NCBI GenBank assembly: GCA_949316235.1
Contig: OX438748.1
Coordinates: forward strand, 1,801,001 to 1,865,000
DNA length: 64,000 nt
Source of the DNA: Oegoconia quadripuncta
Lineage: Eukaryota > Arthropoda > Insecta > Lepidoptera > Autostichidae
Direction of reading: 5' to 3'
The position numbers were made by a program, and so were the translations under genes. Under the pieces are notes generated by a model. That model did no database searches. It had not been told where the DNA came from and saw only the letters and a list, made by a program, of their open reading frames with translations. This document shows positions 1-64,000 of the stretch, in pieces. The number at the start of each line of letters is the position of its first letter. Position 1 is the stretch's first letter.

Positions 1-290
1 TAAACCGTGACTCATTGTAAACAACATATGGTTTACGAATCAGAGGTCGCGGGATTGATCCCCAGCGGGGTGCATATTTAGTACTCGGTTTGGTTGGTCG
101 TAGGGCAAATGAAATGTCCGCCTGGCTAGCTACCACCATCTTTTCTAAGTCTGCCGCCAAAACAGCAATGTTTGGCATTGTTGTCTTCCGGTTGTCAAAG
201 ATAAGATAGCCAGTCACCCAAATAAGACGAGTTTTCCGGATCAGTACGTTTCCACCTTCGGCCTCATCTTCACTTAACATCAGTTGCATA
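1..290 (+). mobile_element. tRNA-derived SINE, family B
   Basis: The copy has a degenerate pol III B box followed by GATCCCCAGCGGGGT, then the body (TTTGGTTGGT, GTCCGCCTGGCTAGCTACCA) and the 3' part CCTTCGGCCTCATCTTCAC. The same order recurs at 12045, 12689 (reverse), 15386 (reverse) and 52448 (reverse), which defines a dispersed family. The left edge is cut by the window. No coding capacity; mobilised by a LINE partner by analogy with other SINEs. Confidence 0.75.
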
Positions 291-639
291 AAAAACTGTG
301 AACTGGTGGAAACCTTTTTCGAAGTCTATTAAAAATGTAACTCAACTTAAATCAAATTAACATCCGCCTATAACTTGGACAGCCAACGCCTCTCTTAGTA
401 AATCCGCAAAGGAAAACGTTGCCACACGAGGGTTACGGCCTTCATTATGATTTAGAGCGTACAGTTTTATGCGCCTTAATAAGATGGTTTTTGCAGCGGC
501 TGAATTAGCTGTAACGTGAGATTTCAGAACGAAATTTGAAAGAGATTTAGATGAACCGAAAAGTCGTGATACGTAGCAATTTGTATTGAATACATTCAGT
601 ATGGGAATAGGTCAAACAGACAGACATACTTTATTTTAG
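291..639. other. No gene recognised
   Basis: AT-rich sequence between two SINEs. No ORF with recognisable motifs and no clear repeat structure seen. Confidence 0.5.
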
Positions 640-846
640 ACGACCGATTGTTGTAGTGGATAGTGACCCTGTCAGCGAAACCAATGGTAAATGTTTGTAT
701 GATGAATACGAACATTTATTCCCGAGTCATGGATGTTTATATAAATATTTATGTATGTTTATCCGTTATCTAGTATCCTTAGTACAAGCTTTACTTAGTT
801 TGGGACCAGACGAGTGGTGTAAGTGCCCCAAATATAATATATAAAA
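640..846 (+). mobile_element. SINE family A, B-box-deleted copy
   Basis: Starts CGACCGATTG and ends in the family tail (AAGCTTTACTTAGTTTGGGA... AAATATAATATATAA). Compared with 22484 and 62864 it lacks about 25 bp holding the B box (GGTTCGAATCC): CGAAACCAATGGT runs straight into AAATGTTTGTATGATGAA. It therefore lacks an internal pol III promoter. Confidence 0.75.
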
Positions 847-869
847 AATATTTACACCCAATATTAGTG

Positions 870-1190
870 GTGCTGGAGGAGAAAGGAACATATCAGCTGG
901 ACAGAGAAGAAAACGAACGAAGAGGTTTTAAATATAGTAAACGAAAAAAGGGAAAATGCTGGGACACCTTATACGACATGATGATTTCATCAAAACCATA
1001 ATAGAAGGAAGAATAGAGGAGAAAAGGAAAAGAGGAAGACCGAGAATAAGCTACATGCAGCAGAAGCCACAAGCAGAAAGAGAAGTTGAACGTCGTGTCG
1101 TATCAAGAGGTCAAGAGGAAGGCGAAGAGCAGAGATATGGAAATCTCCACCGACAAGAGCATGGCTCTTAAATAAGAATAAAACAACACC
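870..1190 (+). pseudogene. LINE reverse-transcriptase C-terminal relic (RTE-like)
   Basis: The plus-strand reading frame holds MLGHLIRHDDFIKTIIEGRI, then KRKRGRPRISY, then a frameshifted tail, ending LHRQEHGS and AATAAAAC. 'LGHLIRH...IIEG....KRGRGRPR' is the familiar end of RTE/CR1-type LINE polymerases. A diverged copy lies on the minus strand at 50640-50990. The copy is 5'-truncated and dead. Confidence 0.7.
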
Positions 1191-1270
1191 ATACCAAAAC
1201 CAGAAACCTGCTGTAAAACCAACTTACCTGTGATAGTTTTCCTTTTAATTAATATTTAATTTAATACAAT

Positions 1271-1660
1271 TGACGACCTGTTTGGTGTAGTGGTTTGCAA
1301 CTTTGACCACTATACATAAAGGTGGCGGGTTGGAATCCCGCTAGGGGCATATGTTTGTATGATGAATACGGACATGTGTACCCGAGTTATGGATGTTTTC
1401 ATTTATAATAAGTAGTCATTTACAACAAAAAAAAATGTCTACATAAATACAATTTTTTTTTTGTAAATAAATATCTACTTATTATAAATGAAAACATCCA
1501 TAACTCGGGTACACAATGTCCGTATTCATCACACAAAGATATCCCTAGCGGGATTCAACCATCTGGTATACACTATAGTTGCTTACTGTGGAACTAGATG
1601 GCGCTGTGTGTATGTCTAAGGATATCTATTTATTGTTATTTATTTATTATATTACTGCCT
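1271..1660 (+). mobile_element. SINE family C with internal inverted duplication
   Basis: The head TGACGACCTGTTTGGTGTAG and a degenerate B box lead into a body ending near 1440. The body then reappears inverted at 1455-1560 (TTATAAATGAAAACATCCAT...), followed by the family tail in the original direction (GAACTAGATGGCGCTGTGTG). The two body arms can pair as an approximately 75-bp hairpin. Full-length minus-strand copies at 13817 and 48950 show the normal order. Confidence 0.7.
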
Positions 1661-2446
1661 TGAATTTTTCCACGTATCCAAAACCAACGGTTTACCTTTT
1701 AGGGGGACTCTCGACTCAAAAAAGATTAGCATTTTAAAACATAATATTTCTTAAACGATCCCTAAATCAAAAAACTGTGCAGGATAATTATAGAAATATC
1801 AACATGTTACGTTTTAACCTTCCGGTATTTAGGATTGTTTGTCGAACGGTTGTCATGGTTGCGTTTTTTACTGGATTGCCAAAAATCCTCAATTGCTGGC
1901 CATGGACATGGACAATTTAATTTCTAACGAACAAACACGATACTCAACAATAACCCCTAATATTTTAGAACGATCTATCGAATGTCCCTCACGATGGGGT
2001 ATACATTAATAAAAGAAAATTCATCATCACTTTGAGTGTAAAAAACCTTAGAAAAAATATTTGACAAAATTTTATTTTACCCCTTTAACGGCGTGATTAA
2101 TACCCCCTGCCAAATTGCAACATACGGACGGACGGACATAGCGTTGACTACGGAATCCTGAAAATGAGGCATAACAACAAGTCCGCCTTTTCAAGAACTC
2201 TTCATTTCGACTGTACCTTACATTTTGGTTATGTATGATACGTAAATAGATCGTCACCATAATTGGTTAAATTATAATCCGTCCGATTTGCAGAGTGTTG
2301 TGGCGAGTGCGTGCGAGCGGCCGCGGCGGCTCTATCGATCGCAGGCGCATTGCGACGGCACGCGATCTTATAACAGCTGACTTCTTAGGGGTGTCAACAC
2401 GGATATCAAATAAGACACGGACACAGGTGGAATAGAAACACAAGTG
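1661..2446. other. No gene recognised
   Basis: Short open frames here have no recognisable motifs. A small GC-rich patch lies near 2300-2370. Nothing else supported. Confidence 0.5.
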
Positions 2447-2866
2447 GTTATGAGTACAAATTGTATGTCCCAGTACAAAAACTTCAAGTTTTTAGTAAAA
2501 GCGTGTACTGTATGGCAGTTAGAATTTATAATCATTTACCTAATGAATTCAAAAATAAAATTAGTAAAACATTTAAAAAGCAGGTGTTTGCATATTTTCT
2601 AGAGAAGGGTTATTATTCAGTATTGGAATTTCTGAGCGACAAGTAATTTATTTTTCTTTTTATTGCATATTTTCTGACATTGTAATTAATTAATTTATCG
2701 TTAATAATTAATACCAATTTGACTTGATTAATAATTAAGACAATGATATTTGCACGCCATAAATGGCAGAATATGCGAACGCGCTGTATTATATTTAAAG
2801 ATCAATTGTTGGACCATATTCTAGTGAATAAATATTTCATTTCATTTCATTTCATTTCATTTCATA
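2447..2866 (+). pseudogene. LINE 3' end (Jockey/CR1-like) with (TTTCA)n tail
   Basis: The frame encodes AVRIYNHLPNEFKN, then FKKQVFAYFLEKGYYSVLEF, the typical C-terminus of Jockey/CR1-like reverse transcriptases. It stops at 2646. A 3' UTR follows, ending GAATAAATATTTCATTTCAT in about five TTTCA units at 2831-2866. A related C-terminus lies on the minus strand near 53600 and another near 58690. 5'-truncated. Confidence 0.65.
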
Positions 2867-2879
2867 ATTAAGTGCTACT

Positions 2880-3260
2880 AAGAATAAGAATAAGAAAACT
2901 TTATTCGATCCATTTAGCGACATACATTTAATTGTTACCTATTCTATTATTCTATTCTTATATTTGCCATGGGGTTGGACATACGCCCAAAGGCACCTCG
3001 ACCCAATCGGGATCTTTTGTGCACTTCCCCTGCTTTCGCTCTCTCCTACTGCCAATTTATTGACTTCATGAGCCTTATAACACAGGCTAGTGGGAAGAGC
3101 ATGTAGTCGCCGGGTTCGGGATACGCCTTACCCAAGTGGCGCATACGCCTTGCGGCCACGGAATCGCAGTCACACAGAAGGTGCTTCATTGATTCCCTTT
3201 CTTTGTTGCATGCCCTGCAGGTTGAACTTTCAGCTATTATAACACAATTGTTACCTATAC
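2880..3260 (-). pseudogene. R1-type LINE C-terminus with zinc knuckle
   Basis: The minus-strand frame contains STCRACNKERESMKHLLCDCD and then ARRMRHLGK, the CCHC-like motif (C-x2-C...H...C) found after the RNase H-like region of R1-group LINEs. The 3' end adjoins AATAAGAATAAGAAAACTTT, a short repeat tail typical of LINE ends here. Only the last ~75 codons are open. Confidence 0.6.
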
Positions 3261-4129
3261 TATTATAACACAATTTAAAAATGTGGAACTTAATATAAGT
3301 AGGTATGCATTGACTAGTTTTCGGTGTCGCAAAATGGCATCATATCAGGTCCCCAACTCAGCATTTGTTGTAGTCAAGAAAGAAGAACGACTACAACGCT
3401 GGTTTTCAGTGGAGCCTATGGTGAGATCACGGACGCTCATGGGACACACACAATGAGTACCTAAGTACCTGCATATTTCATACACATAAGTGTTCTGATG
3501 CATCTGGTGTTGTCAAACTAGTGTTCTGATGCATCTGGACCTGGTGCCTCAGCCGTTTCTCCCATCGCATATATATCTACGTGATACTTTCTTGTTTTTT
3601 GTAATAGATTGTACACTTAGTTTGTAGGATTCTGCATGTTTTTTCTTTGTTATTTTAGAATTGTTTGCAAACTAAATAAATTAATAAAAATACAGATACA
3701 CAATGTCAAGAGTAATGCAAACAATTACATGTCGTGTTAATACATGCTTGGGTATTACCATTTAGTGGACTCACACCAGCGATTTATAACGGATGAGTTT
3801 TTTTCCATAAGAAAATTAGATAAGTGAAATAGAGGAACCATTATCGACGCACGCGCCGGCCGAAGCTTGATATGATTCTTAGGGTTCCTATCATGCAAAA
3901 TTTATTTGTATGTTTCATATTTTCTCCGTGGAATAGGCTAAAACTTTATTCGACGATGGTTTTGAAAAAGAAATTGAACTACCTAAGCCAATATCTTCTA
4001 TTTCATTTACCTAATATGCCCTATTTATTTACTTACGGTAAAAACTCATCTGGTATACATTCCTACTTATTTATCAAGCACTACGTCCTGCAAGCAATAA
4101 TTTGGATGTATTGAACTGTTATATCAGAA
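3261..4129. other. No gene recognised
   Basis: The stretch holds a short local duplication, GTGTTCTGATGCATCTGG, repeated at about 3490 and 3523. Otherwise there is no recognisable gene or element. Confidence 0.5.
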
Positions 4130-4330
4130 GCAGAAGAAACATCTCCACAATCATCATTTTCCTGCCCTTATCCCACTCTAGGTGGGGTCGGCACAACATG
4201 TCATCCTCTTCCACTCTCCTCTATCAGCCGTCATCTCCGTACTCACCCCTTTCACACACATATCATTCCTCACGCAGTCTACCCACACCTTCTTTCCTCC
4301 ACATTCATACTTAACACTCGTCATAAGAAC
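4130..4330 (-). pseudogene. RTE-like LINE C-terminal fragment
   Basis: Reverse complement of the sequence at 21570-21800: the shared core includes CCCACTCTAGGTGGGGTCGG on this strand. Read on the minus strand it gives the LINE-like tail GRGRPKK...W.DCV..DM...G...EMT.DR..W (clearest in the 21570 copy). Short, 5'-truncated relic. Confidence 0.6.
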
Positions 4331-4930
4331 ATAACAACATAAGAAACGCCTCCAGAATATGCATAAGAAAATAATTTAAAATATCCGAAAACGTTTCGGA
4401 CACTGAAAGTCTTTAATCGCGTTAGTCCGTAAAATAGACCCCTTACCCTATACCTAGACATACTAATTTTCGAAAATCTTTTTGATATACCTTAGTTCCT
4501 TGACTTACTATAATTTAGTAACTTACTTACCTTACTTCAAAGAGAAAATCCGATCAGCTTTCAAGAGGGCTTCAACTTTACATTTTATCCTCCAAATTAC
4601 ATATAAATGGCAACCCTAACTTGGGTCGGCTCTGTGTTTATTTCCGGCTTCGGTTTGGTAATCATAAGTAGTGGGTTCGCTGTGGGTCGGTGCCAGAAAC
4701 ATTATGGGCAGTTTTTGGGCTAAAGCGGTCAAAATATGCAGTCCGTCGTCTGCACTGCCTCTTTTCAGAAAGACGTGTAAATAAGTTCGTTGTTTTTGAA
4801 GAACTATTTATAAGATTTGTATATATTCTGGTGGCACTATTTATGCACAGTTTTTTGGGATATACGTTATAATCATAAGTAAAGCAGACTATGAGCATGA
4901 GGATTCGAGCAACACGTAACGCCGGAATGC

Positions 4931-4966
<36 letters not shown>

Positions 4967-6069
4967 ATTAGGTACACCAACAGTATAACATATCACACTC
5001 TTATGAAAGCTTATACAGTAGTTTTGTTCTGATACGAATACCTATTACAGGCGTACACAACATTGATAACATAGCTACACTAGTTACATAAGTAGTACCT
5101 ACAATCTATTATTTTAAAGTACTTAATTATTTAATTATAAATAAGGTACCTATTATTGTAATAATATTGTTGTCAGAATTACAATAAAATAAATATTAAA
5201 GATTTTGAAAATTATGGATTAGAAAGAGCTGCTAAAATTCAAGATTGGATCATGGAAGATATCAATATCCGTTGCTTCGCATACCGAATTGTAAGAACTA
5301 CATATTCTTGTAAGAGGTGAAGAACGGCCGAGATTCGTTTTACTAAAAATAAATATTTAAATATTGAATAACTTTTAAACTACAGTGGCATTATTGCAAA
5401 TAAATGTATTCTATTCTATTCTATTCTATGATTTTTTTTCCTTTGGGCACTATTTCAGCATGGTTATTTCTTTTCTGTTGTGCAATAAAGTGTATTTGTA
5501 TTGTATTGCATTGCATTGTATTATTATATTGCATATTATTATTTTTTTATATTATTGTACTGCATTGCATTGCATTGTATTGTTTTTTGATATTGTCAAA
5601 ACAGCTGAATTCTACTTCGTGTATTCTGGCATCAACACGTAAATAAATTGGGAGTTTCAGTGAACCTCATCTCAAGGGGAACTCTAGAGAAGGTGAAGGC
5701 CTTGGGCCTCATCTTCACTTAACATGTGGGCATAAAAACATTGTTTATTACAATGTGAAATATCCTTCAAATTTACCAGAAAACGGGCCTAATAGTGCGG
5801 ACACATCTCATTCCATTAACTCCAGGCCTCCTCTCTGGGAGGACTATAAATCCACCGGAATTGATTCTCCAGTGCCATCCCTCATCTTTAACGTTTATAC
5901 TGTACGATGAAAACGGGCCAAATGTGTTTGGGAATATATTCCGGTATGGCATCACTGTGTTCTTTTCACTCGAAAGCACGCAAAACTAGTTTACTTTTAG
6001 TTGTGCTGACGGCTCCTAGATGGCGCTGATGGATTTTAGGACGCGATATTGAAATTGATACATACATAC
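4331..6069. other. Unassigned repeat-like spacer
   Basis: Contains a 27-base T run (4936-4962), a (TATTC)n tail after GCAAATAAATG at 5400-5428 that looks like a LINE 3' end, a (TTGCA)n-like stretch near 5500-5580, and a small SINE B piece (GGCCTCATCTTCACTTAACA) near 5706. No gene recognised. Confidence 0.5.
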
Positions 6070-6390
6070 ATAATGTCACGCCTGTTTCCCGTAGGGGTAG
6101 GCAGAGACCACAGACTTCCACTTGCTACGATCCTGACACACCTCTTCTGCTTCCTTCACTCTCATAAGGTTGTTCATACATGCTCGTTGGTTTAGGGTAC
6201 TCTTGACTTGGCCTTTCTTTATGACGTCGCCGATTTGATCATGGTACGTTCGCCGTGGTCTGCCCCTACCAACACTACCATCCACATTCGCTTTGTATAT
6301 CTCTTTCGTAAGTCTTCTTTCATTCTTCTTCTCCACATGTCCAAACCATCTCAGCATACCTTTTTCAAACTTTGTCACTACGTCTTCCTA
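6070..6390 (-). pseudogene. LINE C-terminal relic (RTE-like), copy 1
   Basis: The minus-strand frame reads [20 protein letters not shown], then [14 protein letters not shown], then [14 protein letters not shown], the C-terminal tail of RTE-like reverse transcriptases ('RW.GHV.R....R..G.GRPR..W'). A second copy at 51120-51505 is nearly collinear and carries its own frameshift. The 3' junction ATACATACATAATGTCACGC is shared by both. Confidence 0.75.
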
Positions 6391-7084
6391 AATTGATAGT
6401 AAATCAATAAATCGATTGTACTACATGGAAGTTTTTGTTTGTAAGTAAATGTACATTTGTGGTCTTTCGAGCCGGATTTACTAACAATGACAACAATAAA
6501 TGTCCCTCATTGAAGAGAGAGATAAACATATGAAATATACGCCAAATATATTCTAATGTCAAACGATACTTCAAACTAATATAATCTGTTAAATGTCATT
6601 TTAAATTTATTGGAAATAAAAATAGGGTTTAAGCATGTCAGTCAGTCCAAGCTATTACCGCTTAAATCATTGTGGGAAAAGAAGCGGCGGAAGAACTCTA
6701 CAGGTTATTGTTCTTTTCTTTTTTTTTATAAAAGTAAACAAGTAATACAATTTTATAATTTTTGGGAGCTCGGCGAAGTATAGGTGCGTTTTTGTCATTC
6801 ACGTAGTCACAAATTTTATCTCAAGATCGTAAGAGATAAGAGGCTCTTTTTTCATATTTTCACATAGCTTTGTGCATAGGGATAGCATAGGGATGGTGGG
6901 AGACAGATTTGACTCTCTTCTGGTCGGCAGGTTCGTCGTACTTCATGTTCTGAGGTCTCGATGAGCTTGCGGGCAGAAGATGAGTCAAGTCCTCAGATAA
7001 TTTATTGTAAATTAATTAATTTTCTAAAACTAGATATAATATTAACATTGTACTAACACCTATGGACTGTCATTTGTCTGATAA
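6391..7084. other. Spacer with a LINE/SINE 3'-UTR scrap
   Basis: At 6645-6740 a stretch with GTGGGAAAAGAAGCGGCGGA resembles the hairpin at 47495 and the piece at 48040, a common dispersed 3'-end module. No gene recognised. Confidence 0.45.
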
Positions 7085-7500
7085 TAGGTCTTTACCTATG
7101 AAATTGCCGTTTTGTATGAAAAAATTTAAACGAATTTTTTTCATGTATTTTTTATTTGTATTAATCGAAGTAATCACCCATGCAATCAATGCATCTTTGC
7201 CAACGCAGTGGCAGTACGGGAGGCAACAAATTCTTCAAAGGCATTTTGTACTGCCTCTCGGGTATTGAATTTTTTTCCTGCCAAGAAGTTATCCAAATTC
7301 TGGAAAAAGTAGTAGTCTGTAGGCGCAAGGTCTGGTGAGTAGGGTGGATGACGGAGAGCTTCCAACCCCAGTTCTTGCAACTTGGAGACCGTCTGCTGTG
7401 CAGTATGAGGTCGCGCGTTGTCGTGCACGAGCAGCGGAGAGGAGCGATTGACCAATGCTGGTTGGAGATGTGCCATATATTTTTTTTTTGTATAAAAGAC
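7085..7500 (-). pseudogene. Mariner transposase 3' end
   Basis: The minus strand encodes LLVHDNARPHTAQQTVSKLQ, then RHPPYSPDLAPTDYYFF, the second and third catalytic aspartate regions of a DD34D mariner transposase, and ends beside the element end TAGGTCTTTACCTATGAAAT. The 5' part is missing: upstream of 'LLVHD' the frame turns into unrelated sequence near 7500. This end matches the TIR of the MITEs at 7967, 14413 and 43006. Confidence 0.8.
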
Positions 7501-7966
7501 AGGGACAAGTATAAAATATATATTGTCTGCGTCGTATGTGATGCGCTTTATGCTGAGCGCCGTCCGAAGACACCATGCAGAGGAGCGGTTCGCGCACCGC
7601 TGCGGCATGCGGCACCGCGCACAGCTTCGTATGTAAGCGTTCTAAGCAAAGTCAGACATACCTACACTAATTTATATACATGAAGGAAGCTGGCTGCGGC
7701 GTGTCAAAAGAAACAAATAGCCCGCCTCCTTCTATTAATGTCAAGGTCGACGTCGTGCAATTCTTTTTTCATGAAACAAAAAAAAGTAAGTAGGTATTAA
7801 AGTAAAGTGATTTCCGGCAAGCGAAAAGCTCCAAGAAAACTGTCTCTATTCTATATCGAAAATCGAGATTGTGTCGATATATTCAAATTGAAACGTTTAA
7901 ATTGTTTAGGGCGGACAGTGAATACTATCGAAAAACTTGACGATGTCAAGTTTGGCATGTTCAATA
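7501..7966. other. No gene recognised
   Basis: Flank of the broken mariner. Frames open here on both strands are short and motif-free. Confidence 0.5.
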
Positions 7967-8345
7967 TTAGGTCCTTATCTATGAAATTGGCGTTTTGTAT
8001 GAAGAATTTCATTAAGACTGTTTTCTCCGTACAAACATTTTAGATTTTTTTTTGGGAACGGCAAATCTAAATTTAGCTAAACTTTGTGTGTATTATCGGA
8101 TAACATTAAGTTAAGTATAGGCAGCGTTAATTTTTAAAAGTAACCACTTTATAAAAGTTTTAACGAATCTAAGAAATGATTATGGGAAGCACATGAAAGG
8201 AGCTCTGTTCAAATTCATGTGAAACCTTGAAATAATATTCCATTTTCCAAATAAAAAACAAATTTGGATATAGCTTCGAAAATCGCACGAATTGGTACAT
8301 ATGATTAACGTAGAAAAAAAACTCCAATTTCATAGGTATACCCAA
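7967..8345 (+). mobile_element. Mariner-derived MITE, copy 1
   Basis: 379 bp bounded by TTAGGTCCTTATCTATGAAA and its imperfect complement ending TTTCATAGGTATACCCAA, flanked by TA on both sides (7965-7966, 8346-8347). Collinear with the copies at 14413-14835 (inverted) and 43006-43401. Its ends match the mariner fragment at 7085, so that or a close relative was probably the autonomous partner. Confidence 0.8.
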
Positions 8346-9519
8346 TATTTAAGAAGGAGCATCGAGTTCCGTGGCGCCCTCAGTAAATAAAGATTTCTTT
8401 AGAAATACGACGTAACAAAAACATGCTCACAGGATATACTGGAAAAGCCTTAAAGCTTAATAAATTATACTCAAATGGCTTTGATATTCCATATTAGATA
8501 ATTTTAAAAAACGATTAACAAAAAGACATTTAGGTATTATTTTTAATTAGATTTTAAAAGAATTTCTACAGGATGTAGTTTAATTCGTATAACTCCTGTA
8601 TGCTGGTGACTCCTCTCCTGAATATGAACAACTTACCACTACGAACCAAAGCCGAATTCGATCAAAAAATTCGACAAGTGCAACATTGAATAACATTAAA
8701 TAAAAACATTAATTATATAAGTAAGTATACATATCTATTGTAGTATAGTAGGTATATAATATGTAGATTCATAGTTTTAATGAAAATGAGCTTTTTGTAC
8801 GCCCAGTCAATGTGTTCTTTTATATTTACCCAGGTTGACTGGAAGAGATCCCTTTATTGGATAAGTCCGCCTTTGTACTTAATTTTAAGTTACATTTAAT
8901 TTATCGATGTTTATTTATTCATATGAAGTACAATAAGGCGTTTACGAACAAACAAAAACATTAATCAAAATAACTAACATAGCTGGATTAACGTAGATAA
9001 TAATAGATAAACAATTTTTTTGTATATGTGAAAAAATTACGTCAAATATAAATTATGAAATTTAACAAATCCAAACAAAAAGGTTACGTAAATTGTAACA
9101 AATAACATCTGAAAACGTCATAACAAACAATTAGCATTCATTCACAAAGCAGACTCCCCAAAGAAAAAAGGAAATAATAGACTGAATATCACCGACCGGT
9201 TTATTGAATTTTGGAAATTGTGACAATCTATCAGTACAATAATATATACCTACATGATATAAATGACCATTTACGAACGTTGAAAAGAAAGAACGTATTG
9301 GCGAGTTTCCATGAGAAATCATTAAGTGTTGTTGTAATATTCTTTTGTGTTCTTTATTTTGGGATATGCTTCATTCGTTTTAGCACAGAATACTTAGGTA
9401 TTAAAGTTGAAAAAAAGCAGATTACGAATTTCGCAATTCGTGATAGTTTTAACTTTGCCCGTATTTATTAGAGCCGTCACAAGTGCAATATATTTGTATA
9501 AAATCCTCTTCGTTACTCG
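8346..9519. other. No gene recognised
   Basis: AT-rich, with no long frame of recognisable character and no clear repeat boundary. Confidence 0.5.
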
Positions 9520-9700
9520 GTAACAATGCGTATTGCTGTAGAGGCTATGGGCCAGTGGTCATCGGACAAGCAGAAGTTCGTCCACGATCTCACAACCAGA
9601 TTGGTTTTGGTCTTGTGTCTTGTTCGGGCTGGCGCGTAGCTCGCTCAAAGTTTTTAGCTGTTCAGCGAGACAATGCGGTCAGTGTGTTAGGCTCTATGAC
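9520..9700 (+). pseudogene. LINE 3' fragment (CR1/L2-like type)
   Basis: Translates to EAMGQWSSDKQKFVHDL and LCLVRAGA with later stops. The '.G.W......F...L..R......' tail is related to the longer fragment at 41640-42010, which shows [20 protein letters not shown] upstream. Both are short, stop-ridden relics. Confidence 0.5.
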
Positions 9701-9884
9701 ACAATTTGAAAACAATTAAACTCACTCGCACAATCACACATAAGTATTGAAAATTTACCAAATACCTACCTATATGATACCTTCTCGTGTCTAGCTTTTT
9801 ATGGTTTATCACTTGCAATTGTTTTTGAGTTGATTTAGATATAGTTTTTTTCTTTTTGTTTACTTTTAGTTAATGTTTAAATTT

Positions 9885-10226
9885 ATTTATTTATATGAGA
9901 GGGCGGCAAACGAGCATGCGGGTCACCTGATGGAAAGCAATCACCGCCGCCCATGGACACCCGCAACACCAAAAGGGTCACAGATGCGTTGCCGGCCTTT
10001 GAGGAAGGTGTAGGCTCGTTTCTTGAAGGTTCCAATGTCGTACTCGTTCGGGAATACCGCTGCAGGAAGTCCGTTCCACAGGGTGGTCGTACGTGGTAGG
10101 AAGTTTCTTGAGAAACGTACAGTGGTAGACTTCCACTCATCCAGGTGATGTGGATGGAATTTTAATTTTCGGCGAGAAGTGTAATGGTTAAATTGAGCAG
10201 CGGGTATTAGCTCGAACTTATTCATA
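9885..10226 (-). pseudogene. LINE C-terminus, family L7, copy 1
   Basis: The minus-strand frame [20 protein letters not shown] ... [20 protein letters not shown] ... IGTFKKRAY is the standard C-terminal block of CR1/Jockey-group reverse transcriptases. The 3' part GCCGGCAACGCATCTGTGAC...GAGGGCGGCAAACGAGCATG recurs at 14275-14395 and 16485-16930. 5'-truncated. Confidence 0.8.
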
Positions 10227-10859
10227 GATTAATAATAATTAATTCCTTGGTGGCAGCAACTATTCTACTTGGGGGGGACTGAAAATCAGCAAATCTGCTG
10301 AGTCCCTACCTTTTCACCACAGTTTGACTTAATTTATTATCAATTAATTACTTGTTAAATTAACTTTGTAGTGAATAAATACATTTTATTTATTTATTTA
10401 TTTACAAACGGGTGGTCTGGATGACGTTTTCGTTCGTTAGTTTAGCTTTTATTACTTTAAATCACTTTCTGCTTTGCATGTACAATAGTCTACTATTAAC
10501 CAAAGAGAATATCATCACTATGATATTAACTACTATTATTCTTTAGCAGAATTAAGAGGGTTCTGTCCAGTCAATACGTTTGCCTTCTCATTTAGAGAAG
10601 GATGAACAACTTAACCCACAGTTTATTCCGGTATATCACGCATAACATTGTCGGTTTTGTTAAGTGGTGCTAAGGTATCCAGTAACACACCTCCAGAGAG
10701 ACCTGAATCCAGTAGTACAACTATCAACAAATAAATAAGGTTAGTTCAGAGGGTTACGGGATACACATTAACTAAGTACTCAAACACACTTACACACTCC
10801 ATCACTCACATCATTTCATTATCCTCTCCACTGGTTTTTTGTTTCTTCCTGCTCGTATA
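10227..10859. other. LINE-tail remnant and spacer
   Basis: At 10325-10405 the motif GTGAATAAATACATTTTATT followed by (TTTA)n looks like another LINE 3' end. The rest is featureless. Confidence 0.4.
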
Positions 10860-11075
10860 TTTTTATAACTGACTGGATGCGGCTTTAAGCCTGATGGAAA
10901 GTGGTTCATGATAAAGCACGCGATCTCTGTAGATGCCATTCATTTCGCTCTTGAAGATCCCAAGATTGTACAATTCGGGGAAGACTGAAGCCGGAAGAGA
11001 GTTCCATGCCTTGGTTGATCCCATTATGGGGAGTCGAATGCTTAGTTCGAATGTTCGGTATGTTAACTACACTAA
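10860..11075 (-). pseudogene. LINE C-terminus, family L8, decayed copy
   Basis: On the minus strand the order matches the 18190 and 24411 copies (...NSLPASVFP.LYNLGIFKS...), with the shared nucleotide block TTCGGTATGTTAACTACA at its upstream end. Frame is broken and the segment short. Confidence 0.6.
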
Positions 11076-12044
11076 TTAATACATTTGTAAAGTCTGATCG
11101 TCAAGGATCGGAGTTAGGGCGCTGATCCTATCAATCAATCAATCAATCTTGTGATTAATACGCTATACCGTTTTTTGTAAAACTTTTATTTATAAATAAA
11201 CAAAATTTGAGCTGCATAACTTCGAGTTGTTTTCGATGCATTGCTTAAAATATGATGTTAAGTGAAGTTGGGGCCGAATTTGGAAGCCCAAAATTGCTAA
11301 AGGGACACGCTATTACAAAAACCATACACGCTATTAACATTTATAGCTTAATAAGATGGTGCTTAAACGACCACACAGTTCATAAACTGCTTATACATAT
11401 ATCCTCTCTAACAGGCGAGAAACATCTTTAAATCCATAAGGATAATCTAACAGACTCCTCAATATCTTCGAATCATTTATTGGCTAGCTGCCAGATTAAC
11501 ACTCTAATTAGCTCTGTGAAGGATACGTTAATAACAACCCTGGACGGACTAATAGGAATGCGGTACCTCGCCTCCCTTTCCCGCCTATACATCGTATAGT
11601 ACATCAAATAATAAGTGTCAATATGATTGATGTGTAGCTAACCAGAGGGACATTTAAAAATAGTCTACCACTCACCAGTAAGAAGAAGAATGAAAACGTT
11701 TCTTGTACTTTTGTTTTTAAACGACTTGTATTTATATATGTGTGTGTGTGTGTCCATTCTTTGTCCAGACGTATCATTGTAATGCGTGGTCCAATTTAAA
11801 TGCCCCGTTTTTTTTTATTAAAGACTTAACGAACAGGTTCTACATTTGATGAAAATCGGTTAAGCCTTTTCGAAAAGATAATTGGCTTTTAACACAGTTT
11901 CTTGGTGTCTTTCGACAGTTTTCTGTCATTGATATTATTTGGTATATTTGGACCTTTGCTTTCTCAGGGTTTTCTTTAGGTTTCAATAGTCATTTTATGT
12001 GTGTTCACTCACATTTTCGGCAATTGTCAATCGATTTCGGTGAT
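11076..12044. other. No gene recognised
   Basis: Contains a short (AATC)n run at 11131-11148 and a (TG)n run near 11738-11752. No recognisable coding content. Confidence 0.5.
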
Positions 12045-12371
12045 TAAACCGCCTCCGTGGGTCAACGTAAACAACATTGGCTTTACGTTTCGTAGGTCGC
12101 GGGTTCGATCCCCAGCGGGGTACATATTTAGTACTCGGTTTGGTTGGTGGTAGGGCATATTAAATGTCCGCCTGGCTAGTTACCAGCATCTTATCTAAAT
12201 CTGCCGCCAAACAGCAATTTTAATAGCATTGTTGTGTCAGAGATAAGATAGTCAGTCCCCCAAATAAGATGATGTTTCCAGGTCAGTACGCTACCATCTT
12301 CGGCCTCATCTTCACTTAACATCAGCTGTGATTGAGGTCAAATGCTAACCCGTTGTGAATAAAAAAAAAAG
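12045..12371 (+). mobile_element. SINE family B, near full length
   Basis: The head CCTCCGTGGGTCAACGTAAA, the B box GGGTTCGATCCCCAGCGGGG, a body with GTCCGCCTGGCTAG, and the 3' end TGATTGAGGTCAAATGCTAA with a short A-rich tail. Best-preserved plus-strand copy of the family. Confidence 0.8.
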
Positions 12372-12688
12372 AAAGATTACTTTTCACCGGATAGGGTTCC
12401 AACGCCAGAGTGGTCTCATATTGGTTAAGATTGATGATGCACTCCGGTGATATAGAGGGGAACCTTACTAAAGTCGATTGTCTTTTTTGACGTTTCAAAT
12501 TATTATCTTTCCTAAACAAAAGCACGAAAAGGATTTGTGTGAAGTTGCATTACCTTTTGTAACGAAGACTGTGCCAAGAGGTTCGTGAGAACATCTTCAC
12601 CTGGTTATACTATGCCTAAATAGATCATGTTTCGTTCGATAAACACTCTTACGTAAATAAATCTATACCTTTCTAATACTTAGGCTTT
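12372..12688. other. No gene recognised
   Basis: Spacer between two opposite-facing SINE B copies. The pair could fold as a large hairpin (12045-12371 with 12689-13034). Confidence 0.5.
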
Positions 12689-13034
12689 ATTTTTTTTTAA
12701 TTTTTTTTTATGCACGACGGGTTCGTACTTGACCTCAATCACACCTGATGTTAAGTGAAGATGAGGTCGAAGGTGGAAGCGTACTGAACCGGAAACCCCA
12801 ATACATTTGGGGGACTGGCTATCTTATCTCTGACAACCGGAACACAACAATGTCATTAACATTGCTGCTTGGCGGCAGATTTAGATAAGATGGTGGTAGC
12901 TAGCCAGGCGGACATTTAAAATGCCCTACCACCAACCAAACCGAGTACTTAAACATGTACCCCGCTGGGGATCGAACCCGCGACCTCCGAATCGTAAACC
13001 CAATGTTGTTTGCATTGAGCCACGGAGGCGGTCA
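12689..13034 (-). mobile_element. SINE family B, near full length, inverted
   Basis: Reverse copy of 12045-12371: a T-rich start, then GACCTCAATCACACCTGATG, the B-box complement CCCCGCTGGGGATCGAACCC, and the head complement GCCACGGAGGCGGTC at 13032. Confidence 0.8.
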
Positions 13035-13816
13035 AAAATTTAGGTTGCGTAAACGACGTCCGAAGCTAAGGCCCTGTCGCTGAAAGGTAACAGACAAATA
13101 ATTTTATATACCTAGGACCTACGAATCAGTAGCCTTATGTACTTACTATTAGGGTACAGCCTCCCATCAGTAGAACCCTAGATACGGGCCATAATACGCC
13201 AAGTGGGCGCTGTGAGGATTGGTAATAACTATATCAGCCTAATGGCCATTTGACAGTTAGTGACTTCAAGATGACTAGTAGTCCACCAATTTGTATTTGT
13301 ATTGACTTATTTAAAAAGAGCAACCCCCGAGCTTCTTGCTCGTTCTTCTCTGGGGAGACTGCCTAGTGAATGAGCGATAACTGTATGTCATGACGATTTC
13401 AAATGTTATTCTTATAACTTACGAAATAAAACAGTTTTGACTTTGATTTTTGATTTTGATATCCGTTATGTAGTATCCATAGTACAAGCTTTGCTTTGTT
13501 TGGGACTAGATGATATAATAAGTGTCCGAAATATTTATTTATTATCTATTTATCCAAATGTTAAGATAAATAGTATGTCCTCTGAAAGCTTCCTCGTAGC
13601 CTATAACCCTGTTAGTGCTTCAACTGGACCTCATAATGTATTCAAGTCGGGTACTCGCTTATTTGGACGACGACCTTGCCTGGAAGGTGCTCTTTCTGTT
13701 ACATGCATTCCTTCGTATTTGCTATATCTATGTATTGAAACGGGCTATCATTTAGTAATGAAATTGAATAAAAGATTCCAATATTTGCTAACGTTTTGCC
13801 TATAGATAAATAAATA
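13035..13816 (+). other. Spacer with a SINE A tail fragment
   Basis: At 13456-13545 the sequence ATATCCGTTATGTAGTATCC followed by TTTGCTTTGTTTGGGACTAG is the 3' third of SINE family A, without the head. It is read into an open frame to 13805 that has no recognisable motifs. I do not call that frame a gene. Confidence 0.6.
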
Positions 13817-14087
13817 AAATAATAAATATCTTTGCACATACACACAGCGCCATCTAGTTCCACACTAAGCAACTAGGTTTGTATTATGGATACCAGATGG
13901 TTGATAAACTACACAAAACATATTTTTTTTGGAAATAAATACATAAATAAATAAAATACATCCATAACTCGGGAACACATGTCTGTATTCATCATACAAA
14001 CTTATGCCCCTGGCGGGATTCGAACCCGCGACCTTCTGGTATAACAGTCAGAATTTTTAACCACTACACCAAACAGGTCGTCAATAG
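13817..14087 (-). mobile_element. SINE family C, full length
   Basis: Minus-strand copy: the tail complement ACACACAGCGCCATCTAGTT, the body ATACATCCATAACTCGGGAA, the B-box complement GGCGGGATTCGAACCCGCGA, and the head complement CTACACCAAACAGGTCGTCA. Shows the normal module order for comparison with 1271. Confidence 0.8.
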
Positions 14088-14274
14088 ATGGACAGGCATA
14101 TACGGATGAGTTTTTTTACTGTAATGAAAAAATTAGGGCATATCTAGTTTATTTATTTTTTCAAAACGTTCATAGGATAAAGCGTTAATTGTGTCAATTG
14201 ACGGTCACGTTTGTAGCCTATTCTACATCATTACATCATTAAATTAAATAAATAAAGAAAACTTGGGGAAAATC

Positions 14275-14395
14275 AAGGCCGGCAACGCATCTGTGACCCT
14301 TTTGGTGTTGCGGGTGTCCATGGGCGGCGGTGATTGCTTTCCATCAGGTGACCCTCATGCTCGTTTGCCGCCCTCTCATATGAAAAATAAATAAA
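14275..14395 (+). pseudogene. LINE family L7 3' tip
   Basis: GCCGGCAACGCATCTGTGAC to GTTTGCCGCCCTCTCATATG, the same 3' tip as at 9885 and 16485 but on the plus strand, ending in a (AAAT)n-like tail that abuts the MITE at 14413. Confidence 0.75.
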
Positions 14396-14412
14396 TATGA
14401 TTTCCAAATATA

Positions 14413-14835
14413 TTGGGTCTATACCTATGAAATTGGAGTTTTTTTTCTTCGTTAAGCATATGTACCAATTTCTGCGATTTTCAAAGCTATATCCAAATTT
14501 GTTTTTCATTTGGAAAATGGAATATTATTTCAAGGTTTCACACGAAATATTTCTTAATTTCTGGGCTAAATCACATAATAAAAAAAAAATGAATAGAGCT
14601 CTTTTCACGTGCTTCCCATAATCATTTCTTAGATTCGCTGAAACTTTTATAAAGCGGTTACTTTTAAAAATTAACGCTGCCTATACTTACCTTAATGTTA
14701 TCCGATAATACACACAAAGTTTAGCTAAATTTGGATTTGCCGTTCCCAAAAAAAAATCAAAAATGTTTGTATGGAGGAAAACAGTCTTAATGAAATTCTT
14801 CATACAAAACGCCAATTTCATAGGTAAGGTTCTAA
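14413..14835 (-). mobile_element. Mariner-derived MITE, copy 2
   Basis: 423 bp from TTGGGTCTATACCTATGAAA to TTTCATAGGTAAGGTTCTAA, with TA at 14411-14412 and 14836-14837. Inverted relative to copies 1 and 3, with extra internal A/T-rich sequence compared with copy 1. Confidence 0.8.
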
Positions 14836-14989
14836 TATTATTGTATTCTGTCTGATTATGGAAAGATCAATAGTTGTTAAAAATCGTCTGTTTTTTATTG
14901 TATGCTATAAATTCATCATCAACAGCCTTACACTTCCCATTTTGGGGTACAGCCTTCTCTCACTGTGAGAGGTTATGGGTCAAAATCCA

Positions 14990-15240
14990 CTAACCAGTGC
15001 GGATTGATTTTTTTTTTTCGTTTTTTTCTCTCCTCTCAGAGAAGGCAAAGGGATCTAAGCCATGTCTTATTTCTTGCCTGCTCGATTCAAATCCCGCGAG
15101 GGGTAAATGTTTGTGTGATGAATACGAACATTTATTCCCAAATATTTATGTTATCTAGTATCCATAGCACAAGCTTTGCTTAGTTTGGGACTAGATGAAT
15201 GGTGTAAGTGCCCGAAATATTTATTTATTTATTATTATTA
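14990..15240 (+). repeat. E-repeat tail and truncated SINE A
   Basis: 14990-15065 holds the complement of the family-E tail (TCTCAGAGAAGGCAAAGGGA TCTAAGCC...). From about 15080 a SINE A piece begins inside its B box (GATTCAAATCCCGCGAGGGG) and continues to the family tail at 15240, with an internal deletion of the central body. Confidence 0.65.
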
Positions 15241-15790
15241 TTTAATGCTTCGGACAAATGGCGTGTCGCACAGTCGTAGATCACCTAATCGTACTTCGCA
15301 CGAACAATACTTCGGCCACTCGTAGTCGCACTTCAGTAATAAACCCAATATGTAACGTGCTCTCCGAAGTACGCAAATGCTCGTTTTTTTTTATGAACGA
15401 CGGTTTAGTACTTGCCCTCAATCACACCTGATGAAGATGAGGCCGAAGTTGGAAGCGTACTGACCCGGAAACCCCAACACGTTTGGGGGACTGGCTATCT
15501 TATCTCTGACAACCGGAACACAACAATCATATTAACATTGCTGATTTAGATAAGATGGTGGTAGCTAGCCAGGCGGACATTTAAAATGCCCTACCACCAA
15601 CCAAACCGGGTACTTCAACATGTACCCCGCTGGGGATCGAACCCACGACCTCCGAATCCTGTTCGCACTTCAGTAAATCAGTGCTCTTGGAAATACGCAA
15701 ATGCTCGTACTCGTTACCAATCCAAGTACTAATGGCATCAGGCGTTGCTTAACTTCGCTAATCGAAAATGAATAGCGAATGGGACTGCGC
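15241..15790. repeat. Unclassified repeat split by a SINE B insertion
   Basis: The flanks share motifs such as CGCACTTCAGTAA and TACGCAAATGCTCG (15344 and 15664; 15372 and 15695), so the host sequence is itself internally repetitive. A minus-strand SINE B (15386-15659, 5'-truncated) sits between them, ending at GACCTCCGAATC. Element class of the flanking repeat unknown. Confidence 0.55.
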
Positions 15791-16194
15791 CACGAGTGCT
15801 TCATAGTTCTACATTATATAAATTAAAAAATTTCCAGACAGCCAAAGGACTGGAAAAGTAGATCCGCATAACCTCTGCAGTCGCGACGACGCCTCGTCTA
15901 GGGTTTCCAGATTCAAAAATCAGTTTTCTTAGAAATATCTTAGATTTTTCAACTTTTCTTATTATAGACGGGAAGACAGTGAGATTCTATTACAAAAACA
16001 TTGTTTGTAAACGCTTTATTGTACAAAAAACACACATAATACATCAAATCAAAATAGTATACAAAGGCCGACTTATACCCTTGAGGGATCTCCTTCAGTA
16101 GACCCAAATTTGCAATAAACAGTATTGATTGTTCGTACAAAAGAATACCCTCAAACATTTACTCTTATTTGTTTAAACATTATCTTACTTAACT
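15791..16194. other. No gene recognised
   Basis: AT-rich. One 69-codon minus-strand frame has no recognisable motif. Confidence 0.5.
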
Positions 16195-16430
16195 TAATTC
16201 CGCCCGGTTTCCTCACGGAAGGTCAAAATTCCGGATAAACTCAAATTTCGCACGGTATTCTCACATAAGGCTAAAGTCCGTAAATTTTTTTGATCGAAAA
16301 AAAAATCCGACAAAACTCAAAATCAGGCCGGTTTCCTGACGGAATTTCTATGCTCTGGATGTACATAAATTGTGTCTTGTTTCCTGACAGGAGTTCGTAA
16401 GTCCAGACAAATTCCGCCCGGTATGTTGAC
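16195..16430. repeat. Degenerate tandem repeat around GGTTTCCTnACGGAA
   Basis: Recurring blocks include CCCGGTTTCCTCACGGAAGG at ~16203, CACGGTATTCTCACATAAGG at ~16252, CCGGTTTCCTGACGGAATTT at ~16328 and TTGTTTCCTGACAGGAGTTC at ~16377. ATTCCG and AAACTCAAA interruptions recur between them. Unit spacing is about 50-75 bp. No coding content. Confidence 0.55.
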
Positions 16431-16484
16431 CGCCGAAATACCTAGTCTAAAATAGATGACAACCACAAACTCACAAAAAGTGAT

Positions 16485-16930
16485 AATTTTTTTTTTTTTT
16501 TTTTATATGAGAGAGCGGCAAACGAGCATGCGGGTCACCTGATGGAAAGTAATCACCGCCGCCCATGGACACCCGCAACACCAAAAGTGTCACAGATGCG
16601 TTGCCGGCCTTTGAAGGAAGGTGTAGGCTCGTTTCTTGAAGGTTCCAATGTCGTACTCGTTCGGGAACACCGCTGCCGGAAGTCCGTTCCACAGGGTGGT
16701 CGTACGTGGTAAGAAGTTTCTTGAGAAACATACAGTGGTAGACTTCCACTCATCCAGGTGATGTGGATGGAAATTTAATTTTCTCCGAGAAGTGTATCGG
16801 TTAAATTGAGCAGCGGGTATTAGCTCGAACAGTTCTTCAGAACACTCCCCATGAAATATGCGATAGAGAATGCAGAGGGACGCGACGTCTCTTCGCAACG
16901 CCAGGGGATCCAGTCGGTCGGTGAGACTCT
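16485..16930 (-). pseudogene. LINE C-terminus, family L7, copy 2
   Basis: The minus-strand frame begins further upstream than in copy 1: RRDVASLCILYRIFHGECSE, then [16 protein letters not shown] and [20 protein letters not shown]. The ends match copy 1, followed by a poly(A) tail (T run at 16487-16503 on the plus strand). 5'-truncated retroposed copy. Confidence 0.8.
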
Positions 16931-17795
16931 TTTTTATTCTATTTCGGACATAACAAGAAAATTTCTGTCATATAGCAACCCCAGCCTCGACCAGACTTGA
17001 CGGCGAGGCGTCGAGCCAACTGCCTCACGCCCCGGGCTCTTTATATGTAAAGGACAGACTGTGAGTTTTGCAGTATTGTCGGCTCATAAATGTTCGAATT
17101 TCGAATATTATATAAACATAAACATAGATAGATACATAGCGATGCAGTACATTCTTATCTTTCGTGCGCGAACTACACTGACAGTGGTGCCACTACCTGG
17201 CAATACCCTACCTACGCCTGCTAAGATACTAAACTTTCCATTGTAGTGCTACGCGTAACTTTTCGTAGCGCTACGCTTCTTCTACTCGCGTATCTATCCT
17301 TTAGATAGAGTTTATGATCCTATACGGATTTTTTGCTAGGAAAATGAGGTTGCTGTTTTTTTTTATATTCTCTCCAGTATAAAGAAAAACTCAGCAGTAT
17401 AATATATATAGTAGGAAATCTTTGGTTTGTGACGAACAATAGAGTACCCATCAGTAATAGAATAAAAATGTTTACTAACCATTCTGTAGCTTACTTTAGT
17501 TATAGTAATAATAATAATAATGTTTATTCAGAAAATGTTACATAGTTGAAACTAAATATGTTAGGCTATACTTAGTACCACTAATACAAAAGCCATAGCT
17601 GCCGAACTAGGTTTATGCAACCTGTATTTCAGCATACAATGCCCTTCCCCTGGAGATTAAACAGGATTAGCCTAGCGCACATAAAAATCGTTAACAAATC
17701 AAATTTTGTTGACAAATGTATTCCGTATTTGTTTACTTGTAATAAAGTTTGCTTAAATTGATTGAAATCAAGTGCTACTGATCTGTGTATGGGTG
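16931..17795. other. No gene recognised
   Basis: Contains a short (AAT)n run before GTTTATTCAGAAAATGTTAC at 17505-17540, resembling the reverse of a LINE 3' end. Nothing else recognisable. Confidence 0.45.
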
Positions 17796-17809
17796 AATTT
17801 TAATCTAAT

Positions 17810-17820
17810 ATATATGTGTG

Positions 17821-17858
<38 letters not shown>

Positions 17859-17945
17859 TGCGTGTGCGTGTGCGTGTGCGTGTGCGTGTGCGTGTGCGTG
17901 TGTGTGTGTGTGTGTGGTGTGTGTGGGGAAGGGGGTGCATGTGTG
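17810..17945 (+). repeat. Composite (TG)n / (CGTGTG)n microsatellite
   Basis: (TG)n with a block of CGTGTG hexamers in the middle, then (TG)n again. The open frames it produces (CVCVCV, VRVRVR) are artefacts of the repeat. Confidence 0.9.
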
Positions 17946-18039
17946 CGTGCGTGCTTTTTGACCTCTATTTTACTATGGTAAGTAGTTTTTCAGTGTCATC
18001 ATAACTGAGAGTTTTTAGCCAAGAACCTATACTATACCT

Positions 18040-18140
18040 ACTTTAATTTAATTTAATTTAATTTAATTTAATTTAATTTAATTTAATTTAATTTAATATA
18101 ATTTAAAGTGGTAACTTTAAATTAAAGTTACCACTGTGAA
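18040..18140. repeat. (AATTT)n microsatellite with adjoining palindrome
   Basis: About twelve AATTT units from 18044 to 18102, followed by the palindrome AGTGGTAACTTTAAATTAAA GTTACCACT around 18107-18136. Confidence 0.85.
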
Positions 18141-18189
18141 CTCCATTGCGTTGTAGAAAATGCTAAGATCTCCTAAAACAATTTTCTAA

Positions 18190-18600
18190 CGAATTAATCA
18201 ATGGCTCCTTTTTTATGGTTAATTGGATACGCATTTGACCACAATCTCACCTGATTCACCCTGCTCTTGAAGATCCCAAGGTTGTAGGATTCAGGAAAGA
18301 CTGACGCCGGAAGGGAGTTCCATGCCTTGGCTGTTCGCATTATGAATGAAAAATCGAACCGCTTAGTGCGAATGTTCGGTATGTTAACTACATACGGATG
18401 GAATCCCTCCCCGCGTCTTGTAGTCCGAAGATGGAATGGCGATGGTAGAATAAGATTGTGTAATTCCAACGCACACTCACCGAAGTGCATCCTGTAAAAG
18501 ACTGAGAGACAGGCGACTTTGCGACGGTGTTCGAGGCTCTGCAATTTATCAGTGATCGAATGGTCACCAATGAGTCTTTTGGCACGTCGTTCCACAGAAT
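18190..18600 (-). pseudogene. LINE C-terminus, family L8, copy 2
   Basis: The minus-strand frame ERRAKRLIGDHSITDKLQSL ... RRKVACLSVFYRMHFGECAL ... AWNSLPASVFPESYNLGIFK matches the last ~130 residues of the longer copy at 24411-25262. 5'-truncated. Confidence 0.8.
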
Positions 18601-19255
18601 GGCTACTTTATATTTTCTAACAATATTTTATTGAGTCGTGACATTTGCCCTCGGTGAAATTGTTATAAATATAAAGAAGTTATTGATCCATTTTTTTGAA
18701 AACGTATTCTTTTGACGCAATGAAATTCACAGTAGTAATTTTAATCTATTAGTCTATGTATTATTACTAAATACCTATACCTAAACCAACCTAAGCTACC
18801 GATTTCTTATAAAACATTTTTATTCTGTCACTGACAGGTATATCCATGTGCAAAAAATCACGGCCATCAGGCCAATCATATAAGAAGTTAAAAGTGTATC
18901 CTTACTTGACTAACAGTACAGTTGTTTGTTATGTCCCATGTTATATATGGGATGTGACGTCTTTTGACGTGTTGCAGTAATTATCTTATCTCAAACAGCT
19001 AAAATACTGGTGGTCGCAAACTAAGCGGACATTTAAATCTTTCATTGCAACCCAATTCATTCTCTTTATATCCGGAGTTCATCATGAAGTCTGCACCAAA
19101 TTAATGAATTATTGGATTCCGGTCAGTAAATATCCAACAATTGTCATACACACAGCGCCATCTGGTTCTACACTAAGCAACTACGCTTACATCCACCAGG
19201 TGTTTAAGAGGGTTTATTCCGTCCAGTGGCGCACTCATTGAATAAATTAAAATAA
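18601..19255. other. No gene recognised
   Basis: No coding motif. A fragment ACACACAGCGCCATCTGGTT at 19149 matches the tail of SINE family C. Confidence 0.5.
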
Positions 19256-19740
19256 AGTGCTAAATAAAATTAATAGCCTAAAGCTACTTATGAATAATAC
19301 ATAAATGTCACTAAAGCGCAAACTCATTGACATGTGCATTCTCCCGATCCTCACCTATGGAACTCAGACTTGGTCTTGGACAGAAGCCCAAAGGTACAAC
19401 CTGAAGGTTTGCCAACGAGTCATGGAGCGCAGTACAAGTATACCAGAATGTAAAACTGACCGACCGCGTTCGAAACACTACACTACGCTGTAAGACCCCA
19501 GTTCCACGAAGCCACAACGGCCGCCAAGCTGAAGTGGGACTGGGCGGAATATGTTTGTCGCATACCAGATGACTCGTGGGCCAAAATCACCACCACCTGG
19601 AGCCCTAGACAGAAAAGGAGATGGCGTGACAAGCTGGATAAGTTCCTCAACAACTGGTCAGAGGAAGCCCGCGATAAAGAGGCGTGGAGAGAGAGGAGGG
19701 AGGCCTTTTCCCAGCCGTGGGACAGTGAGGGCTCCTAAAA
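19256..19740 (+). pseudogene. RTE-clade LINE 3' end
   Basis: The frames give SLKRKLIDMCILPILTYGTQ TW (reverse-transcriptase thumb), then, after a frameshift, KLKWDWAEYVCRIPDDSWAK, and finally EAWRERREAFSQPWDS, with the 3' tip GGAGGCCTTTTCCCAGCCGTGGGACA. This tip is a hallmark of lepidopteran RTE elements. At least one frameshift, at about 19490. Confidence 0.8.
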
Positions 19741-20520
19741 AATTTTTAATTACGGTTATTTTCGAAAATTGCAAATTATTGGAAAAAGAAAACATTTCTT
19801 TTATAACCGTGAATTCTGGAAATTAACCCCCATCAAAGCTATTTAGGTATTATTTATAATTAGCTTTTAGGCTTTCCGAGTGTTGGATTTAAATCTATAT
19901 TTAAAAAGAAATCTTAAGTTTTAGCCGTTTTAAAATTATTTTATCGAAAACCTGGCAACACTGTTGCGAAACAGTTCGGTTTAAATTCGTGAGTAAAACC
20001 AATACCTAACCATAGGTACATTATAACGAAACCCCGTTGCAGGGAGTGGTAGAATTTATAGCTGCCAGCGAGCTTGTTAATTGTTTCGGTGAGAGGAAAC
20101 TAATACCGCGTCTTATACCTGCAGCAGAAACTTGAAACAGGATCAAGATAGTAAAGTATGTACGGGTATATGGCGTGTTGTATCCTTCGTCATAATTTTA
20201 TAAATTATCTGTATAAAAATTCAGTATATATATTAAATAATGTTTAATTTTATCTATATGCAATTGTTATATTTAGTTATATGGATGGATTTGCACAACT
20301 AGTACAACTTTCCGCATCGCATCGGAGCCTCTTGATGTTGGGCTCCTCTGAAAACCAGCGCTGTAACAATTGCTACAGCATACGATGAGATGGAGTCCAT
20401 TTTTAACATCACACTGCACTCACCGTATTTCAAAATCTGTTTCTGTATATTGTGATAATTTTCTTGTTTTTAAATATTGTTGTTGCTATAGTGTGGTGTC
20501 ATATAAATATATGTCTATGT
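19741..20520. other. No gene recognised
   Basis: No recognisable coding or repeat feature apart from short AT-rich runs. Confidence 0.5.
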
Positions 20521-20527
20521 CTATGTC

Positions 20528-20846
20528 TAGGCTTTTTGGCGGGATCTCGGCGAGTGAAGTTGCATTTTCTGTGGTGTACAAGTGAAGGGAAGTGTAAATT
20601 AAAGTGCGTAACGGAGCTTTCGGGTTCCCACAAAAAGCCGCCAAAATCTTTTGTAAAGCATTCTGCCACTTTACTGAAGAATGACTTGACCGTGACTAGA
20701 CTCATTATACGCCAAGTATACGACGAATTACTTGTTTTGACTGAGACTGACTTTTAACTGAAGAAATAAGAGAAATAAGACATGGCTGTATGGGCTTAGA
20801 TCCCTTTGCCTTCTCCGAGAGGAGAGAATTAAACGAAAAAAAAAAA
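20528..20846 (+). repeat. Dispersed repeat family E, copy 1
   Basis: From GCGGGATCTCGGCGAGTGAA to an A-rich end after CTCCGAGAGGAGAGAATTAA. Collinear copies lie at 44838-45224 (+) and 45400-45766 (-), with fragments at 14990 and 51866. The oligo(A)-like end suggests a retroposed, SINE-like repeat, but I see no clear tRNA head. Confidence 0.65.
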
Positions 20847-21569
20847 TGTCTATGTTATGTTGGAGTTTCAGTACTTAGAGATGTTGGAGGATCACCTGGA
20901 GGTAGAATCTATAAATTCGAAGTTTAAACTCAAATACCGCATCGTTGATCGTTCACGATTCACTTCAAGTGATAATTACAAGCGAATCAATCATATATTC
21001 AAGGCTATAAAAGTTTGATAAGAAATAAAAGACTAAGCAAATAGATTATACTAAAGAAGGCTAGGCTGTATTGGGTTGGACCCTTTTGCCTTTCAACATT
21101 GTTTTTTTTTATAAAGCTTTGGCTACTAGGCCATCAGCTTATAACTGCAACTAAAATATACAATTTAACTGAAAATAAAACTAAAAACATCACTATACAA
21201 ACTAAACTTACAAAATTAAAAATAAACGTAAATTAAAAGAAACAAAACTTTTAAACAATGTACAGAAAATCAAGTTACTATAAAATTTAGTTTACAATGG
21301 GCCGTATATACCTTTATACAATTTTATTTGTACAACTTTACTATAGAAGATATTTAACCTCGTTTACGACCAAATCGGATTGGACTTACGACTACTGGAC
21401 TAGACTTACTAATGGATTAGACATAAATTATTGGATTGGACTTATATTACTGGATTGACTTAAGAATAAGACTTGAATCAAGATTAGATTAGTAAAAATA
21501 AGTAAAAGAACTCATCCGGTATAAATCTATGTTTTAAATATTTTATAATACGAGTAACAGATTATCATA
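20847..21569. other. No gene recognised
   Basis: 21360-21490 contains loosely repeated GGATTGGACTTA / GGACTAGACTTA words, a degenerate short-period repeat. No gene. Confidence 0.45.
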
Positions 21570-21800
21570 ATTTGGTTACATTAAGGCACGTAACGAGACG
21601 AGTGCTAAATATGAATGTGGAGGGATACAGAGGTAGAGGAAGACCGAAGAAGGTGTGAGTAGACTGCGTGAGCAATGATATGAGTGTGAAAGGGGTGAGT
21701 ACGGAGATGACGGCTGATAGAGGAGAGTGGAAGAGGATGACATGTTGTGCAGACCCCACCTAGAGTGGGATAAGAGCAGGAAAATGATGGTGAGTATAGA
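21570..21800 (+). pseudogene. RTE-like LINE C-terminal fragment
   Basis: Reads NMNVEGYRGRGRPKK, V.CVSNDMSVKGVSTEMTAD and RGEWKRMTCCADPT with interruptions. Inverted relative of 4130-4330. Followed at 21810-21835 by (ATACA)n and ACTCTTTATTGCGGCTGTAG, the reversed end of another LINE. Confidence 0.7.
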
Positions 21801-22483
21801 TACATTAATACAATACAATACAAGTACTCTTTATTGCGGCTGTAGCACACACATACTCTAGTGTATCCTGATGTTACCTTTATGAATTGTTATAAAATAT
21901 GTTTATCCAATTGCTTTGGAACTTATGGTATGTGTGTGACTGGAGATACAAATAAACGATCTATCTATCAATAATTTTTGATGTTAATAATAGAACACAA
22001 TTAGGCGGTCTTATCACTAAAAGCGATCTCTTCCAGACAACCCACAGCCATGGGGCATTTGTAGGTAGAAAAACAGGTAGGGTGCACGATACTACCAACT
22101 AAAGAAATAATTATATATAAGTATGCATAAATATAATAATAATATCATATTAATGCCTCTTCCAGTCATATTATCTCTCTTTCGTAGGTCTGCTGGAAGA
22201 AATTTCATTGTAGAAATAAGCAGAACCTGTTGTGTAGTCTCTATTATGTTGTATCTGTATGTTTTTTTCTTGTGTGCAATAAATGATAAATAAATAAATA
22301 AATAAAAAATTAATGGACTTACTTAATAATATAATATAAATATATATAGCAAAAAACACAATCGCTAGAAGCACGTATAGATAGTCAACTAATGTTCACG
22401 AGGCGAAACGAAAAGAAAAAAAGTCAGAGACCTAAGTAGTGGTTTTTGACTTGAAATTTAAAAATATTTAAAGATTGATTGAA
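21801..22483. other. No gene recognised
   Basis: AT-rich spacer with an (AAAT)n run near 22290-22306. Confidence 0.5.
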
Positions 22484-22735
22484 GACGACCGATTGGTGTA
22501 GTGGATTGTGACCCTATCAGCGAAACCAAAGGTTGCGGGTTCGAATCCCGGGAGGGGTAAATGTTTGTGTGATGAATACGAACATTTATTCCCGAGTCAT
22601 GGATGTTTATATAAATATTTATGTATGTTTATCCGTTATCTAGTATCCATAGCACAAGCTTTGCTTAGTTTGGGACTAGATGATTGGTGTAAGTGTACGA
22701 AATATTTATTATTATTTATTATTATTATTGAGCTT
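22484..22735 (+). mobile_element. SINE family A, full length
   Basis: The head ACGACCGATTGGTGTAGTGG, the B box GGTTCGAATCCCGGGAGGGG, a body with GATGAATACGAACATTTATT, and the tail TTTGGGACTAGATGATTGGT to (ATT)n. The B box is intact, so pol III transcription is possible. Confidence 0.85.
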
Positions 22736-22927
22736 TCCTAATAGATTCCTAAAAATAATAAACAAACAAGATGGCATTTCATGTTACACTAGGATCGATT
22801 TGCCATATTTGCGACATTCATGTGTGTATGTTATCCATCGAAGGCTTGTTTACTTTCCATTAAGATGCCGGGGGTGAATTGCCGCGGGGAAGCTGACAGG
22901 CTGAACGTGACTGGCCGTCTGTCGGAC

Positions 22928-23299
22928 GCCTAAAGGTCTTAGCCTACGTGACGTGTTTATTCTCGTGCCGGACGGAACGGGACGATTTTTTGACATCGTT
23001 GCATTTAAAAACATAGCAATAAAATACACGTGGCGAGAAACACGGGCGGAACGGGACGGTAATAGAAAAAACATCGTTATGGCATCTTCTTCATCTAATG
23101 CTGCGGCAACCATTGCTAGTTCTTCAAAAGTAAAATCGAACATTTTGTGCTGAAATATGGTTGCAGCACTAGCACGACTATCGTTGAACACCGTCCTGTA
23201 CGTATGTTTTAAAACCACTTTCACGTTAGGAACTATACCTGTCCCGTCTCCGTTCCGTCCGAGAAATTACCCGTCACGTATGCTAAGACCTTTAGTTGT
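22928..23299 (-). mobile_element. Harbinger-like MITE with remnant of the 5' coding end
   Basis: The ends form an inverted repeat: CTAAAGGTCTTAGCCTACGT at 22930 and ACGTATGCTAAGACCTTTAG at 23278. Inside, the minus strand encodes KMFDFTFEELAMVAAALDEE, resembling the N-terminus of PIF/Harbinger-group proteins ('...LAAALDEEE'). The rest of the gene is gone. Direct target duplications are not evident. Class assignment is tentative. Confidence 0.55.
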
Positions 23300-23920
23300 A
23301 GCAAATAGGTATCTATATACCTATGTATAATTAAACTGGGATAATCAATGAACATGATAGATTACATAGCTGTGGTTTCGGCACTCAAATAAAATATTTT
23401 TTTTTTTATTTTTTTTTTATTTATTATTATTACGATACATTATCATTACAGTCGAAACCAATGCAATAATGTACGAACCAGCTAAATAGTATAATAGTTA
23501 ATATATAAAACAATAAAATTGTAATTTAGGCATACTAATCATTAGCTTCTTATATAGCATACAACATATAGCGCGACTTTTGTGAATTCACTCAGAGGAC
23601 ATGAGAACAAGTCTATTCTCTCCGCTATCTCGTTTAAAATTAGAATCGCTCGCGTCAAGGGAGCCTTCCTCAACAAGTTGGTGCGCCCGCTCGGCACTGC
23701 CAGCAGTCGCGGCCGCCGCCGTCGCGTGACGTACTCATCAGGTACACACAGTTTTATAGTTTCCAGGATACCTGGATTGCAATCTACTCCCCTAATTAAT
23801 TTAAGTATTATTAATACCAATTGGAAGTCTCTTCGTGTCTCCAGTTTGTTGTAACCAACCATACCCAGCACGAATAGGGTTGGATACATCAATGGGTAAA
23901 ATGGGTAAACGCCGTATAAT
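23300..23920. other. No gene recognised
   Basis: T-rich runs at 23396-23420. A 146-codon minus-strand frame here (23542-23982) begins in the TA microsatellite and carries no motif I recognise; I do not call it a gene. Confidence 0.45.
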
Positions 23921-23925
23921 TTTAA

Positions 23926-23975
<50 letters not shown>
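23926..23975. repeat. (TA)n microsatellite
   Basis: About 22 uninterrupted TA dinucleotides. Confidence 0.95.
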
Positions 23976-23978
<3 letters not shown>

Positions 23979-24179
23979 CCAACCCGTCTCTTCCCGTGGG
24001 TGTTTAAAAGGTAACTAAGGGACTTTTCACCAAAAAATATCTATATGTCGCAGATAGCGATAAATTAGCGATAGAATTCATTATTCAAACGGTCAACTAT
24101 CATAATACGCGGTTAATGGGAAGTGGTGGCGCTGGTATCGCCGGAAACGGTGCGGTGACGACGTTGACAGTAATATAAG

Positions 24180-25318
24180 GTCTGCACATCGAAAATGAGG
24201 GGGACTTTGCTACCAGCCTTCAAATGAGTCGGAGCTCAACTGAACACATCAACGACAGTGAATGATTCTGATTGCCTACTATCACCGACGCGTGGAAGAA
24301 TCCGGTGAGTCGTTAGTTAATAAGAAGTTGATCATGGGATTTGAGCAAGGAGGAATTGAAGGACCGGTACCCATGGGTATGCAGATGACACCACAACGTC
24401 AGAGAGATACATGTCCAGTGCACAATCTAGTGGAGCTGAGATTCGTTCTAACAGGGAGTCAATGGTGGAGGGTACGAATTCGACATTAAAGGCAGTGTCC
24501 GACTGGGGCGACGCCAATCTTGTCGAGTTCAATTCTTCTAAAACACAGGCGTGTCTATTCACTAGCAAACGGAGTCCTTTCCACCTCACTCCGACTTTCC
24601 GGAATGTATCCATTCCAATCTCTGACCATCTCAACCTCTTGGGTTTGGAGTTAACCTCGAGTCTGAATTTTGGGCGCTCCATCGAATCGAAAGCGAAACT
24701 AGCAGCCAAGAAGCTTGGAATTCTCTCTAAGGTCAGGCGGTATTTCACACCAAAGCAGCTGCTGGAGCTTTACCAAGCTCAGATCCGCTCGTGCATGGAA
24801 TACTGCTGTCACCTCTGGGACGGATCAGCCAAGTACCAACTGGCTGCACTCGATTCTGTGGAACGACGCGCCATAAGACTCATAGGCGATGACTCAACGG
24901 TCACCGGCAAATTGCAAAGCCTTGAACACCGCCGTAGGGTCGCTTGCCTTTCAGTGTTTTACAGGATACATTTCGGGGAGTGTGCGATGGAATTGCATGA
25001 TCTTATTCCACCGTCCCCTTTCCATCTTCGGACAACCAGGCGCGGGGGGGGTTTCCATCCATATGTTGTCAACATACCGAACATCCGCACTAAGCTCTTT
25101 GCTTCGTCATTTATAATGCGGACTGCTAAGGTATGGAACTCACTGCCCGCGTCGGTTTTTCCCGACACTTACAACCTTGGGATCTTCAAGTCTAGAGTGA
25201 ATAGGCATTTACTGGGTGCGCGTGATACATCTTCGGCTACATCGTCACTTTCCATCAGGTGAGATTGTGGCCAAACGCGAATCCAGTTTTTAATAAAAAA
25301 AAAAAAAAAAAAAGACCA
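24180..25318 (+). pseudogene. LINE reverse transcriptase C-terminal third, family L8
   Basis: The longest LINE relic in the window: an uninterrupted 283-codon frame at 24411-25262. It starts after the catalytic palm (no YxDD block remains) and covers VEFNSSKTQACLFT, LGLELTSSLNFGRSIESKAK, KQLLELYQAQIRSCMEYCCH, LDSVERRAIRLIGD, RRRVACLSVFYRIHFGECAM and KVWNSLPASVFP, the thumb and C-terminal block of CR1/Jockey-group polymerases. The region just upstream (24262-24410) reads LINE-like sequence in another frame. The 3' UTR ends in an 18-base poly(A) at 25298. 5'-truncated with a still-open frame, hence fairly recent. Confidence 0.85.
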
Positions 25319-25692
25319 GGTGCGGTTGAATTCCATAGACTATACGCGGGGGCCAAGTTGGATGGCATGAGGGGCGTGCAAGTGTTTACTATTCACCAGT
25401 AAGCATCTCAGGTTCCATGATCATGATTGAATGTGAATACATTGACTATTCGCCTATAGTAGTTTGCAATAATATCGTCTTTGTCCGAGCCACCCTTTAC
25501 CACGCGACTGGCACCGTCACGGTCGCTAGAAACGCCCACCCTCACCCATCTACGACGCGATGGGCTCACCGCTTGTCATGTGCGCATTTCTGTATATTTT
25601 ATGAGGTAAACCGTGGATGTTGCTTCAATCATTAAACTTTGAATGCTTGGAACACTTAAACACTATTGTTTGGGATATTTCAGACCACCCCA
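25319..25692. other. No gene recognised
   Basis: Includes an imperfect match near 25560-25640 (TTATGAGGTAAACCGTGGAT...) to the reverse of 48540-48640, so part of it is an unclassified dispersed repeat. Confidence 0.45.
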
Positions 25693-25897
25693 TCCCAACT
25701 AATAATATTATAAGTGTGTGTATGTCTGTATGTAAATGTATGTTTGTTACCTCTTCACGCCTATACGGCTGGACGGATTTGGATGAAATTTGGTGGGTAG
25801 ACAGATTAGGACCTGGATTAACATATAGGATTTTTTTTTGCTGAACCGATTTTGATAAAATCTTCCACGCAGACGAAATCGCGGGCGGAAAGCTAGT
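25693..25897 (+). mobile_element. Short non-autonomous Helitron
   Basis: 205 bp beginning TCCCAACTAATAATATTATA and ending GCGGGCGGAAAGCTAGT. It is bracketed by A on the left and T on the right, the A/T target expected of Helitrons. The interior (TACCTCTTCACGCCTATACG, GATGAAATTTGGTGGGTAGA) is a common lepidopteran repeat. A short reverse match to its 3' end lies at 59233. Confidence 0.75.
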
Positions 25898-25955
25898 TCA
25901 GGATAAAGGTCGTAACCATGTAAGATAGATAAGTATTGTCAAATGTGTGTACTCT

Positions 25956-25961
25956 AACGTT
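25956..25961 (+). repeat. Polinton target-site duplication, left
   Basis: AACGTT, repeated directly at 40959-40964. Polinton integrases make 6-bp duplications. Because the hexamer is palindromic it also reads as inverted, so it could be mistaken for part of the TIR. Confidence 0.85.
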
Positions 25962-26698
25962 AGTAGTACGTATTCGAGAGTTCTGGACCAGCCCCGGGCC
26001 CTCCCCCTAAAAAAAGGTCACCACGGTGTGTTCCCCCTTTCACGGTCTCATTGGCGGCTTTAATTGGGTCGTTATTGACGGATTTGCCAGTTAACTTTGT
26101 TTGCTAATTATAATGGCTAGTAAAAAATTGTCCTTATCTAACCTAATAATAGGTTCACACATAAATCAAGTGGACGATAACTCCTCGGCTTTTGGCGCTT
26201 TTGTGTACCTACAACTGATACAAGTCTGAACTTGTTCATGGTAAGCATAGCGATTACAGCAGGTGTATGTTTTTAATATGGAAAAAAATTAAATTTATTG
26301 TCAGCAATGAAACTGCCTTTCCATTATTCTTTTATTTAGTTTTCTAATTTATGATCAATTTATATTTATGGCAGTAGTCGACAAAAAACATGCACCTTTT
26401 ACGGTGAATAGAAACTTCGTAATTTAAGTTATTTCATTATAGTATACCATTTTTTCCTAGTAAGATTTGGAAACAGGTGAGACTTTTTTGCTCGTCACGT
26501 TGGAATGTGTACGCCTTTAGATGAAATGATAACGATCACCCACTGTCAAATTTATTTATGTTAGTTATTCTTTAGATCGCCATCTGCGGCATACGCAGTA
26601 TTTTTTCTTAATTTTTTAATTCGATTCAATAATAAATATGTAGGGTTAATTCTTAATAGCTACTACGTATGTGGTATCACCACTCTACCTGGATAGGG

Positions 26699-26707
26699 TA
26701 TTTAAAG
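26699..26707 (+). promoter_or_regulatory. TATA-like box of the TIR gene
   Basis: TATTTAAAG lies about 30 bp upstream of CACAGTCC (26728-26735), a plausible arthropod initiator, and about 110 bp before the ATG at 26812. The mirror copy is at 40213-40221. Prediction from spacing only. Confidence 0.5.
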
Positions 26708-26811
26708 CGAGACGGCTTGTACAGCACCACAGTCCAAATTCGATCGCCCGCCTCGCCTCGAGACACAGTCGTACATTTCATAGTGAAAAGTGTTAAACTA
26801 CGCTTTCTGTC

Positions 26812-27388
26812 ATGTCGGTAAGTTTTTGTCTGTAACTACATTGTTTATGTGTTGTCTACTTTACCTGGACGATCTGTTTCGATGCAATTGCTTGACCTAA
26901 CCTTCGTTTTCTGCTCGTTTCAGACGTCGATTCCTGACAGTGATTACACCTTTAAGAACTATTACTTTCCTACTGCCGATCTAAGCGACGATGATGAAAC
27001 TCAAGATCCTCCTGCCTTGAAGGTCAAGCAAAACATTGCTAAGAGAAACATTGATTGTTTCTTTGAGAAGCCCAAGAAAAAGAGGGTCCGACTACAGTCT
27101 TCCAATATTGCCCAAGCTAACGGAGAAGGAACTTCATACATTTCATCGAATAATGATGACGGATCCTCAGCGAGTCATCTCATTAAAATAGAAGTGTATG
27201 AGATGAAAAAGTTGAAAGATGTTCAACCAATTGATTACTGGAAATATGCAGATGTTCGTGTTAAATATTACGCCTCAGAAGACGACAAGCATTACCGAAA
27301 TGTAAGAGATTTAATTTACAATATAACAAAACAGGTGGCAACGAAGACCGACTGCACAAAGTACTACATAACAGCGGATAAGAAATAA
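26812..27388 (+). CDS. TIR-encoded 156-aa protein, left copy (two exons)
   Basis: Exon 1 is only ATG-TCG (26812-26817). It is followed by a 106-nt intron with GTAAGT donor and CTGCTCGTTTCAG acceptor (26818-26923), then exon 2 (26924-27388); phase 0, in frame. An unspliced frame starting at 26849 is open but would translate the intron, so I prefer the spliced start. The product has an acidic N-terminus (DLSDDDETQD, 21-30). At residues 42-49 KRNIDCFF fits a PCNA-binding PIP box (x-x-x-I-x-x-F-F) except for K in the usual Q position. It is followed directly by the basic KPKKKRVR (51-58), which looks like an NLS. The C-terminal half is a lysine/tyrosine-rich alpha/beta-like region I do not recognise. 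AATAAA at 27497 can serve as poly(A) signal. Family unknown; a nuclear role is inferred. Confidence 0.8.
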
Positions 27389-27496
27389 TTCCTGGAATAG
27401 CCCGTTTCTTGCGACTCCCAATAGAGCAACGTTATAATTTATGGGTTTCTTCTTAGCACATTAACTGTCGCGACGCAGACTCTACTGAAAAACAGC

Positions 27497-27502
27497 AATA
27501 AA
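27497..27502 (+). terminator. Poly(A) signal of the TIR gene
   Basis: AATAAA about 110 bp after the stop codon of the 156-aa gene; mirrored at 39418-39423. Confidence 0.5.
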
Positions 27503-27532
27503 TTTTTCGTTCCCCACCGTTTTATACCTGTC

Positions 27533-27554
27533 TATAAGATACACCTCATATAAG
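27533..27554 (+). promoter_or_regulatory. TATA-like pair before the leader exon
   Basis: Two TATAAG hexamers at 27533 and 27549, 45-66 bp before the ATG at 27599. They lie inside the TIR, so both ends of the element carry the same putative promoter (mirror near 39366-39387). Confidence 0.45.
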
Positions 27555-27598
27555 CCACATGCCACCGAGAGATACATTTGTCTAACGCAGGCAGAAGG

Positions 27599-27726
27599 AT
27601 GGCACACTTCGAAACTCAATACGATGACCAACTGGTACGACTGTGTCTCGAAGCCGAACAAGACGAAATCGACCGACAACTCTATGAACTCTACGATGAT
27701 GTCGCAAACCAAGGACCAACAAAATC
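27599..27726 (+). CDS. TIR leader exon, left: 5' exon likely spliced to polB
   Basis: ATG at 27599 opens a frame starting MAHFETQYDDQLVRLCLEAE; its first 30 codons are inside the TIR and identical to the right-end gene (39321 leftward). Unspliced it would stop at 27728-27730 after 43 residues. The stop overlaps a consensus donor, C|GTAAGT at 27727, in phase 2. Acceptors at 27883, 27895 and 28234 are all in the phase that joins this exon in frame to the polymerase frame. I therefore read it as the N-terminal exon of the polymerase transcript. A stand-alone 43-aa peptide is the alternative. The peptide is acidic and probably helical; function unknown. Confidence 0.6.
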
Positions 27727-27895
27727 GTAAGTTTTTTTTTCCCTTGTTTTTATTGTTATGATTCTATACCCGAACGAGTAACTTGTATGAACATGTACCA
27801 AACTAATGTAGAGGGGGCGAGTATGGGTCGGTATATAAACGAGTTGTTCTGTGGTATTGGTATCACTAACAATTAATTCGTAGTTTTGAATTTAG

Positions 27896-30800
27896 AACAA
27901 TGTTGTCTTTGTCGACTGATGAAATACTATCATTAAATAAATTACTTATAATAAGTAAATTTCATCGTTGTATTAGAATGTGGTATATTAGTCACAAACT
28001 GCCTAATGCCATGTTGGAGGACTTAGAGATTATGCCCTATTATACACCTTGTCGTGGTCATTCAAAAAAAAATTATGTGACTACTGGAGAGACCGATGAA
28101 ATTGATGGTGTTATGCTAATGCAAGCATATTGCAAGCTGTGCAATGTGAGTATTATAATCGAGTTCTCGATTGTAATATTAATTTTGAATGTTTACTTTA
28201 ACCTATACTTATTAACCTATGCACCTCTTTACAGATCGAGTTCTCAAGTTGGCGGGAAAAGAAAATCGGAATCATGTGAAGGAACTGCTTCGAAGACTCG
28301 TCGAACACTAGAATGTCAAGATTATCAAGAACCATCAACATCAAGAATAGTGCCCCCAACTGTGAGTTACTTAGATAAACTAATAGTAGAATGTACCATA
28401 TGTAAAGTGTCAGTCAGCAAGCGATATTTTTCTAGCCATTTAAAGAGTAATTTACATAAAAATAATTTAATTACTGTTCACGATAACTTAGCAAATGTTC
28501 AGGTTATTGAGAGTGCATTTGGACAAAGGGTAAAAACTTACCGAATAACTTCAGACTCCAATATATTACATTTAGAAGTCGAAACGCCTGAATCATTTCT
28601 ATTAGGAATAAAATCCACTTTATTACAACTGATGAGCAAATGCATTAGTGATTTAACCCTCATCAAGGTAAATTTTATTTTACATGCCGATTTTGTGCAA
28701 CAAACAAAAGATTTACACAATTCTTTTGACTTTCAAACTTTTAATTATAGCTATTGCGTGGGGGATGATCCTGATAGCATAATTTCATTAATTTTTAAAG
28801 AAATTTCTGAAAAAGTTAGTAATTTTGAAAAGAAAGACAGCGGTTGGAGTTTGGAGAAAATCATATATCTTGATATGAATGTTAATAAATTTAACCCTTT
28901 ACGCGGTTCCTCCTATATAGACTTGCCTCTTGATATAAAACACAAAAAAGCCATCGTAAATGTTAAAAATAATGACCAACAATGTTTTCAATGGGCTGTA
29001 CTTTCCGCACTATATCCAGCTGCTCAACATTCTGACAGAGTAACGTCATATTTAAGTCATAAAAACAAATTAAATTTCACAAACATTCCTTTCCCGATGA
29101 AACTTAAAGATATTCATAAATTTGAACAGCTAAATAATATCAGCTTAAACGTTTTCGGTTTAGAATATGTTGCTAAAGAGAAAAAAAACCAAATCATTGG
29201 GCCTTTATACTTCACGAAACATCGAAAAGAAACTCACATTAATTTATTATATTTGAAAAATGGTGCTAGTAACTGTGGCCATTACTGCTACATAAAGAAT
29301 TTATCTAGATTAGTTAGTAATCAAATCACTGCGAGACACGGCGCTGTTTATATCTGTGACGGCTGTTTGCTGTATTTTCCAACACAGGAACAGTTAAACA
29401 ATCACTATCAGTTCGATTGTAATCATATAAAAACTGATTTACCAAATGACAAGCCGAGGAAAACCATATGGTGTGGAGAACCGCTACCTAATAACAGATT
29501 AGCCTTCAACAATTATGAGAAAAAATTAAAAATTCCGTTTGTAGTGTACGCAGATTTCGAATCATTTTTAAAGCCCATACAAACATGTAAAAACGACCCA
29601 TCTAAATCCTTCACAGCCAATATACAAAAACACGAAGTGTATAGTTTCGGCTATTATATTAAATGTTCATACAATGATCAACTTTCTGTTTATAGAAAGT
29701 ATACGGGTGAAGATTGTGCCCAGGTTTTTATGAAATTTCTTAAAAATGATTTAATTAACATCTGTCGAAAAAACTCCTTTCAGATATGTCCAGTGCCATT
29801 GACCACCGAAAATAATCGGGATGTGTTACAAAGTAGGGTATGTTTTATTTGTGAAAGTGAATTGAAAAATGATTCCACGGTATATTGTGATTGGTATACT
29901 GGCTTGTACAAAGGAGTTGCTCACTCGATGTGTGCTTCTAATTATAGAGCTCCCCGGTTTGTTCCTGTCTTTTTGCACAACTTAAATAATTATGATGCAC
30001 ATTTCATTGTTCACGCGCTGAATTTTGATGAGGGAGATATTGAAATAATTCCCCAAAACAAGGAAAAGTATATATCATTTTCAAAAAAAATTAATGTTTT
30101 AAATAATACTATGACCTTGAGATTTTTAGATTCTTTTAAATTCATGTCGTGTAGTTTGGAAAAGTTAGCACAAAATCTTAAAACCGACAAATTTCATGAA
30201 CTCCATAAAAATTTTCCGGATCAAGAAGATTTTAAGCGTTTGACTAGGAAAGGCATTTTCCCTTATGAATATATGACTTCATTTAATATATTAAAACAAG
30301 ATTATCTTCCAGCCCAAGATAAATTTTATAACTCGCTGGTAAATGAGCATGTTTCACTGGAAAGTTATAAACACGCAGAAGACGTATGGAATCATTTTAA
30401 TTGTAAAAATATGTCTGATTACTCAGATTTATATTTAAAAACCGACGTCTTATTACTAACTGACATATTTGAGAATTTCAGAAGTTTATGTTTATCTACT
30501 TATGATTTAGACCCTGCTCATTATTTTACTGCGCCCGGTCTGAGTTGGGATGCCATGTTGAAGTATACAAAAGTAAACCTAGAACTTCTGACCGATTTTG
30601 CCAAAATTGCGTTCATAAAAAAAGGTATTAGAGGCGGTATTTCTCAATGTAGCAATAGACACGCGAAAGCTAATAATATGTTCATGGAAGACTACAATAA
30701 TGAATTACCTTCATCCTATTTGATCTACCTAGATGCAAATAACCTGTACGGTTGGGCTATGTCACAATATCTCCCCATCGGTGAGTTTGAATGGGTTGAT

Positions 30801-31955
30801 GTAAATACTAATTTCAACGTTTCAGATGATTCAGAATATGGATTCGTGTTAGAAGTTGATTTACAATATCCTGATAATTTACACGATTCTCATTCCGATC
30901 TACCTTTCTGTCCGGATAATTTATGCTCTGAAAATAGCAAAGAAAAAAAATTAATACTAAATTTAAACAATAAAACTAAATACATCATCCATTATAGGAA
31001 TCTAAAACAATGTTTAAAATATGGTTTACAATTAACGAAAGTACACCGAGTACTTAAATTTAAACAAAGTATATGGCTGAAAAAATACATCGATTTAAAC
31101 ACAAATATGCGTACTTTAGCGGTCTCAGACTTTGAAAAGGATTTTTATAAACTAATGAATAACTCTGTCTTTGGAAAAACTATGGAAAATATCGAAAAAC
31201 GGGTTAATGTAAAACTACTCACACATTGGGAGAATCGAGGTAAAGTTGAAGGTGCTCAATCATTAATATCGAGGCCTGAATTTCACAGTCTTTCAATTTT
31301 CTCAGAATCGTTGGTAGCTATACAATTAAGAAAAACTAAATTGCTGTATAACAAGCCTATATATTTAGGTTTTTGCATATTAGATATTTCGAAAACATTA
31401 ATGTATGACTTTCACTATGACTATATGAAAATTAAATTTCAAAAGAATTTAAAACTACTTTATACTGATACCGATAGTCTTATCTATCAGATATATAGTA
31501 AAAATATATATTATGACATAAAGCCCGATTTATTGACTTACTTTGATACATCTGATTATCCCATGGATAATAAGTATGGGTTACCGCTAGTTAATAGGAA
31601 GAAACTAGGTCTCTTTAAAGATGAAAATAATGGAAAAATATTTAGAGAGTTTGTTGGATTGAGATCAAAAATGTATGCGATTGATGTAGACCACAAATTT
31701 ACAGCAAAAGCAAAAGGTGTCAATAAAAATGTGACAAAGAATTTTAATATGGAGCAATATAAAAGTTGCTTATTCCAAAAAAAGATTCACATTTCTGAGA
31801 TGTTGCGATTCAAATCTATTAAACATGTAATTTATACCCAAAAAATTAATAAGATTTCTTTATCGCATAATGACACCAAAAGGCATTTACTGGAAAATTG
31901 TACTGATACTCTAGCTTGGGGACACTATAAATTAAGAAAAAGTGAACACTTTTAA
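27896..31955 (+). CDS. polB: Protein-primed family B DNA polymerase (pPolB)
   Basis: Replicates the element from its termini by protein priming, as in other Polintons. The frame is open from 27900 (ATG) to 31955, 1,351 codons. Motifs (numbering from 27900): a C-x2-C...H...H finger (CTICKVSVSKRYFSSHLKSN) near 165; a region with NNDQQCFQWAVLSAL (~358) and GHYCYIKNL (~460) resembling a papain/OTU-like Cys-His pair; a finger ICDGCLLYFPTQEQLNNHYQ (~486); exonuclease motifs YADFESF (~550), NNYDAHFI (~698) and YLKTDVLLLTDI (~844); polymerase motifs YLDANNLYGWAM (~942), KLMNNSVFGKTMEN (~1083) and YTDTDSLIY (~1186). All catalytic aspartates are present. The end, LAWGHY near the C-terminus, is usual for the family. 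A candidate 89-nt intron (28146-28234) interrupts the N-terminal part; see findings. The catalytic region is secure, the exact N-terminus is not. Confidence 0.93.
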
Positions 31956-32676
31956 GTTATTTTTTACGTCAGGAACATTTTTTAGTTTTATATAAAAAAG
32001 TTATTATTCACACGTCGTAGCCTTATATAATTAATTAACCTATTGTGTCAAATTTTTATTACATGCGTATGTAGCGTGTAGCACTATTTTTGCAATTTGT
32101 TTCGCTTCATTGTATGAAAATAGTTTTGTAGTCGTAGTATAACGTATATAGTATTTTGTGGGGGTCCTAGAACTCAGGTTGTTGAGCAACTAATGTGTAT
32201 AGAAAATCTAAAAATGTATAAGTAAATTAAACATAGTTAATTATTATTTTTGTAATTTTAAAATGAAAGATAATACTAATTGAGATGTTAAATTGATTTT
32301 ATTGTTTTTTTTTTTTTTACTTTGATAATATGCTGATATATGAGGGAGAGGAGGCCTTTGTCCAGCAGTGGGACATTGGGAGCTTATAATAATAATATAT
32401 GCTGATAAAATCAAAGTAAAAATTAAATGAAATTTCTGTGTATATGTGGGAAGTATATGAATATATTTATCGACACTCATATAATAATAATACTGTATGA
32501 TGACTAATTTTAAAAGATGTGTTGTTGTGGAGTTTCTTAGGTCGCTTCTTCTCCATAGCCATAACACCTTTTTGAAGCGATATAGTAAAAAATTTAAAGT
32601 TTATAATAAGTGTTTTATTGTTTTTATTCCATTCCCCCATTCTACAGCCTGCAAGTAACACGCTCAATAATGAAAA
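31956..32676. other. Gap between polB and the virion genes, with a LINE scrap
   Basis: Non-coding, AT-rich. Holds the polB 3' UTR and, at 32341-32385, GAGGCCTTTGTCCAGCAGTG GGACATTGGGAGC, the 3' tip of an RTE-type LINE (compare 19690). It is followed by TTATAATAATAATA. This looks like a tiny retroposed fragment inside the Polinton. Any promoter for the downstream block should lie here, but I see no decisive motif. Confidence 0.6.
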
Positions 32677-33339
32677 ATGATTCATTTCATACACCCCTTC
32701 ACAGCTATAGTAGCAGGTCCTAGTGGGTGTGGTAAATCAAACTTTGTCACTAATTTTCTTAAATTTATGAAAGAAATATGTAACACTAATTTTTCACGAG
32801 TAGTATGGTGTTACGATGAAATGCAACCTTTATATAATTTGAACAACGTCGACTACAGTCAAGGTATACCGGATTTAAACATGTTTGATGGGAAGCAACC
32901 ACAATTACTTATAATAGATGATCTTATGAGAGAATCCGATGGTCGTATAGTGGACATTTTTACTAAAGGTAGTCATCATAGAAACCTTAGCGTGTTTTAT
33001 ATAACACAAAATTTATTTCATCAAGGCAGAGGACAACGTGACATTTCTTTAAATTCAAGTTACATAGTATATTTTAAAAATCCCCGGGATAGAACACAAA
33101 TACGCCATTTAGCGCGCCAAGTGTTCCCAGATAACTCTAAGTTCGTAGAAGAAGCTTATAAAGATGCTACGTCAGAAGCACATGGCTATCTAATGATTGA
33201 TTTAAAGCAAAATACAGACGATATGTGTCGTTTTAAGACTAAGATATTTCCCCTCAATAGCAATTGTGTAGTTTATGTATCGAAAAAGGGTTATAAATAT
33301 AATACGTATCGTGATAAAATTACAGTTAACAGTAGATAA
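32677..33339 (+). CDS. FtsK/HerA-type genome-packaging ATPase
   Basis: 220 aa, the usual size for Polinton packaging ATPases. Walker A is AGPSGCGKSN (residues 13-22) and Walker B is LLIIDDLM (~77-84). YITQNLFHQG (~109) matches the sensor-like region after Walker B in this family. It would drive DNA into a preformed capsid. The start at 32677 fits the family pattern (short HPF segment before Walker A). The stop overlaps the next ATG (TAATG at 33337-33341), so the two frames are likely co-transcribed. No damage seen. Confidence 0.92.
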   Translation: MIHFIHPFTAIVAGPSGCGKSNFVTNFLKFMKEICNTNFSRVVWCYDEMQPLYNLNNVDYSQGIPDLNMFDGKQPQLLIIDDLMRESDGRIVDIFTKGSHHRNLSVFYITQNLFHQGRGQRDISLNSSYIVYFKNPRDRTQIRHLARQVFPDNSKFVEEAYKDATSEAHGYLMIDLKQNTDDMCRFKTKIFPLNSNCVVYVSKKGYKYNTYRDKITVNSR

Positions 33340-33557
33340 TGTCTGAAGAAGCAGTGACACGAGATCGAGAGTTAGTTTTACAAGTACTAACACCTAAATA
33401 TCGCAAAGCTCTATTAAAAGAATGTACTGATGACAAAATAAATCGTATCTGTGAAAGTATTTTAGATACTTTGGATGAAATCCCCATAAAGGAAGTCCGG
33501 GAATCAAAATTTAGCTTCTTAAATCTACATTGTTTCTTTTCAACAAACATTGCTTAG
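33339..33557 (+). CDS. Small pX-like paralogue, C-terminally shortened
   Basis: 72 aa. Residues ~18-50 (LTPKYRKALLKECTDDKINR ICESILDTL) align with the N-terminal half of the next gene (LKPKYCTALLKVCKDEEINC LCECIYNIL), so the two are tandem duplicates. This copy lacks the basic stretch, the QKGG site and the hydrophobic tail of its neighbour, ending instead in LNLHCFFSTNIA. It may be a decaying duplicate or a soluble variant. ATG overlaps the ATPase stop. Confidence 0.6.
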   Translation: MSEEAVTRDRELVLQVLTPKYRKALLKECTDDKINRICESILDTLDEIPIKEVRESKFSFLNLHCFFSTNIA

Positions 33558-33608
33558 TATTTGCTTCTAATATTAACAACATTGTAAAAATATTATCAGT
33601 CGTTTACA

Positions 33609-33938
33609 ATGGTTGGTAGAGTGACGACGCATCTAGACTTATTAAAAGCATTACATACACTCAAACCTAAGTATTGTACAGCTTTATTGAAGGTTTGTAA
33701 GGATGAAGAAATAAATTGTTTATGTGAATGCATTTATAATATTTTAAATGGTAAAATTCCTCTGAAGAATCAAGATAAATCCAAGTTGAATAAATACAAA
33801 ACTATATTGAGAAAATTGGTGTCTAAAGGTAAAAGTAACTCTCGAAAACGAATTATTATACAGAAAGGTGGAGCATTCCTACCCATTATTTTAGGTTCCG
33901 TTCTCAGTGGATTACTAAGTTCGTTTCTAAATAAGTAA
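33609..33938 (+). CDS. Small virion-type protein, pX-like
   Basis: 109 aa, of a kind widespread beside Polinton/adintovirus capsid genes. N-terminal helical domain (LKPKYCTALLKVCKDEEINC...), a lysine/arginine-rich middle (KGKSNSRKRI), then QKGG (residues ~88-91) and a hydrophobic tail AFLPIILGSVLSGLLSSFL. QKGG|A fits the adenain-type cleavage rule (M/I/L/N/Q)-x-G-G, so the protease encoded at 38429 may release the tail. Resemblance to the adenovirus pX/late small proteins is by layout, and a membrane-active role is inference. Confidence 0.65.
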   Translation: MVGRVTTHLDLLKALHTLKPKYCTALLKVCKDEEINCLCECIYNILNGKIPLKNQDKSKLNKYKTILRKLVSKGKSNSRKRIIIQKGGAFLPIILGSVLSGLLSSFLNK

Positions 33939-33946
33939 AAATTACA

Positions 33947-34714
33947 ATGGAACATACAAAGAAAATGATACTTGTGGAACCCCACATCCTAGAAAGGATT
34001 AGGGACAGTAACCATGTTCATGAAAAGCCCTTATCCCGTCTTGATGAGGAAATGAGTAAAATCTTACACAGTAAAATTGATGATCGTGAGAAGTGGACAC
34101 AGTACTCGCAAATTTTACAAAGATATTTACATTTTGCTAATAAAGAACGTCATCCCATTAAATTACCAATAGTTACAGATGACTCTATGTATGATGTTTT
34201 TAAGACTATTAAAAAGGAAGAAAGTGATGTTAAAACAATAGTTCCAGAATTGCCAAGAATAGAGGAAGACGTAGCAGCGGAAAAACATATCTCATCACGT
34301 TACACTCCAAATTATTTATTTAAGTATATACCAAAAACATATAAAAAGAAGGGCGAGTTGTTATTGGAAGGTATATTGGATCATGAAAATATTATTAAAT
34401 GGGATACCAATGGTCATGTTGTAATCAATGACGAAGTTATTGATAACAGTAATATTGTGGATTTAGTGAACGATGCCCTAAGACCATTACGACGCCCAAA
34501 ACCATTAGGCTGGGAGAAGTTTGCTTCAGCTTTAAGGGATATAAAAATACCGTTATCTTGTATAGGTAACCCAGAAACGCTTGAATATATTAATAATATT
34601 CATTCATCTGATTTAGAGAAAGACGATCCAGCTCAAATTAAAACGCCAAAGCAAAAACCTGGTGGCTTGTTTCACAAAAGAAAACTTGACTGGGAGAAAT
34701 GGACTCCCATATAG
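33947..34714 (+). CDS. Polinton conserved protein of unknown role (255 aa)
   Basis: Starts 8 bp after the preceding stop and overlaps the integrase start by 16 bp. N-terminus HILERIRDSNHVHEKPLSRL DEEMSKIL, then DDREKWTQYSQILQRYLHF, a pattern I associate with uncharacterised Polinton-linked proteins. C-terminal end GGLFHKRKLDWEKWTPI. Charged, no membrane segment, no catalytic motif recognised. Its place among virion genes suggests a structural or assembly role, unproven. Confidence 0.75.
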   Translation: MEHTKKMILVEPHILERIRDSNHVHEKPLSRLDEEMSKILHSKIDDREKWTQYSQILQRYLHFANKERHPIKLPIVTDDSMYDVFKTIKKEESDVKTIVPELPRIEEDVAAEKHISSRYTPNYLFKYIPKTYKKKGELLLEGILDHENIIKWDTNGHVVINDEVIDNSNIVDLVNDALRPLRRPKPLGWEKFASALRDIKIPLSCIGNPETLEYINNIHSSDLEKDDPAQIKTPKQKPGGLFHKRKLDWEKWTPI

Positions 34715-35781
34715 ATAATATAAATAAAATTTATTATGATGTCTCTCATCCAGCTGGATACAGTAGCATTGAAAAATTGACGAAAGCTATGCAAGGGAAA
34801 ATGAATGAAAAGGATGTAAAGAAGTGGTTACAATCCCAAGAAACTTATACTTTACATAAACCTGTCAATAGGCGATTTCCTAGAAATAAATATATTTTAT
34901 CTAATTTTAATGAACTCTGGCAAGCAGATTTAAGTGACATGCGAACATACAATCAATATAATGATGGATTTAATTATATTCTCTGTGTTATTGATGTGTT
35001 TAGTAAGTATGCATTTGCGAGACCTATGAAAAAGAAAAATTCTAAAACTGTAAAGATATGTTTTGAAAGCATATTTATTGAAGCGAAAGCTACTCCTAGA
35101 CATATACAATCTGATAAAGGTACAGAATTTGTTTCAAGAGATGTAAACCAGTACTTCAAAAAGAAAAATATTAATTACTATACAACTAACAATCCGGACA
35201 TAAAGGCCAGTATTGTGGAAAGATTTCAAAGAACCCTAAAAATGAAAATGTGGCGATATTTCACACATAATAATACGTATAGGTATGTTGATATTTTACA
35301 AGATTTATTATATTCTTATAATCACAGTGTCCATTCAAGTATAAAAATGTGTCCAAGTGATGTGAATTCCAGTAATATAATGACAGTATGGTCTAATTTA
35401 TATGATAGGTACAACTTAAACACTTCAGACCGATTACCATTTAAAGTAGGTGATTATGTTAGAATAACGAAATATAAACACATTTTCCAGAAAGGTTATG
35501 AAACAAATTGGTCCGATGAAATATTTGTAATAGAATCCATTGTAAAAAGACTTCCTTGGTTGGTTTACAAATTAAAAGATCTACAAAATGAATCAATAAT
35601 TGGTACATTTTATGGAAGGGAATTACAAAAAGTAATCTATGACCCCACTATTACCTACAAAATAGATAAAATAATACGCACTCGCTATTCTGGCAACAGA
35701 AAGGAAGTGCTAGTCAAATGGAAAGGATATCCTAATAAATTTAATAGTTGGATATCCGCATTAAACTTAGAAACAATATGA
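34699..35781 (+). CDS. int: Retrovirus-type integrase with C-terminal chromodomain
   Basis: 360 aa; inserts the element and makes the 6-bp target duplication. Catalytic core (rve fold): first acidic residue in LWQADLSDM (~D76), second in HIQSDKGTEF (~D139), third in SIVERFQR (~E174), spacing 34 between the last two. N-terminal part contains a short helical domain but no obvious HHCC finger. The tail, from about 318, YKIDKIIRTRY ... EVLVKWKGYPNKFNSWISA, is a chromodomain with the aromatic KWKGY...NSW signature, which could direct integration to modified histones. The frame ends ATA-TGA, overlapping the next ATG. Confidence 0.93.
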   Translation: MDSHIDNINKIYYDVSHPAGYSSIEKLTKAMQGKMNEKDVKKWLQSQETYTLHKPVNRRFPRNKYILSNFNELWQADLSDMRTYNQYNDGFNYILCVIDVFSKYAFARPMKKKNSKTVKICFESIFIEAKATPRHIQSDKGTEFVSRDVNQYFKKKNINYYTTNNPDIKASIVERFQRTLKMKMWRYFTHNNTYRYVDILQDLLYSYNHSVHSSIKMCPSDVNSSNIMTVWSNLYDRYNLNTSDRLPFKVGDYVRITKYKHIFQKGYETNWSDEIFVIESIVKRLPWLVYKLKDLQNESIIGTFYGRELQKVIYDPTITYKIDKIIRTRYSGNRKEVLVKWKGYPNKFNSWISALNLETI

Positions 35782-36557
35782 CGGAAGATAGTTTTTATCT
35801 TACTTTGCCAAGCAATAGTTCAACTGCATATTTCCCCCAAAATACAACCGCCAACTTTGTAACAAAGTTACCTAAAACTGTTCAATTGGAAGGAGAATGG
35901 GTTGTAGGATTAGCTGAATTTCATTATCCCTGTGCTATATTTAACGTCCAAGAAAATGAGAATATTCTTTTCGTCAAGAAGAAAGTAATAGTCGAAGGAG
36001 ATGACGAATCATTAATATCAGTGGAATATAAATCCCAAATTCCTTCATTTCCTTATGATAACATCAACAATTTTCTAAAAGTATTTAATGAAAATAGCCT
36101 CCTACAAAATCAAGTGGCATTCCAAATTGATAACGACTCGAAACTTATCACTGTTACGAACTTAACTCGCAGTGTATCATCGTTGATTTTGTCACCTACA
36201 TTAAATCTTCAACTCGGTTTCGAGCCATATACAAATTTAATTGCGGATCCATACGCTAAATACCCAGCGAACTTACAATTAGGATTACCATCACAGCTAT
36301 TTATTTACTCTGATATTATTCATCCTCAAATAGTTGGAGATGTAATGACCTCATTATTTAGAATCATACCGCTAGATCCATCAAAATACAACTATGGTGC
36401 TTATAAAATGCACGTATTATCTCCAATTCATTATCTTCCAGTAATGCGCAGAGAATTTGACATAATCGAAATAGATATAAGAACAAGCATTGGTAATAGA
36501 GTTCCATTCCAGTTTGGAACTGCATGTGTTAAACTACATTTTAAACGAATAAAATGA
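35778..36557 (+). CDS. Penton-like minor capsid protein
   Basis: Begins at ATG 35778, which overlaps the integrase stop as ATGA. The 10 extra codons upstream fall inside integrase and I exclude them, leaving 259 aa. N-terminus MTEDSFYLTLPSNSSTAYFP, then ANFVTKLPKTVQLEGEWVVG LAEFHYP, is the conserved opening of the Polinton/adintovirus penton (single-jelly-roll minor capsid) family. It would form the vertices of an icosahedral shell with the major capsid protein at 37006. Ends ATGA-overlapping with the next gene. Confidence 0.85.
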   Translation: MTEDSFYLTLPSNSSTAYFPQNTTANFVTKLPKTVQLEGEWVVGLAEFHYPCAIFNVQENENILFVKKKVIVEGDDESLISVEYKSQIPSFPYDNINNFLKVFNENSLLQNQVAFQIDNDSKLITVTNLTRSVSSLILSPTLNLQLGFEPYTNLIADPYAKYPANLQLGLPSQLFIYSDIIHPQIVGDVMTSLFRIIPLDPSKYNYGAYKMHVLSPIHYLPVMRREFDIIEIDIRTSIGNRVPFQFGTACVKLHFKRIK

Positions 36558-37003
36558 ATTATAAGCGTGATAATATCGTTTGTCCTTATCATCATTATTA
36601 TTCTAATCAAGCTGGATCAGGTGTAGGTATCATATACAGAGGTGTACCGCATCAACGTGGTCACGGCATTGGAAGTTTTTTGGGCGGACTATTTAGATCT
36701 GTATTTCCACTCATAGCAAGTGGTGCCAAGACAGTCGGGAAAGAGGCATTAAGCGCAGGAGTAGGTTTATTATCAGATATGGTCAGGGCACAACCAATGG
36801 GGGAATCAATTAAGTCTCGACTCAAAGAAGCAAGTGCTAATTTAAAACGAAAAGCGGATAACAAAATTGATTCGCTTATGTCTGGCTCAGGGTATAAAAT
36901 CAAGAGACTTCGAAAGAAACCTACCATTTCATTGAAACCATCTAAGCGAAGAGGAGTTGACAGGAAGAAAAAAAGTAATATAAAAGATATATTTTCAAAT
37001 TAA
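36554..37003 (+). CDS. pVI-like basic, glycine-rich minor virion protein
   Basis: 149 aa. Overlaps the penton gene by 4 bp (ATGA). Features: GSGVGIIYRGVPHQRGHGIG (21-40), a glycine/hydrophobic amphipathic stretch FLGGLFRSVFPLIASGAKTV (~42-61), a helical middle, and a lysine/arginine-rich C-terminus (KRLRKKPTISLKPSKRRGVD). The layout resembles adenovirus pVI/pVII-type precursors: an amphipathic helix able to act on membranes plus a DNA-binding basic tail. Glycine-rich sites may be cut by the maturation protease. Family membership is by position and composition. Confidence 0.72.
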   Translation: MNYKRDNIVCPYHHYYSNQAGSGVGIIYRGVPHQRGHGIGSFLGGLFRSVFPLIASGAKTVGKEALSAGVGLLSDMVRAQPMGESIKSRLKEASANLKRKADNKIDSLMSGSGYKIKRLRKKPTISLKPSKRRGVDRKKKSNIKDIFSN

Positions 37004-37005
37004 CT

Positions 37006-38319
37006 ATGTCGTTTCTTCATAATAATTCTTGTGAGTGTGTTAAATCAGAGTTAGATCTTTTTGCTATACCATCAACACAGACAAGTATTGAGAGTGGGCA
37101 ATGGATTCATTGTACACCGATATCATCGCTAAGTGATGAAGGACCAATTGAATTTGTTATGCCAGGAAGTGGAGATGACTACATTGATTTGTCACACACC
37201 CTCCTTCATGTTAAAGCTAAAATTATAAACCTAGATTCTACCACTCCTCCCCCTGATGAGAAGACAGCACCTGTTAATAATTGGTTGCATTCACTTTTCA
37301 ACCAATTAGATGTTTATCTAAATCAAAAACTTGTATCACCTCCTAATAACACATATGCTTATCGGGCTTATATTGAGACTCTACTTAATTATGGACCAGC
37401 GGCAAAACAATCACACTTGACTTGTGGTATGTGGTACGAAGATACAGCTTCAAAGATGGATTCATGTGATGACAACAACAAGGGCTTTCACAAAAGACAT
37501 CAACGGGTAAAAGACGGCAAATCAGTTGAAATGATTGGACATTTGCACGGTGATCTATTTAATCAAGAAAAGTTCTTAATAAATGGGGTAGAAATACGTG
37601 TTAAATTAGTACGTAACAAAGACACTTTTAATTTAATGTCATCATCAGTGAATTCAAAATATAAAGTTCAAATTGATAGCGCTACTCTTATATTGCGAAA
37701 GGCAAGAATAAATCCATCCGTTTTACTCGCTCATCAAAAAGTTTTAACCACTACAACTGCAAAATATCCAATTACTCGCGCTGAAGTTAAAGTTTTAACT
37801 ATTCCATCAGGAGTCCGTGGAAAAACAATTGACAATGTATTTCTTGGTCAGGTGCCGAAAAGATGTATTATCGGATTTGTTGATAATGTTGCTTTTAATG
37901 GTACTTTCAATACCAATCCATTTAACTTCGATAATCATGATATAAATGTATTTAGCTTGTATGTAGATGGGCAACAAATTCCTTCTAAAACCCTAATGCC
38001 ATCATACCGTAGCGGTGTGTTTACGAGTAGTTACCATACGTTATATACTGGAACAGGTATTCACTTTTTGAATGAAGGCAATTCCATATCGATTGAGGAC
38101 TATGCAAATGGATACTGCTTAATGGCATTTGATTTAACTCCTGATCTATCTGCTAACTCAAGTTCCCACTGGAATTTGATAAAACATGGGTGTGTTAGAA
38201 TAGAAGTCCAATTTGAATCAGCTCTTGCAAAAACTCTTAACTGCATTGTGTACGCAGAGTTTGACAATGTTATAGAAATTAATAAAAATAGAGATGTGAG
38301 TGTAGATTATAATAGTTAA
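37006..38319 (+). CDS. Major capsid protein (double jelly roll)
   Basis: 437 aa. Conserved blocks typical of Polinton MCPs: FAIPSTQTSIESGQWIHCTP near residue 19, IEFVMPGSGDDYIDLSHTLL HV (~45-66), the NNWLHSLFNQLDVYLNQKLV block (~86), YAYRAYIETLLNYGP (~112), and late SNSSSHWNLIKHGCVRIEVQ-like sequence near 395. The shell of Polinton-like viruses is built from trimers of this fold. Begins 2 bp after the pVI-like stop, so the penton, pVI-like and MCP genes form a tight block. Uninterrupted. Confidence 0.88.
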   Translation: MSFLHNNSCECVKSELDLFAIPSTQTSIESGQWIHCTPISSLSDEGPIEFVMPGSGDDYIDLSHTLLHVKAKIINLDSTTPPPDEKTAPVNNWLHSLFNQLDVYLNQKLVSPPNNTYAYRAYIETLLNYGPAAKQSHLTCGMWYEDTASKMDSCDDNNKGFHKRHQRVKDGKSVEMIGHLHGDLFNQEKFLINGVEIRVKLVRNKDTFNLMSSSVNSKYKVQIDSATLILRKARINPSVLLAHQKVLTTTTAKYPITRAEVKVLTIPSGVRGKTIDNVFLGQVPKRCIIGFVDNVAFNGTFNTNPFNFDNHDINVFSLYVDGQQIPSKTLMPSYRSGVFTSSYHTLYTGTGIHFLNEGNSISIEDYANGYCLMAFDLTPDLSANSSSHWNLIKHGCVRIEVQFESALAKTLNCIVYAEFDNVIEINKNRDVSVDYNS

Positions 38320-38428
38320 GTATTCAGCATTTTTGTATCTATTATAGTATATAAGATTTCCATATAATATTTTTCATCATTATCCGTTAAACTACCTTAA
38401 TGTATGTATTTAAGAAAGTATTTCAATA
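38320..38428. other. MCP-protease spacer
   Basis: 109-bp AT-rich gap, the longest within the capsid block. It contains TATATAAG at 38347, a possible separate promoter element for the protease. Confidence 0.35.
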
Positions 38429-38866
38429 ATGGATACACACGAAATTAGACTATTTATGAAAAAGATAAATCACAGTCTAGAATTTAACGTGTTCCCTGCT
38501 AACAGAATACCAATGTACATAGAAGCACCCACTTACTTTATTTCTAACTTGGATCCTGATACAAAATCGGGATCACATTGGGTAGCCATTCATATCAATG
38601 CTAATGGTATCGGTGAATATTTTGATTCATATGGTAGAAAGCCTACCGGCCACCATAAATCGTTTTTGAAAAGAAATACTCGGAAATGGTTTTACAATAA
38701 TAAAATTCTTCAAAGTCACTTAACTTCTGTTTGTGGTGAATACTGTTTAGTGTATCTGTACTTTAAGTTTATGAATATGAGCATGTCAGAGTTTTTAAGA
38801 GATTTTTGCGATATTCCTTTGTATAACGATATATTCATAAATAAAATATTTAAAACCATTTTTTGA
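38429..38866 (+). CDS. Adenain-like maturation cysteine protease
   Basis: 145 aa. Catalytic elements in adenain order: His in GSHWVAIHI (~H50), acidic residue in YFDSYG (~D66), Gln in ILQSHLTSVCGEYC (~Q95) and Cys in SVCGEYC (~C102). It would cut capsid precursors such as the pVI-like and pX-like proteins at glycine sites during maturation. Shorter than adenovirus protease (about 200 aa), as in other Polintons. Followed by AATAAA at 38870. Confidence 0.9.
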   Translation: MDTHEIRLFMKKINHSLEFNVFPANRIPMYIEAPTYFISNLDPDTKSGSHWVAIHINANGIGEYFDSYGRKPTGHHKSFLKRNTRKWFYNNKILQSHLTSVCGEYCLVYLYFKFMNMSMSEFLRDFCDIPLYNDIFINKIFKTIF

Positions 38867-39009
38867 AATAAATTTATTTTACCAATTATCTGTTTTTTAT
38901 TTACATTATCCTATTTTGATATAGAAGAGTGAAGATAATGAAACATCAGAATTACAGTTTTACTTTATTTATTTTCTAATTAAACATTATAATACAATAT
39001 TGTAGCTAA
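38867..39009. terminator. Convergent 3' ends of the protease and right-arm genes
   Basis: AATAAA for the plus strand just after the protease stop, and reversed signals (CTTTATTTATT near 38963) for the minus-strand gene ending at 39010. The two transcription units converge here. Confidence 0.5.
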
Positions 39010-39321
39010 CTAATCTATCTGCGGGGTTGGACTATAGACACCCGGTGATAATGAAAACAATTTTTCAGACGCCCACGACGTTTCATAAACTTCTTCTTCC
39101 TGTTCCAATGACATGAGTGGGTTCGCTGGCCGCTGCAGAAATGTTAGTATAGGGGGAGGTGAGGGTCTTGAATACCCACCATAATCGTAATTGGCCCACT
39201 GGCGGAGATTATTTAGGTTTTCTTCATGGAATTCATAGAGTTGTCGGTCGATTTCGTCTTGTTCGGCTTCGAGACACAGTCGTACCAGTTGGTCATCGTA
39301 TTGAGTTTCGAAGTGTGCCAT
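39010..39321 (-). CDS. Right-arm protein with TIR-derived leader (103 aa)
   Basis: ATG at 39321. The first 30 residues, MAHFETQYDDQLVRLCLEAE..., are encoded in the right TIR and equal those of the left leader exon. At the TIR border (39232) the frame continues into unique DNA encoding a different tail: FHEENLNNLRQWANYDYGGY, then a proline-rich SRPSPPPILTFLQRPANP and an acidic LEQEEEVYE. I do not recognise the tail. Acidic, proline-rich, no membrane segment. A TTG seven codons upstream is in frame but I take ATG as start. Confidence 0.65.
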   Translation of the reverse strand: MAHFETQYDDQLVRLCLEAEQDEIDRQLYEFHEENLNNLRQWANYDYGGYSRPSPPPILTFLQRPANPLMSLEQEEEVYETSWASEKLFSLSPGVYSPTPQID

Positions 39322-40958
39322 CCTTCTGCCTGCGTTAGACAAATGTATCTCTCGGTGGCATGTGGCTTATATGAGGTGTATCTTATAGACAGGTATAAAA
39401 CGGTGGGGAACGAAAAATTTATTGCTGTTTTTCAGTAGAGTCTGCGTCGCGACAGTTAATGTGCTAAGAAGAAACCCATAAATTATAACGTTGCTCTATT
39501 GGGAGTCGCAAGAAACGGGCTATTCCAGGAATTATTTCTTATCCGCTGTTATGTAGTACTTTGTGCAGTCGGTCTTCGTTGCCACCTGTTTTGTTATATT
39601 GTAAATTAAATCTCTTACATTTCGGTAATGCTTGTCGTCTTCTGAGGCGTAATATTTAACACGAACATCTGCATATTTCCAGTAATCAATTGGTTGAACA
39701 TCTTTCAACTTTTTCATCTCATACACTTCTATTTTAATGAGATGACTCGCTGAGGATCCGTCATCATTATTCGATGAAATGTATGAAGTTCCTTCTCCGT
39801 TAGCTTGGGCAATATTGGAAGACTGTAGTCGGACCCTCTTTTTCTTGGGCTTCTCAAAGAAACAATCAATGTTTCTCTTAGCAATGTTTTGCTTGACCTT
39901 CAAGGCAGGAGGATCTTGAGTTTCATCATCGTCGCTTAGATCGGCAGTAGGAAAGTAATAGTTCTTAAAGGTGTAATCACTGTCAGGAATCGACGTCTGA
40001 AACGAGCAGAAAACGAAGGTTAGGTCAAGCAATTGCATCGAAACAGATCGTCCAGGTAAAGTAGACAACACATAAACAATGTAGTTACAGACAAAAACTT
40101 ACCGACATGACAGAAAGCGTAGTTTAACACTTTTCACTATGAAATGTACGACTGTGTCTCGAGGCGAGGCGGGCGATCGAATTTGGACTGTGGTGCTGTA
40201 CAAGCCGTCTCGCTTTAAATACCCTATCCAGGTAGAGTGGTGATACCACATACGTAGTAGCTATTAAGAATTAACCCTACATATTTATTATTGAATCGAA
40301 TTAAAAAATTAAGAAAAAATACTGCGTATGCCGCAGATGGCGATCTAAAGAATAACTAACATAAATAAATTTGACAGTGGGTGATCGTTATCATTTCATC
40401 TAAAGGCGTACACATTCCAACGTGACGAGCAAAAAAGTCTCACCTGTTTCCAAATCTTACTAGGAAAAAATGGTATACTATAATGAAATAACTTAAATTA
40501 CGAAGTTTCTATTCACCGTAAAAGGTGCATGTTTTTTGTCGACTACTGCCATAAATATAAATTGATCATAAATTAGAAAACTAAATAAAAGAATAATGGA
40601 AAGGCAGTTTCATTGCTGACAATAAATTTAATTTTTTTCCATATTAAAAACATACACCTGCTGTAATCGCTATGCTTACCATGAACAAGTTCAGACTTGT
40701 ATCAGTTGTAGGTACACAAAAGCGCCAAAAGCCGAGGAGTTATCGTCCACTTGATTTATGTGTGAACCTATTATTAGGTTAGATAAGGACAATTTTTTAC
40801 TAGCCATTATAATTAGCAAACAAAGTTAACTGGCAAATCCGTCAATAACGACCCAATTAAAGCCGCCAATGAGACCGTGAAAGGGGGAACACACCGTGGT
40901 GACCTTTTTTTAGGGGGAGGGCCCGGGGCTGGTCCAGAACTCTCGAATACGTACTACT
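39232..40958 (-). repeat. Polinton right terminal inverted repeat
   Basis: Mirror of 25962-27688, same length and identical in all stretches compared. Ends CGTACTACT before AACGTT. It supplies a second full copy of the 156-aa gene, facing inward. Confidence 0.95.
39532..40108 (-). CDS. TIR-encoded 156-aa protein, right copy (two exons)
   Basis: Mirror of the left copy: exon 1 40103-40108, intron 39997-40102, exon 2 39532-39996. Sequence identical on inspection. The element thus carries two doses of this gene, and TIR homogenisation would keep them the same. Function unknown; see the left copy for the PIP-like and NLS motifs. Confidence 0.8.
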
Positions 40959-40964
40959 AACGTT
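40959..40964 (+). repeat. Polinton target-site duplication, right
   Basis: AACGTT, matching 25956-25961. Confidence 0.85.
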
Positions 40965-41039
40965 TCACCAATCGTATTAGGCCGCAGCTTTCTTCACTAC
41001 ATAGAAATAAGCGGATATCCTTGTACCTAATTACTTTAT

Positions 41040-41375
41040 TTCATATACATATATTTTTGCTGAGAACGAGAACAGCGAGGTCGCCGGACCTAAATCCATT
41101 GGATTTCTTTTATTGGGGCTGCCTTAAGGTCAAAGACTACTCCAGACCGAACACACCAATTTCGTCATTGGAAAAATTGAGAAGGCGCATTAACCAGGCC
41201 GCACAAGAAATCTCTTCAATGAGTTTGCGACGCCTTAAGCCAAATTTTTTAAGAAGATGCAGATTGTGCATACGCACGGGAGGACGTCCGTATAGGACAT
41301 TAATCAAGCTACCTCCCATAGCAGTTTGATTCACTATTTCTGGGACACCCTGTATAATTAAAGCATATTTCTCCT
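41040..41375 (+). pseudogene. Tc1/mariner transposase C-terminal fragment
   Basis: The frame TARSPDLNPLDFFYWGCLKV ... ISSLEKLRRRINQAAQEISS ... NFLRRCRLCIRTGG is the C-terminal third of a Tc1/mariner-superfamily transposase common in insects. It carries the third catalytic region (SPDLNPLDF) and ends near GGGACACCCTGTATAAT, a plausible element terminus. Starts ~75 bp from the Polinton edge. 5' part missing. Confidence 0.75.
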
Positions 41376-41639
41376 TCCAAATTCTTCTCACCATAACCAC
41401 GACTTGAAAACAAACTACTGTGTCTCGTCACATATTTTCATTGTCAATCGCCTAATGCTATGAAACTTCAACAAGATCCAACTAGAAATATACACCTTTA
41501 CAGTATACCTACTTGCAAAGGTAAGGTTTGGTGTAACGATAATACTAATAGGCAAAGATATCTGTCAACATGTAACCCTAATTTCACACACAATAAAGTT
41601 TTCGTTACATTTACATTATAAATTATAAATAAATAATCC

Positions 41640-42010
41640 CGGCTCGACGGGAAAAGACCTGATGGAGCCACCTTGATACCCTGGCGCTTGGGGCGTACCT
41701 TGGTATGGGACGCAACTTGTGCGGATACTTTAGCTTGTACATATTATACAAGGAACTGCGCAAAGAGCTGGAACCGCGGCTGAACAAGCTCAAAGTAACA
41801 AGCGCCGTAAATATGCGTCAATCTCTATAAACCACGAGTTTGCGGCGCTTGCAGTGGAGACATTGGGCCCGTGGTCTTCTGACACGAAACAATTTGTAAG
41901 GATTTATCCGTTAGACTGGTCCACGCCTCTGGAGATGTGAGAGCCGGTGCCTACTTTGCTCAGCAGCTGAGCTTATGCATTCAGCGGGGCAATAGCGCTA
42001 GCGTATATAC
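41640..42010 (+). pseudogene. LINE 3' region (CR1/L2-like type)
   Basis: RLDGKRPDGATLIPWRLGRT LVWDATCADTLACTYY is a block seen just upstream of the 3' end in many invertebrate LINEs. Stops and frameshifts follow. Related to 9520-9700. Confidence 0.6.
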
Positions 42011-42140
42011 TAGGTACTATGCCTCACGGAAGCTAGTTGGACGGTGTATTTTTTCTATAAGATATAGGTATTTTTAGTTGTGTTTTATAAGTTTGTTGTT
42101 TGATGTACATACTTAATTAAATAATACCAAAACTCGTCGA

Positions 42141-42382
42141 AATAAATAATTATAAATAAATATTTCGGACACTTACACCAATCATCTAGTCACCAAACTA
42201 AGCAAAGCTTATGCTATGGAAACTAGATAACGGATAAACATACATAAATATTTATATAAATATCCATGACTAGGGAATAAATGTTTGTATTCATCACACA
42301 AACATTTACCCCTAGCGGGATTCGAACCCGCAACCGTTGGTTTCGCTGACAGGGTCACTATCCACTACACCAATAGTCGTCG
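42141..42382 (-). mobile_element. SINE family A, near full length
   Basis: Tail complement CGGACACTTACACCAATCAT, body, B-box complement GGGATTCGAACCCGCAACCG, head complement CCACTACACCAATAGTCGTC. Confidence 0.85.
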
Positions 42383-43003
42383 AAAATTAACAAAAAATTA
42401 TTGACCTTATTGGATGACGGTAAATTAAAAGTCATTCATCTATGTATCTCGTATTTAATAAATAATAATAAACAACTAATATAATAAATAAACTTGAAAA
42501 CATATTACAAATTGTCAAACTATTTGGATGGTATCATCCTTGGCGGTCGTTCGAATACCAGGCTATTTCACAATCTAATAATGAAATCACCTTTTAAAAG
42601 AGCAACACTTGGAATTTCTTGCGTGTTTCCTTTTGCCTTTCGAATAAGCAGTAGCTTAAAAAATTTCAGACCATTTTAATTATACGTATCGCACGAACAC
42701 TGGTGTTTCCATCCATTGCATCCCTGGTCCCCACCTTGCATCATATTCCCATCACCAACTAATAAATAAAGCCTGTATTACAAGTTTAGTAAGTAACTCA
42801 CAAAAGTTACTCACAACATACAAATAGTACAAATAACATAAAAAGGATCAAAGGAGTGACCTTTTCCTACTATCTTTTCAGTTGAACACTATTTAGGGTG
42901 TTGTATTTACATTGCGATCCAGAATGGGTTCATATCGTAGTCATAGTATATTAGGCTATCAGTAAGTCAACCAACGTTTGTCGTGTTTGCTAACAAATAA
43001 AAA
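42383..43003. other. No gene recognised
   Basis: A 61-codon frame at 42494 has no recognisable motif. No clear repeat. Confidence 0.5.
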
Positions 43004-43005
43004 TA

Positions 43006-43401
43006 TTAGGTCCTTACCTATGGAATTAGACTGTTTTCTCCATATAAACATTTTTGTTTTTTTTTTTGGGAACGGCTAATCCAAATTTAGCTACACTTTG
43101 TGTGTATAATCGGATAATATTAAATTAAGTATAGGCAGCGTTAATTTTTAAAAGTAACCGATTTATAAAAGTTTCAGCGAATCTAAGAAATGATTATGGG
43201 AAGCACATGAAAAGAGCTCTGTTAAAATTTTTTTTATTATGTGATTTAGTCCTGAAATTAAAAAATAATTCATGTGAAACCTTGAAGCAATATCCCATTT
43301 TCCAAATAAAAACACATTTGGATTTAGCTTTGACAATCGCAGGAATTGGTACATACGATTCACGAAGAAAAAAAACTGCAATTTCATAGGTAAAGACCCA
43401 A
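43006..43401 (+). mobile_element. Mariner-derived MITE, copy 3
   Basis: 396 bp, TTAGGTCCTTACCTATGGAA to TTTCATAGGTAAAGACCCAA, with TA on both sides (43004-43005, 43402-43403). Same family as 7967 and 14413. Confidence 0.85.
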
Positions 43402-43403
43402 TA

Positions 43404-44392
43404 CTAGTCTGACAAATATAAATTAATTATTCAGAAAACCCTTCGAAGCTATCAAGTCATTTAAGTAAAGAAATCAATGGTGTTAAATGCTAAATAATAT
43501 CTAGTTTTCAAGGTATACAATATGGCCAAAACCATCTCGCAAATGTAAGCTTTTGAAATCGATGTATTCAAATCGATTCAACCATTTGTGGCGGTAATAC
43601 ACAACAGACAAACAAAGATTTTCTAACGTAAACCCATCCTTTTTTTCGTCGCGTTTTAAAAATGAATCTGTCTTCACTTTTCGAATACAGTCAGAATAAG
43701 TACAGTCGACACGATAAATGAATAATTATACAGGTGTACCTATCTAAGTCTCAATATCACTTACGCCAAAAACCAAATCTAAGGTTAACCATATTAGTTT
43801 TTGGGTTGACAAATTTAAATAGTTTGTGACTTCGTATGAAATTTAGAATAACTAGTGAGAAAAGAAATATCCAAGCCAAGTTGCATTACTGGTTGGTTGT
43901 ATATACAAGGTATATACTGTGGTGTGGTCCCGCATACCCTAGGGATTAGTTTCCGTGTCTCATCTCATCCGTTACCTAAGTGTTAGTCGTTGAATTTTCT
44001 AAATGTTTATGATACTTTGTAGCTTATCGTACAGCTATGTAGAGCTGTTTTACATTTAAAATACATTAGTGGCTGATAGGTGATATTTAGATCGTGTATT
44101 TTTTTTATTATTTTTTTTGTATTGGTGGTGATAACGCCAGCGAGCTAAACGGCAAATTATTAGTGAATGAACTCAAACATTTTTACGTACATACGTACGA
44201 CGACAGCTGCTACTGACAGTAAGGAAAAGAAGATTTTTTTCTATTGAAAAATATTTTACCCCTGGAAACGTCTACAATTCCTTATACGTAATAATCCCCT
44301 TTCACCTTAGTACCCCCTTTAGTAATAATACAATTTGGGGTTATATTTTTTCCTTAATTATTTATCTAATTAGGGAATGATAAAGAAATAAG
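43404..44392. other. No gene recognised
   Basis: No motif-bearing frame and no repeat edge identified in this ~1-kb AT-rich stretch. Confidence 0.5.
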
Positions 44393-44393
44393 A

Positions 44394-44712
44394 GCGTCGG
44401 TGGCTGAGCGGTTAAGACACGGCCTCCCAATTTGGGGGGTTTGGGTTCGATTCCCATGCAGGCCAATGTACCAATGAGTTTATAAATTTAATTTAATTAC
44501 TTATATGTATTTATCCGACTGCTCCCAAACGGTGAAGTAAAACATCGTGAGGAAACCTGCATGCCTGAGAAATAAAAATTCAAAGGCATGTCAAGTCCCC
44601 AATCAGCATCGGGCCAGCGTGGTGGACTATGGCCCATGCTGCCTCATATTATTATGCGAGGGAAGGGCTATATCCCTGCAGTGGAATGTTTACGGGCTGA
44701 TGATGAATACGG
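44394..44712 (+). mobile_element. tRNA-derived SINE with RTE-type 3' end
   Basis: The head TCGGTGGCTGAGCGGTTAAG (A box) and GGGTTCGATTCCCATGCAGG (B box) are tRNA-like. The 3' half (GAGGAAACCTGCATGCCTGA, CCAGCGTGGTGGACTATGGC, ...CAGTGGAATGTTTACGGGCTGATGATGA) matches the end of lepidopteran RTE LINEs, which presumably mobilise it. Head does not form a convincing functional tRNA. Confidence 0.75.
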
Positions 44713-44785
44713 CATTACAGTTGTAATACCCGAGGACGCTGCTGATAGTTATCAGCAGCGTCCTCGGGTATTGATTCAATATTAG
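44713..44785. repeat. Short perfect palindrome
   Basis: AATACCCGAGGACGCTGCTG is followed by ATAGTTAT and CAGCAGCGTCCTCGGGTATT (about 44727-44774). A hairpin with 20-bp arms just after the SINE. Confidence 0.8.
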
Positions 44786-44837
44786 TAACTGACGTACACA
44801 CTAGCAAATGGAACTTAAATAAAAAATTGAGGCATTT

Positions 44838-45224
44838 TAGCGCGATCTCGGCGAGTGAAGTTGCAATTTTTTTTTATAATCCTTATAATTTGTGCATTCT
44901 GACTTTTGAAGCTTAATAATGGCAGGATATTGTACAGCAAAAGTTAGTGATGGTGTACAAGTGAAGGGAAGTGTAAATTAAAGTGCGTAACGGAGCTTTC
45001 GGGTTCCCGCAAGAAGCCGCCAAAATCGTTTGTAAAGCATTCTGCCAATTTACTGAAGAATAGAATAATAACTGACTAGACTCTGTATATGCCAAGTATA
45101 CGACGAATTACTTATTTTGACTGAGACTAACTTATAAACTGAAGAAATGAGAGAAATAAGACATGGCTGTTATGGGCTTAGATCCCTTTGCCTTCTCCTA
45201 AAGGAGAGAATAAAACGAAAAAAA
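44838..45224 (+). repeat. Dispersed repeat family E, copy 2
   Basis: GCGCGATCTCGGCGAGTGAA to TAAAGGAGAGAATAAAACGA plus A run. Faces copy 3 across a 175-bp spacer, making a foldback of about 930 bp. Confidence 0.7.
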
Positions 45225-45399
45225 AAATGAAAAATTAGGCAACCCCTTGAAAAACTATGATATCATCCTAATACACCACACAACTATGTTAAAATCTTGA
45301 ACGGTTTAACTGATTTTAATCAAAAACGATTAATAATCTCTTCTTCTTCTTCTTATTTTTGAGGATGGCAACCAGTCAACCATTAGGTACTGCCAGTTT

Positions 45400-45766
45400 C
45401 GAGTGAAATAATTCTCTTATTTCTTCAGTTTATAAGTTGGTCTCAGTCAAAACAAATAATTCGTCGTATACTTGGCGTATACAGAGTCTAGTCCCGGCAC
45501 GTAATCTGTGAGTCACGGTCAAGTCATTTTTCAGTAAAGTGGCAGAATGCTTTACAAAAGATTTTGGCGGCTTCTTGTGGGAACCCGAAAGCTGCGTTAC
45601 GCACTTTAATTTACACTTCCCTTCACTTATACACCATCACTAACGTTTGCTGCACAATATTCTGCCATTATTAAGCTTCAAAAGTTAGAATGCATAAATT
45701 ATAAGAATTATAAAGAAAAATGCAACTTCACTCGCCGAGATCCCGCCAAAAAGCCAACATCTCTTG
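45400..45766 (-). repeat. Dispersed repeat family E, copy 3
   Basis: Inverted relative to copy 2; ends GATCCCGCCAAAAAGCC. Lacks the A-rich tail of copies 1 and 2, starting instead at TTTCGAGTGAAATAATTCTC. Confidence 0.65.
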
Positions 45767-46233
45767 TCTACTGCCCTCGTTTAGTCTTTAAATTAATCTA
45801 TAAAAAAACTTCACTCAACTCTGACAACGCATTACTGAGATATATTTGGATAAAGATTGGACACACGCATTGACAAGTCAAACCCATAACACTCGTCATT
45901 TTCGTGGATTAATAAAGAATGTCGCACAAAGCCGTAGGCAGAGCCTAGTGTTGATCTCCTAAATATCTCTTAGCCCCCAATCCAAGGCCTGGCGTAAATT
46001 GTTTATAGCCCTGGGCCGAGACATAATGTGCCATCCGCATACGAAATTCAAGGACACCACTTTGTTTAAGGGCTGAATTTGAAGGCTTATGAGATTTGGA
46101 TGTGAACTTGGTACAGTAAATAAGTTTTAGGATCAATTATTTAGTATTCCAGTGGGGTAGACGGTATCGTCTTAATAAAACCTATTGATTAAAACGACCC
46201 AACATTGCAGAGTTGTTGATTAAAAATGACTAT
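45767..46233. other. No gene recognised
   Basis: No recognisable coding motif or repeat. Confidence 0.5.
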
Positions 46234-46456
46234 AATGTTAAATTAAATAGAGCTTCATTTCTCTATGTGTCCACCCAACCTAACCAACAGATGTCGGGGT
46301 GCCCCGAACTGCCGTGCTCGCTACGCTCGCACCCTACTACTACTACCTACTACGCGGGTGCGAGCGTAGCGAGCACGGCAGTTCGGGGCACCCCGACATC
46401 TGTTGGTTAGGTTGGGTGGACACATAGAGAAATGAGGCTCTATTTAATTTAACATT
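46234..46456. mobile_element. Near-perfect hairpin element, 101-bp arms
   Basis: Left arm 46234-46334 and right arm 46356-46456 are complementary with one mismatch seen (C/T at the GAGCTTC/GAGGCTC position), separated by a 21-nt TAC-rich loop. GC-rich compared with its surroundings, so foreign in composition. A transcript would fold to a long dsRNA hairpin. Probably a foldback MITE; no direct repeat flanks were obvious. Confidence 0.8.
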
Positions 46457-46901
46457 TGGTAAACAATAAATAACTTAAGGAATATTACACAAACTAAAAC
46501 ATTATGAAAAGCAGACCATACACACAGTTGGTAACTATGAGGTTGTGCAATAAAATAAAATTATATGATATGTTGGCAAATGATTATTCGGCGAAATAAA
46601 ATTCTGCGAAACGTTAGTTGGCAAGTGAAAATCTGGCAAACAATTTTCGGCGAGAGGGCAGAGAACCACTTATTACATGAAAACATCCTTAACTCGGGTA
46701 CATGTGTCCGAGGAGCCCTCCTCGACGGTTAATAGCACGAATACGAAAATAATATGTGATGATCATGACTCAGTATTAAAATCTTGTTTTTAAAAGTATT
46801 TCTAATGTAGAACTTACCTATAATGTTCGACGCCTACGTCTGTCAGTGGACTCAGTAGCATTGTAGTGCCAAAACGTTCTCAAAAAGCGGAAATGTCTGC
46901 C

Positions 46902-47174
46902 ATATACACCGTGTAACGGTTAAGTGTAGTCATATTTTAAGGGCTTGTTCTACCCATCAATACGAACAACTTTTACTATGGGGGCAACTTCGAAATCGCG
47001 AAAAAAAAATGAGCTGTTCCATAGAAAATTTCAATAACCTCCCGATGCAATGTATGAAACAGCTGATTTTTTTTTCGCGATTTCGAAGTTGCCCCCATAG
47101 TAAAAGTTGTTCGTATTGATGGGTAGAACAAGCCCTTAAAATATGACTACACTTAACCGTTACACCCTGTATAT
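46902..47174. mobile_element. Long-TIR MITE
   Basis: About 273 bp. Arms of ~115 bp from ATATACACCGTGTAACGGTT inward, matching TTAACCGTTACACCCTGTAT at the right end. The arms include TTTACTATGGGGGCAACTTC and an A8/T9 pair; the loop is ~45 bp. TA-rich ends suggest a Tc1/mariner-type TA target. Confidence 0.75.
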
Positions 47175-47494
47175 AACGATCCACTTAGACATTCATTTAA
47201 ATGCCTTATTTAACCACCAGCCTGTGACATACGAAGGAAGTTTCTAAGCACTGCCAACTATTTGCCTAATAGCAATAGTTCTGCATCGAGAGTTGGCTCC
47301 GGTATCTCTGGATGCCCGCTAAATTAACTAAGAGATGCCTTATTAGAAGGTTCATGTCACAATTCTTCACTCTTATGTTGTCTGTGGTATTATTAAAGCG
47401 CCGAAATATCTGAACCGATTTGGAAATAGGTTTTAGTTTTCGGAAGGTGGTGTTTTTGGTATTTAAAAAAAAAGGAGAACAATGATCCTGTGGG
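47175..47494. other. No gene recognised
   Basis: No recognisable feature. Confidence 0.5.
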
Positions 47495-47602
47495 TTTCTT
47501 GCGCCGCTTCTTTTCCCACAGATGATTTCCCTTTCCGAAGCGGTAAACTACTACCGCTTTGGAAAGGGAAGTCATTTGTGGGGAAAGAAGCGGAGCAAGA
47601 AA
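47495..47602. repeat. Hairpin made of two opposed LINE/SINE tail modules
   Basis: TTTCTTGCGCCGCTTCTTTT... pairs with ...GAAAGAAGCGGAGCAAGAAA around a loop near 47545 (arms ~48 bp, a few mismatches). Single copies of one arm occur at 48060-48110 and 6660-6700, so this is an inverted duplication of a dispersed module. Confidence 0.7.
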
Positions 47603-47761
47603 GGGGTTGCGCTGAAAACCAGCGCTGTCAATTGCCATACGACATATTGGCAGCAAATACTGACGCCCATCCCTTTGCCACAAATACATTTAATTATGCA
47701 AAATGTTATACCTACGAAATGTTCTGTATTTGTTGGCAATAAATATAAAGGATATATAAAT

Positions 47762-47986
47762 ATAAATATTTCGGACACTTACACCAATCATCTAGTCCCA
47801 AACTAAGCAAAGCTTGTGCTATGGATACTAGATAACGGATAAACATACATAAATATTTATAAACATCCAAGACTCAGGAATAAATGTTCGTATTCATCAC
47901 ACAAACATTTACCCCTCGCGGGATTCGAACCCGCAACCGTTGGTTTCGCTGATAGGGTCACTAACCACTACACCAATCGGTCGTCT
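47762..47986 (-). mobile_element. SINE family A, near full length
   Basis: Minus-strand copy with intact B-box complement GGGATTCGAACCCGCAACCG and head complement CACCAATCGGTCGTC. Confidence 0.85.
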
Positions 47987-48949
47987 AACTTTTTTAAAAT
48001 ACTTTTCTTTCTTTCTTTCGTTCTTTCTTGTATACTTATTTAAAAAAAAAGGGCAACAATGATCCCGTGATTCTTTTCCCACAGATGATTTCCCTTTCCG
48101 AAGCGGTAGTAGCTTGGACATACCGACGGACAGGAAAATGCAATAAACCGTTTTTATTTCCAGTAGATTTAAATTGACATTCAACAAATGATATCATGTA
48201 TCTTACGTTGAAATAAATGCTTGAAGTTTGAAGTTTGATAGCTCTAATTGAATGATGACGATGAAATGACATATTGTTAGCAATTAATAAAATGTCAAGT
48301 TACTAATTTAAATACTTTATGTATATTCGCAGAAATTACAAAATTGAATAAGACATTTTTCAACGGTCGCAGCCCTTATATACCGTTGACTCGAGTATCA
48401 TCGTCGTTTTCCGTAGAGTCGATTCTTTGCATTCGTTGATCTACTTACCGAACGATATCGTGTAACAGAGAGTGACGATGGTGCTGCCAACAATATAAAT
48501 AATGAACAATACATACATACATATCCCAAACAGTAGTGTTTTGGTGTTCCAAACAAAAAGTTTAAATGATTGTAACAACATCCACAGTTCACCTTATGAA
48601 ATATACAGAAATGCACACGTGATAGGTGATGAGCCCGTCGCCGTTGAAACGTGCAAAACTATTGATGTTATTTGGCGGTAAGTCCCTTCTACGACTCACA
48701 TGGGAAGAGATTGGGTTGGTTCTATTATATTTGACTGCCGAAACCACACAGCACTAAATGAATAAAGATTACATGTAAAAAAATTTGCGTCCCTCTCCCT
48801 ATGTTCTTAGAATGACTACAAGCGTATGCAAATTCCTAAATATTGAGCGAAAATCCTGTAATCCCTTGGGCATACTACCTAAAGCAGTAACGCTCCCCTC
48901 GTTAGTTTACGTGACCCGCGTTAAAGGGGTACGGCCAAGGGTACTCGGG
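47987..48949. other. Spacer with an unclassified repeat
   Basis: 48040-48115 repeats the module of 47495. 48400-48640 is an imperfect reverse match to 25560-25660 (shared GAAATATACAGAAATGC-type words). No gene. Confidence 0.45.
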
Positions 48950-49231
48950 TATAAATAAATAAATAAATAAATAAATATCCTTAGACATACACACAGCGCC
49001 ATCTAGTTCCACAGTAAGCAACTATATGCTTGTGTTGTGGATACTAGATGGTTGATATAATACATAAATACATTTTTTTTTTGTAAATAAATACTTATTA
49101 TAAATGAAAACATCCATAACTCGGGTATACACATGTCCGTATTCATCACACAAACATATGCCCCTAGCGGGATTCGAACCCGCAACCTTTTGGTATAGTG
49201 GTCAGAGTTGCTAACCATTACACCAAACATG
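48950..49231 (-). mobile_element. SINE family C, full length
   Basis: (AAAT)n tail at 48952-48977, then ACACACAGCGCCATCTAGTT, body, B-box complement GCGGGATTCGAACCCGCAAC and head complement ACACCAAACATGTA. Confidence 0.8.
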
Positions 49232-50285
49232 TATGGTTCCTCGGTTACCGTTCGCTCGCTGCGTGCTCGTATGATTTACGCAAACACGAACGTAAACGTA
49301 CAGACAGCGAGTGAGCACTTTGAAGGATAAAGAAAGATTGTTATACAATCTTCAATTTTTATCTACACATAATGATATCATAGTATTATTTTAGAAAGGC
49401 ATCCTAATACCCGATTGTCCCAAGATTGCGTCATATTATCGCCTTAGTAGGGCCAGAAGGGCAGAGTTCACGGCGAAACACCTACGGATTTTGGCCCATT
49501 TCGCGGATGAAAAGTCACTTTGTGGCCATGAAACTGTCGAGGGAAACTTGTAAACATAAAGGCGAAACAGAAGGCAGCGAATGGAACGGGCAACCGCACC
49601 ACTCTCTTTGGCGAAGGCAAGTATTGTAAGTACTTATTGGATGTCCATAAATACCTGACCTTTCTCTCAAATGGGGTGGTCAAAGATAGACTAATGGAAT
49701 AATTTTTGGAAAAAAGAACATTTTCAACTTCCCCATATAAAATTGACTGATTAGCTGTAGTCACAGTAGAAATAAGTTATATCAGCTACAAGCCTCCCCC
49801 ATAGATTACTAATTGATTTTTTTAATAAAATCATTTGAATATCAGTTTTTAAACTTACATTTTTTTAAACATTTTACTACACAAGATTTCGAATCGCGGC
49901 GGTGGATTTAGTGGCCCCACCGGGATATTTGATTTGATATACTGGCTCAACACGCGAGCGCCACATAAAACAGCCGAGTACGCCCGGGAGCGAACGATTT
50001 GGGTTATTAGGTGGTCACACCTCTGTGTGCTTTGTCTGTCGCAAATATTTGGGGTTATTGACATGATGACACTTGTTGTCCAGGTCTGATATTTCATGAT
50101 CTCTAAGGTTCCGGTAGACATTCAAAACAGAAATTACGTAGAATAGGCGAAATGCTAACAATTTAGATGATAAGTACGAATGTGTATAGTGCAACGTGGT
50201 GTCACGTCATGGGCGTCATAAGAAAGGGTACGGTCACGCAACGAGCTATAAAAAAGGTAATATTCGGCGTTATGACGTGATCGAA
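49232..50285. other. No gene recognised
   Basis: Short frames at 49426 and 49468 (minus) lack motifs. No repeat edges identified. Confidence 0.5.
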
Positions 50286-50289
50286 TCAG

Positions 50290-50500
50290 GAATAAAGAAA
50301 TCCGTTGTTGAATTGGCAGTGCGCAGGGCACATAGCTCGAAGAACTGATGGCCGTTGGAGCATTGTATTTCTAGAGTAGAGAACACGCATCGGCAAGCAC
50401 GGCATAGGACGTCCACTCACAAGGTGGATGAAATCTACGGGGGAGATATTTTGTGGACGTTGGTGGACACAACAACCACAGAACATACACATCCATACAG
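50290..50500 (+). pseudogene. RTE-like LINE C-terminal fragment
   Basis: Frames give NWQCAGHIARRTDGRWS and KHGIGRPLTRWMKSTGEIFC GRWW, the 'GHIARR.D.RW....GRP..RW' C-terminal block of RTE-like polymerases, with at least one frameshift and a stop. Confidence 0.65.
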
Positions 50501-50639
50501 TCAAGATTAGGTGTACTTGCTTGTCAGCGTTCACTCTTGCGAGGTTTTGTATACCTGTTCGGATAGGTTATAACATTGCAATGTACATAAGTTTTGTCTA
50601 TAAAATGTGAACCCTATTTTTGTAGTAACAATTATTTTC

Positions 50640-50990
50640 TTCATCTTCAATTTAAGAGCTATGCTCTTGTCGGTGGAGTAATGACCACGTCTCTCTACTT
50701 TCCGCCCTCGTTTTAACCTCTTGGTACGACACGACATTCACCGTTTCTTTCACTTGGTCAAAGTAATCACGCCTAGGTCTTCCCCTTCCTCTCTTTCCTT
50801 CAAACTTTCCCTCAATTATGTTCTTCAAAAAAATATCGTGTCGTATCAAGTGACCTATCATCTTTCCTCTTCGGTTCTCAACTATGGCTAACAGGCATCT
50901 CTTCTCCTTTACCATCATTAACACCTCTTCATTTTCTCTTCTCGGTCCAGCTTATTCCCTCCATTCGTCTCCAGCACCACATCTCGAATG
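50640..50990 (-). pseudogene. RTE-like LINE C-terminal relic
   Basis: The minus-strand frame has GKMIGHLIRHDIFLKNIIEG and KRGRGRPRRDYFDQVKETV, ending LLHRQEHSS. It is the partner of 870-1190 and better preserved. Confidence 0.75.
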
Positions 50991-51119
50991 CCTCTAACGT
51001 ATCCCTATCCCTTTGTGTTAATGTCCATGTAAACAATTATTTTACCTTAGTATAATTTGTTAACTGCTGTAAATTCCGTGAAATAAATAACCACAGACAT
51101 ATATATATGTCTGTGTAAA

Positions 51120-51505
51120 TAACATACATAATGTCACGCCTGTTTCCCGTAGGGGTAAGCAGAGACCACAGACTTCCACTTGCTACGATCCTGACATACC
51201 TCTTCTGATTCCTTCACTCTCATAAGGTTGTTCATACATGCTCGTCGGTTTAGGGTACTCTTGACTTGGCCTTTCTTTAAGACGTCCCCGATTTGATCAT
51301 GGTACCTTCGTAGTGGTTTTCCCTACCAACACTACCATCCACATTCGCTTCGTATGTCTCTTTCGTAAGTCTTCTTTCATTCATCCTCTCCACATGTCCA
51401 AACCATCTCAGCAAACATTTTTCAATCTTTGTCACTACATCTTCATTCACACTGCTTAACTCCCTAATTACACTATTCCTGATTCTATCTTTCAAAGTCA
51501 CCCCA
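51120..51505 (-). pseudogene. LINE C-terminal relic (RTE-like), copy 2
   Basis: [39 protein letters not shown] in frame, then a frameshift after DGSVGRE. Extends ~25 codons further upstream than the copy at 6070. Confidence 0.75.
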
Positions 51506-51973
51506 TAAATAAATAAAGTAAAACATATGTTTTACTTTTATCCCAAGTGGAATATTCCACTGTCGGTGTTCCCGCCTAAATAACTATCATTCCTCATTGG
51601 GTAACGGCTTTTAATAGGTTATTATTTTTGCCTGCTGTTTACCAAAGGCACTGTAATAGGCTACTAAATTACATTTCGGTCCATTACTGACCCTGAAGAG
51701 TGCCATTACGGTTCCCTACATCAACAGGGAAATTTTAATGCGCCTCTTAAATAATTGATTTGCTTCGGAATAATAATTTTTCATAAGTTATTTGTTACCT
51801 ACTTTAATTTTGCTATTTAATAAATAAATAATAATAAAAAGAAATGTTTATTTCGTTCCTCACAAGGTTTTTTGGCGGGATCCCGGCGAGTGATTACTAA
51901 CTGTGTGACGAGTGAAAACTACGATTCAGGCTTCCAACAAAAACTGATATAATTAGTCCCGCATGATTAGGGC
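51506..51973. other. No gene recognised
   Basis: A family E head scrap (GGCGGGATCCCGGCGAGTGA) at 51874. Otherwise no feature. Confidence 0.5.
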
Positions 51974-52190
51974 CAGTCGACATAGATAGCAACCGATTTC
52001 GGTCGTTAACTCCTAACGATTTTGTTCTAAATGTTCATAATAATATCGGTTTTTGTTGGACGCCTGAATCGTAGTTTCAATGGAAACCGATATTTTGATA
52101 CTAAAGACTCTAATTCTCCAATTAAAATAACATTGTTAGGACTTAGCGACCGAATTCGATAACATAACGATCGCTATCTATGTCGAGACT
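51974..52190. mobile_element. Short TIR element
   Basis: The ends AGTCGACATAGATAGC and GCTATCTATGTCGAGACT are inverted repeats. A second inverted pair, ACTACGATTCAGGCTTCCAACA (51918) with TGTTGGACGCCTGAATCGTAGT (52054), crosses the left border, so two palindromic pieces overlap or are nested. Confidence 0.6.
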
Positions 52191-52197
52191 GCAGGCC

Positions 52198-52449
52198 CAG
52201 GGGTCTACTCTCTTAACGAAAATAGCTTCGGACGGCCGTAACTTCGGACTTTTTCTTTTGCTAATAATCCTTTATTTGCATAACTTCAGATGTTCCCTGC
52301 GTCCCGCACTAACTTATGATGTCCAACTATACATATACAACAAAAGTAAAATAATGACGATTGGTTTATAATTAACACAACAAACTGCAGAAGAAAAAGT
52401 CCGAAGTTACGGCGGTCCGAAGCTATTTTCGTTAGAGAGTATACCCCTT
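52198..52449. mobile_element. Short TIR element with ~60-bp arms
   Basis: GGGGTCTACTCTCTTAACGA AAATAGCTTC... at 52200 pairs with ...GAAGCTATTTTCGTTAGAGA GTATACCCC ending at 52449. A few mismatches; loop ~125 bp. Abuts the previous element. Confidence 0.65.
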
Positions 52450-52635
52450 GATGTTAAGGGCTGAGGTGGAAACGTATTGACCCGAAAACTACCTCTTATT
52501 TGGAGGACTGGCTAACTGATCTCTGACAACCGGAACACAACAATGCTATTAATGATGGTGGTTAGCCAGACGGACATTTAAAATGCCCTACCACCAACCA
52601 AACCGAGTACTTAAAACATGAACCCGCGATTTCCC
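52448..52635 (-). mobile_element. SINE family B, internally deleted
   Basis: TTGATGTTAAGGGCTGAGGT to AACCAAACCGAGTACTTAAA and a decayed B-box complement (AACCCGCGATTTCCCC). Lacks the head. Confidence 0.65.
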
Positions 52636-52739
52636 CCTATTTCAATTTGTTGTTGTTATTTACATACTTATGTTGTAAGAGGTACCTATAAAGTATAAGA
52701 GGAAAGGAAGTCATTATAAGAAGAAAGAAATAATAGATT

Positions 52740-53280
52740 CACTTCAAATGCGGTTTCTAGGTGTAGGGACATACCTGGGGAGGGTACTGCGCCGACACTT
52801 CGGCGACTGAATTATCGGTCGTAGTATTCGGTTGGCATGACACACTAAACGCACCGAACGCGTAATTACGCGGCACGCGGCGTCTAGTTCAGCGCGTTAC
52901 GCGACGGACAATACGTGGCGTTTTCGTCTTCGGTATAGTACTATATTAATTATGTGGTGTCGGTGTGGGCAATACGAGAAACAAAAGACACTTGTACTGA
53001 AAGAGGACGTTGCCGCTCTTCGCTTTGAAAGCGCGCGCTGAACGTTCAACTACGCTGGCCGAACATGCGGTCGCGTAACGCGTCGCGTGATGTGTCGCTC
53101 GCTATGCAAAATATATTGAAGACGTTTTCGCGGAAACGGTCGCTAGACGAAAGGTTCGACGCTACGTTGAACGCAGCGTAATTTCGGCTGATGTGTCATA
53201 GGTTACTTGCGAAACACTGCAAGCCTATTCAATCGAACTCTCGCCGCCGTACCGTCCGCAGGTGTGTCGCTACACTAAAA
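52740..53280. repeat. CpG-rich palindromic segment
   Basis: Markedly GC- and CpG-rich against the local AT-rich background. Short self-complementary words recur, such as CGCGTTACGCGACGGA (52896) and TCGCGTAACGCGTCGCG (53070). No frame with recognisable motifs. Probably a non-autonomous DNA element; boundaries uncertain. Confidence 0.4.
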
Positions 53281-53439
53281 AAAACTGGTAAATAAGAAAA
53301 TTAAAAAGTATTGTAACGGAAATTATAAAAAATCGTTCAAAATTTATAATGTTTTACCGGCTAGTTTAAAATGTAAATATCTTATTGCTCTGTCAAAGCA
53401 CATTTATTGTGAATCACAGGTAGCATTTAGTCTTACAAA

Positions 53440-54105
53440 ATCTTTAGAGCGCTATGTTCCGCCATAAAGGCATACAATATGACAACATTTTAGCAATTAC
53501 AATTTACAAAAATTAACTTAATTTACTAATACAATTCTTTATGTCAAATAAAATACATTGCATATATGATTAATAGGTACGTTACAATTGGTTACAAAAC
53601 AATTATATGCACCTGTCATCTAAGAATTCGTGTAAGCTGTAATAACATTTTTGGACCAACAGATCATGAAGTTTCCTCTTAGATACCGGTAAATCAGGCG
53701 CTTCCCTAATCAATTTTCGAATCTTATTATAAATGTGGGGAATTCTTCAGAATACGCTTTTCGAGTATAAACTAGTTTTACAAGGGAGTAACATCATTTG
53801 ATCACTAATTTTCTCACGGCTATGAAATTTGAATTTATCTAAATTTACTTTGGCTAAAGTAGCACATTCGTAAGTATACAAGCAAGGAAGTGGCTGTATA
53901 TAAAGTTTCTTAAAATATGGCCTACGAGAATCAGTTTGCTTCAAATTACACATTGTTCTGATGCAACGTTTTTGTGCCTTAAATACAGAAGTCCAGTCGG
54001 TAGAATTACCCCAGAATATTAGGCCATACTTTAGAATGGACTCGACATATCCATGGTATGCAGTTAAAACCTTAATCCACGGCAATTGAGAGCACAAAGC
54101 ACTAA
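53440..54105 (-). pseudogene. LINE reverse transcriptase C-terminus (Jockey/CR1-like)
   Basis: The minus-strand frame VLTAYHGYVESILKYGLIFW GNSTDW ... FKAQKRCIRTMCNLK ... RRPYFKKLYIQPLPCLYTYE (53747-54097) is the thumb region. After a stop it continues RIPHIYNKIRKLIREAPDLP VSKRKLHDLL toward 53620. Relative of the 3' end at 2447. Confidence 0.8.
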
Positions 54106-54562
54106 AACTTCATAATCAAGGAACGAGGATGGTATCTGCTGACAAATTTATGTACTAACTAGTGTAGCAACTATTTCGGTGACAGATTTACAGCAGACTA
54201 CGGTTTGGCAGCAGAAATCAGAAACGAGAAAAGAAAGGGCAGGTTTGCTAAGTTATGTAAAAATCATTTTTTATTCAATTACCCCGCTCAGTGAACCAAA
54301 GACTACAATGTATGCAGTGAACGTTGTTCTATCAATATGCCTGCTGCCTATTAAGGTGTACCACGTATTGTTTTAACTACAAATCAAATCAAAATATTTT
54401 ATTTAATAGGATAAAATCATCACTTGAAAACCGTCACTATTAATATTACATTTTTTACGGCTCATTCACAACGTTGACTCCCCAGAGAAGAAGCAAGAAA
54501 CTCTAGAGTTGCTCTTTTAAACAGATTATAAGGTTACAATTTGTGATTTCGTAATTATATGA
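54106..54562. other. Flank of the palindromic transposon
   Basis: 54470-54535 has the dispersed 3' module CCCCAGAGAAGAAGCAAGAA. No gene. Confidence 0.45.
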
Positions 54563-55771
54563 ATTAGTATAAGATCCGGCAATAGAAATATATACCCTCA
54601 TCTGTTTTTTCTCGCCGAAACAACAACTTCAAAAAACATTTCTTAAAGGATTCGTTATCAAAATCAATAACAGAGCCCTTCAAACCACAAACAAAACACT
54701 TTTTCATTTTTAATTATGTAATTTTTTGTTAAAAAGATTAATATTTTTACTAACGAAGTATACAAGAGCACGTTTGTTTACACCGGAGAATAAAATATGA
54801 TCTAGTTATCTTTGTCTAACACACAGAGAAAGGAACATGTCTCTCTCTCTCGTTAACTCAGCAGCTGCCTGGCGCATGCCTTACCGGCATCACTGCGTCT
54901 CTGTCTGTCGCATGGAGAAGTGCGTGCAACGCTCTCTGTCACTCTCCGCGCTTGCGCTCAAAACTTCACATCTAAAATCACAGCAACCGTGCATGTGACA
55001 AACTTTTACTGAGGCAACCTTATACTGTTAGAAAGAGAATAAAATAACGTTTAATAAAAAAAAAAACAATTAAATAACTGATGAGGGTATATTAATAACG
55101 CTTGCTCGCATGTTTATACATGACAACTCCATAGTTATGCTGAATGGAAAGTAGGCAACCTATATTTTTCCAGTTCCTTATGTTATGTTCTTTCAGATAA
55201 TGGTCGATTTTTATAAATCGAGGGTATTCTGTGAGAACCATATAAGTGCATGTTTGTTGCTTTTGAGAAAATGCAAATTGAAATTTTGGGAACTTACAAC
55301 TTTGCAAATAAGAAGCATAATCACAAAGTACAAATTTTATTAGTAAGATATTATACCATCCTGTGCTTTACACACCAAATTGTAGTTATATCGTAGACAT
55401 ATATTTTTAAAAATAAAAAATACTTAGCGAAGGTAGTGCAGTTATTTGTTTTTGCCAGAAATTGGAATTTTAGCCATATTACTTAAACTAAATTACTAAA
55501 TGTAAATTGTGTACTATAATAGCAATCGTGACCTCAAATTTAAGCTGTATGTTTATCAAAAAAATATGTAATTGATCTAAACAATCCAAAAACTTAAATT
55601 CGAATTGAGTTATTAGTTTTTACTTGTACTTTTTTTGGATTTGTTTTAATATAAAAATAATAAAAGCATGAATATTATTAATGAGCTGTTTTTCGTATAC
55701 ATAACTAAAAGTAATAATCATCTTAACTAAAATAATAACTTCTAATTTAAAGGGACGGCTTGTCCAACCAA

Positions 55772-56440
55772 TCAATCTGACATTTCCTCATCTTCGAAAT
55801 TCTCAGTTTCTTTATCATTATCAGTTTCCAGGATTTCATACCATGGCTTTAATTCATCCGGGATTACACCTTTTTTTATCAAATTAAGTAGATCTTTCTT
55901 TTTAGCTTCCGATATAGGTAACGGTCGTTGGTAGAGTTGCTTTAACTTCTTTGAAAAATCAAAAATTTCACATGGCTGTTTTTTTTTCTTCAACTTGTGG
56001 ATCGAGTAGAAATTTCTGTGGAGAACACGTCTATGAAATTTAAGTTTTCACTCATGTCATAATTAAAGTAAATTCTCTTTTCACCTTTCACAAATTTCAA
56101 TCTTTTAATTTTTAGCCACTGCACTCGCTCATTTTTATTGTCTTTGTCTCTATTCTGTATTATACCGTTAGCTAAATCTTTCAAGTCATAAAATTATTGA
56201 TACTTAAATTCTTTGGTCTTATAATATGGCTCCTTCACTATCTTCTTATTGTTAATGATATGCACTTTTCTACGCCTTGCACGTTGACAAATTTAAATCC
56301 AGTCCTGCAACGAATACACCCAAGTATTTTTTTTTCTGAGACTATAGCACTGTGCATAGAATCGGCCTCCATATAGGTATGTCCAGATTCTAAAAATTCA
56401 TTCATTTTGTCTAACGTAACTGTCGAGCCGCCAAAAAGAG
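55772..56440 (-). pseudogene. Inverted copy of the transposase 3' end (left arm)
   Basis: Minus-strand pieces LESGHTYMEADSMHSAI (56350-56400), ERVQWLKIKRLKFVKGEKRI (56060-56125) and KKLKQLYQRPLPISEAKKKD (55890-55960) match the right arm in order, with a frameshift near 56310 and a stop near 55990. Disconnected from any 5' half on this strand, so a dead duplicate. Confidence 0.75.
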
Positions 56441-56442
56441 TC

Positions 56443-57501
56443 ATGGCTATCAGAAAGAAATACTCCCAAAGATCGTATACAAAGAAGTGTTATTTCACAA
56501 TCAATGATAAAAAAGTACAAGTATGCCAGAATTTTTTTACACAAACACTTGATATTGCGCCATCAGTAGTTATTGACGCCATTAAAAAGCGCAATCCTAC
56601 TGGTGGATTTGGTAGCTCTGATCATAGAGGCAACCATGAGCCTGCTAATAAAACTAAATTTGATGTTTTGAGTGGAATCCGTCGGCACATAGAGTCTTTT
56701 TCATGTATAGACACTCGCTATACTAGAAAAGATACAAAAAGACAGTTTTTAGGAGCAGATCTTAATATTAGAAAAATGTACATATTGTACAAAGAAGAAT
56801 GTCAAGAAAAACAGCAAGAAATAGCAACAGAGATAACCTATAGGCGACTCTTTTCGAAAGAATATAATCTTAGTTTTTTTATACTTAAAAAAGATCAATG
56901 TGCATTGTGCAATAATTATAAAAACACGGAACCTGATAAAAAGATAACGTTAGAAAAAGATTATAGCGAACACATTGAGAGAAAAGACAAATGTAATAAA
57001 GAGAAAGAAAACGATAAGCAAAGAGCTAACAAGGATCCTAATTTTTATTCGGTTACATTCGATTTGCAAGCAGTACTACACATACAGATACCCCACTCCA
57101 AAGTAAGCCTTTTATATTATTCTAGAAAACTTAATGTTTATAACCTAACTGTTTATGAAGCAGGTTTACCTAATAATGCTTATTGTTTTCTGTGGTCTGA
57201 AATTCATGGTAAGAAAGGAAGTTGCGAAATAGGATCTATTTTATTATACTATTTGTCTAAATGTGTACCTTGTAAAATAACAGAAGTTAGCCTATTCTCA
57301 GATACATGTTCAGGACAAAATAGGAATCAGTATGTTGCTGCATTGCTTCTATGGGCCGTTCATAATATAGAAAACATCAAAATCATTGAACAAAAGTTTT
57401 TAGAATCTGGACATACCTATATGGAGGCCGATTCTATGCACAGTGCTATAGAGTCTCAGAAAAAGAATACTTCGGTGTATTCGATGCAGGACTGGATTTA
57501 A
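56443..57501 (+). pseudogene. DUF7869-type putative transposase, broken 3' end
   Basis: ATG at 56443 (an upstream TTG at 56407 is in frame but lies at the junction with the inverted arm). The frame runs 352 codons to TAA at 57499. Three acidic blocks in order fit a DD(E/D) nuclease: SVTFDLQAVL (~D207), LFSDTCSGQNRNQYVAALLL (~D287) and GHTYMEADSMHSAIE (~D330). An internal CALCNNYK (Cys pair, ~165) may bind zinc. After the stop the same frame continues with matching sequence (ARRRKVHIINNKKIVKEPYK), a second stop TAG at 57634, then the ERVQWLKIKRLKF block, so the gene has been cut by nonsense changes. This family recurs in insect and cnidarian genomes; transposase activity is inferred. Confidence 0.7.
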
Positions 57502-58020
57502 ATTTGTCAACGTGCAAGGCGTAGAAAAGTGCATATCATTAACAATAAGAAGATAGTGAAGGAGCCATATAAGACCAAAGAATTTAAGTATCAAGAATTT
57601 TATGACTTGAAAGATTTAGCTAACGGTATAATATAGAATAGAGACAAAGACAATAAAAATGAGCGAGTGCAGTGGCTAAAAATTAAAAGATTGAAATTTG
57701 TGAAAGGTGAAAAGAGAATTTACTTTAATTATGACATGAGTGAAAACTTCAATTACATAGACGTGTTCTCCACAGAAACTTCTACTCGATCCACAAGGTT
57801 GAAGAAAAAAAACAGCCATGTGAAATTTTTGATTTTTCGAAGAAGTTAAAGCAACTCTACCAACGACCGTTACCTATATCGGAAGCTAAAAAGAAAGATC
57901 TACTTAATTGATAAAAAAAGGTGTAATCCAGGATGAATTAAGCCATGGTATGAAAGCCTCGAAACTGATAATGATAAAGAAACTGAGAATTTCGAAGATG
58001 AGGAAATGTGAGTGTGAGGC
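57502..58020 (+). pseudogene. 3' remainder of the DUF7869-type gene (right arm)
   Basis: Continues the frame of the preceding entry after its stop. LKIKRLKFVKGEKRIYFNYD (57680-57740) and, in another frame, KLKQLYQRPLPISEAKKKDL (57845-57905) parallel the left arm. TAG at 57634, a frameshift near 57795 and a lost base run near 57905 mark decay. Confidence 0.7.
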
Positions 58021-58675
58021 ATTATATGTTTTAGCCTGTAGAGTTTGGCATAACATCTCATTATTTGATACTGACAAAACGTGATTAGTTCCTATAAGCG
58101 GTTCTCACTGTAAACATGAGCACATATACCATGAAGCAAGGGAACAGCGAAAATCAAATAAATTACTTTGTATTTAATTGCATGTAATATTATACGGATG
58201 TGGCTTAAGAAGAAAAGAAATAAACTCCTTTGTATGTCTGTCACTGAGTATATTTTCAAGTGGCAACTAAATACCTTTTAATAAGTGAATATAATTGATT
58301 CTGTTCGTAAATTTTATCCAGATTATGGAAGTTGTGTGTTTATTCAATACTGTAATTCCTTTGTGATTGGTTGTTCGGTTATCTGGTTTTGCCAGTCGAA
58401 AAAGCGAAAAAAAATAGACCGCATATGTTGATTAACTCAATTTTAGAAATTTTGTTACTTATATGGTTCTCACAGAATACCCTCGAAATAACAAATCGGG
58501 GAAGTTAATTGAAAAACAATTAATTTGGATTTACATTAATTAACCGTTTGGCCCGCGATTTAGCTAGGCAACCCATTTTCAATGTATTAATATATTCATT
58601 AACTAACATATTAATTTTGTTATCGTCGAATAACAGATGAGGGTATATATTTCTATTGCCGGATCTTATACTAAT

Positions 58676-59440
58676 AATAAGACAGCTATGTCCACGCTTG
58701 CTTATCCTTCAAATAGTCAGTAATTTTATAATAGCCTTTTGCTAATAATTTCTGTTTTATGATTGCTATGCGATACAGGCGATATACTCCCACAGACAAA
58801 CCGATGTATTTGGTTACCCTATAACTACTTATTTGTATCTGTGGTGTAAAGATAAATTTAAAAAAATATCTTGTATTTAAAATAATAGTAGGCATATTTA
58901 TTTTTAGACTACCAACGCAAATAGGGTCGGCTTCGAAAGAAAATTCTATTTATTGTCTATTAAATTACATTACCATAAACACCCACTCTTTCCTCGTTTT
59001 CTAGCCTTTTATTGCTTCCCCCCGCCCCGTGCCCTTCGACCTACATCGAGGACCGTTGACCTCGCAAGGTCAGACCATCGATCGGGCTTCCCGGAGGGCT
59101 CTGAAGGGCCCTTTGTCAGTAGGTCAATTGTTCGGCGATGGAATCCTCCCTTTGTTTGGGCTTTACTGAAATTGTTAGGGGAAATAGAATAGAAAGCATT
59201 TATTAATATTCAAAGCACTACATAATTTAAGAACTAGTTTATGCTCGTGACTTCGTCTGCGTAGATCTCGAAATAAAAACTAATTTTATCACGGAATGAC
59301 AAAGGAAAGGAATCTATTTTAGAGTTCCATTCACAAAAAGGAAAACCGATGTCTTATAGGATCTTTATGTTGTCCGTCTGCCTCAAGACGATAAACGATG
59401 TTATATGTCTGTCGGCGTTATGTGTGTATGTATGTCCAGT
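58676..59440. other. LINE scrap, GC-rich patch and Helitron end fragment
   Basis: 58686-58760 (minus) resembles a LINE C-terminus (KQKLLAKGYYKITDYLKDKQ). 59000-59150 is GC-rich with no motif. ACTAGTTTATGCTCGTGACT TCGTCTGCG at 59233 is the reverse of the Helitron 3' end seen at 25897. Confidence 0.5.
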
Positions 59441-59715
59441 CTATGTTCAGAAGCATCTCAGCAATAAACTTTTTAGAAACCTCATTGACTATCCCCAGCT
59501 GCTAGCACAGTTCAGATTTCGTGCGCCAAACAGAATGCCTCGCAACCCAATCACGCCTCTTTATCCACCAACGCGCAGAACAGTTCTCGGTGCTGGCTCT
59601 CCAGTCCCAGGGCTGTGTAGAATTTTGAATGCCAACAGTGACCTTATCGACATTCACTGCGACACTATGTCTAGGTTTTACAAAACCATTAATAGTAGCC
59701 TCAATACTTAGTTAA
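59441..59715 (+). pseudogene. LINE C-terminal fragment
   Basis: The frame LLAQFRFRAPNRMPRNPITP, then RRTVLGAGSPVPGLCRILNA and SDLIDIHCDTMSRF, matches a C-terminal tail I associate with CR1/Jockey-like LINEs of Lepidoptera. Short and 5'-truncated. Confidence 0.55.
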
Positions 59716-60019
59716 CATACCATTGTTTAAACGCTGAACATTCCCTCAACAACATACATAATATGTTACTCTCTAGTTATTATTTTCACTGCCTTATCAC
59801 CGCAACTTGGCACGAAACTGCTCAACCAATCAAAGCGAAGTAAAGGTAAATTTGGGTTAAATAAGTTTTTGTTTTACTGTTATTTTATTTTTAAAGTTTT
59901 TTGCATGATGTGTTCATCTATAAAGGGTTGTACATTTAAATTTAATACCAGCTACCTTAATTGTTAGATGGACTATGTACTGATGTAGCAGTTGTTGGTG
60001 ATCCTAAATATTTTTTTAT

Positions 60020-60315
60020 TTTTTTTTATAATTCGGACACTTACACAAATCATACACCGGGTCAGTACGCTTCCACCTTCGGCCTCCTCTTCACTCAGGT
60101 GTGATTGAGGTCAAGTGCTAACCCGTTGAGAATAAAAAAAAAAATCATCTAGTCCCAAACTAAGCAAAGCTTGTGCTATGAATACTCGATAACGAATAAA
60201 CATACATAAATATGTTCGTATTCATCACACAAACATTTACCCCTCGCGGGATTCGAACCCGCACCCGTTGGTTTCGCTGACAGGATCACTATATCCACTA
60301 CACCAGCCGGTCGTC
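60020..60315 (-). mobile_element. SINE family A with nested SINE B fragment
   Basis: Minus-strand SINE A interrupted at 60054-60141 by the 3' part of SINE B (plus strand) with an A-rich tail. The interruption is flanked by AAATCAT at 60047-60053 and 60142-60148, a 7-bp target duplication. SINE A therefore predates this SINE B insertion. Confidence 0.8.
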
Positions 60316-61527
60316 AAATAAATAAATAAGCGGTCCAGTTGGAGTGCTGTTTTTACAAGCTTTTATTTAGTTTACAGTATTTTTAGTGCAATGTTCGTAT
60401 GTAAATAGATAATAGTCGTCCGTTACAAAATTTGCAAATCATTTTTCAACCACTTGCTAATAGGTATCTAATTGAGCTGAAATTTGGTATATTTGTGTAA
60501 ATTCGGTGACAATGCAATATTATGGTACCATCGGGATGATCTGATGATGGAGCCGGGATGTGCGGACTGGAACTCCCTGATGGTAAATAGCAAGATAGTC
60601 GAATTTGGGCAAATTGTTTGCTGCCATGACAATTTTACATTAAACATGATGACGTCTACTGGAGATGGAGTATATTTTCTTGTCATATAATAGATCTAAC
60701 AAAGATGTAAAAGAATAGAAGAAAAGTGTGGGTTCGGTTTCCTCGCGCCCGCGCCACAACGTGGTTAGAAGCGTCAATATTGCAGTATTTTGATAGGTGT
60801 CGCTGTAAATAGCATAATATTGTAGAGGGTGTGGGGGAAGGCGAGGAATAGAAAAGCTCAAGTTCGTTCCCTGGGTGATACGCCTTAATAGTTAAATTTA
60901 ACTTTTTACCTTAATATTCAATAGGAATATCAGCCCGAATCGTACCCGTATCAGGTATCGTACCCGAAGGCCAAACGGAGCCCTATTGCTGTCGCTCATG
61001 TGTCTGTCCGTGTGTCTGTCTGTCACGAAGCTTCAGCAGCTTAACCGTTGAAGCTATAGTCAGGGGAGCCAGGTAAAGTATAATTTTTTTACTTGCCATT
61101 GACTAATGAACAAGAAATTTGGTGACAATGTTTATTATTACATATATTTAACCAACAAATACATTTATAAATCTCAATTTTTCTTTTAAATTGACACATT
61201 TTTCTATTGCAAACCAATTTAATTTTGCGGTCAAATGCCCCCGTAGCATGACAGGCACGAGATAAGTTTATATCGCGCGAGATAATATTTGTCCTGCTCA
61301 TTCGCTTGCACGAAATATACAACTATCCCACTCTCACTCCTAAGTCGCGCGTGACAACGATGTCATGCTACGCAGGCAGAGCTACGTGACGCTACTGGCA
61401 ATATAACACAGCGAGCCTTGCTTCCACTCAATGTCAAAAGAAAGAAAAAACAAACGCCATTGAAAACCTCTTGTTTTTGAACGCGGTTAAAAATGCTTTA
61501 TTTTGTAGATACACAGGGTACACTTAA
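60316..61527. other. No gene recognised
   Basis: 60940-61070 (GTATCGTACCCGAAGGCCAA, GTCTGTCCGTGTGTCTGTCT) looks like a dispersed repeat of unknown class. No gene motif. Confidence 0.45.
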
Positions 61528-61857
61528 GCCCGTATTAATAAACCATTCGCAAGATTGAGAACAGTCTTGTGACCGGTCTCAAGTAAACGTGTTGATTAAT
61601 AACCGAACTTGAGACGTGAAAAGCACGTGCTTACTGAAGCAGTACTCACTTGAGAGTTTCACGTATTAATAAACGGAACTCAAGACTATCATTCATTCGC
61701 CGCTGAGGCGAATATTTGAGAAGTGATCTCAGCTGAGTAGACCTCAAGATTGGTTTGTAAATTAGCACGGTGCTTGAGATAGCGTCAACTTCCTAAGACG
61801 CATCTCGGGTGATACAGCCTCAAGACTTGTATAGATATTGGTTTATTAATACGGACC
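61528..61857. mobile_element. TIR element with clustered CTCAAG motifs
   Basis: Ends CCCGTATTAATAAACCATTC and TTGGTTTATTAATACGGACC are inverted repeats. The 330-bp interior has eight or so CTCAAG/CTTGAG hexamers in both orientations, and TATTAATAAAC recurs inside at ~61664. Repeated subterminal motifs of this sort can be transposase-binding sites. Class unknown. Confidence 0.65.
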
Positions 61858-62140
61858 GTAAAATAGTCAGATTTATAAGGTACTGCTTGTTCAAAAGGCC
61901 CCATGTTCAAACATCATGTGTGATTAGGTCAACTGCTGCCGTTGTGTATAAAAAAAAAGTAATTTTCACCTGAGAAGAACAAGCAAGAAACTCGTGGGGA
62001 TGTTCTTTTTAAAAACAGTTTTTTTATATAATATATTACAACAAGGCACAATAATATTTCATTATTAATTTTGAAATAGCCTGCTAAATAGTCTGATATT
62101 TTATAATTATGCTGTTTTAATAAGTGTCTGTTTTATAATC

Positions 62141-62288
62141 GTGTCGATTCGGATGTACACCAACTAAACTAAACTAAACCCAGTTGTGGAGTGGTGCCGT
62201 CGCATCGTACTGTTCCAGGGAGAAAGTGACAGTACTACTATAAAACTGGTTTTAGTTTAGTTTAGTTGGTGTACATCCGAATCGACAC
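62141..62288. mobile_element. 148-bp TIR element
   Basis: GTGTCGATTCGGATGTACAC CAACTAAACTAAACTAAA... and its complement ending at 62288 form ~43-bp arms around a GC-richer core. No coding capacity. Confidence 0.75.
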
Positions 62289-62862
62289 CTTATCTTTAAA
62301 TCATTGAGAGGAAAATTTTGTATATCAACCTTATTGAATTTGAAAAAGTGTATATATTACAACTCTTTGAATAAATTACTGACTTTGCGGAGGCGACTTA
62401 TGTGACCTGCAATCTTTATTTCTTGCATAGACATCATGTTTATCAAATTTTGTTAGACCTTATATATTAAATTTTCAAGAAAGTACTGTGAAGAGAATAC
62501 TTCTGAGTGTATGTATTATATACTCTTTATACTTATCTCTAAATGACACTGCCGGTCTGAATTGGTAAATCTGGAAAGGTTGTCATGCGGACGCGTGTAC
62601 CAGGTACATACACAGGCTGACCCTAAACCTTAATGTACGCGCCATAAAATTTTATACACTCCAGGAACCCTGAGTAAATTTCCGTGTAGAACAATCTAAT
62701 CGGGCCAGGAACCGTTATTACCGCACTCGGGTGGAATATAAACTTGTTACAGGCTGACTTACGGTTGCTGAAAACCATATGGTTATTACTATATTAGAGG
62801 GTTGTTCTTTATTTATTATTGAAAACAGATCTAATGCCCTTCGATCATTATTCAATGATTAT
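62289..62862. other. No gene recognised
   Basis: No recognisable feature. Confidence 0.5.
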
Positions 62863-62863
62863 T

Positions 62864-63115
62864 GACGACGGATTGGTGTAGTGGATAGTGACCCTGTCAG
62901 CGAAACCAACGGTTGCGGGTTCTAATCTCGCGACGGGTAAATGTTTGTGTGATGAATATGAACATTTATTCCTGAGTCATGGATGTTTATATAAATAATT
63001 ATGTATGTTTATCCGTTATCTGGTATCCATAGCACAAGCTTTGCTTAGTTTGGGACTAGATGATTGGTGTAAGTGTCCGAAATATTTATTATTATTAAAA
63101 TTATTTATTATTATT
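62864..63115 (+). mobile_element. SINE family A, full length
   Basis: Head GACGACGGATTGGTGTAGTG, mutated B box GGTTCTAATCTCGCGACGGG, body and (ATT)n tail. Confidence 0.85.
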
Positions 63116-63119
63116 ATTG

Positions 63120-63810
63120 ACTTAATGCATTACGTCTTGGGACGGAGCGGCTAAAACAATATTATTAACCCTAGAGAGAGCGCAAAGAGCGATTCTAAAG
63201 GTCTCTACTTTTCGTTCATTTCTGTACCCCACTGATCTTCTTTATAAATCAATCAATCAATCAATCAAATACGCTTTATTGTTTAAATAAGGAAGGTACA
63301 TTTGAATTTCTTATAGAAACTACAAATTAGGCGGCCATTCCAGGCAAACCTATCATCACGGAATTCAATACGAGAAATTAAGTGGGTTAGCACAAATAAT
63401 TTCCTAATTGTTAAGTAAGTACATCTGAAAGTTCTGCATATTGAAATCAAAAAGTGTTATCATATAGTTATGCAAAATATTAATAAGTACTATATGTATA
63501 AATCTTGTAAAGTATTAACAATCCGACAATTATTTATAATAAATATCGTACTTAAAAAGCACAAAAGTCTTTCATTTACTAACAAAAGACGAAACGATAT
63601 AGTTTGCCCTAACAACGCAGGAACAAAACATGCATTTTCATCTAGATTTTACGCGTTCCTAGGACCACTTCTTTATAATAGATTAGCGTTCTCATACCAT
63701 TCACTAGTTCCAAACTGGTCCCAACAGTATACCAGCGCTCCATCCGTCCGCGGGCGGAGCGCCATGCTGAGTTGGAACCATTTTGTCTCTACAGCACATA
63801 ATAAGTGACA
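63120..63810 (+). pseudogene. CR1-like LINE C-terminus split by another LINE tail
   Basis: ITSWDGAAKTILLTLERAQR AILKVSTF...YPTDLLY (63128-63245) and CKVLTIRQLFIINIVLKKHK ... FYAFLGPLLYNRL (63500-63690) are consecutive parts of a reverse-transcriptase C-terminus. Between them lies (AATC)n plus AAATACGCTTTATTGTTTAA (63247-63440), a reversed LINE 3' end inserted between the two parts. Confidence 0.65.
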
Positions 63811-63877
63811 TTTTAGAATTTTTATTCCTGTAATATTACTATACTTGTACAATACTTGAATGTCCGCCTCTTATCTT

Positions 63878-64000
63878 TTCAGGCCATTATCCGTAAGAGA
63901 GTCGCATCCCTGTTGCACAGAGTTCGTGGTAGCGCCAACAGTCTTCTGTCCGTCATAGCGAGCAGAATGGACAGCCCTATCCTTAGGCACTGGAACTCGT
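63878..64000 (+). pseudogene. LINE C-terminal fragment running off the window
   Basis: AIIRKRVASLLHRVRGSANS, then SVIASRMDSPILRHWNS, is a C-terminal segment found in several lepidopteran LINE polymerases. Truncated by the window edge. Confidence 0.6.

What the first reader, a model, noticed from the sequence alone, without database searches (positions are those of the whole stretch)
25956..40964. Full-length, apparently intact Polinton with both replication and virion genes
Termini AG...CT, 1,727-bp TIRs that look identical, a 6-bp duplication AACGTT, and undamaged polB, ATPase, integrase, penton, MCP and protease. Polintons with the whole capsid set uninterrupted are candidates for endogenous viruses that may still form particles. 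The lack of TIR divergence points to recent insertion.
Basis: partly seen in the sequence, partly recalled or inferred. Interest (0 to 1): 0.9.

Follow-up and report, generated by a model that had tools for sequence, protein, structure and literature searches.

The report
Hundred-copy burst of virus-like Polintons
This stretch holds one of more than a hundred nearly identical copies, most of them full-length where checked, of a Polinton (a virus-like mobile element with polymerase, integrase and predicted capsid genes) scattered through one genome, likely that of a moth or butterfly; they likely spread very recently, so the species would be a good place to test whether such elements still build virus particles.

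Summary
An open 14,997-bp Polinton lies at 25962-40958, with 1,727-bp identical TIRs, AG...CT ends and a palindromic AACGTT duplication.

The end sequence occurs 278 times in the 622.6-Mb genome. The 100 listed places make 45 elements: all 45 have both ends and a matching 6-bp duplication, and 39 are within 25 bp of full length. All 113 integrase, 96 capsid and 34 polymerase places that the tool scored are full-length and open (best candidates only). Over about 8 kb in 21 copies there are 15 private substitutions, near 9e-5 per site.

Variant ends suggest a mechanism. Where the terminus is tandemly duplicated, GT precedes the inner copies at three breakpoints. Two copies carry a third AGT at one end. 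One TIR variant sits in both TIRs of all four carriers. I infer protein-primed replication of a linear genome ending 5'-GTAGTAGTACG, two-base trimming, and retroviral-type integration at central pyrimidine-purine steps (37 of 59).

Particle formation is untested. New member of a known kind, in an unusual state.

The parts
25956..25961 (.). left copy of the 6-bp target-site duplication AACGTT
   Evidence: the other copies have other 6-bp duplications at this place
25962..27688 (+). left terminal inverted repeat, 1,727 bp, identical to the right one
25962..25967 (+). terminal triplets AGTAGT; two other copies have a third AGT at one end
26882..27388 (+). 168-aa ORF inside the left TIR; the model is poor (mean pLDDT 55.5), only blocks from about residue 100 to 160 average 74-82; the five named homologues are all from Lepidoptera
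27041..27064 (+). PCNA-binding (PIP-box)-like motif KRNIDCFF followed by a basic run in the TIR protein (motif recalled, function not tested)
   Evidence: motif plus basic tail in 23 of 25 aligned rows, 1.54 expected by shuffling
27900..31955 (+). [quoted passage not shown] CFQWAVLSAL may mark the vOTU-like domain described for Polinton polymerases
   Evidence: vOTU description from PMC11071308 (passages), its placement here is my reading
32677..33339 (+). packaging-type ATPase, 220 aa, Walker A GPSGCGKS and Walker B-like LLIIDDL
   Evidence: profile matches weak
33609..33938 (+). 109-aa ORF, no family match
33947..34714 (+). 255-aa ORF, no family match
34699..35781 (+). retroviral-type integrase with chromodomain, 360 aa; D77, D139 and E174 (34 residues between the last two) fit a DDE triad
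35778..36557 (+). probable penton (minor capsid) protein, 259 aa, by position just upstream of the MCP
   Evidence: no informative family match
36554..37003 (+). 149-aa ORF, basic, no informative family match
37006..38319 (+). major capsid protein, 437 aa, predicted double jelly-roll fold
38429..38866 (+). adenain-like cysteine protease, 145 aa (SHWVAIH, VCGEYC)
   Evidence: (Peptidase_C48 E 0.027, below cut-off)
39010..39321 (-). 103-aa ORF across the inner border of the right TIR; no family match, no homologue search run
39232..40958 (-). right terminal inverted repeat, 1,727 bp
39532..40038 (-). second copy of the 168-aa TIR ORF
40959..40964 (.). right copy of the 6-bp target-site duplication AACGTT

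Best explanation
The window holds one of more than a hundred nearly identical copies of a Polinton (Maverick) element, which likely multiplied by protein-primed replication and is predicted to have been inserted by its own retroviral-type integrase after two bases were trimmed from each end. Shown here: the copies are at different places, begin with the same AGT-repeat terminus, are flanked by different 6-bp duplications, and differ by about one private substitution per 11 kb. Shown: insertion sites favour a pyrimidine-purine step in the middle of the duplicated six bases. Shown: in copies whose terminus is tandemly repeated, GT stands before every inner terminus of those tandem repeats in the listed set; two copies have one extra AGT at one end; one TIR variant is in both TIRs of its four carriers. 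Inferred: the free genome ends in 5'-GTAGTAGTACG, a run of GTA triplets on which the terminal-protein-primed polymerase can jump back, as recalled for adenovirus; the integrase then removes the terminal dinucleotide (GT as read on the 5' strand, AC on the 3' strand) and joins the recessed ends to the target. Inferred: pairing between the two ends of a single-stranded replication intermediate keeps the TIRs alike. Inferred and untested: the replicated genomes are packaged in double jelly-roll capsids, so that the burst came through particles within or between hosts.
Against: No RNA, protein or particle data exist here. The tool scores only the best candidates, so '96 of 96' and '34 of 34' are lower bounds on identical copies, not rates of intactness. 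Of the 20 other copies read at both ends, 3 have a damaged first half of polB (a stop, an 8-bp deletion, a 661-bp deletion), one lacks 600 bp of a TIR, and 2 (the C11 pair, beside an assembly gap) lack matching duplications. The GT rule rests on three distinct breakpoints, so strictly three events (chance about 2e-4); the 107-bp unit can equally be read as TIR 1-106 plus T, and the 115-bp unit as TIR 1-112 plus AGT. The inner terminus of one rearranged derivative on C3, which is not a tandem repeat, is not preceded by GT. Some private TIR changes are on one side only (positions 1229, 1527, 1667), as expected after insertion but no support for homogenisation. A young family cannot show selection on its own copies. 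Better capsid conservation may reflect proteins from different elements of a species.
Confidence: 0.8

Rival explanations
1. A purely intracellular transposon burst: the polymerase and integrase drove the spread and the capsid genes were passengers that are intact only because the copies are young.
For: Copies are so young that any gene would still be mostly open; no particles are shown; integration and replication genes could suffice for copying.
Against: Among relatives the capsid protein is better conserved than the polymerase, and 2,537 capsid homologues pass E 0.001, which is not expected of a passenger. Apparently two further Polinton lineages with open capsid genes are in this genome.
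Confidence: 0.4
2. Assembly artefact: one or few elements placed many times, or free viral DNA misjoined into scaffolds.
For: One pair on contig C11 is separated by a 200-bp run of N and has mismatched duplications; three integrase places lie on C26, C39 and C44 near positions 5,000-26,000, probably small unplaced contigs.
Against: 45 of 45 listed elements have their own matching 6-bp duplication in different flanking DNA, private substitutions differ between copies, and related empty sites rejoin exactly.
Confidence: 0.03
3. The GT at inner termini is junction microhomology or filler from end joining and says nothing about trimmed ends; the extra AGT copies are ordinary replication slippage in a triplet repeat.
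For: Only three breakpoints are independent; the 107-bp unit can be read as one extra T and the 115-bp unit as one extra AGT.
Against: One reading, an extra GT, fits all three units, while an extra AGT fits only one, since the other two have G before GT; the enzyme belongs by sequence to the retroviral integrases, for which two-base trimming is recalled as the rule.
Confidence: 0.3

Closest known systems
Polinton/Maverick elements of vertebrates (PMC8097293; abstract start, passages and one section seen)
   Same: Gene set, 6-bp duplications, AGT-repeat ends ((AGT)2//(ACT)2), size near 15 kb.
   Different: There intact copies reach at most 38 per genome (134 in 17 species), and the three largest families named (axolotl, tuatara, pike) have broken polymerases; here 113 scored integrase places are open. 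TIRs there are 46-1,447 bp; here 1,727 bp with an ORF in each.
Spodoptera Sf Maverick 1 and 2 (PMC5803895; passages seen)
   Same: Lepidopteran Mavericks with polymerase, ATPase, integrase and protease.
   Different: That paper reports no PY-type (double jelly-roll) capsid protein in them; this element has one by predicted fold.
Polinton-like and Maverick elements in protists (PMC10120064; passages seen)
   Same: High copy numbers, open capsid genes.
   Different: In Paulinella only 49 of 2,678 capsid sequences were identical copies; here the copies compared are near-identical over the pieces read.
Mavirus and Sputnik virophages, adenoviruses (structures; replication recalled)
   Same: Double jelly-roll capsid fold; triplet-repeat ends and protein priming by analogy with adenovirus.
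   Different: No particle, helper virus or free genome is shown here.

Membership tests
Polinton/Maverick | about 15-20 kb with terminal inverted repeats ending AG...CT | tested here: met
   14,997 bp, 1,727-bp TIRs, AGTAGT ends; 39 of 45 listed copies of this size
Polinton/Maverick | 6-bp target-site duplication | tested here: met
   45 of 45 listed elements, two with one extra AGT; 18 of 20 copies read in long pieces
[quoted passage not shown]
   some homologues named DNA-directed DNA polymerase or labelled PF03175; motifs. This Pfam copy itself gives no polymerase match to the query
Polinton/Maverick | retroviral-type (rve) integrase | tested here: met
   PF00665 E 8e-13 and chromodomain; PDB retroviral integrases
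[quoted passage not shown]
Polinton/Maverick | single jelly-roll penton protein | tested here: inconclusive
   259-aa ORF in the expected place; no informative family match; fold not predicted
Polinton/Maverick | FtsK/HerA-type packaging ATPase | tested here: inconclusive
   Walker motifs; Pfam matches weak and to other P-loop families
Polinton/Maverick | adenovirus-like cysteine protease | tested here: inconclusive
   Peptidase_C48 E 0.027, below cut-off; His and Cys motifs
Adintovirus or other free virus | virion or free linear genome | not testable with these tools
   no reads or particle data; no match in viral contigs or phage records, where such insect viruses may simply be missing
Retroviral-type integration chemistry | removal of two terminal nucleotides before strand transfer | tested here: inconclusive
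   indirect: GT retained at three tandem-terminus breakpoints

The most novel reading that the evidence does not exclude
This is a live endogenous virus of a moth or butterfly caught in the act of invading its host: an animal DNA virus that copies linear genomes with adenovirus-like triplet jump-back priming, trims two bases from each end and integrates like a retrovirus, and has filled the genome with more than a hundred nearly identical proviruses through particles, with a TIR-borne predicted PCNA-binding protein that taps the host replication machinery.
Probability: 0.35. Interest if true: 0.92.

Novelty: new member of a known kind. Interest (0 to 1): 0.72.

Why it matters
Whether Polintons make virions is an open question: PMC8097293 states in its abstract that Maverick particles have not been observed (seen in the listing). 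A host with more than a hundred nearly identical copies, 39 of the 45 listed of full length and many with open core genes, would be a far better subject than the few intact copies that the same paper reports for most genomes with any. The family also gives a natural experiment on end chemistry: rare variant ends may record what the free genome looked like before integration.

Tried and rejected
Led nowhere: Rfam scan of the window; relatives of the capsid protein in viral contigs and phage records; sequence search of capsid and polymerase against the PDB; PHROGs and NCBIfam; a profile of the TIR protein against the PDB gave one weak match, SAKe6BE-L1 at E 0.0021, a designed protein as far as I recall, and its predicted structure is poor (mean pLDDT 55.5), so no fold is claimed. 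Joined window flanks gave no spanning empty site among the 40 places scored; beyond the window's own two flanks, all 38 other matches are to the left flank, which is repetitive.

Rejected: reading AACGTT as part of the TIR (other copies have other duplications). Reading TIR identity alone as the clock (a TIR variant changes on both sides together). Reading the pair of elements 13.9 kb apart on C11 as a shared-TIR dimer: an N gap lies between them. A palindromic target preference: 0.825 matching pairs of 3 against 0.812 by chance (57 duplications). An AGT triplet as the only explanation of the inner termini (two breakpoints are preceded by G).

Papers: nine of ten paper searches concerned Polintons or Mavericks (insects, copy number, end processing, adintoviruses, Parnassius); the tenth was badly formed. 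I saw listings and the passages named. In these listings and passages I met no report of such a burst in Lepidoptera and none of two-base trimming by a Polinton integrase, which is no proof of absence. Not held: the 2006 Polinton paper and the adintovirus paper.
Full report
What is there. The window element runs from 25962 to 40958 between two AACGTT hexamers, with 1,727-bp TIRs that match base for base. Twelve ATG-started ORFs of 90 aa or more lie in it, among them a 1,351-aa polymerase, an integrase with chromodomain, and a capsid block. The window is bases 1801001-1865000 of contig C7 in an unnamed 622.6-Mb genome of 45 contigs. Among the 120 best homologues of the capsid protein, the named ones begin with Plutella, Parnassius, Bicyclus, Melitaea, Leptosia and Colias at 72-76%, before fireflies at 64%, and the five named homologues of the TIR protein are lepidopteran, so the host is likely a moth or butterfly; this is inference.

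One of many. A 28-base pattern of the terminus, with up to two mismatches allowed, occurs 141 times forward and 137 times in reverse, against none for the same pattern read backwards. Only the first 100 places are listed; all of these have zero mismatches. They group into 45 elements on C1 to C6, every one with termini on both sides; 39 of 45 measure 14,997 bp within 25 bp between their innermost ends, the others 4.3, 14.2, 14.3, 15.1, 18.4 and 21.5 kb. Scaling 45 per 100 to 278 gives about 125 elements (inference). Protein searches score only the best candidates: 113 integrases of 1,607 candidates, 96 capsid proteins of 205 and 34 polymerases of 447, all full-length and without stops; the identity column reads 100% in every row, though six integrase rows score slightly lower. 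These are lower bounds for intact genes, not rates. 29 of the 34 polymerases lie at the expected distance from one of the 96 capsid genes. A more distant capsid query (95 scored of 203) shows what appear to be other lineages in the same genome: two places at 624.6 bits and six at 605-611 bits with 451- and 439-aa open frames, beside three slightly divergent members of the present family.

Insertion. For the 45 listed elements I have both junctions: 5 from the long pieces, one, and 39 from 60-bp pieces. In 43 the six bases on either side agree; in the other two they agree once a third AGT at the left end is counted as element. So 45 of 45 carry a 6-bp duplication. The 20 copies read in long pieces (chosen by contig, two close pairs among them, and overlapping the 45 in five) match in 18; the two that do not are the C11 pair, which has an N gap between its members. 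Joining the flanks of those 18 with one duplication removed, 5 match repeats that run across the join without a gap there (L011, L017, L021, L027, L041); L017 is weak at the join itself. Over 59 insertions (39 + 18 + C4:29803486 + the window) the middle two bases of the duplication are pyrimidine-purine in 37, against 24.6% in the window's background, p 7e-10. A central flexible YR step is, from recall, typical of retroviral integrases, and the catalytic-domain matches of this integrase in the PDB are mostly retroviral integrases.

Age. For 20 other copies I compared about 4 kb at each end with the window. I found 14 substitutions private to one copy, one private to the window copy (27852), a synonymous protease variant shared by 8, a one-base insertion shared by 2, and one TIR variant shared by 4 (coding effects). 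The left TIR of one C11 copy could not be compared. Fifteen private substitutions over 21 x 7,980 bp is 9.0e-5 per site (5.0e-5 to 1.5e-4; the denominator ignores about 3 kb that is deleted or missing). With a recalled lepidopteran mutation rate of 2.9e-9 per site and generation this is about 31,000 generations (17,000-51,000), an upper-side estimate because assembly errors and replication errors are included. Decay has begun: three of the 20 have a broken first half of polB and one a 600-bp TIR deletion. The stretch from about 29950 to 35500 was not read in other copies except through the polymerase and integrase protein searches.

Ends. Eight elements have tandem repeats of their terminus, with units of 107, 115 or 131 bp (for C8, C16 and C17 partly from positions). 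Units read base by base are TIR 1-105, 1-113 or 1-129 followed by GT, then the terminus again; the first can also be read as TIR 1-106 plus T, the second as TIR 1-112 plus AGT. In the 100 listed places GT precedes 9 of 9 inner termini of tandem repeats and 6 of the other 91, p 2.6e-9; of those six, four are duplications that begin with AC and two are the extra-AGT ends. The inner terminus of a rearranged derivative on C3 is among the 91 and has no GT. As copies with the same unit may share descent, the conservative count is three breakpoints, chance about 2e-4. The simplest reading is that templates for replication carry two more bases than integrated copies, and that integration removes them. 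A free end of GTAGTAGTACG is a triple GTA repeat, and extra AGT triplets at the left end of two of 45 elements fit jump-back on such a repeat; adenovirus jump-back is recalled, not cited. At least four of the eight have repeats at both ends (two on C4, one each on C8 and C16), three at one end only in what was read (L023, L029, L039), and one (C17) is unclear at its right end. The TIR position 156 variant is in both TIRs of all four carriers, so changes in one TIR reach the other.

TIR protein. The 168-aa protein in each TIR has 27 database matches, one of them the window's own protein again. The motif xxx[ILMV]xx[FY][FY] followed by at least three basic residues in the next ten is found in 23 of 25 aligned rows, one of which repeats the query, against 1.54 by shuffling. 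This resembles a PCNA-interacting (PIP) box, a motif taken from recall.

Comparison with print. In vertebrates intact Mavericks reach 38 copies in one genome and 134 in 17 species, while the three largest families named have broken polymerases (PMC8097293; passages, one section). In one protist only 49 of 2,678 capsid sequences were identical copies (PMC10120064, passages). The present family combines high number with near-identity. I call it a new member of a known kind.

Noticed in passing
G000 C16:19128065, C19:8261800 and C9, C18, C6, C10, C1, C14: Apparently two further Polinton lineages with open capsid genes live in the same genome (two and six places), so several intact families may coexist.
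   Followed up: no
26882-27388 and 39532-40038: TIR-borne protein with a conserved PIP-box-like motif and basic tail; its five named homologues are all lepidopteran; present twice per element.
   Followed up: partly
34699-35781: The integrase chromodomain matches Rhino, HP1 and related chromodomains among solved structures, suggesting a chromatin target preference that was not tested.
   Followed up: no
55872-57919: A 2-kb element with adjoining 352- and 111-bp inverted arms at each end, carrying a 374-aa ORF with DUF7869; possibly a transposon with an unusual transposase.
   Followed up: no
7186-7641 (-): Fragment with a DDE_3 transposase domain, mariner-like by eye.
   Followed up: no
G000 C11:3675096 and C11:3688957: Two elements 13.9 kb apart with a 200-bp N gap between them; GTTGTT flanks the outer ends of the pair, GCATTG the one readable inner end. 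Likely a scaffolding fault or a recombination.
   Followed up: partly
G000 C3:4327507-4333910: A 4.3 to 6.4-kb deletion derivative with three termini and a matching outer duplication ATAATG, a possible non-autonomous offspring.
   Followed up: partly
database proteins P0020 and P0172: Capsid and polymerase clusters from Parnassius mnemosyne hold 164 and 57 member sequences, hinting at a similar large Polinton family in that butterfly.
   Followed up: no
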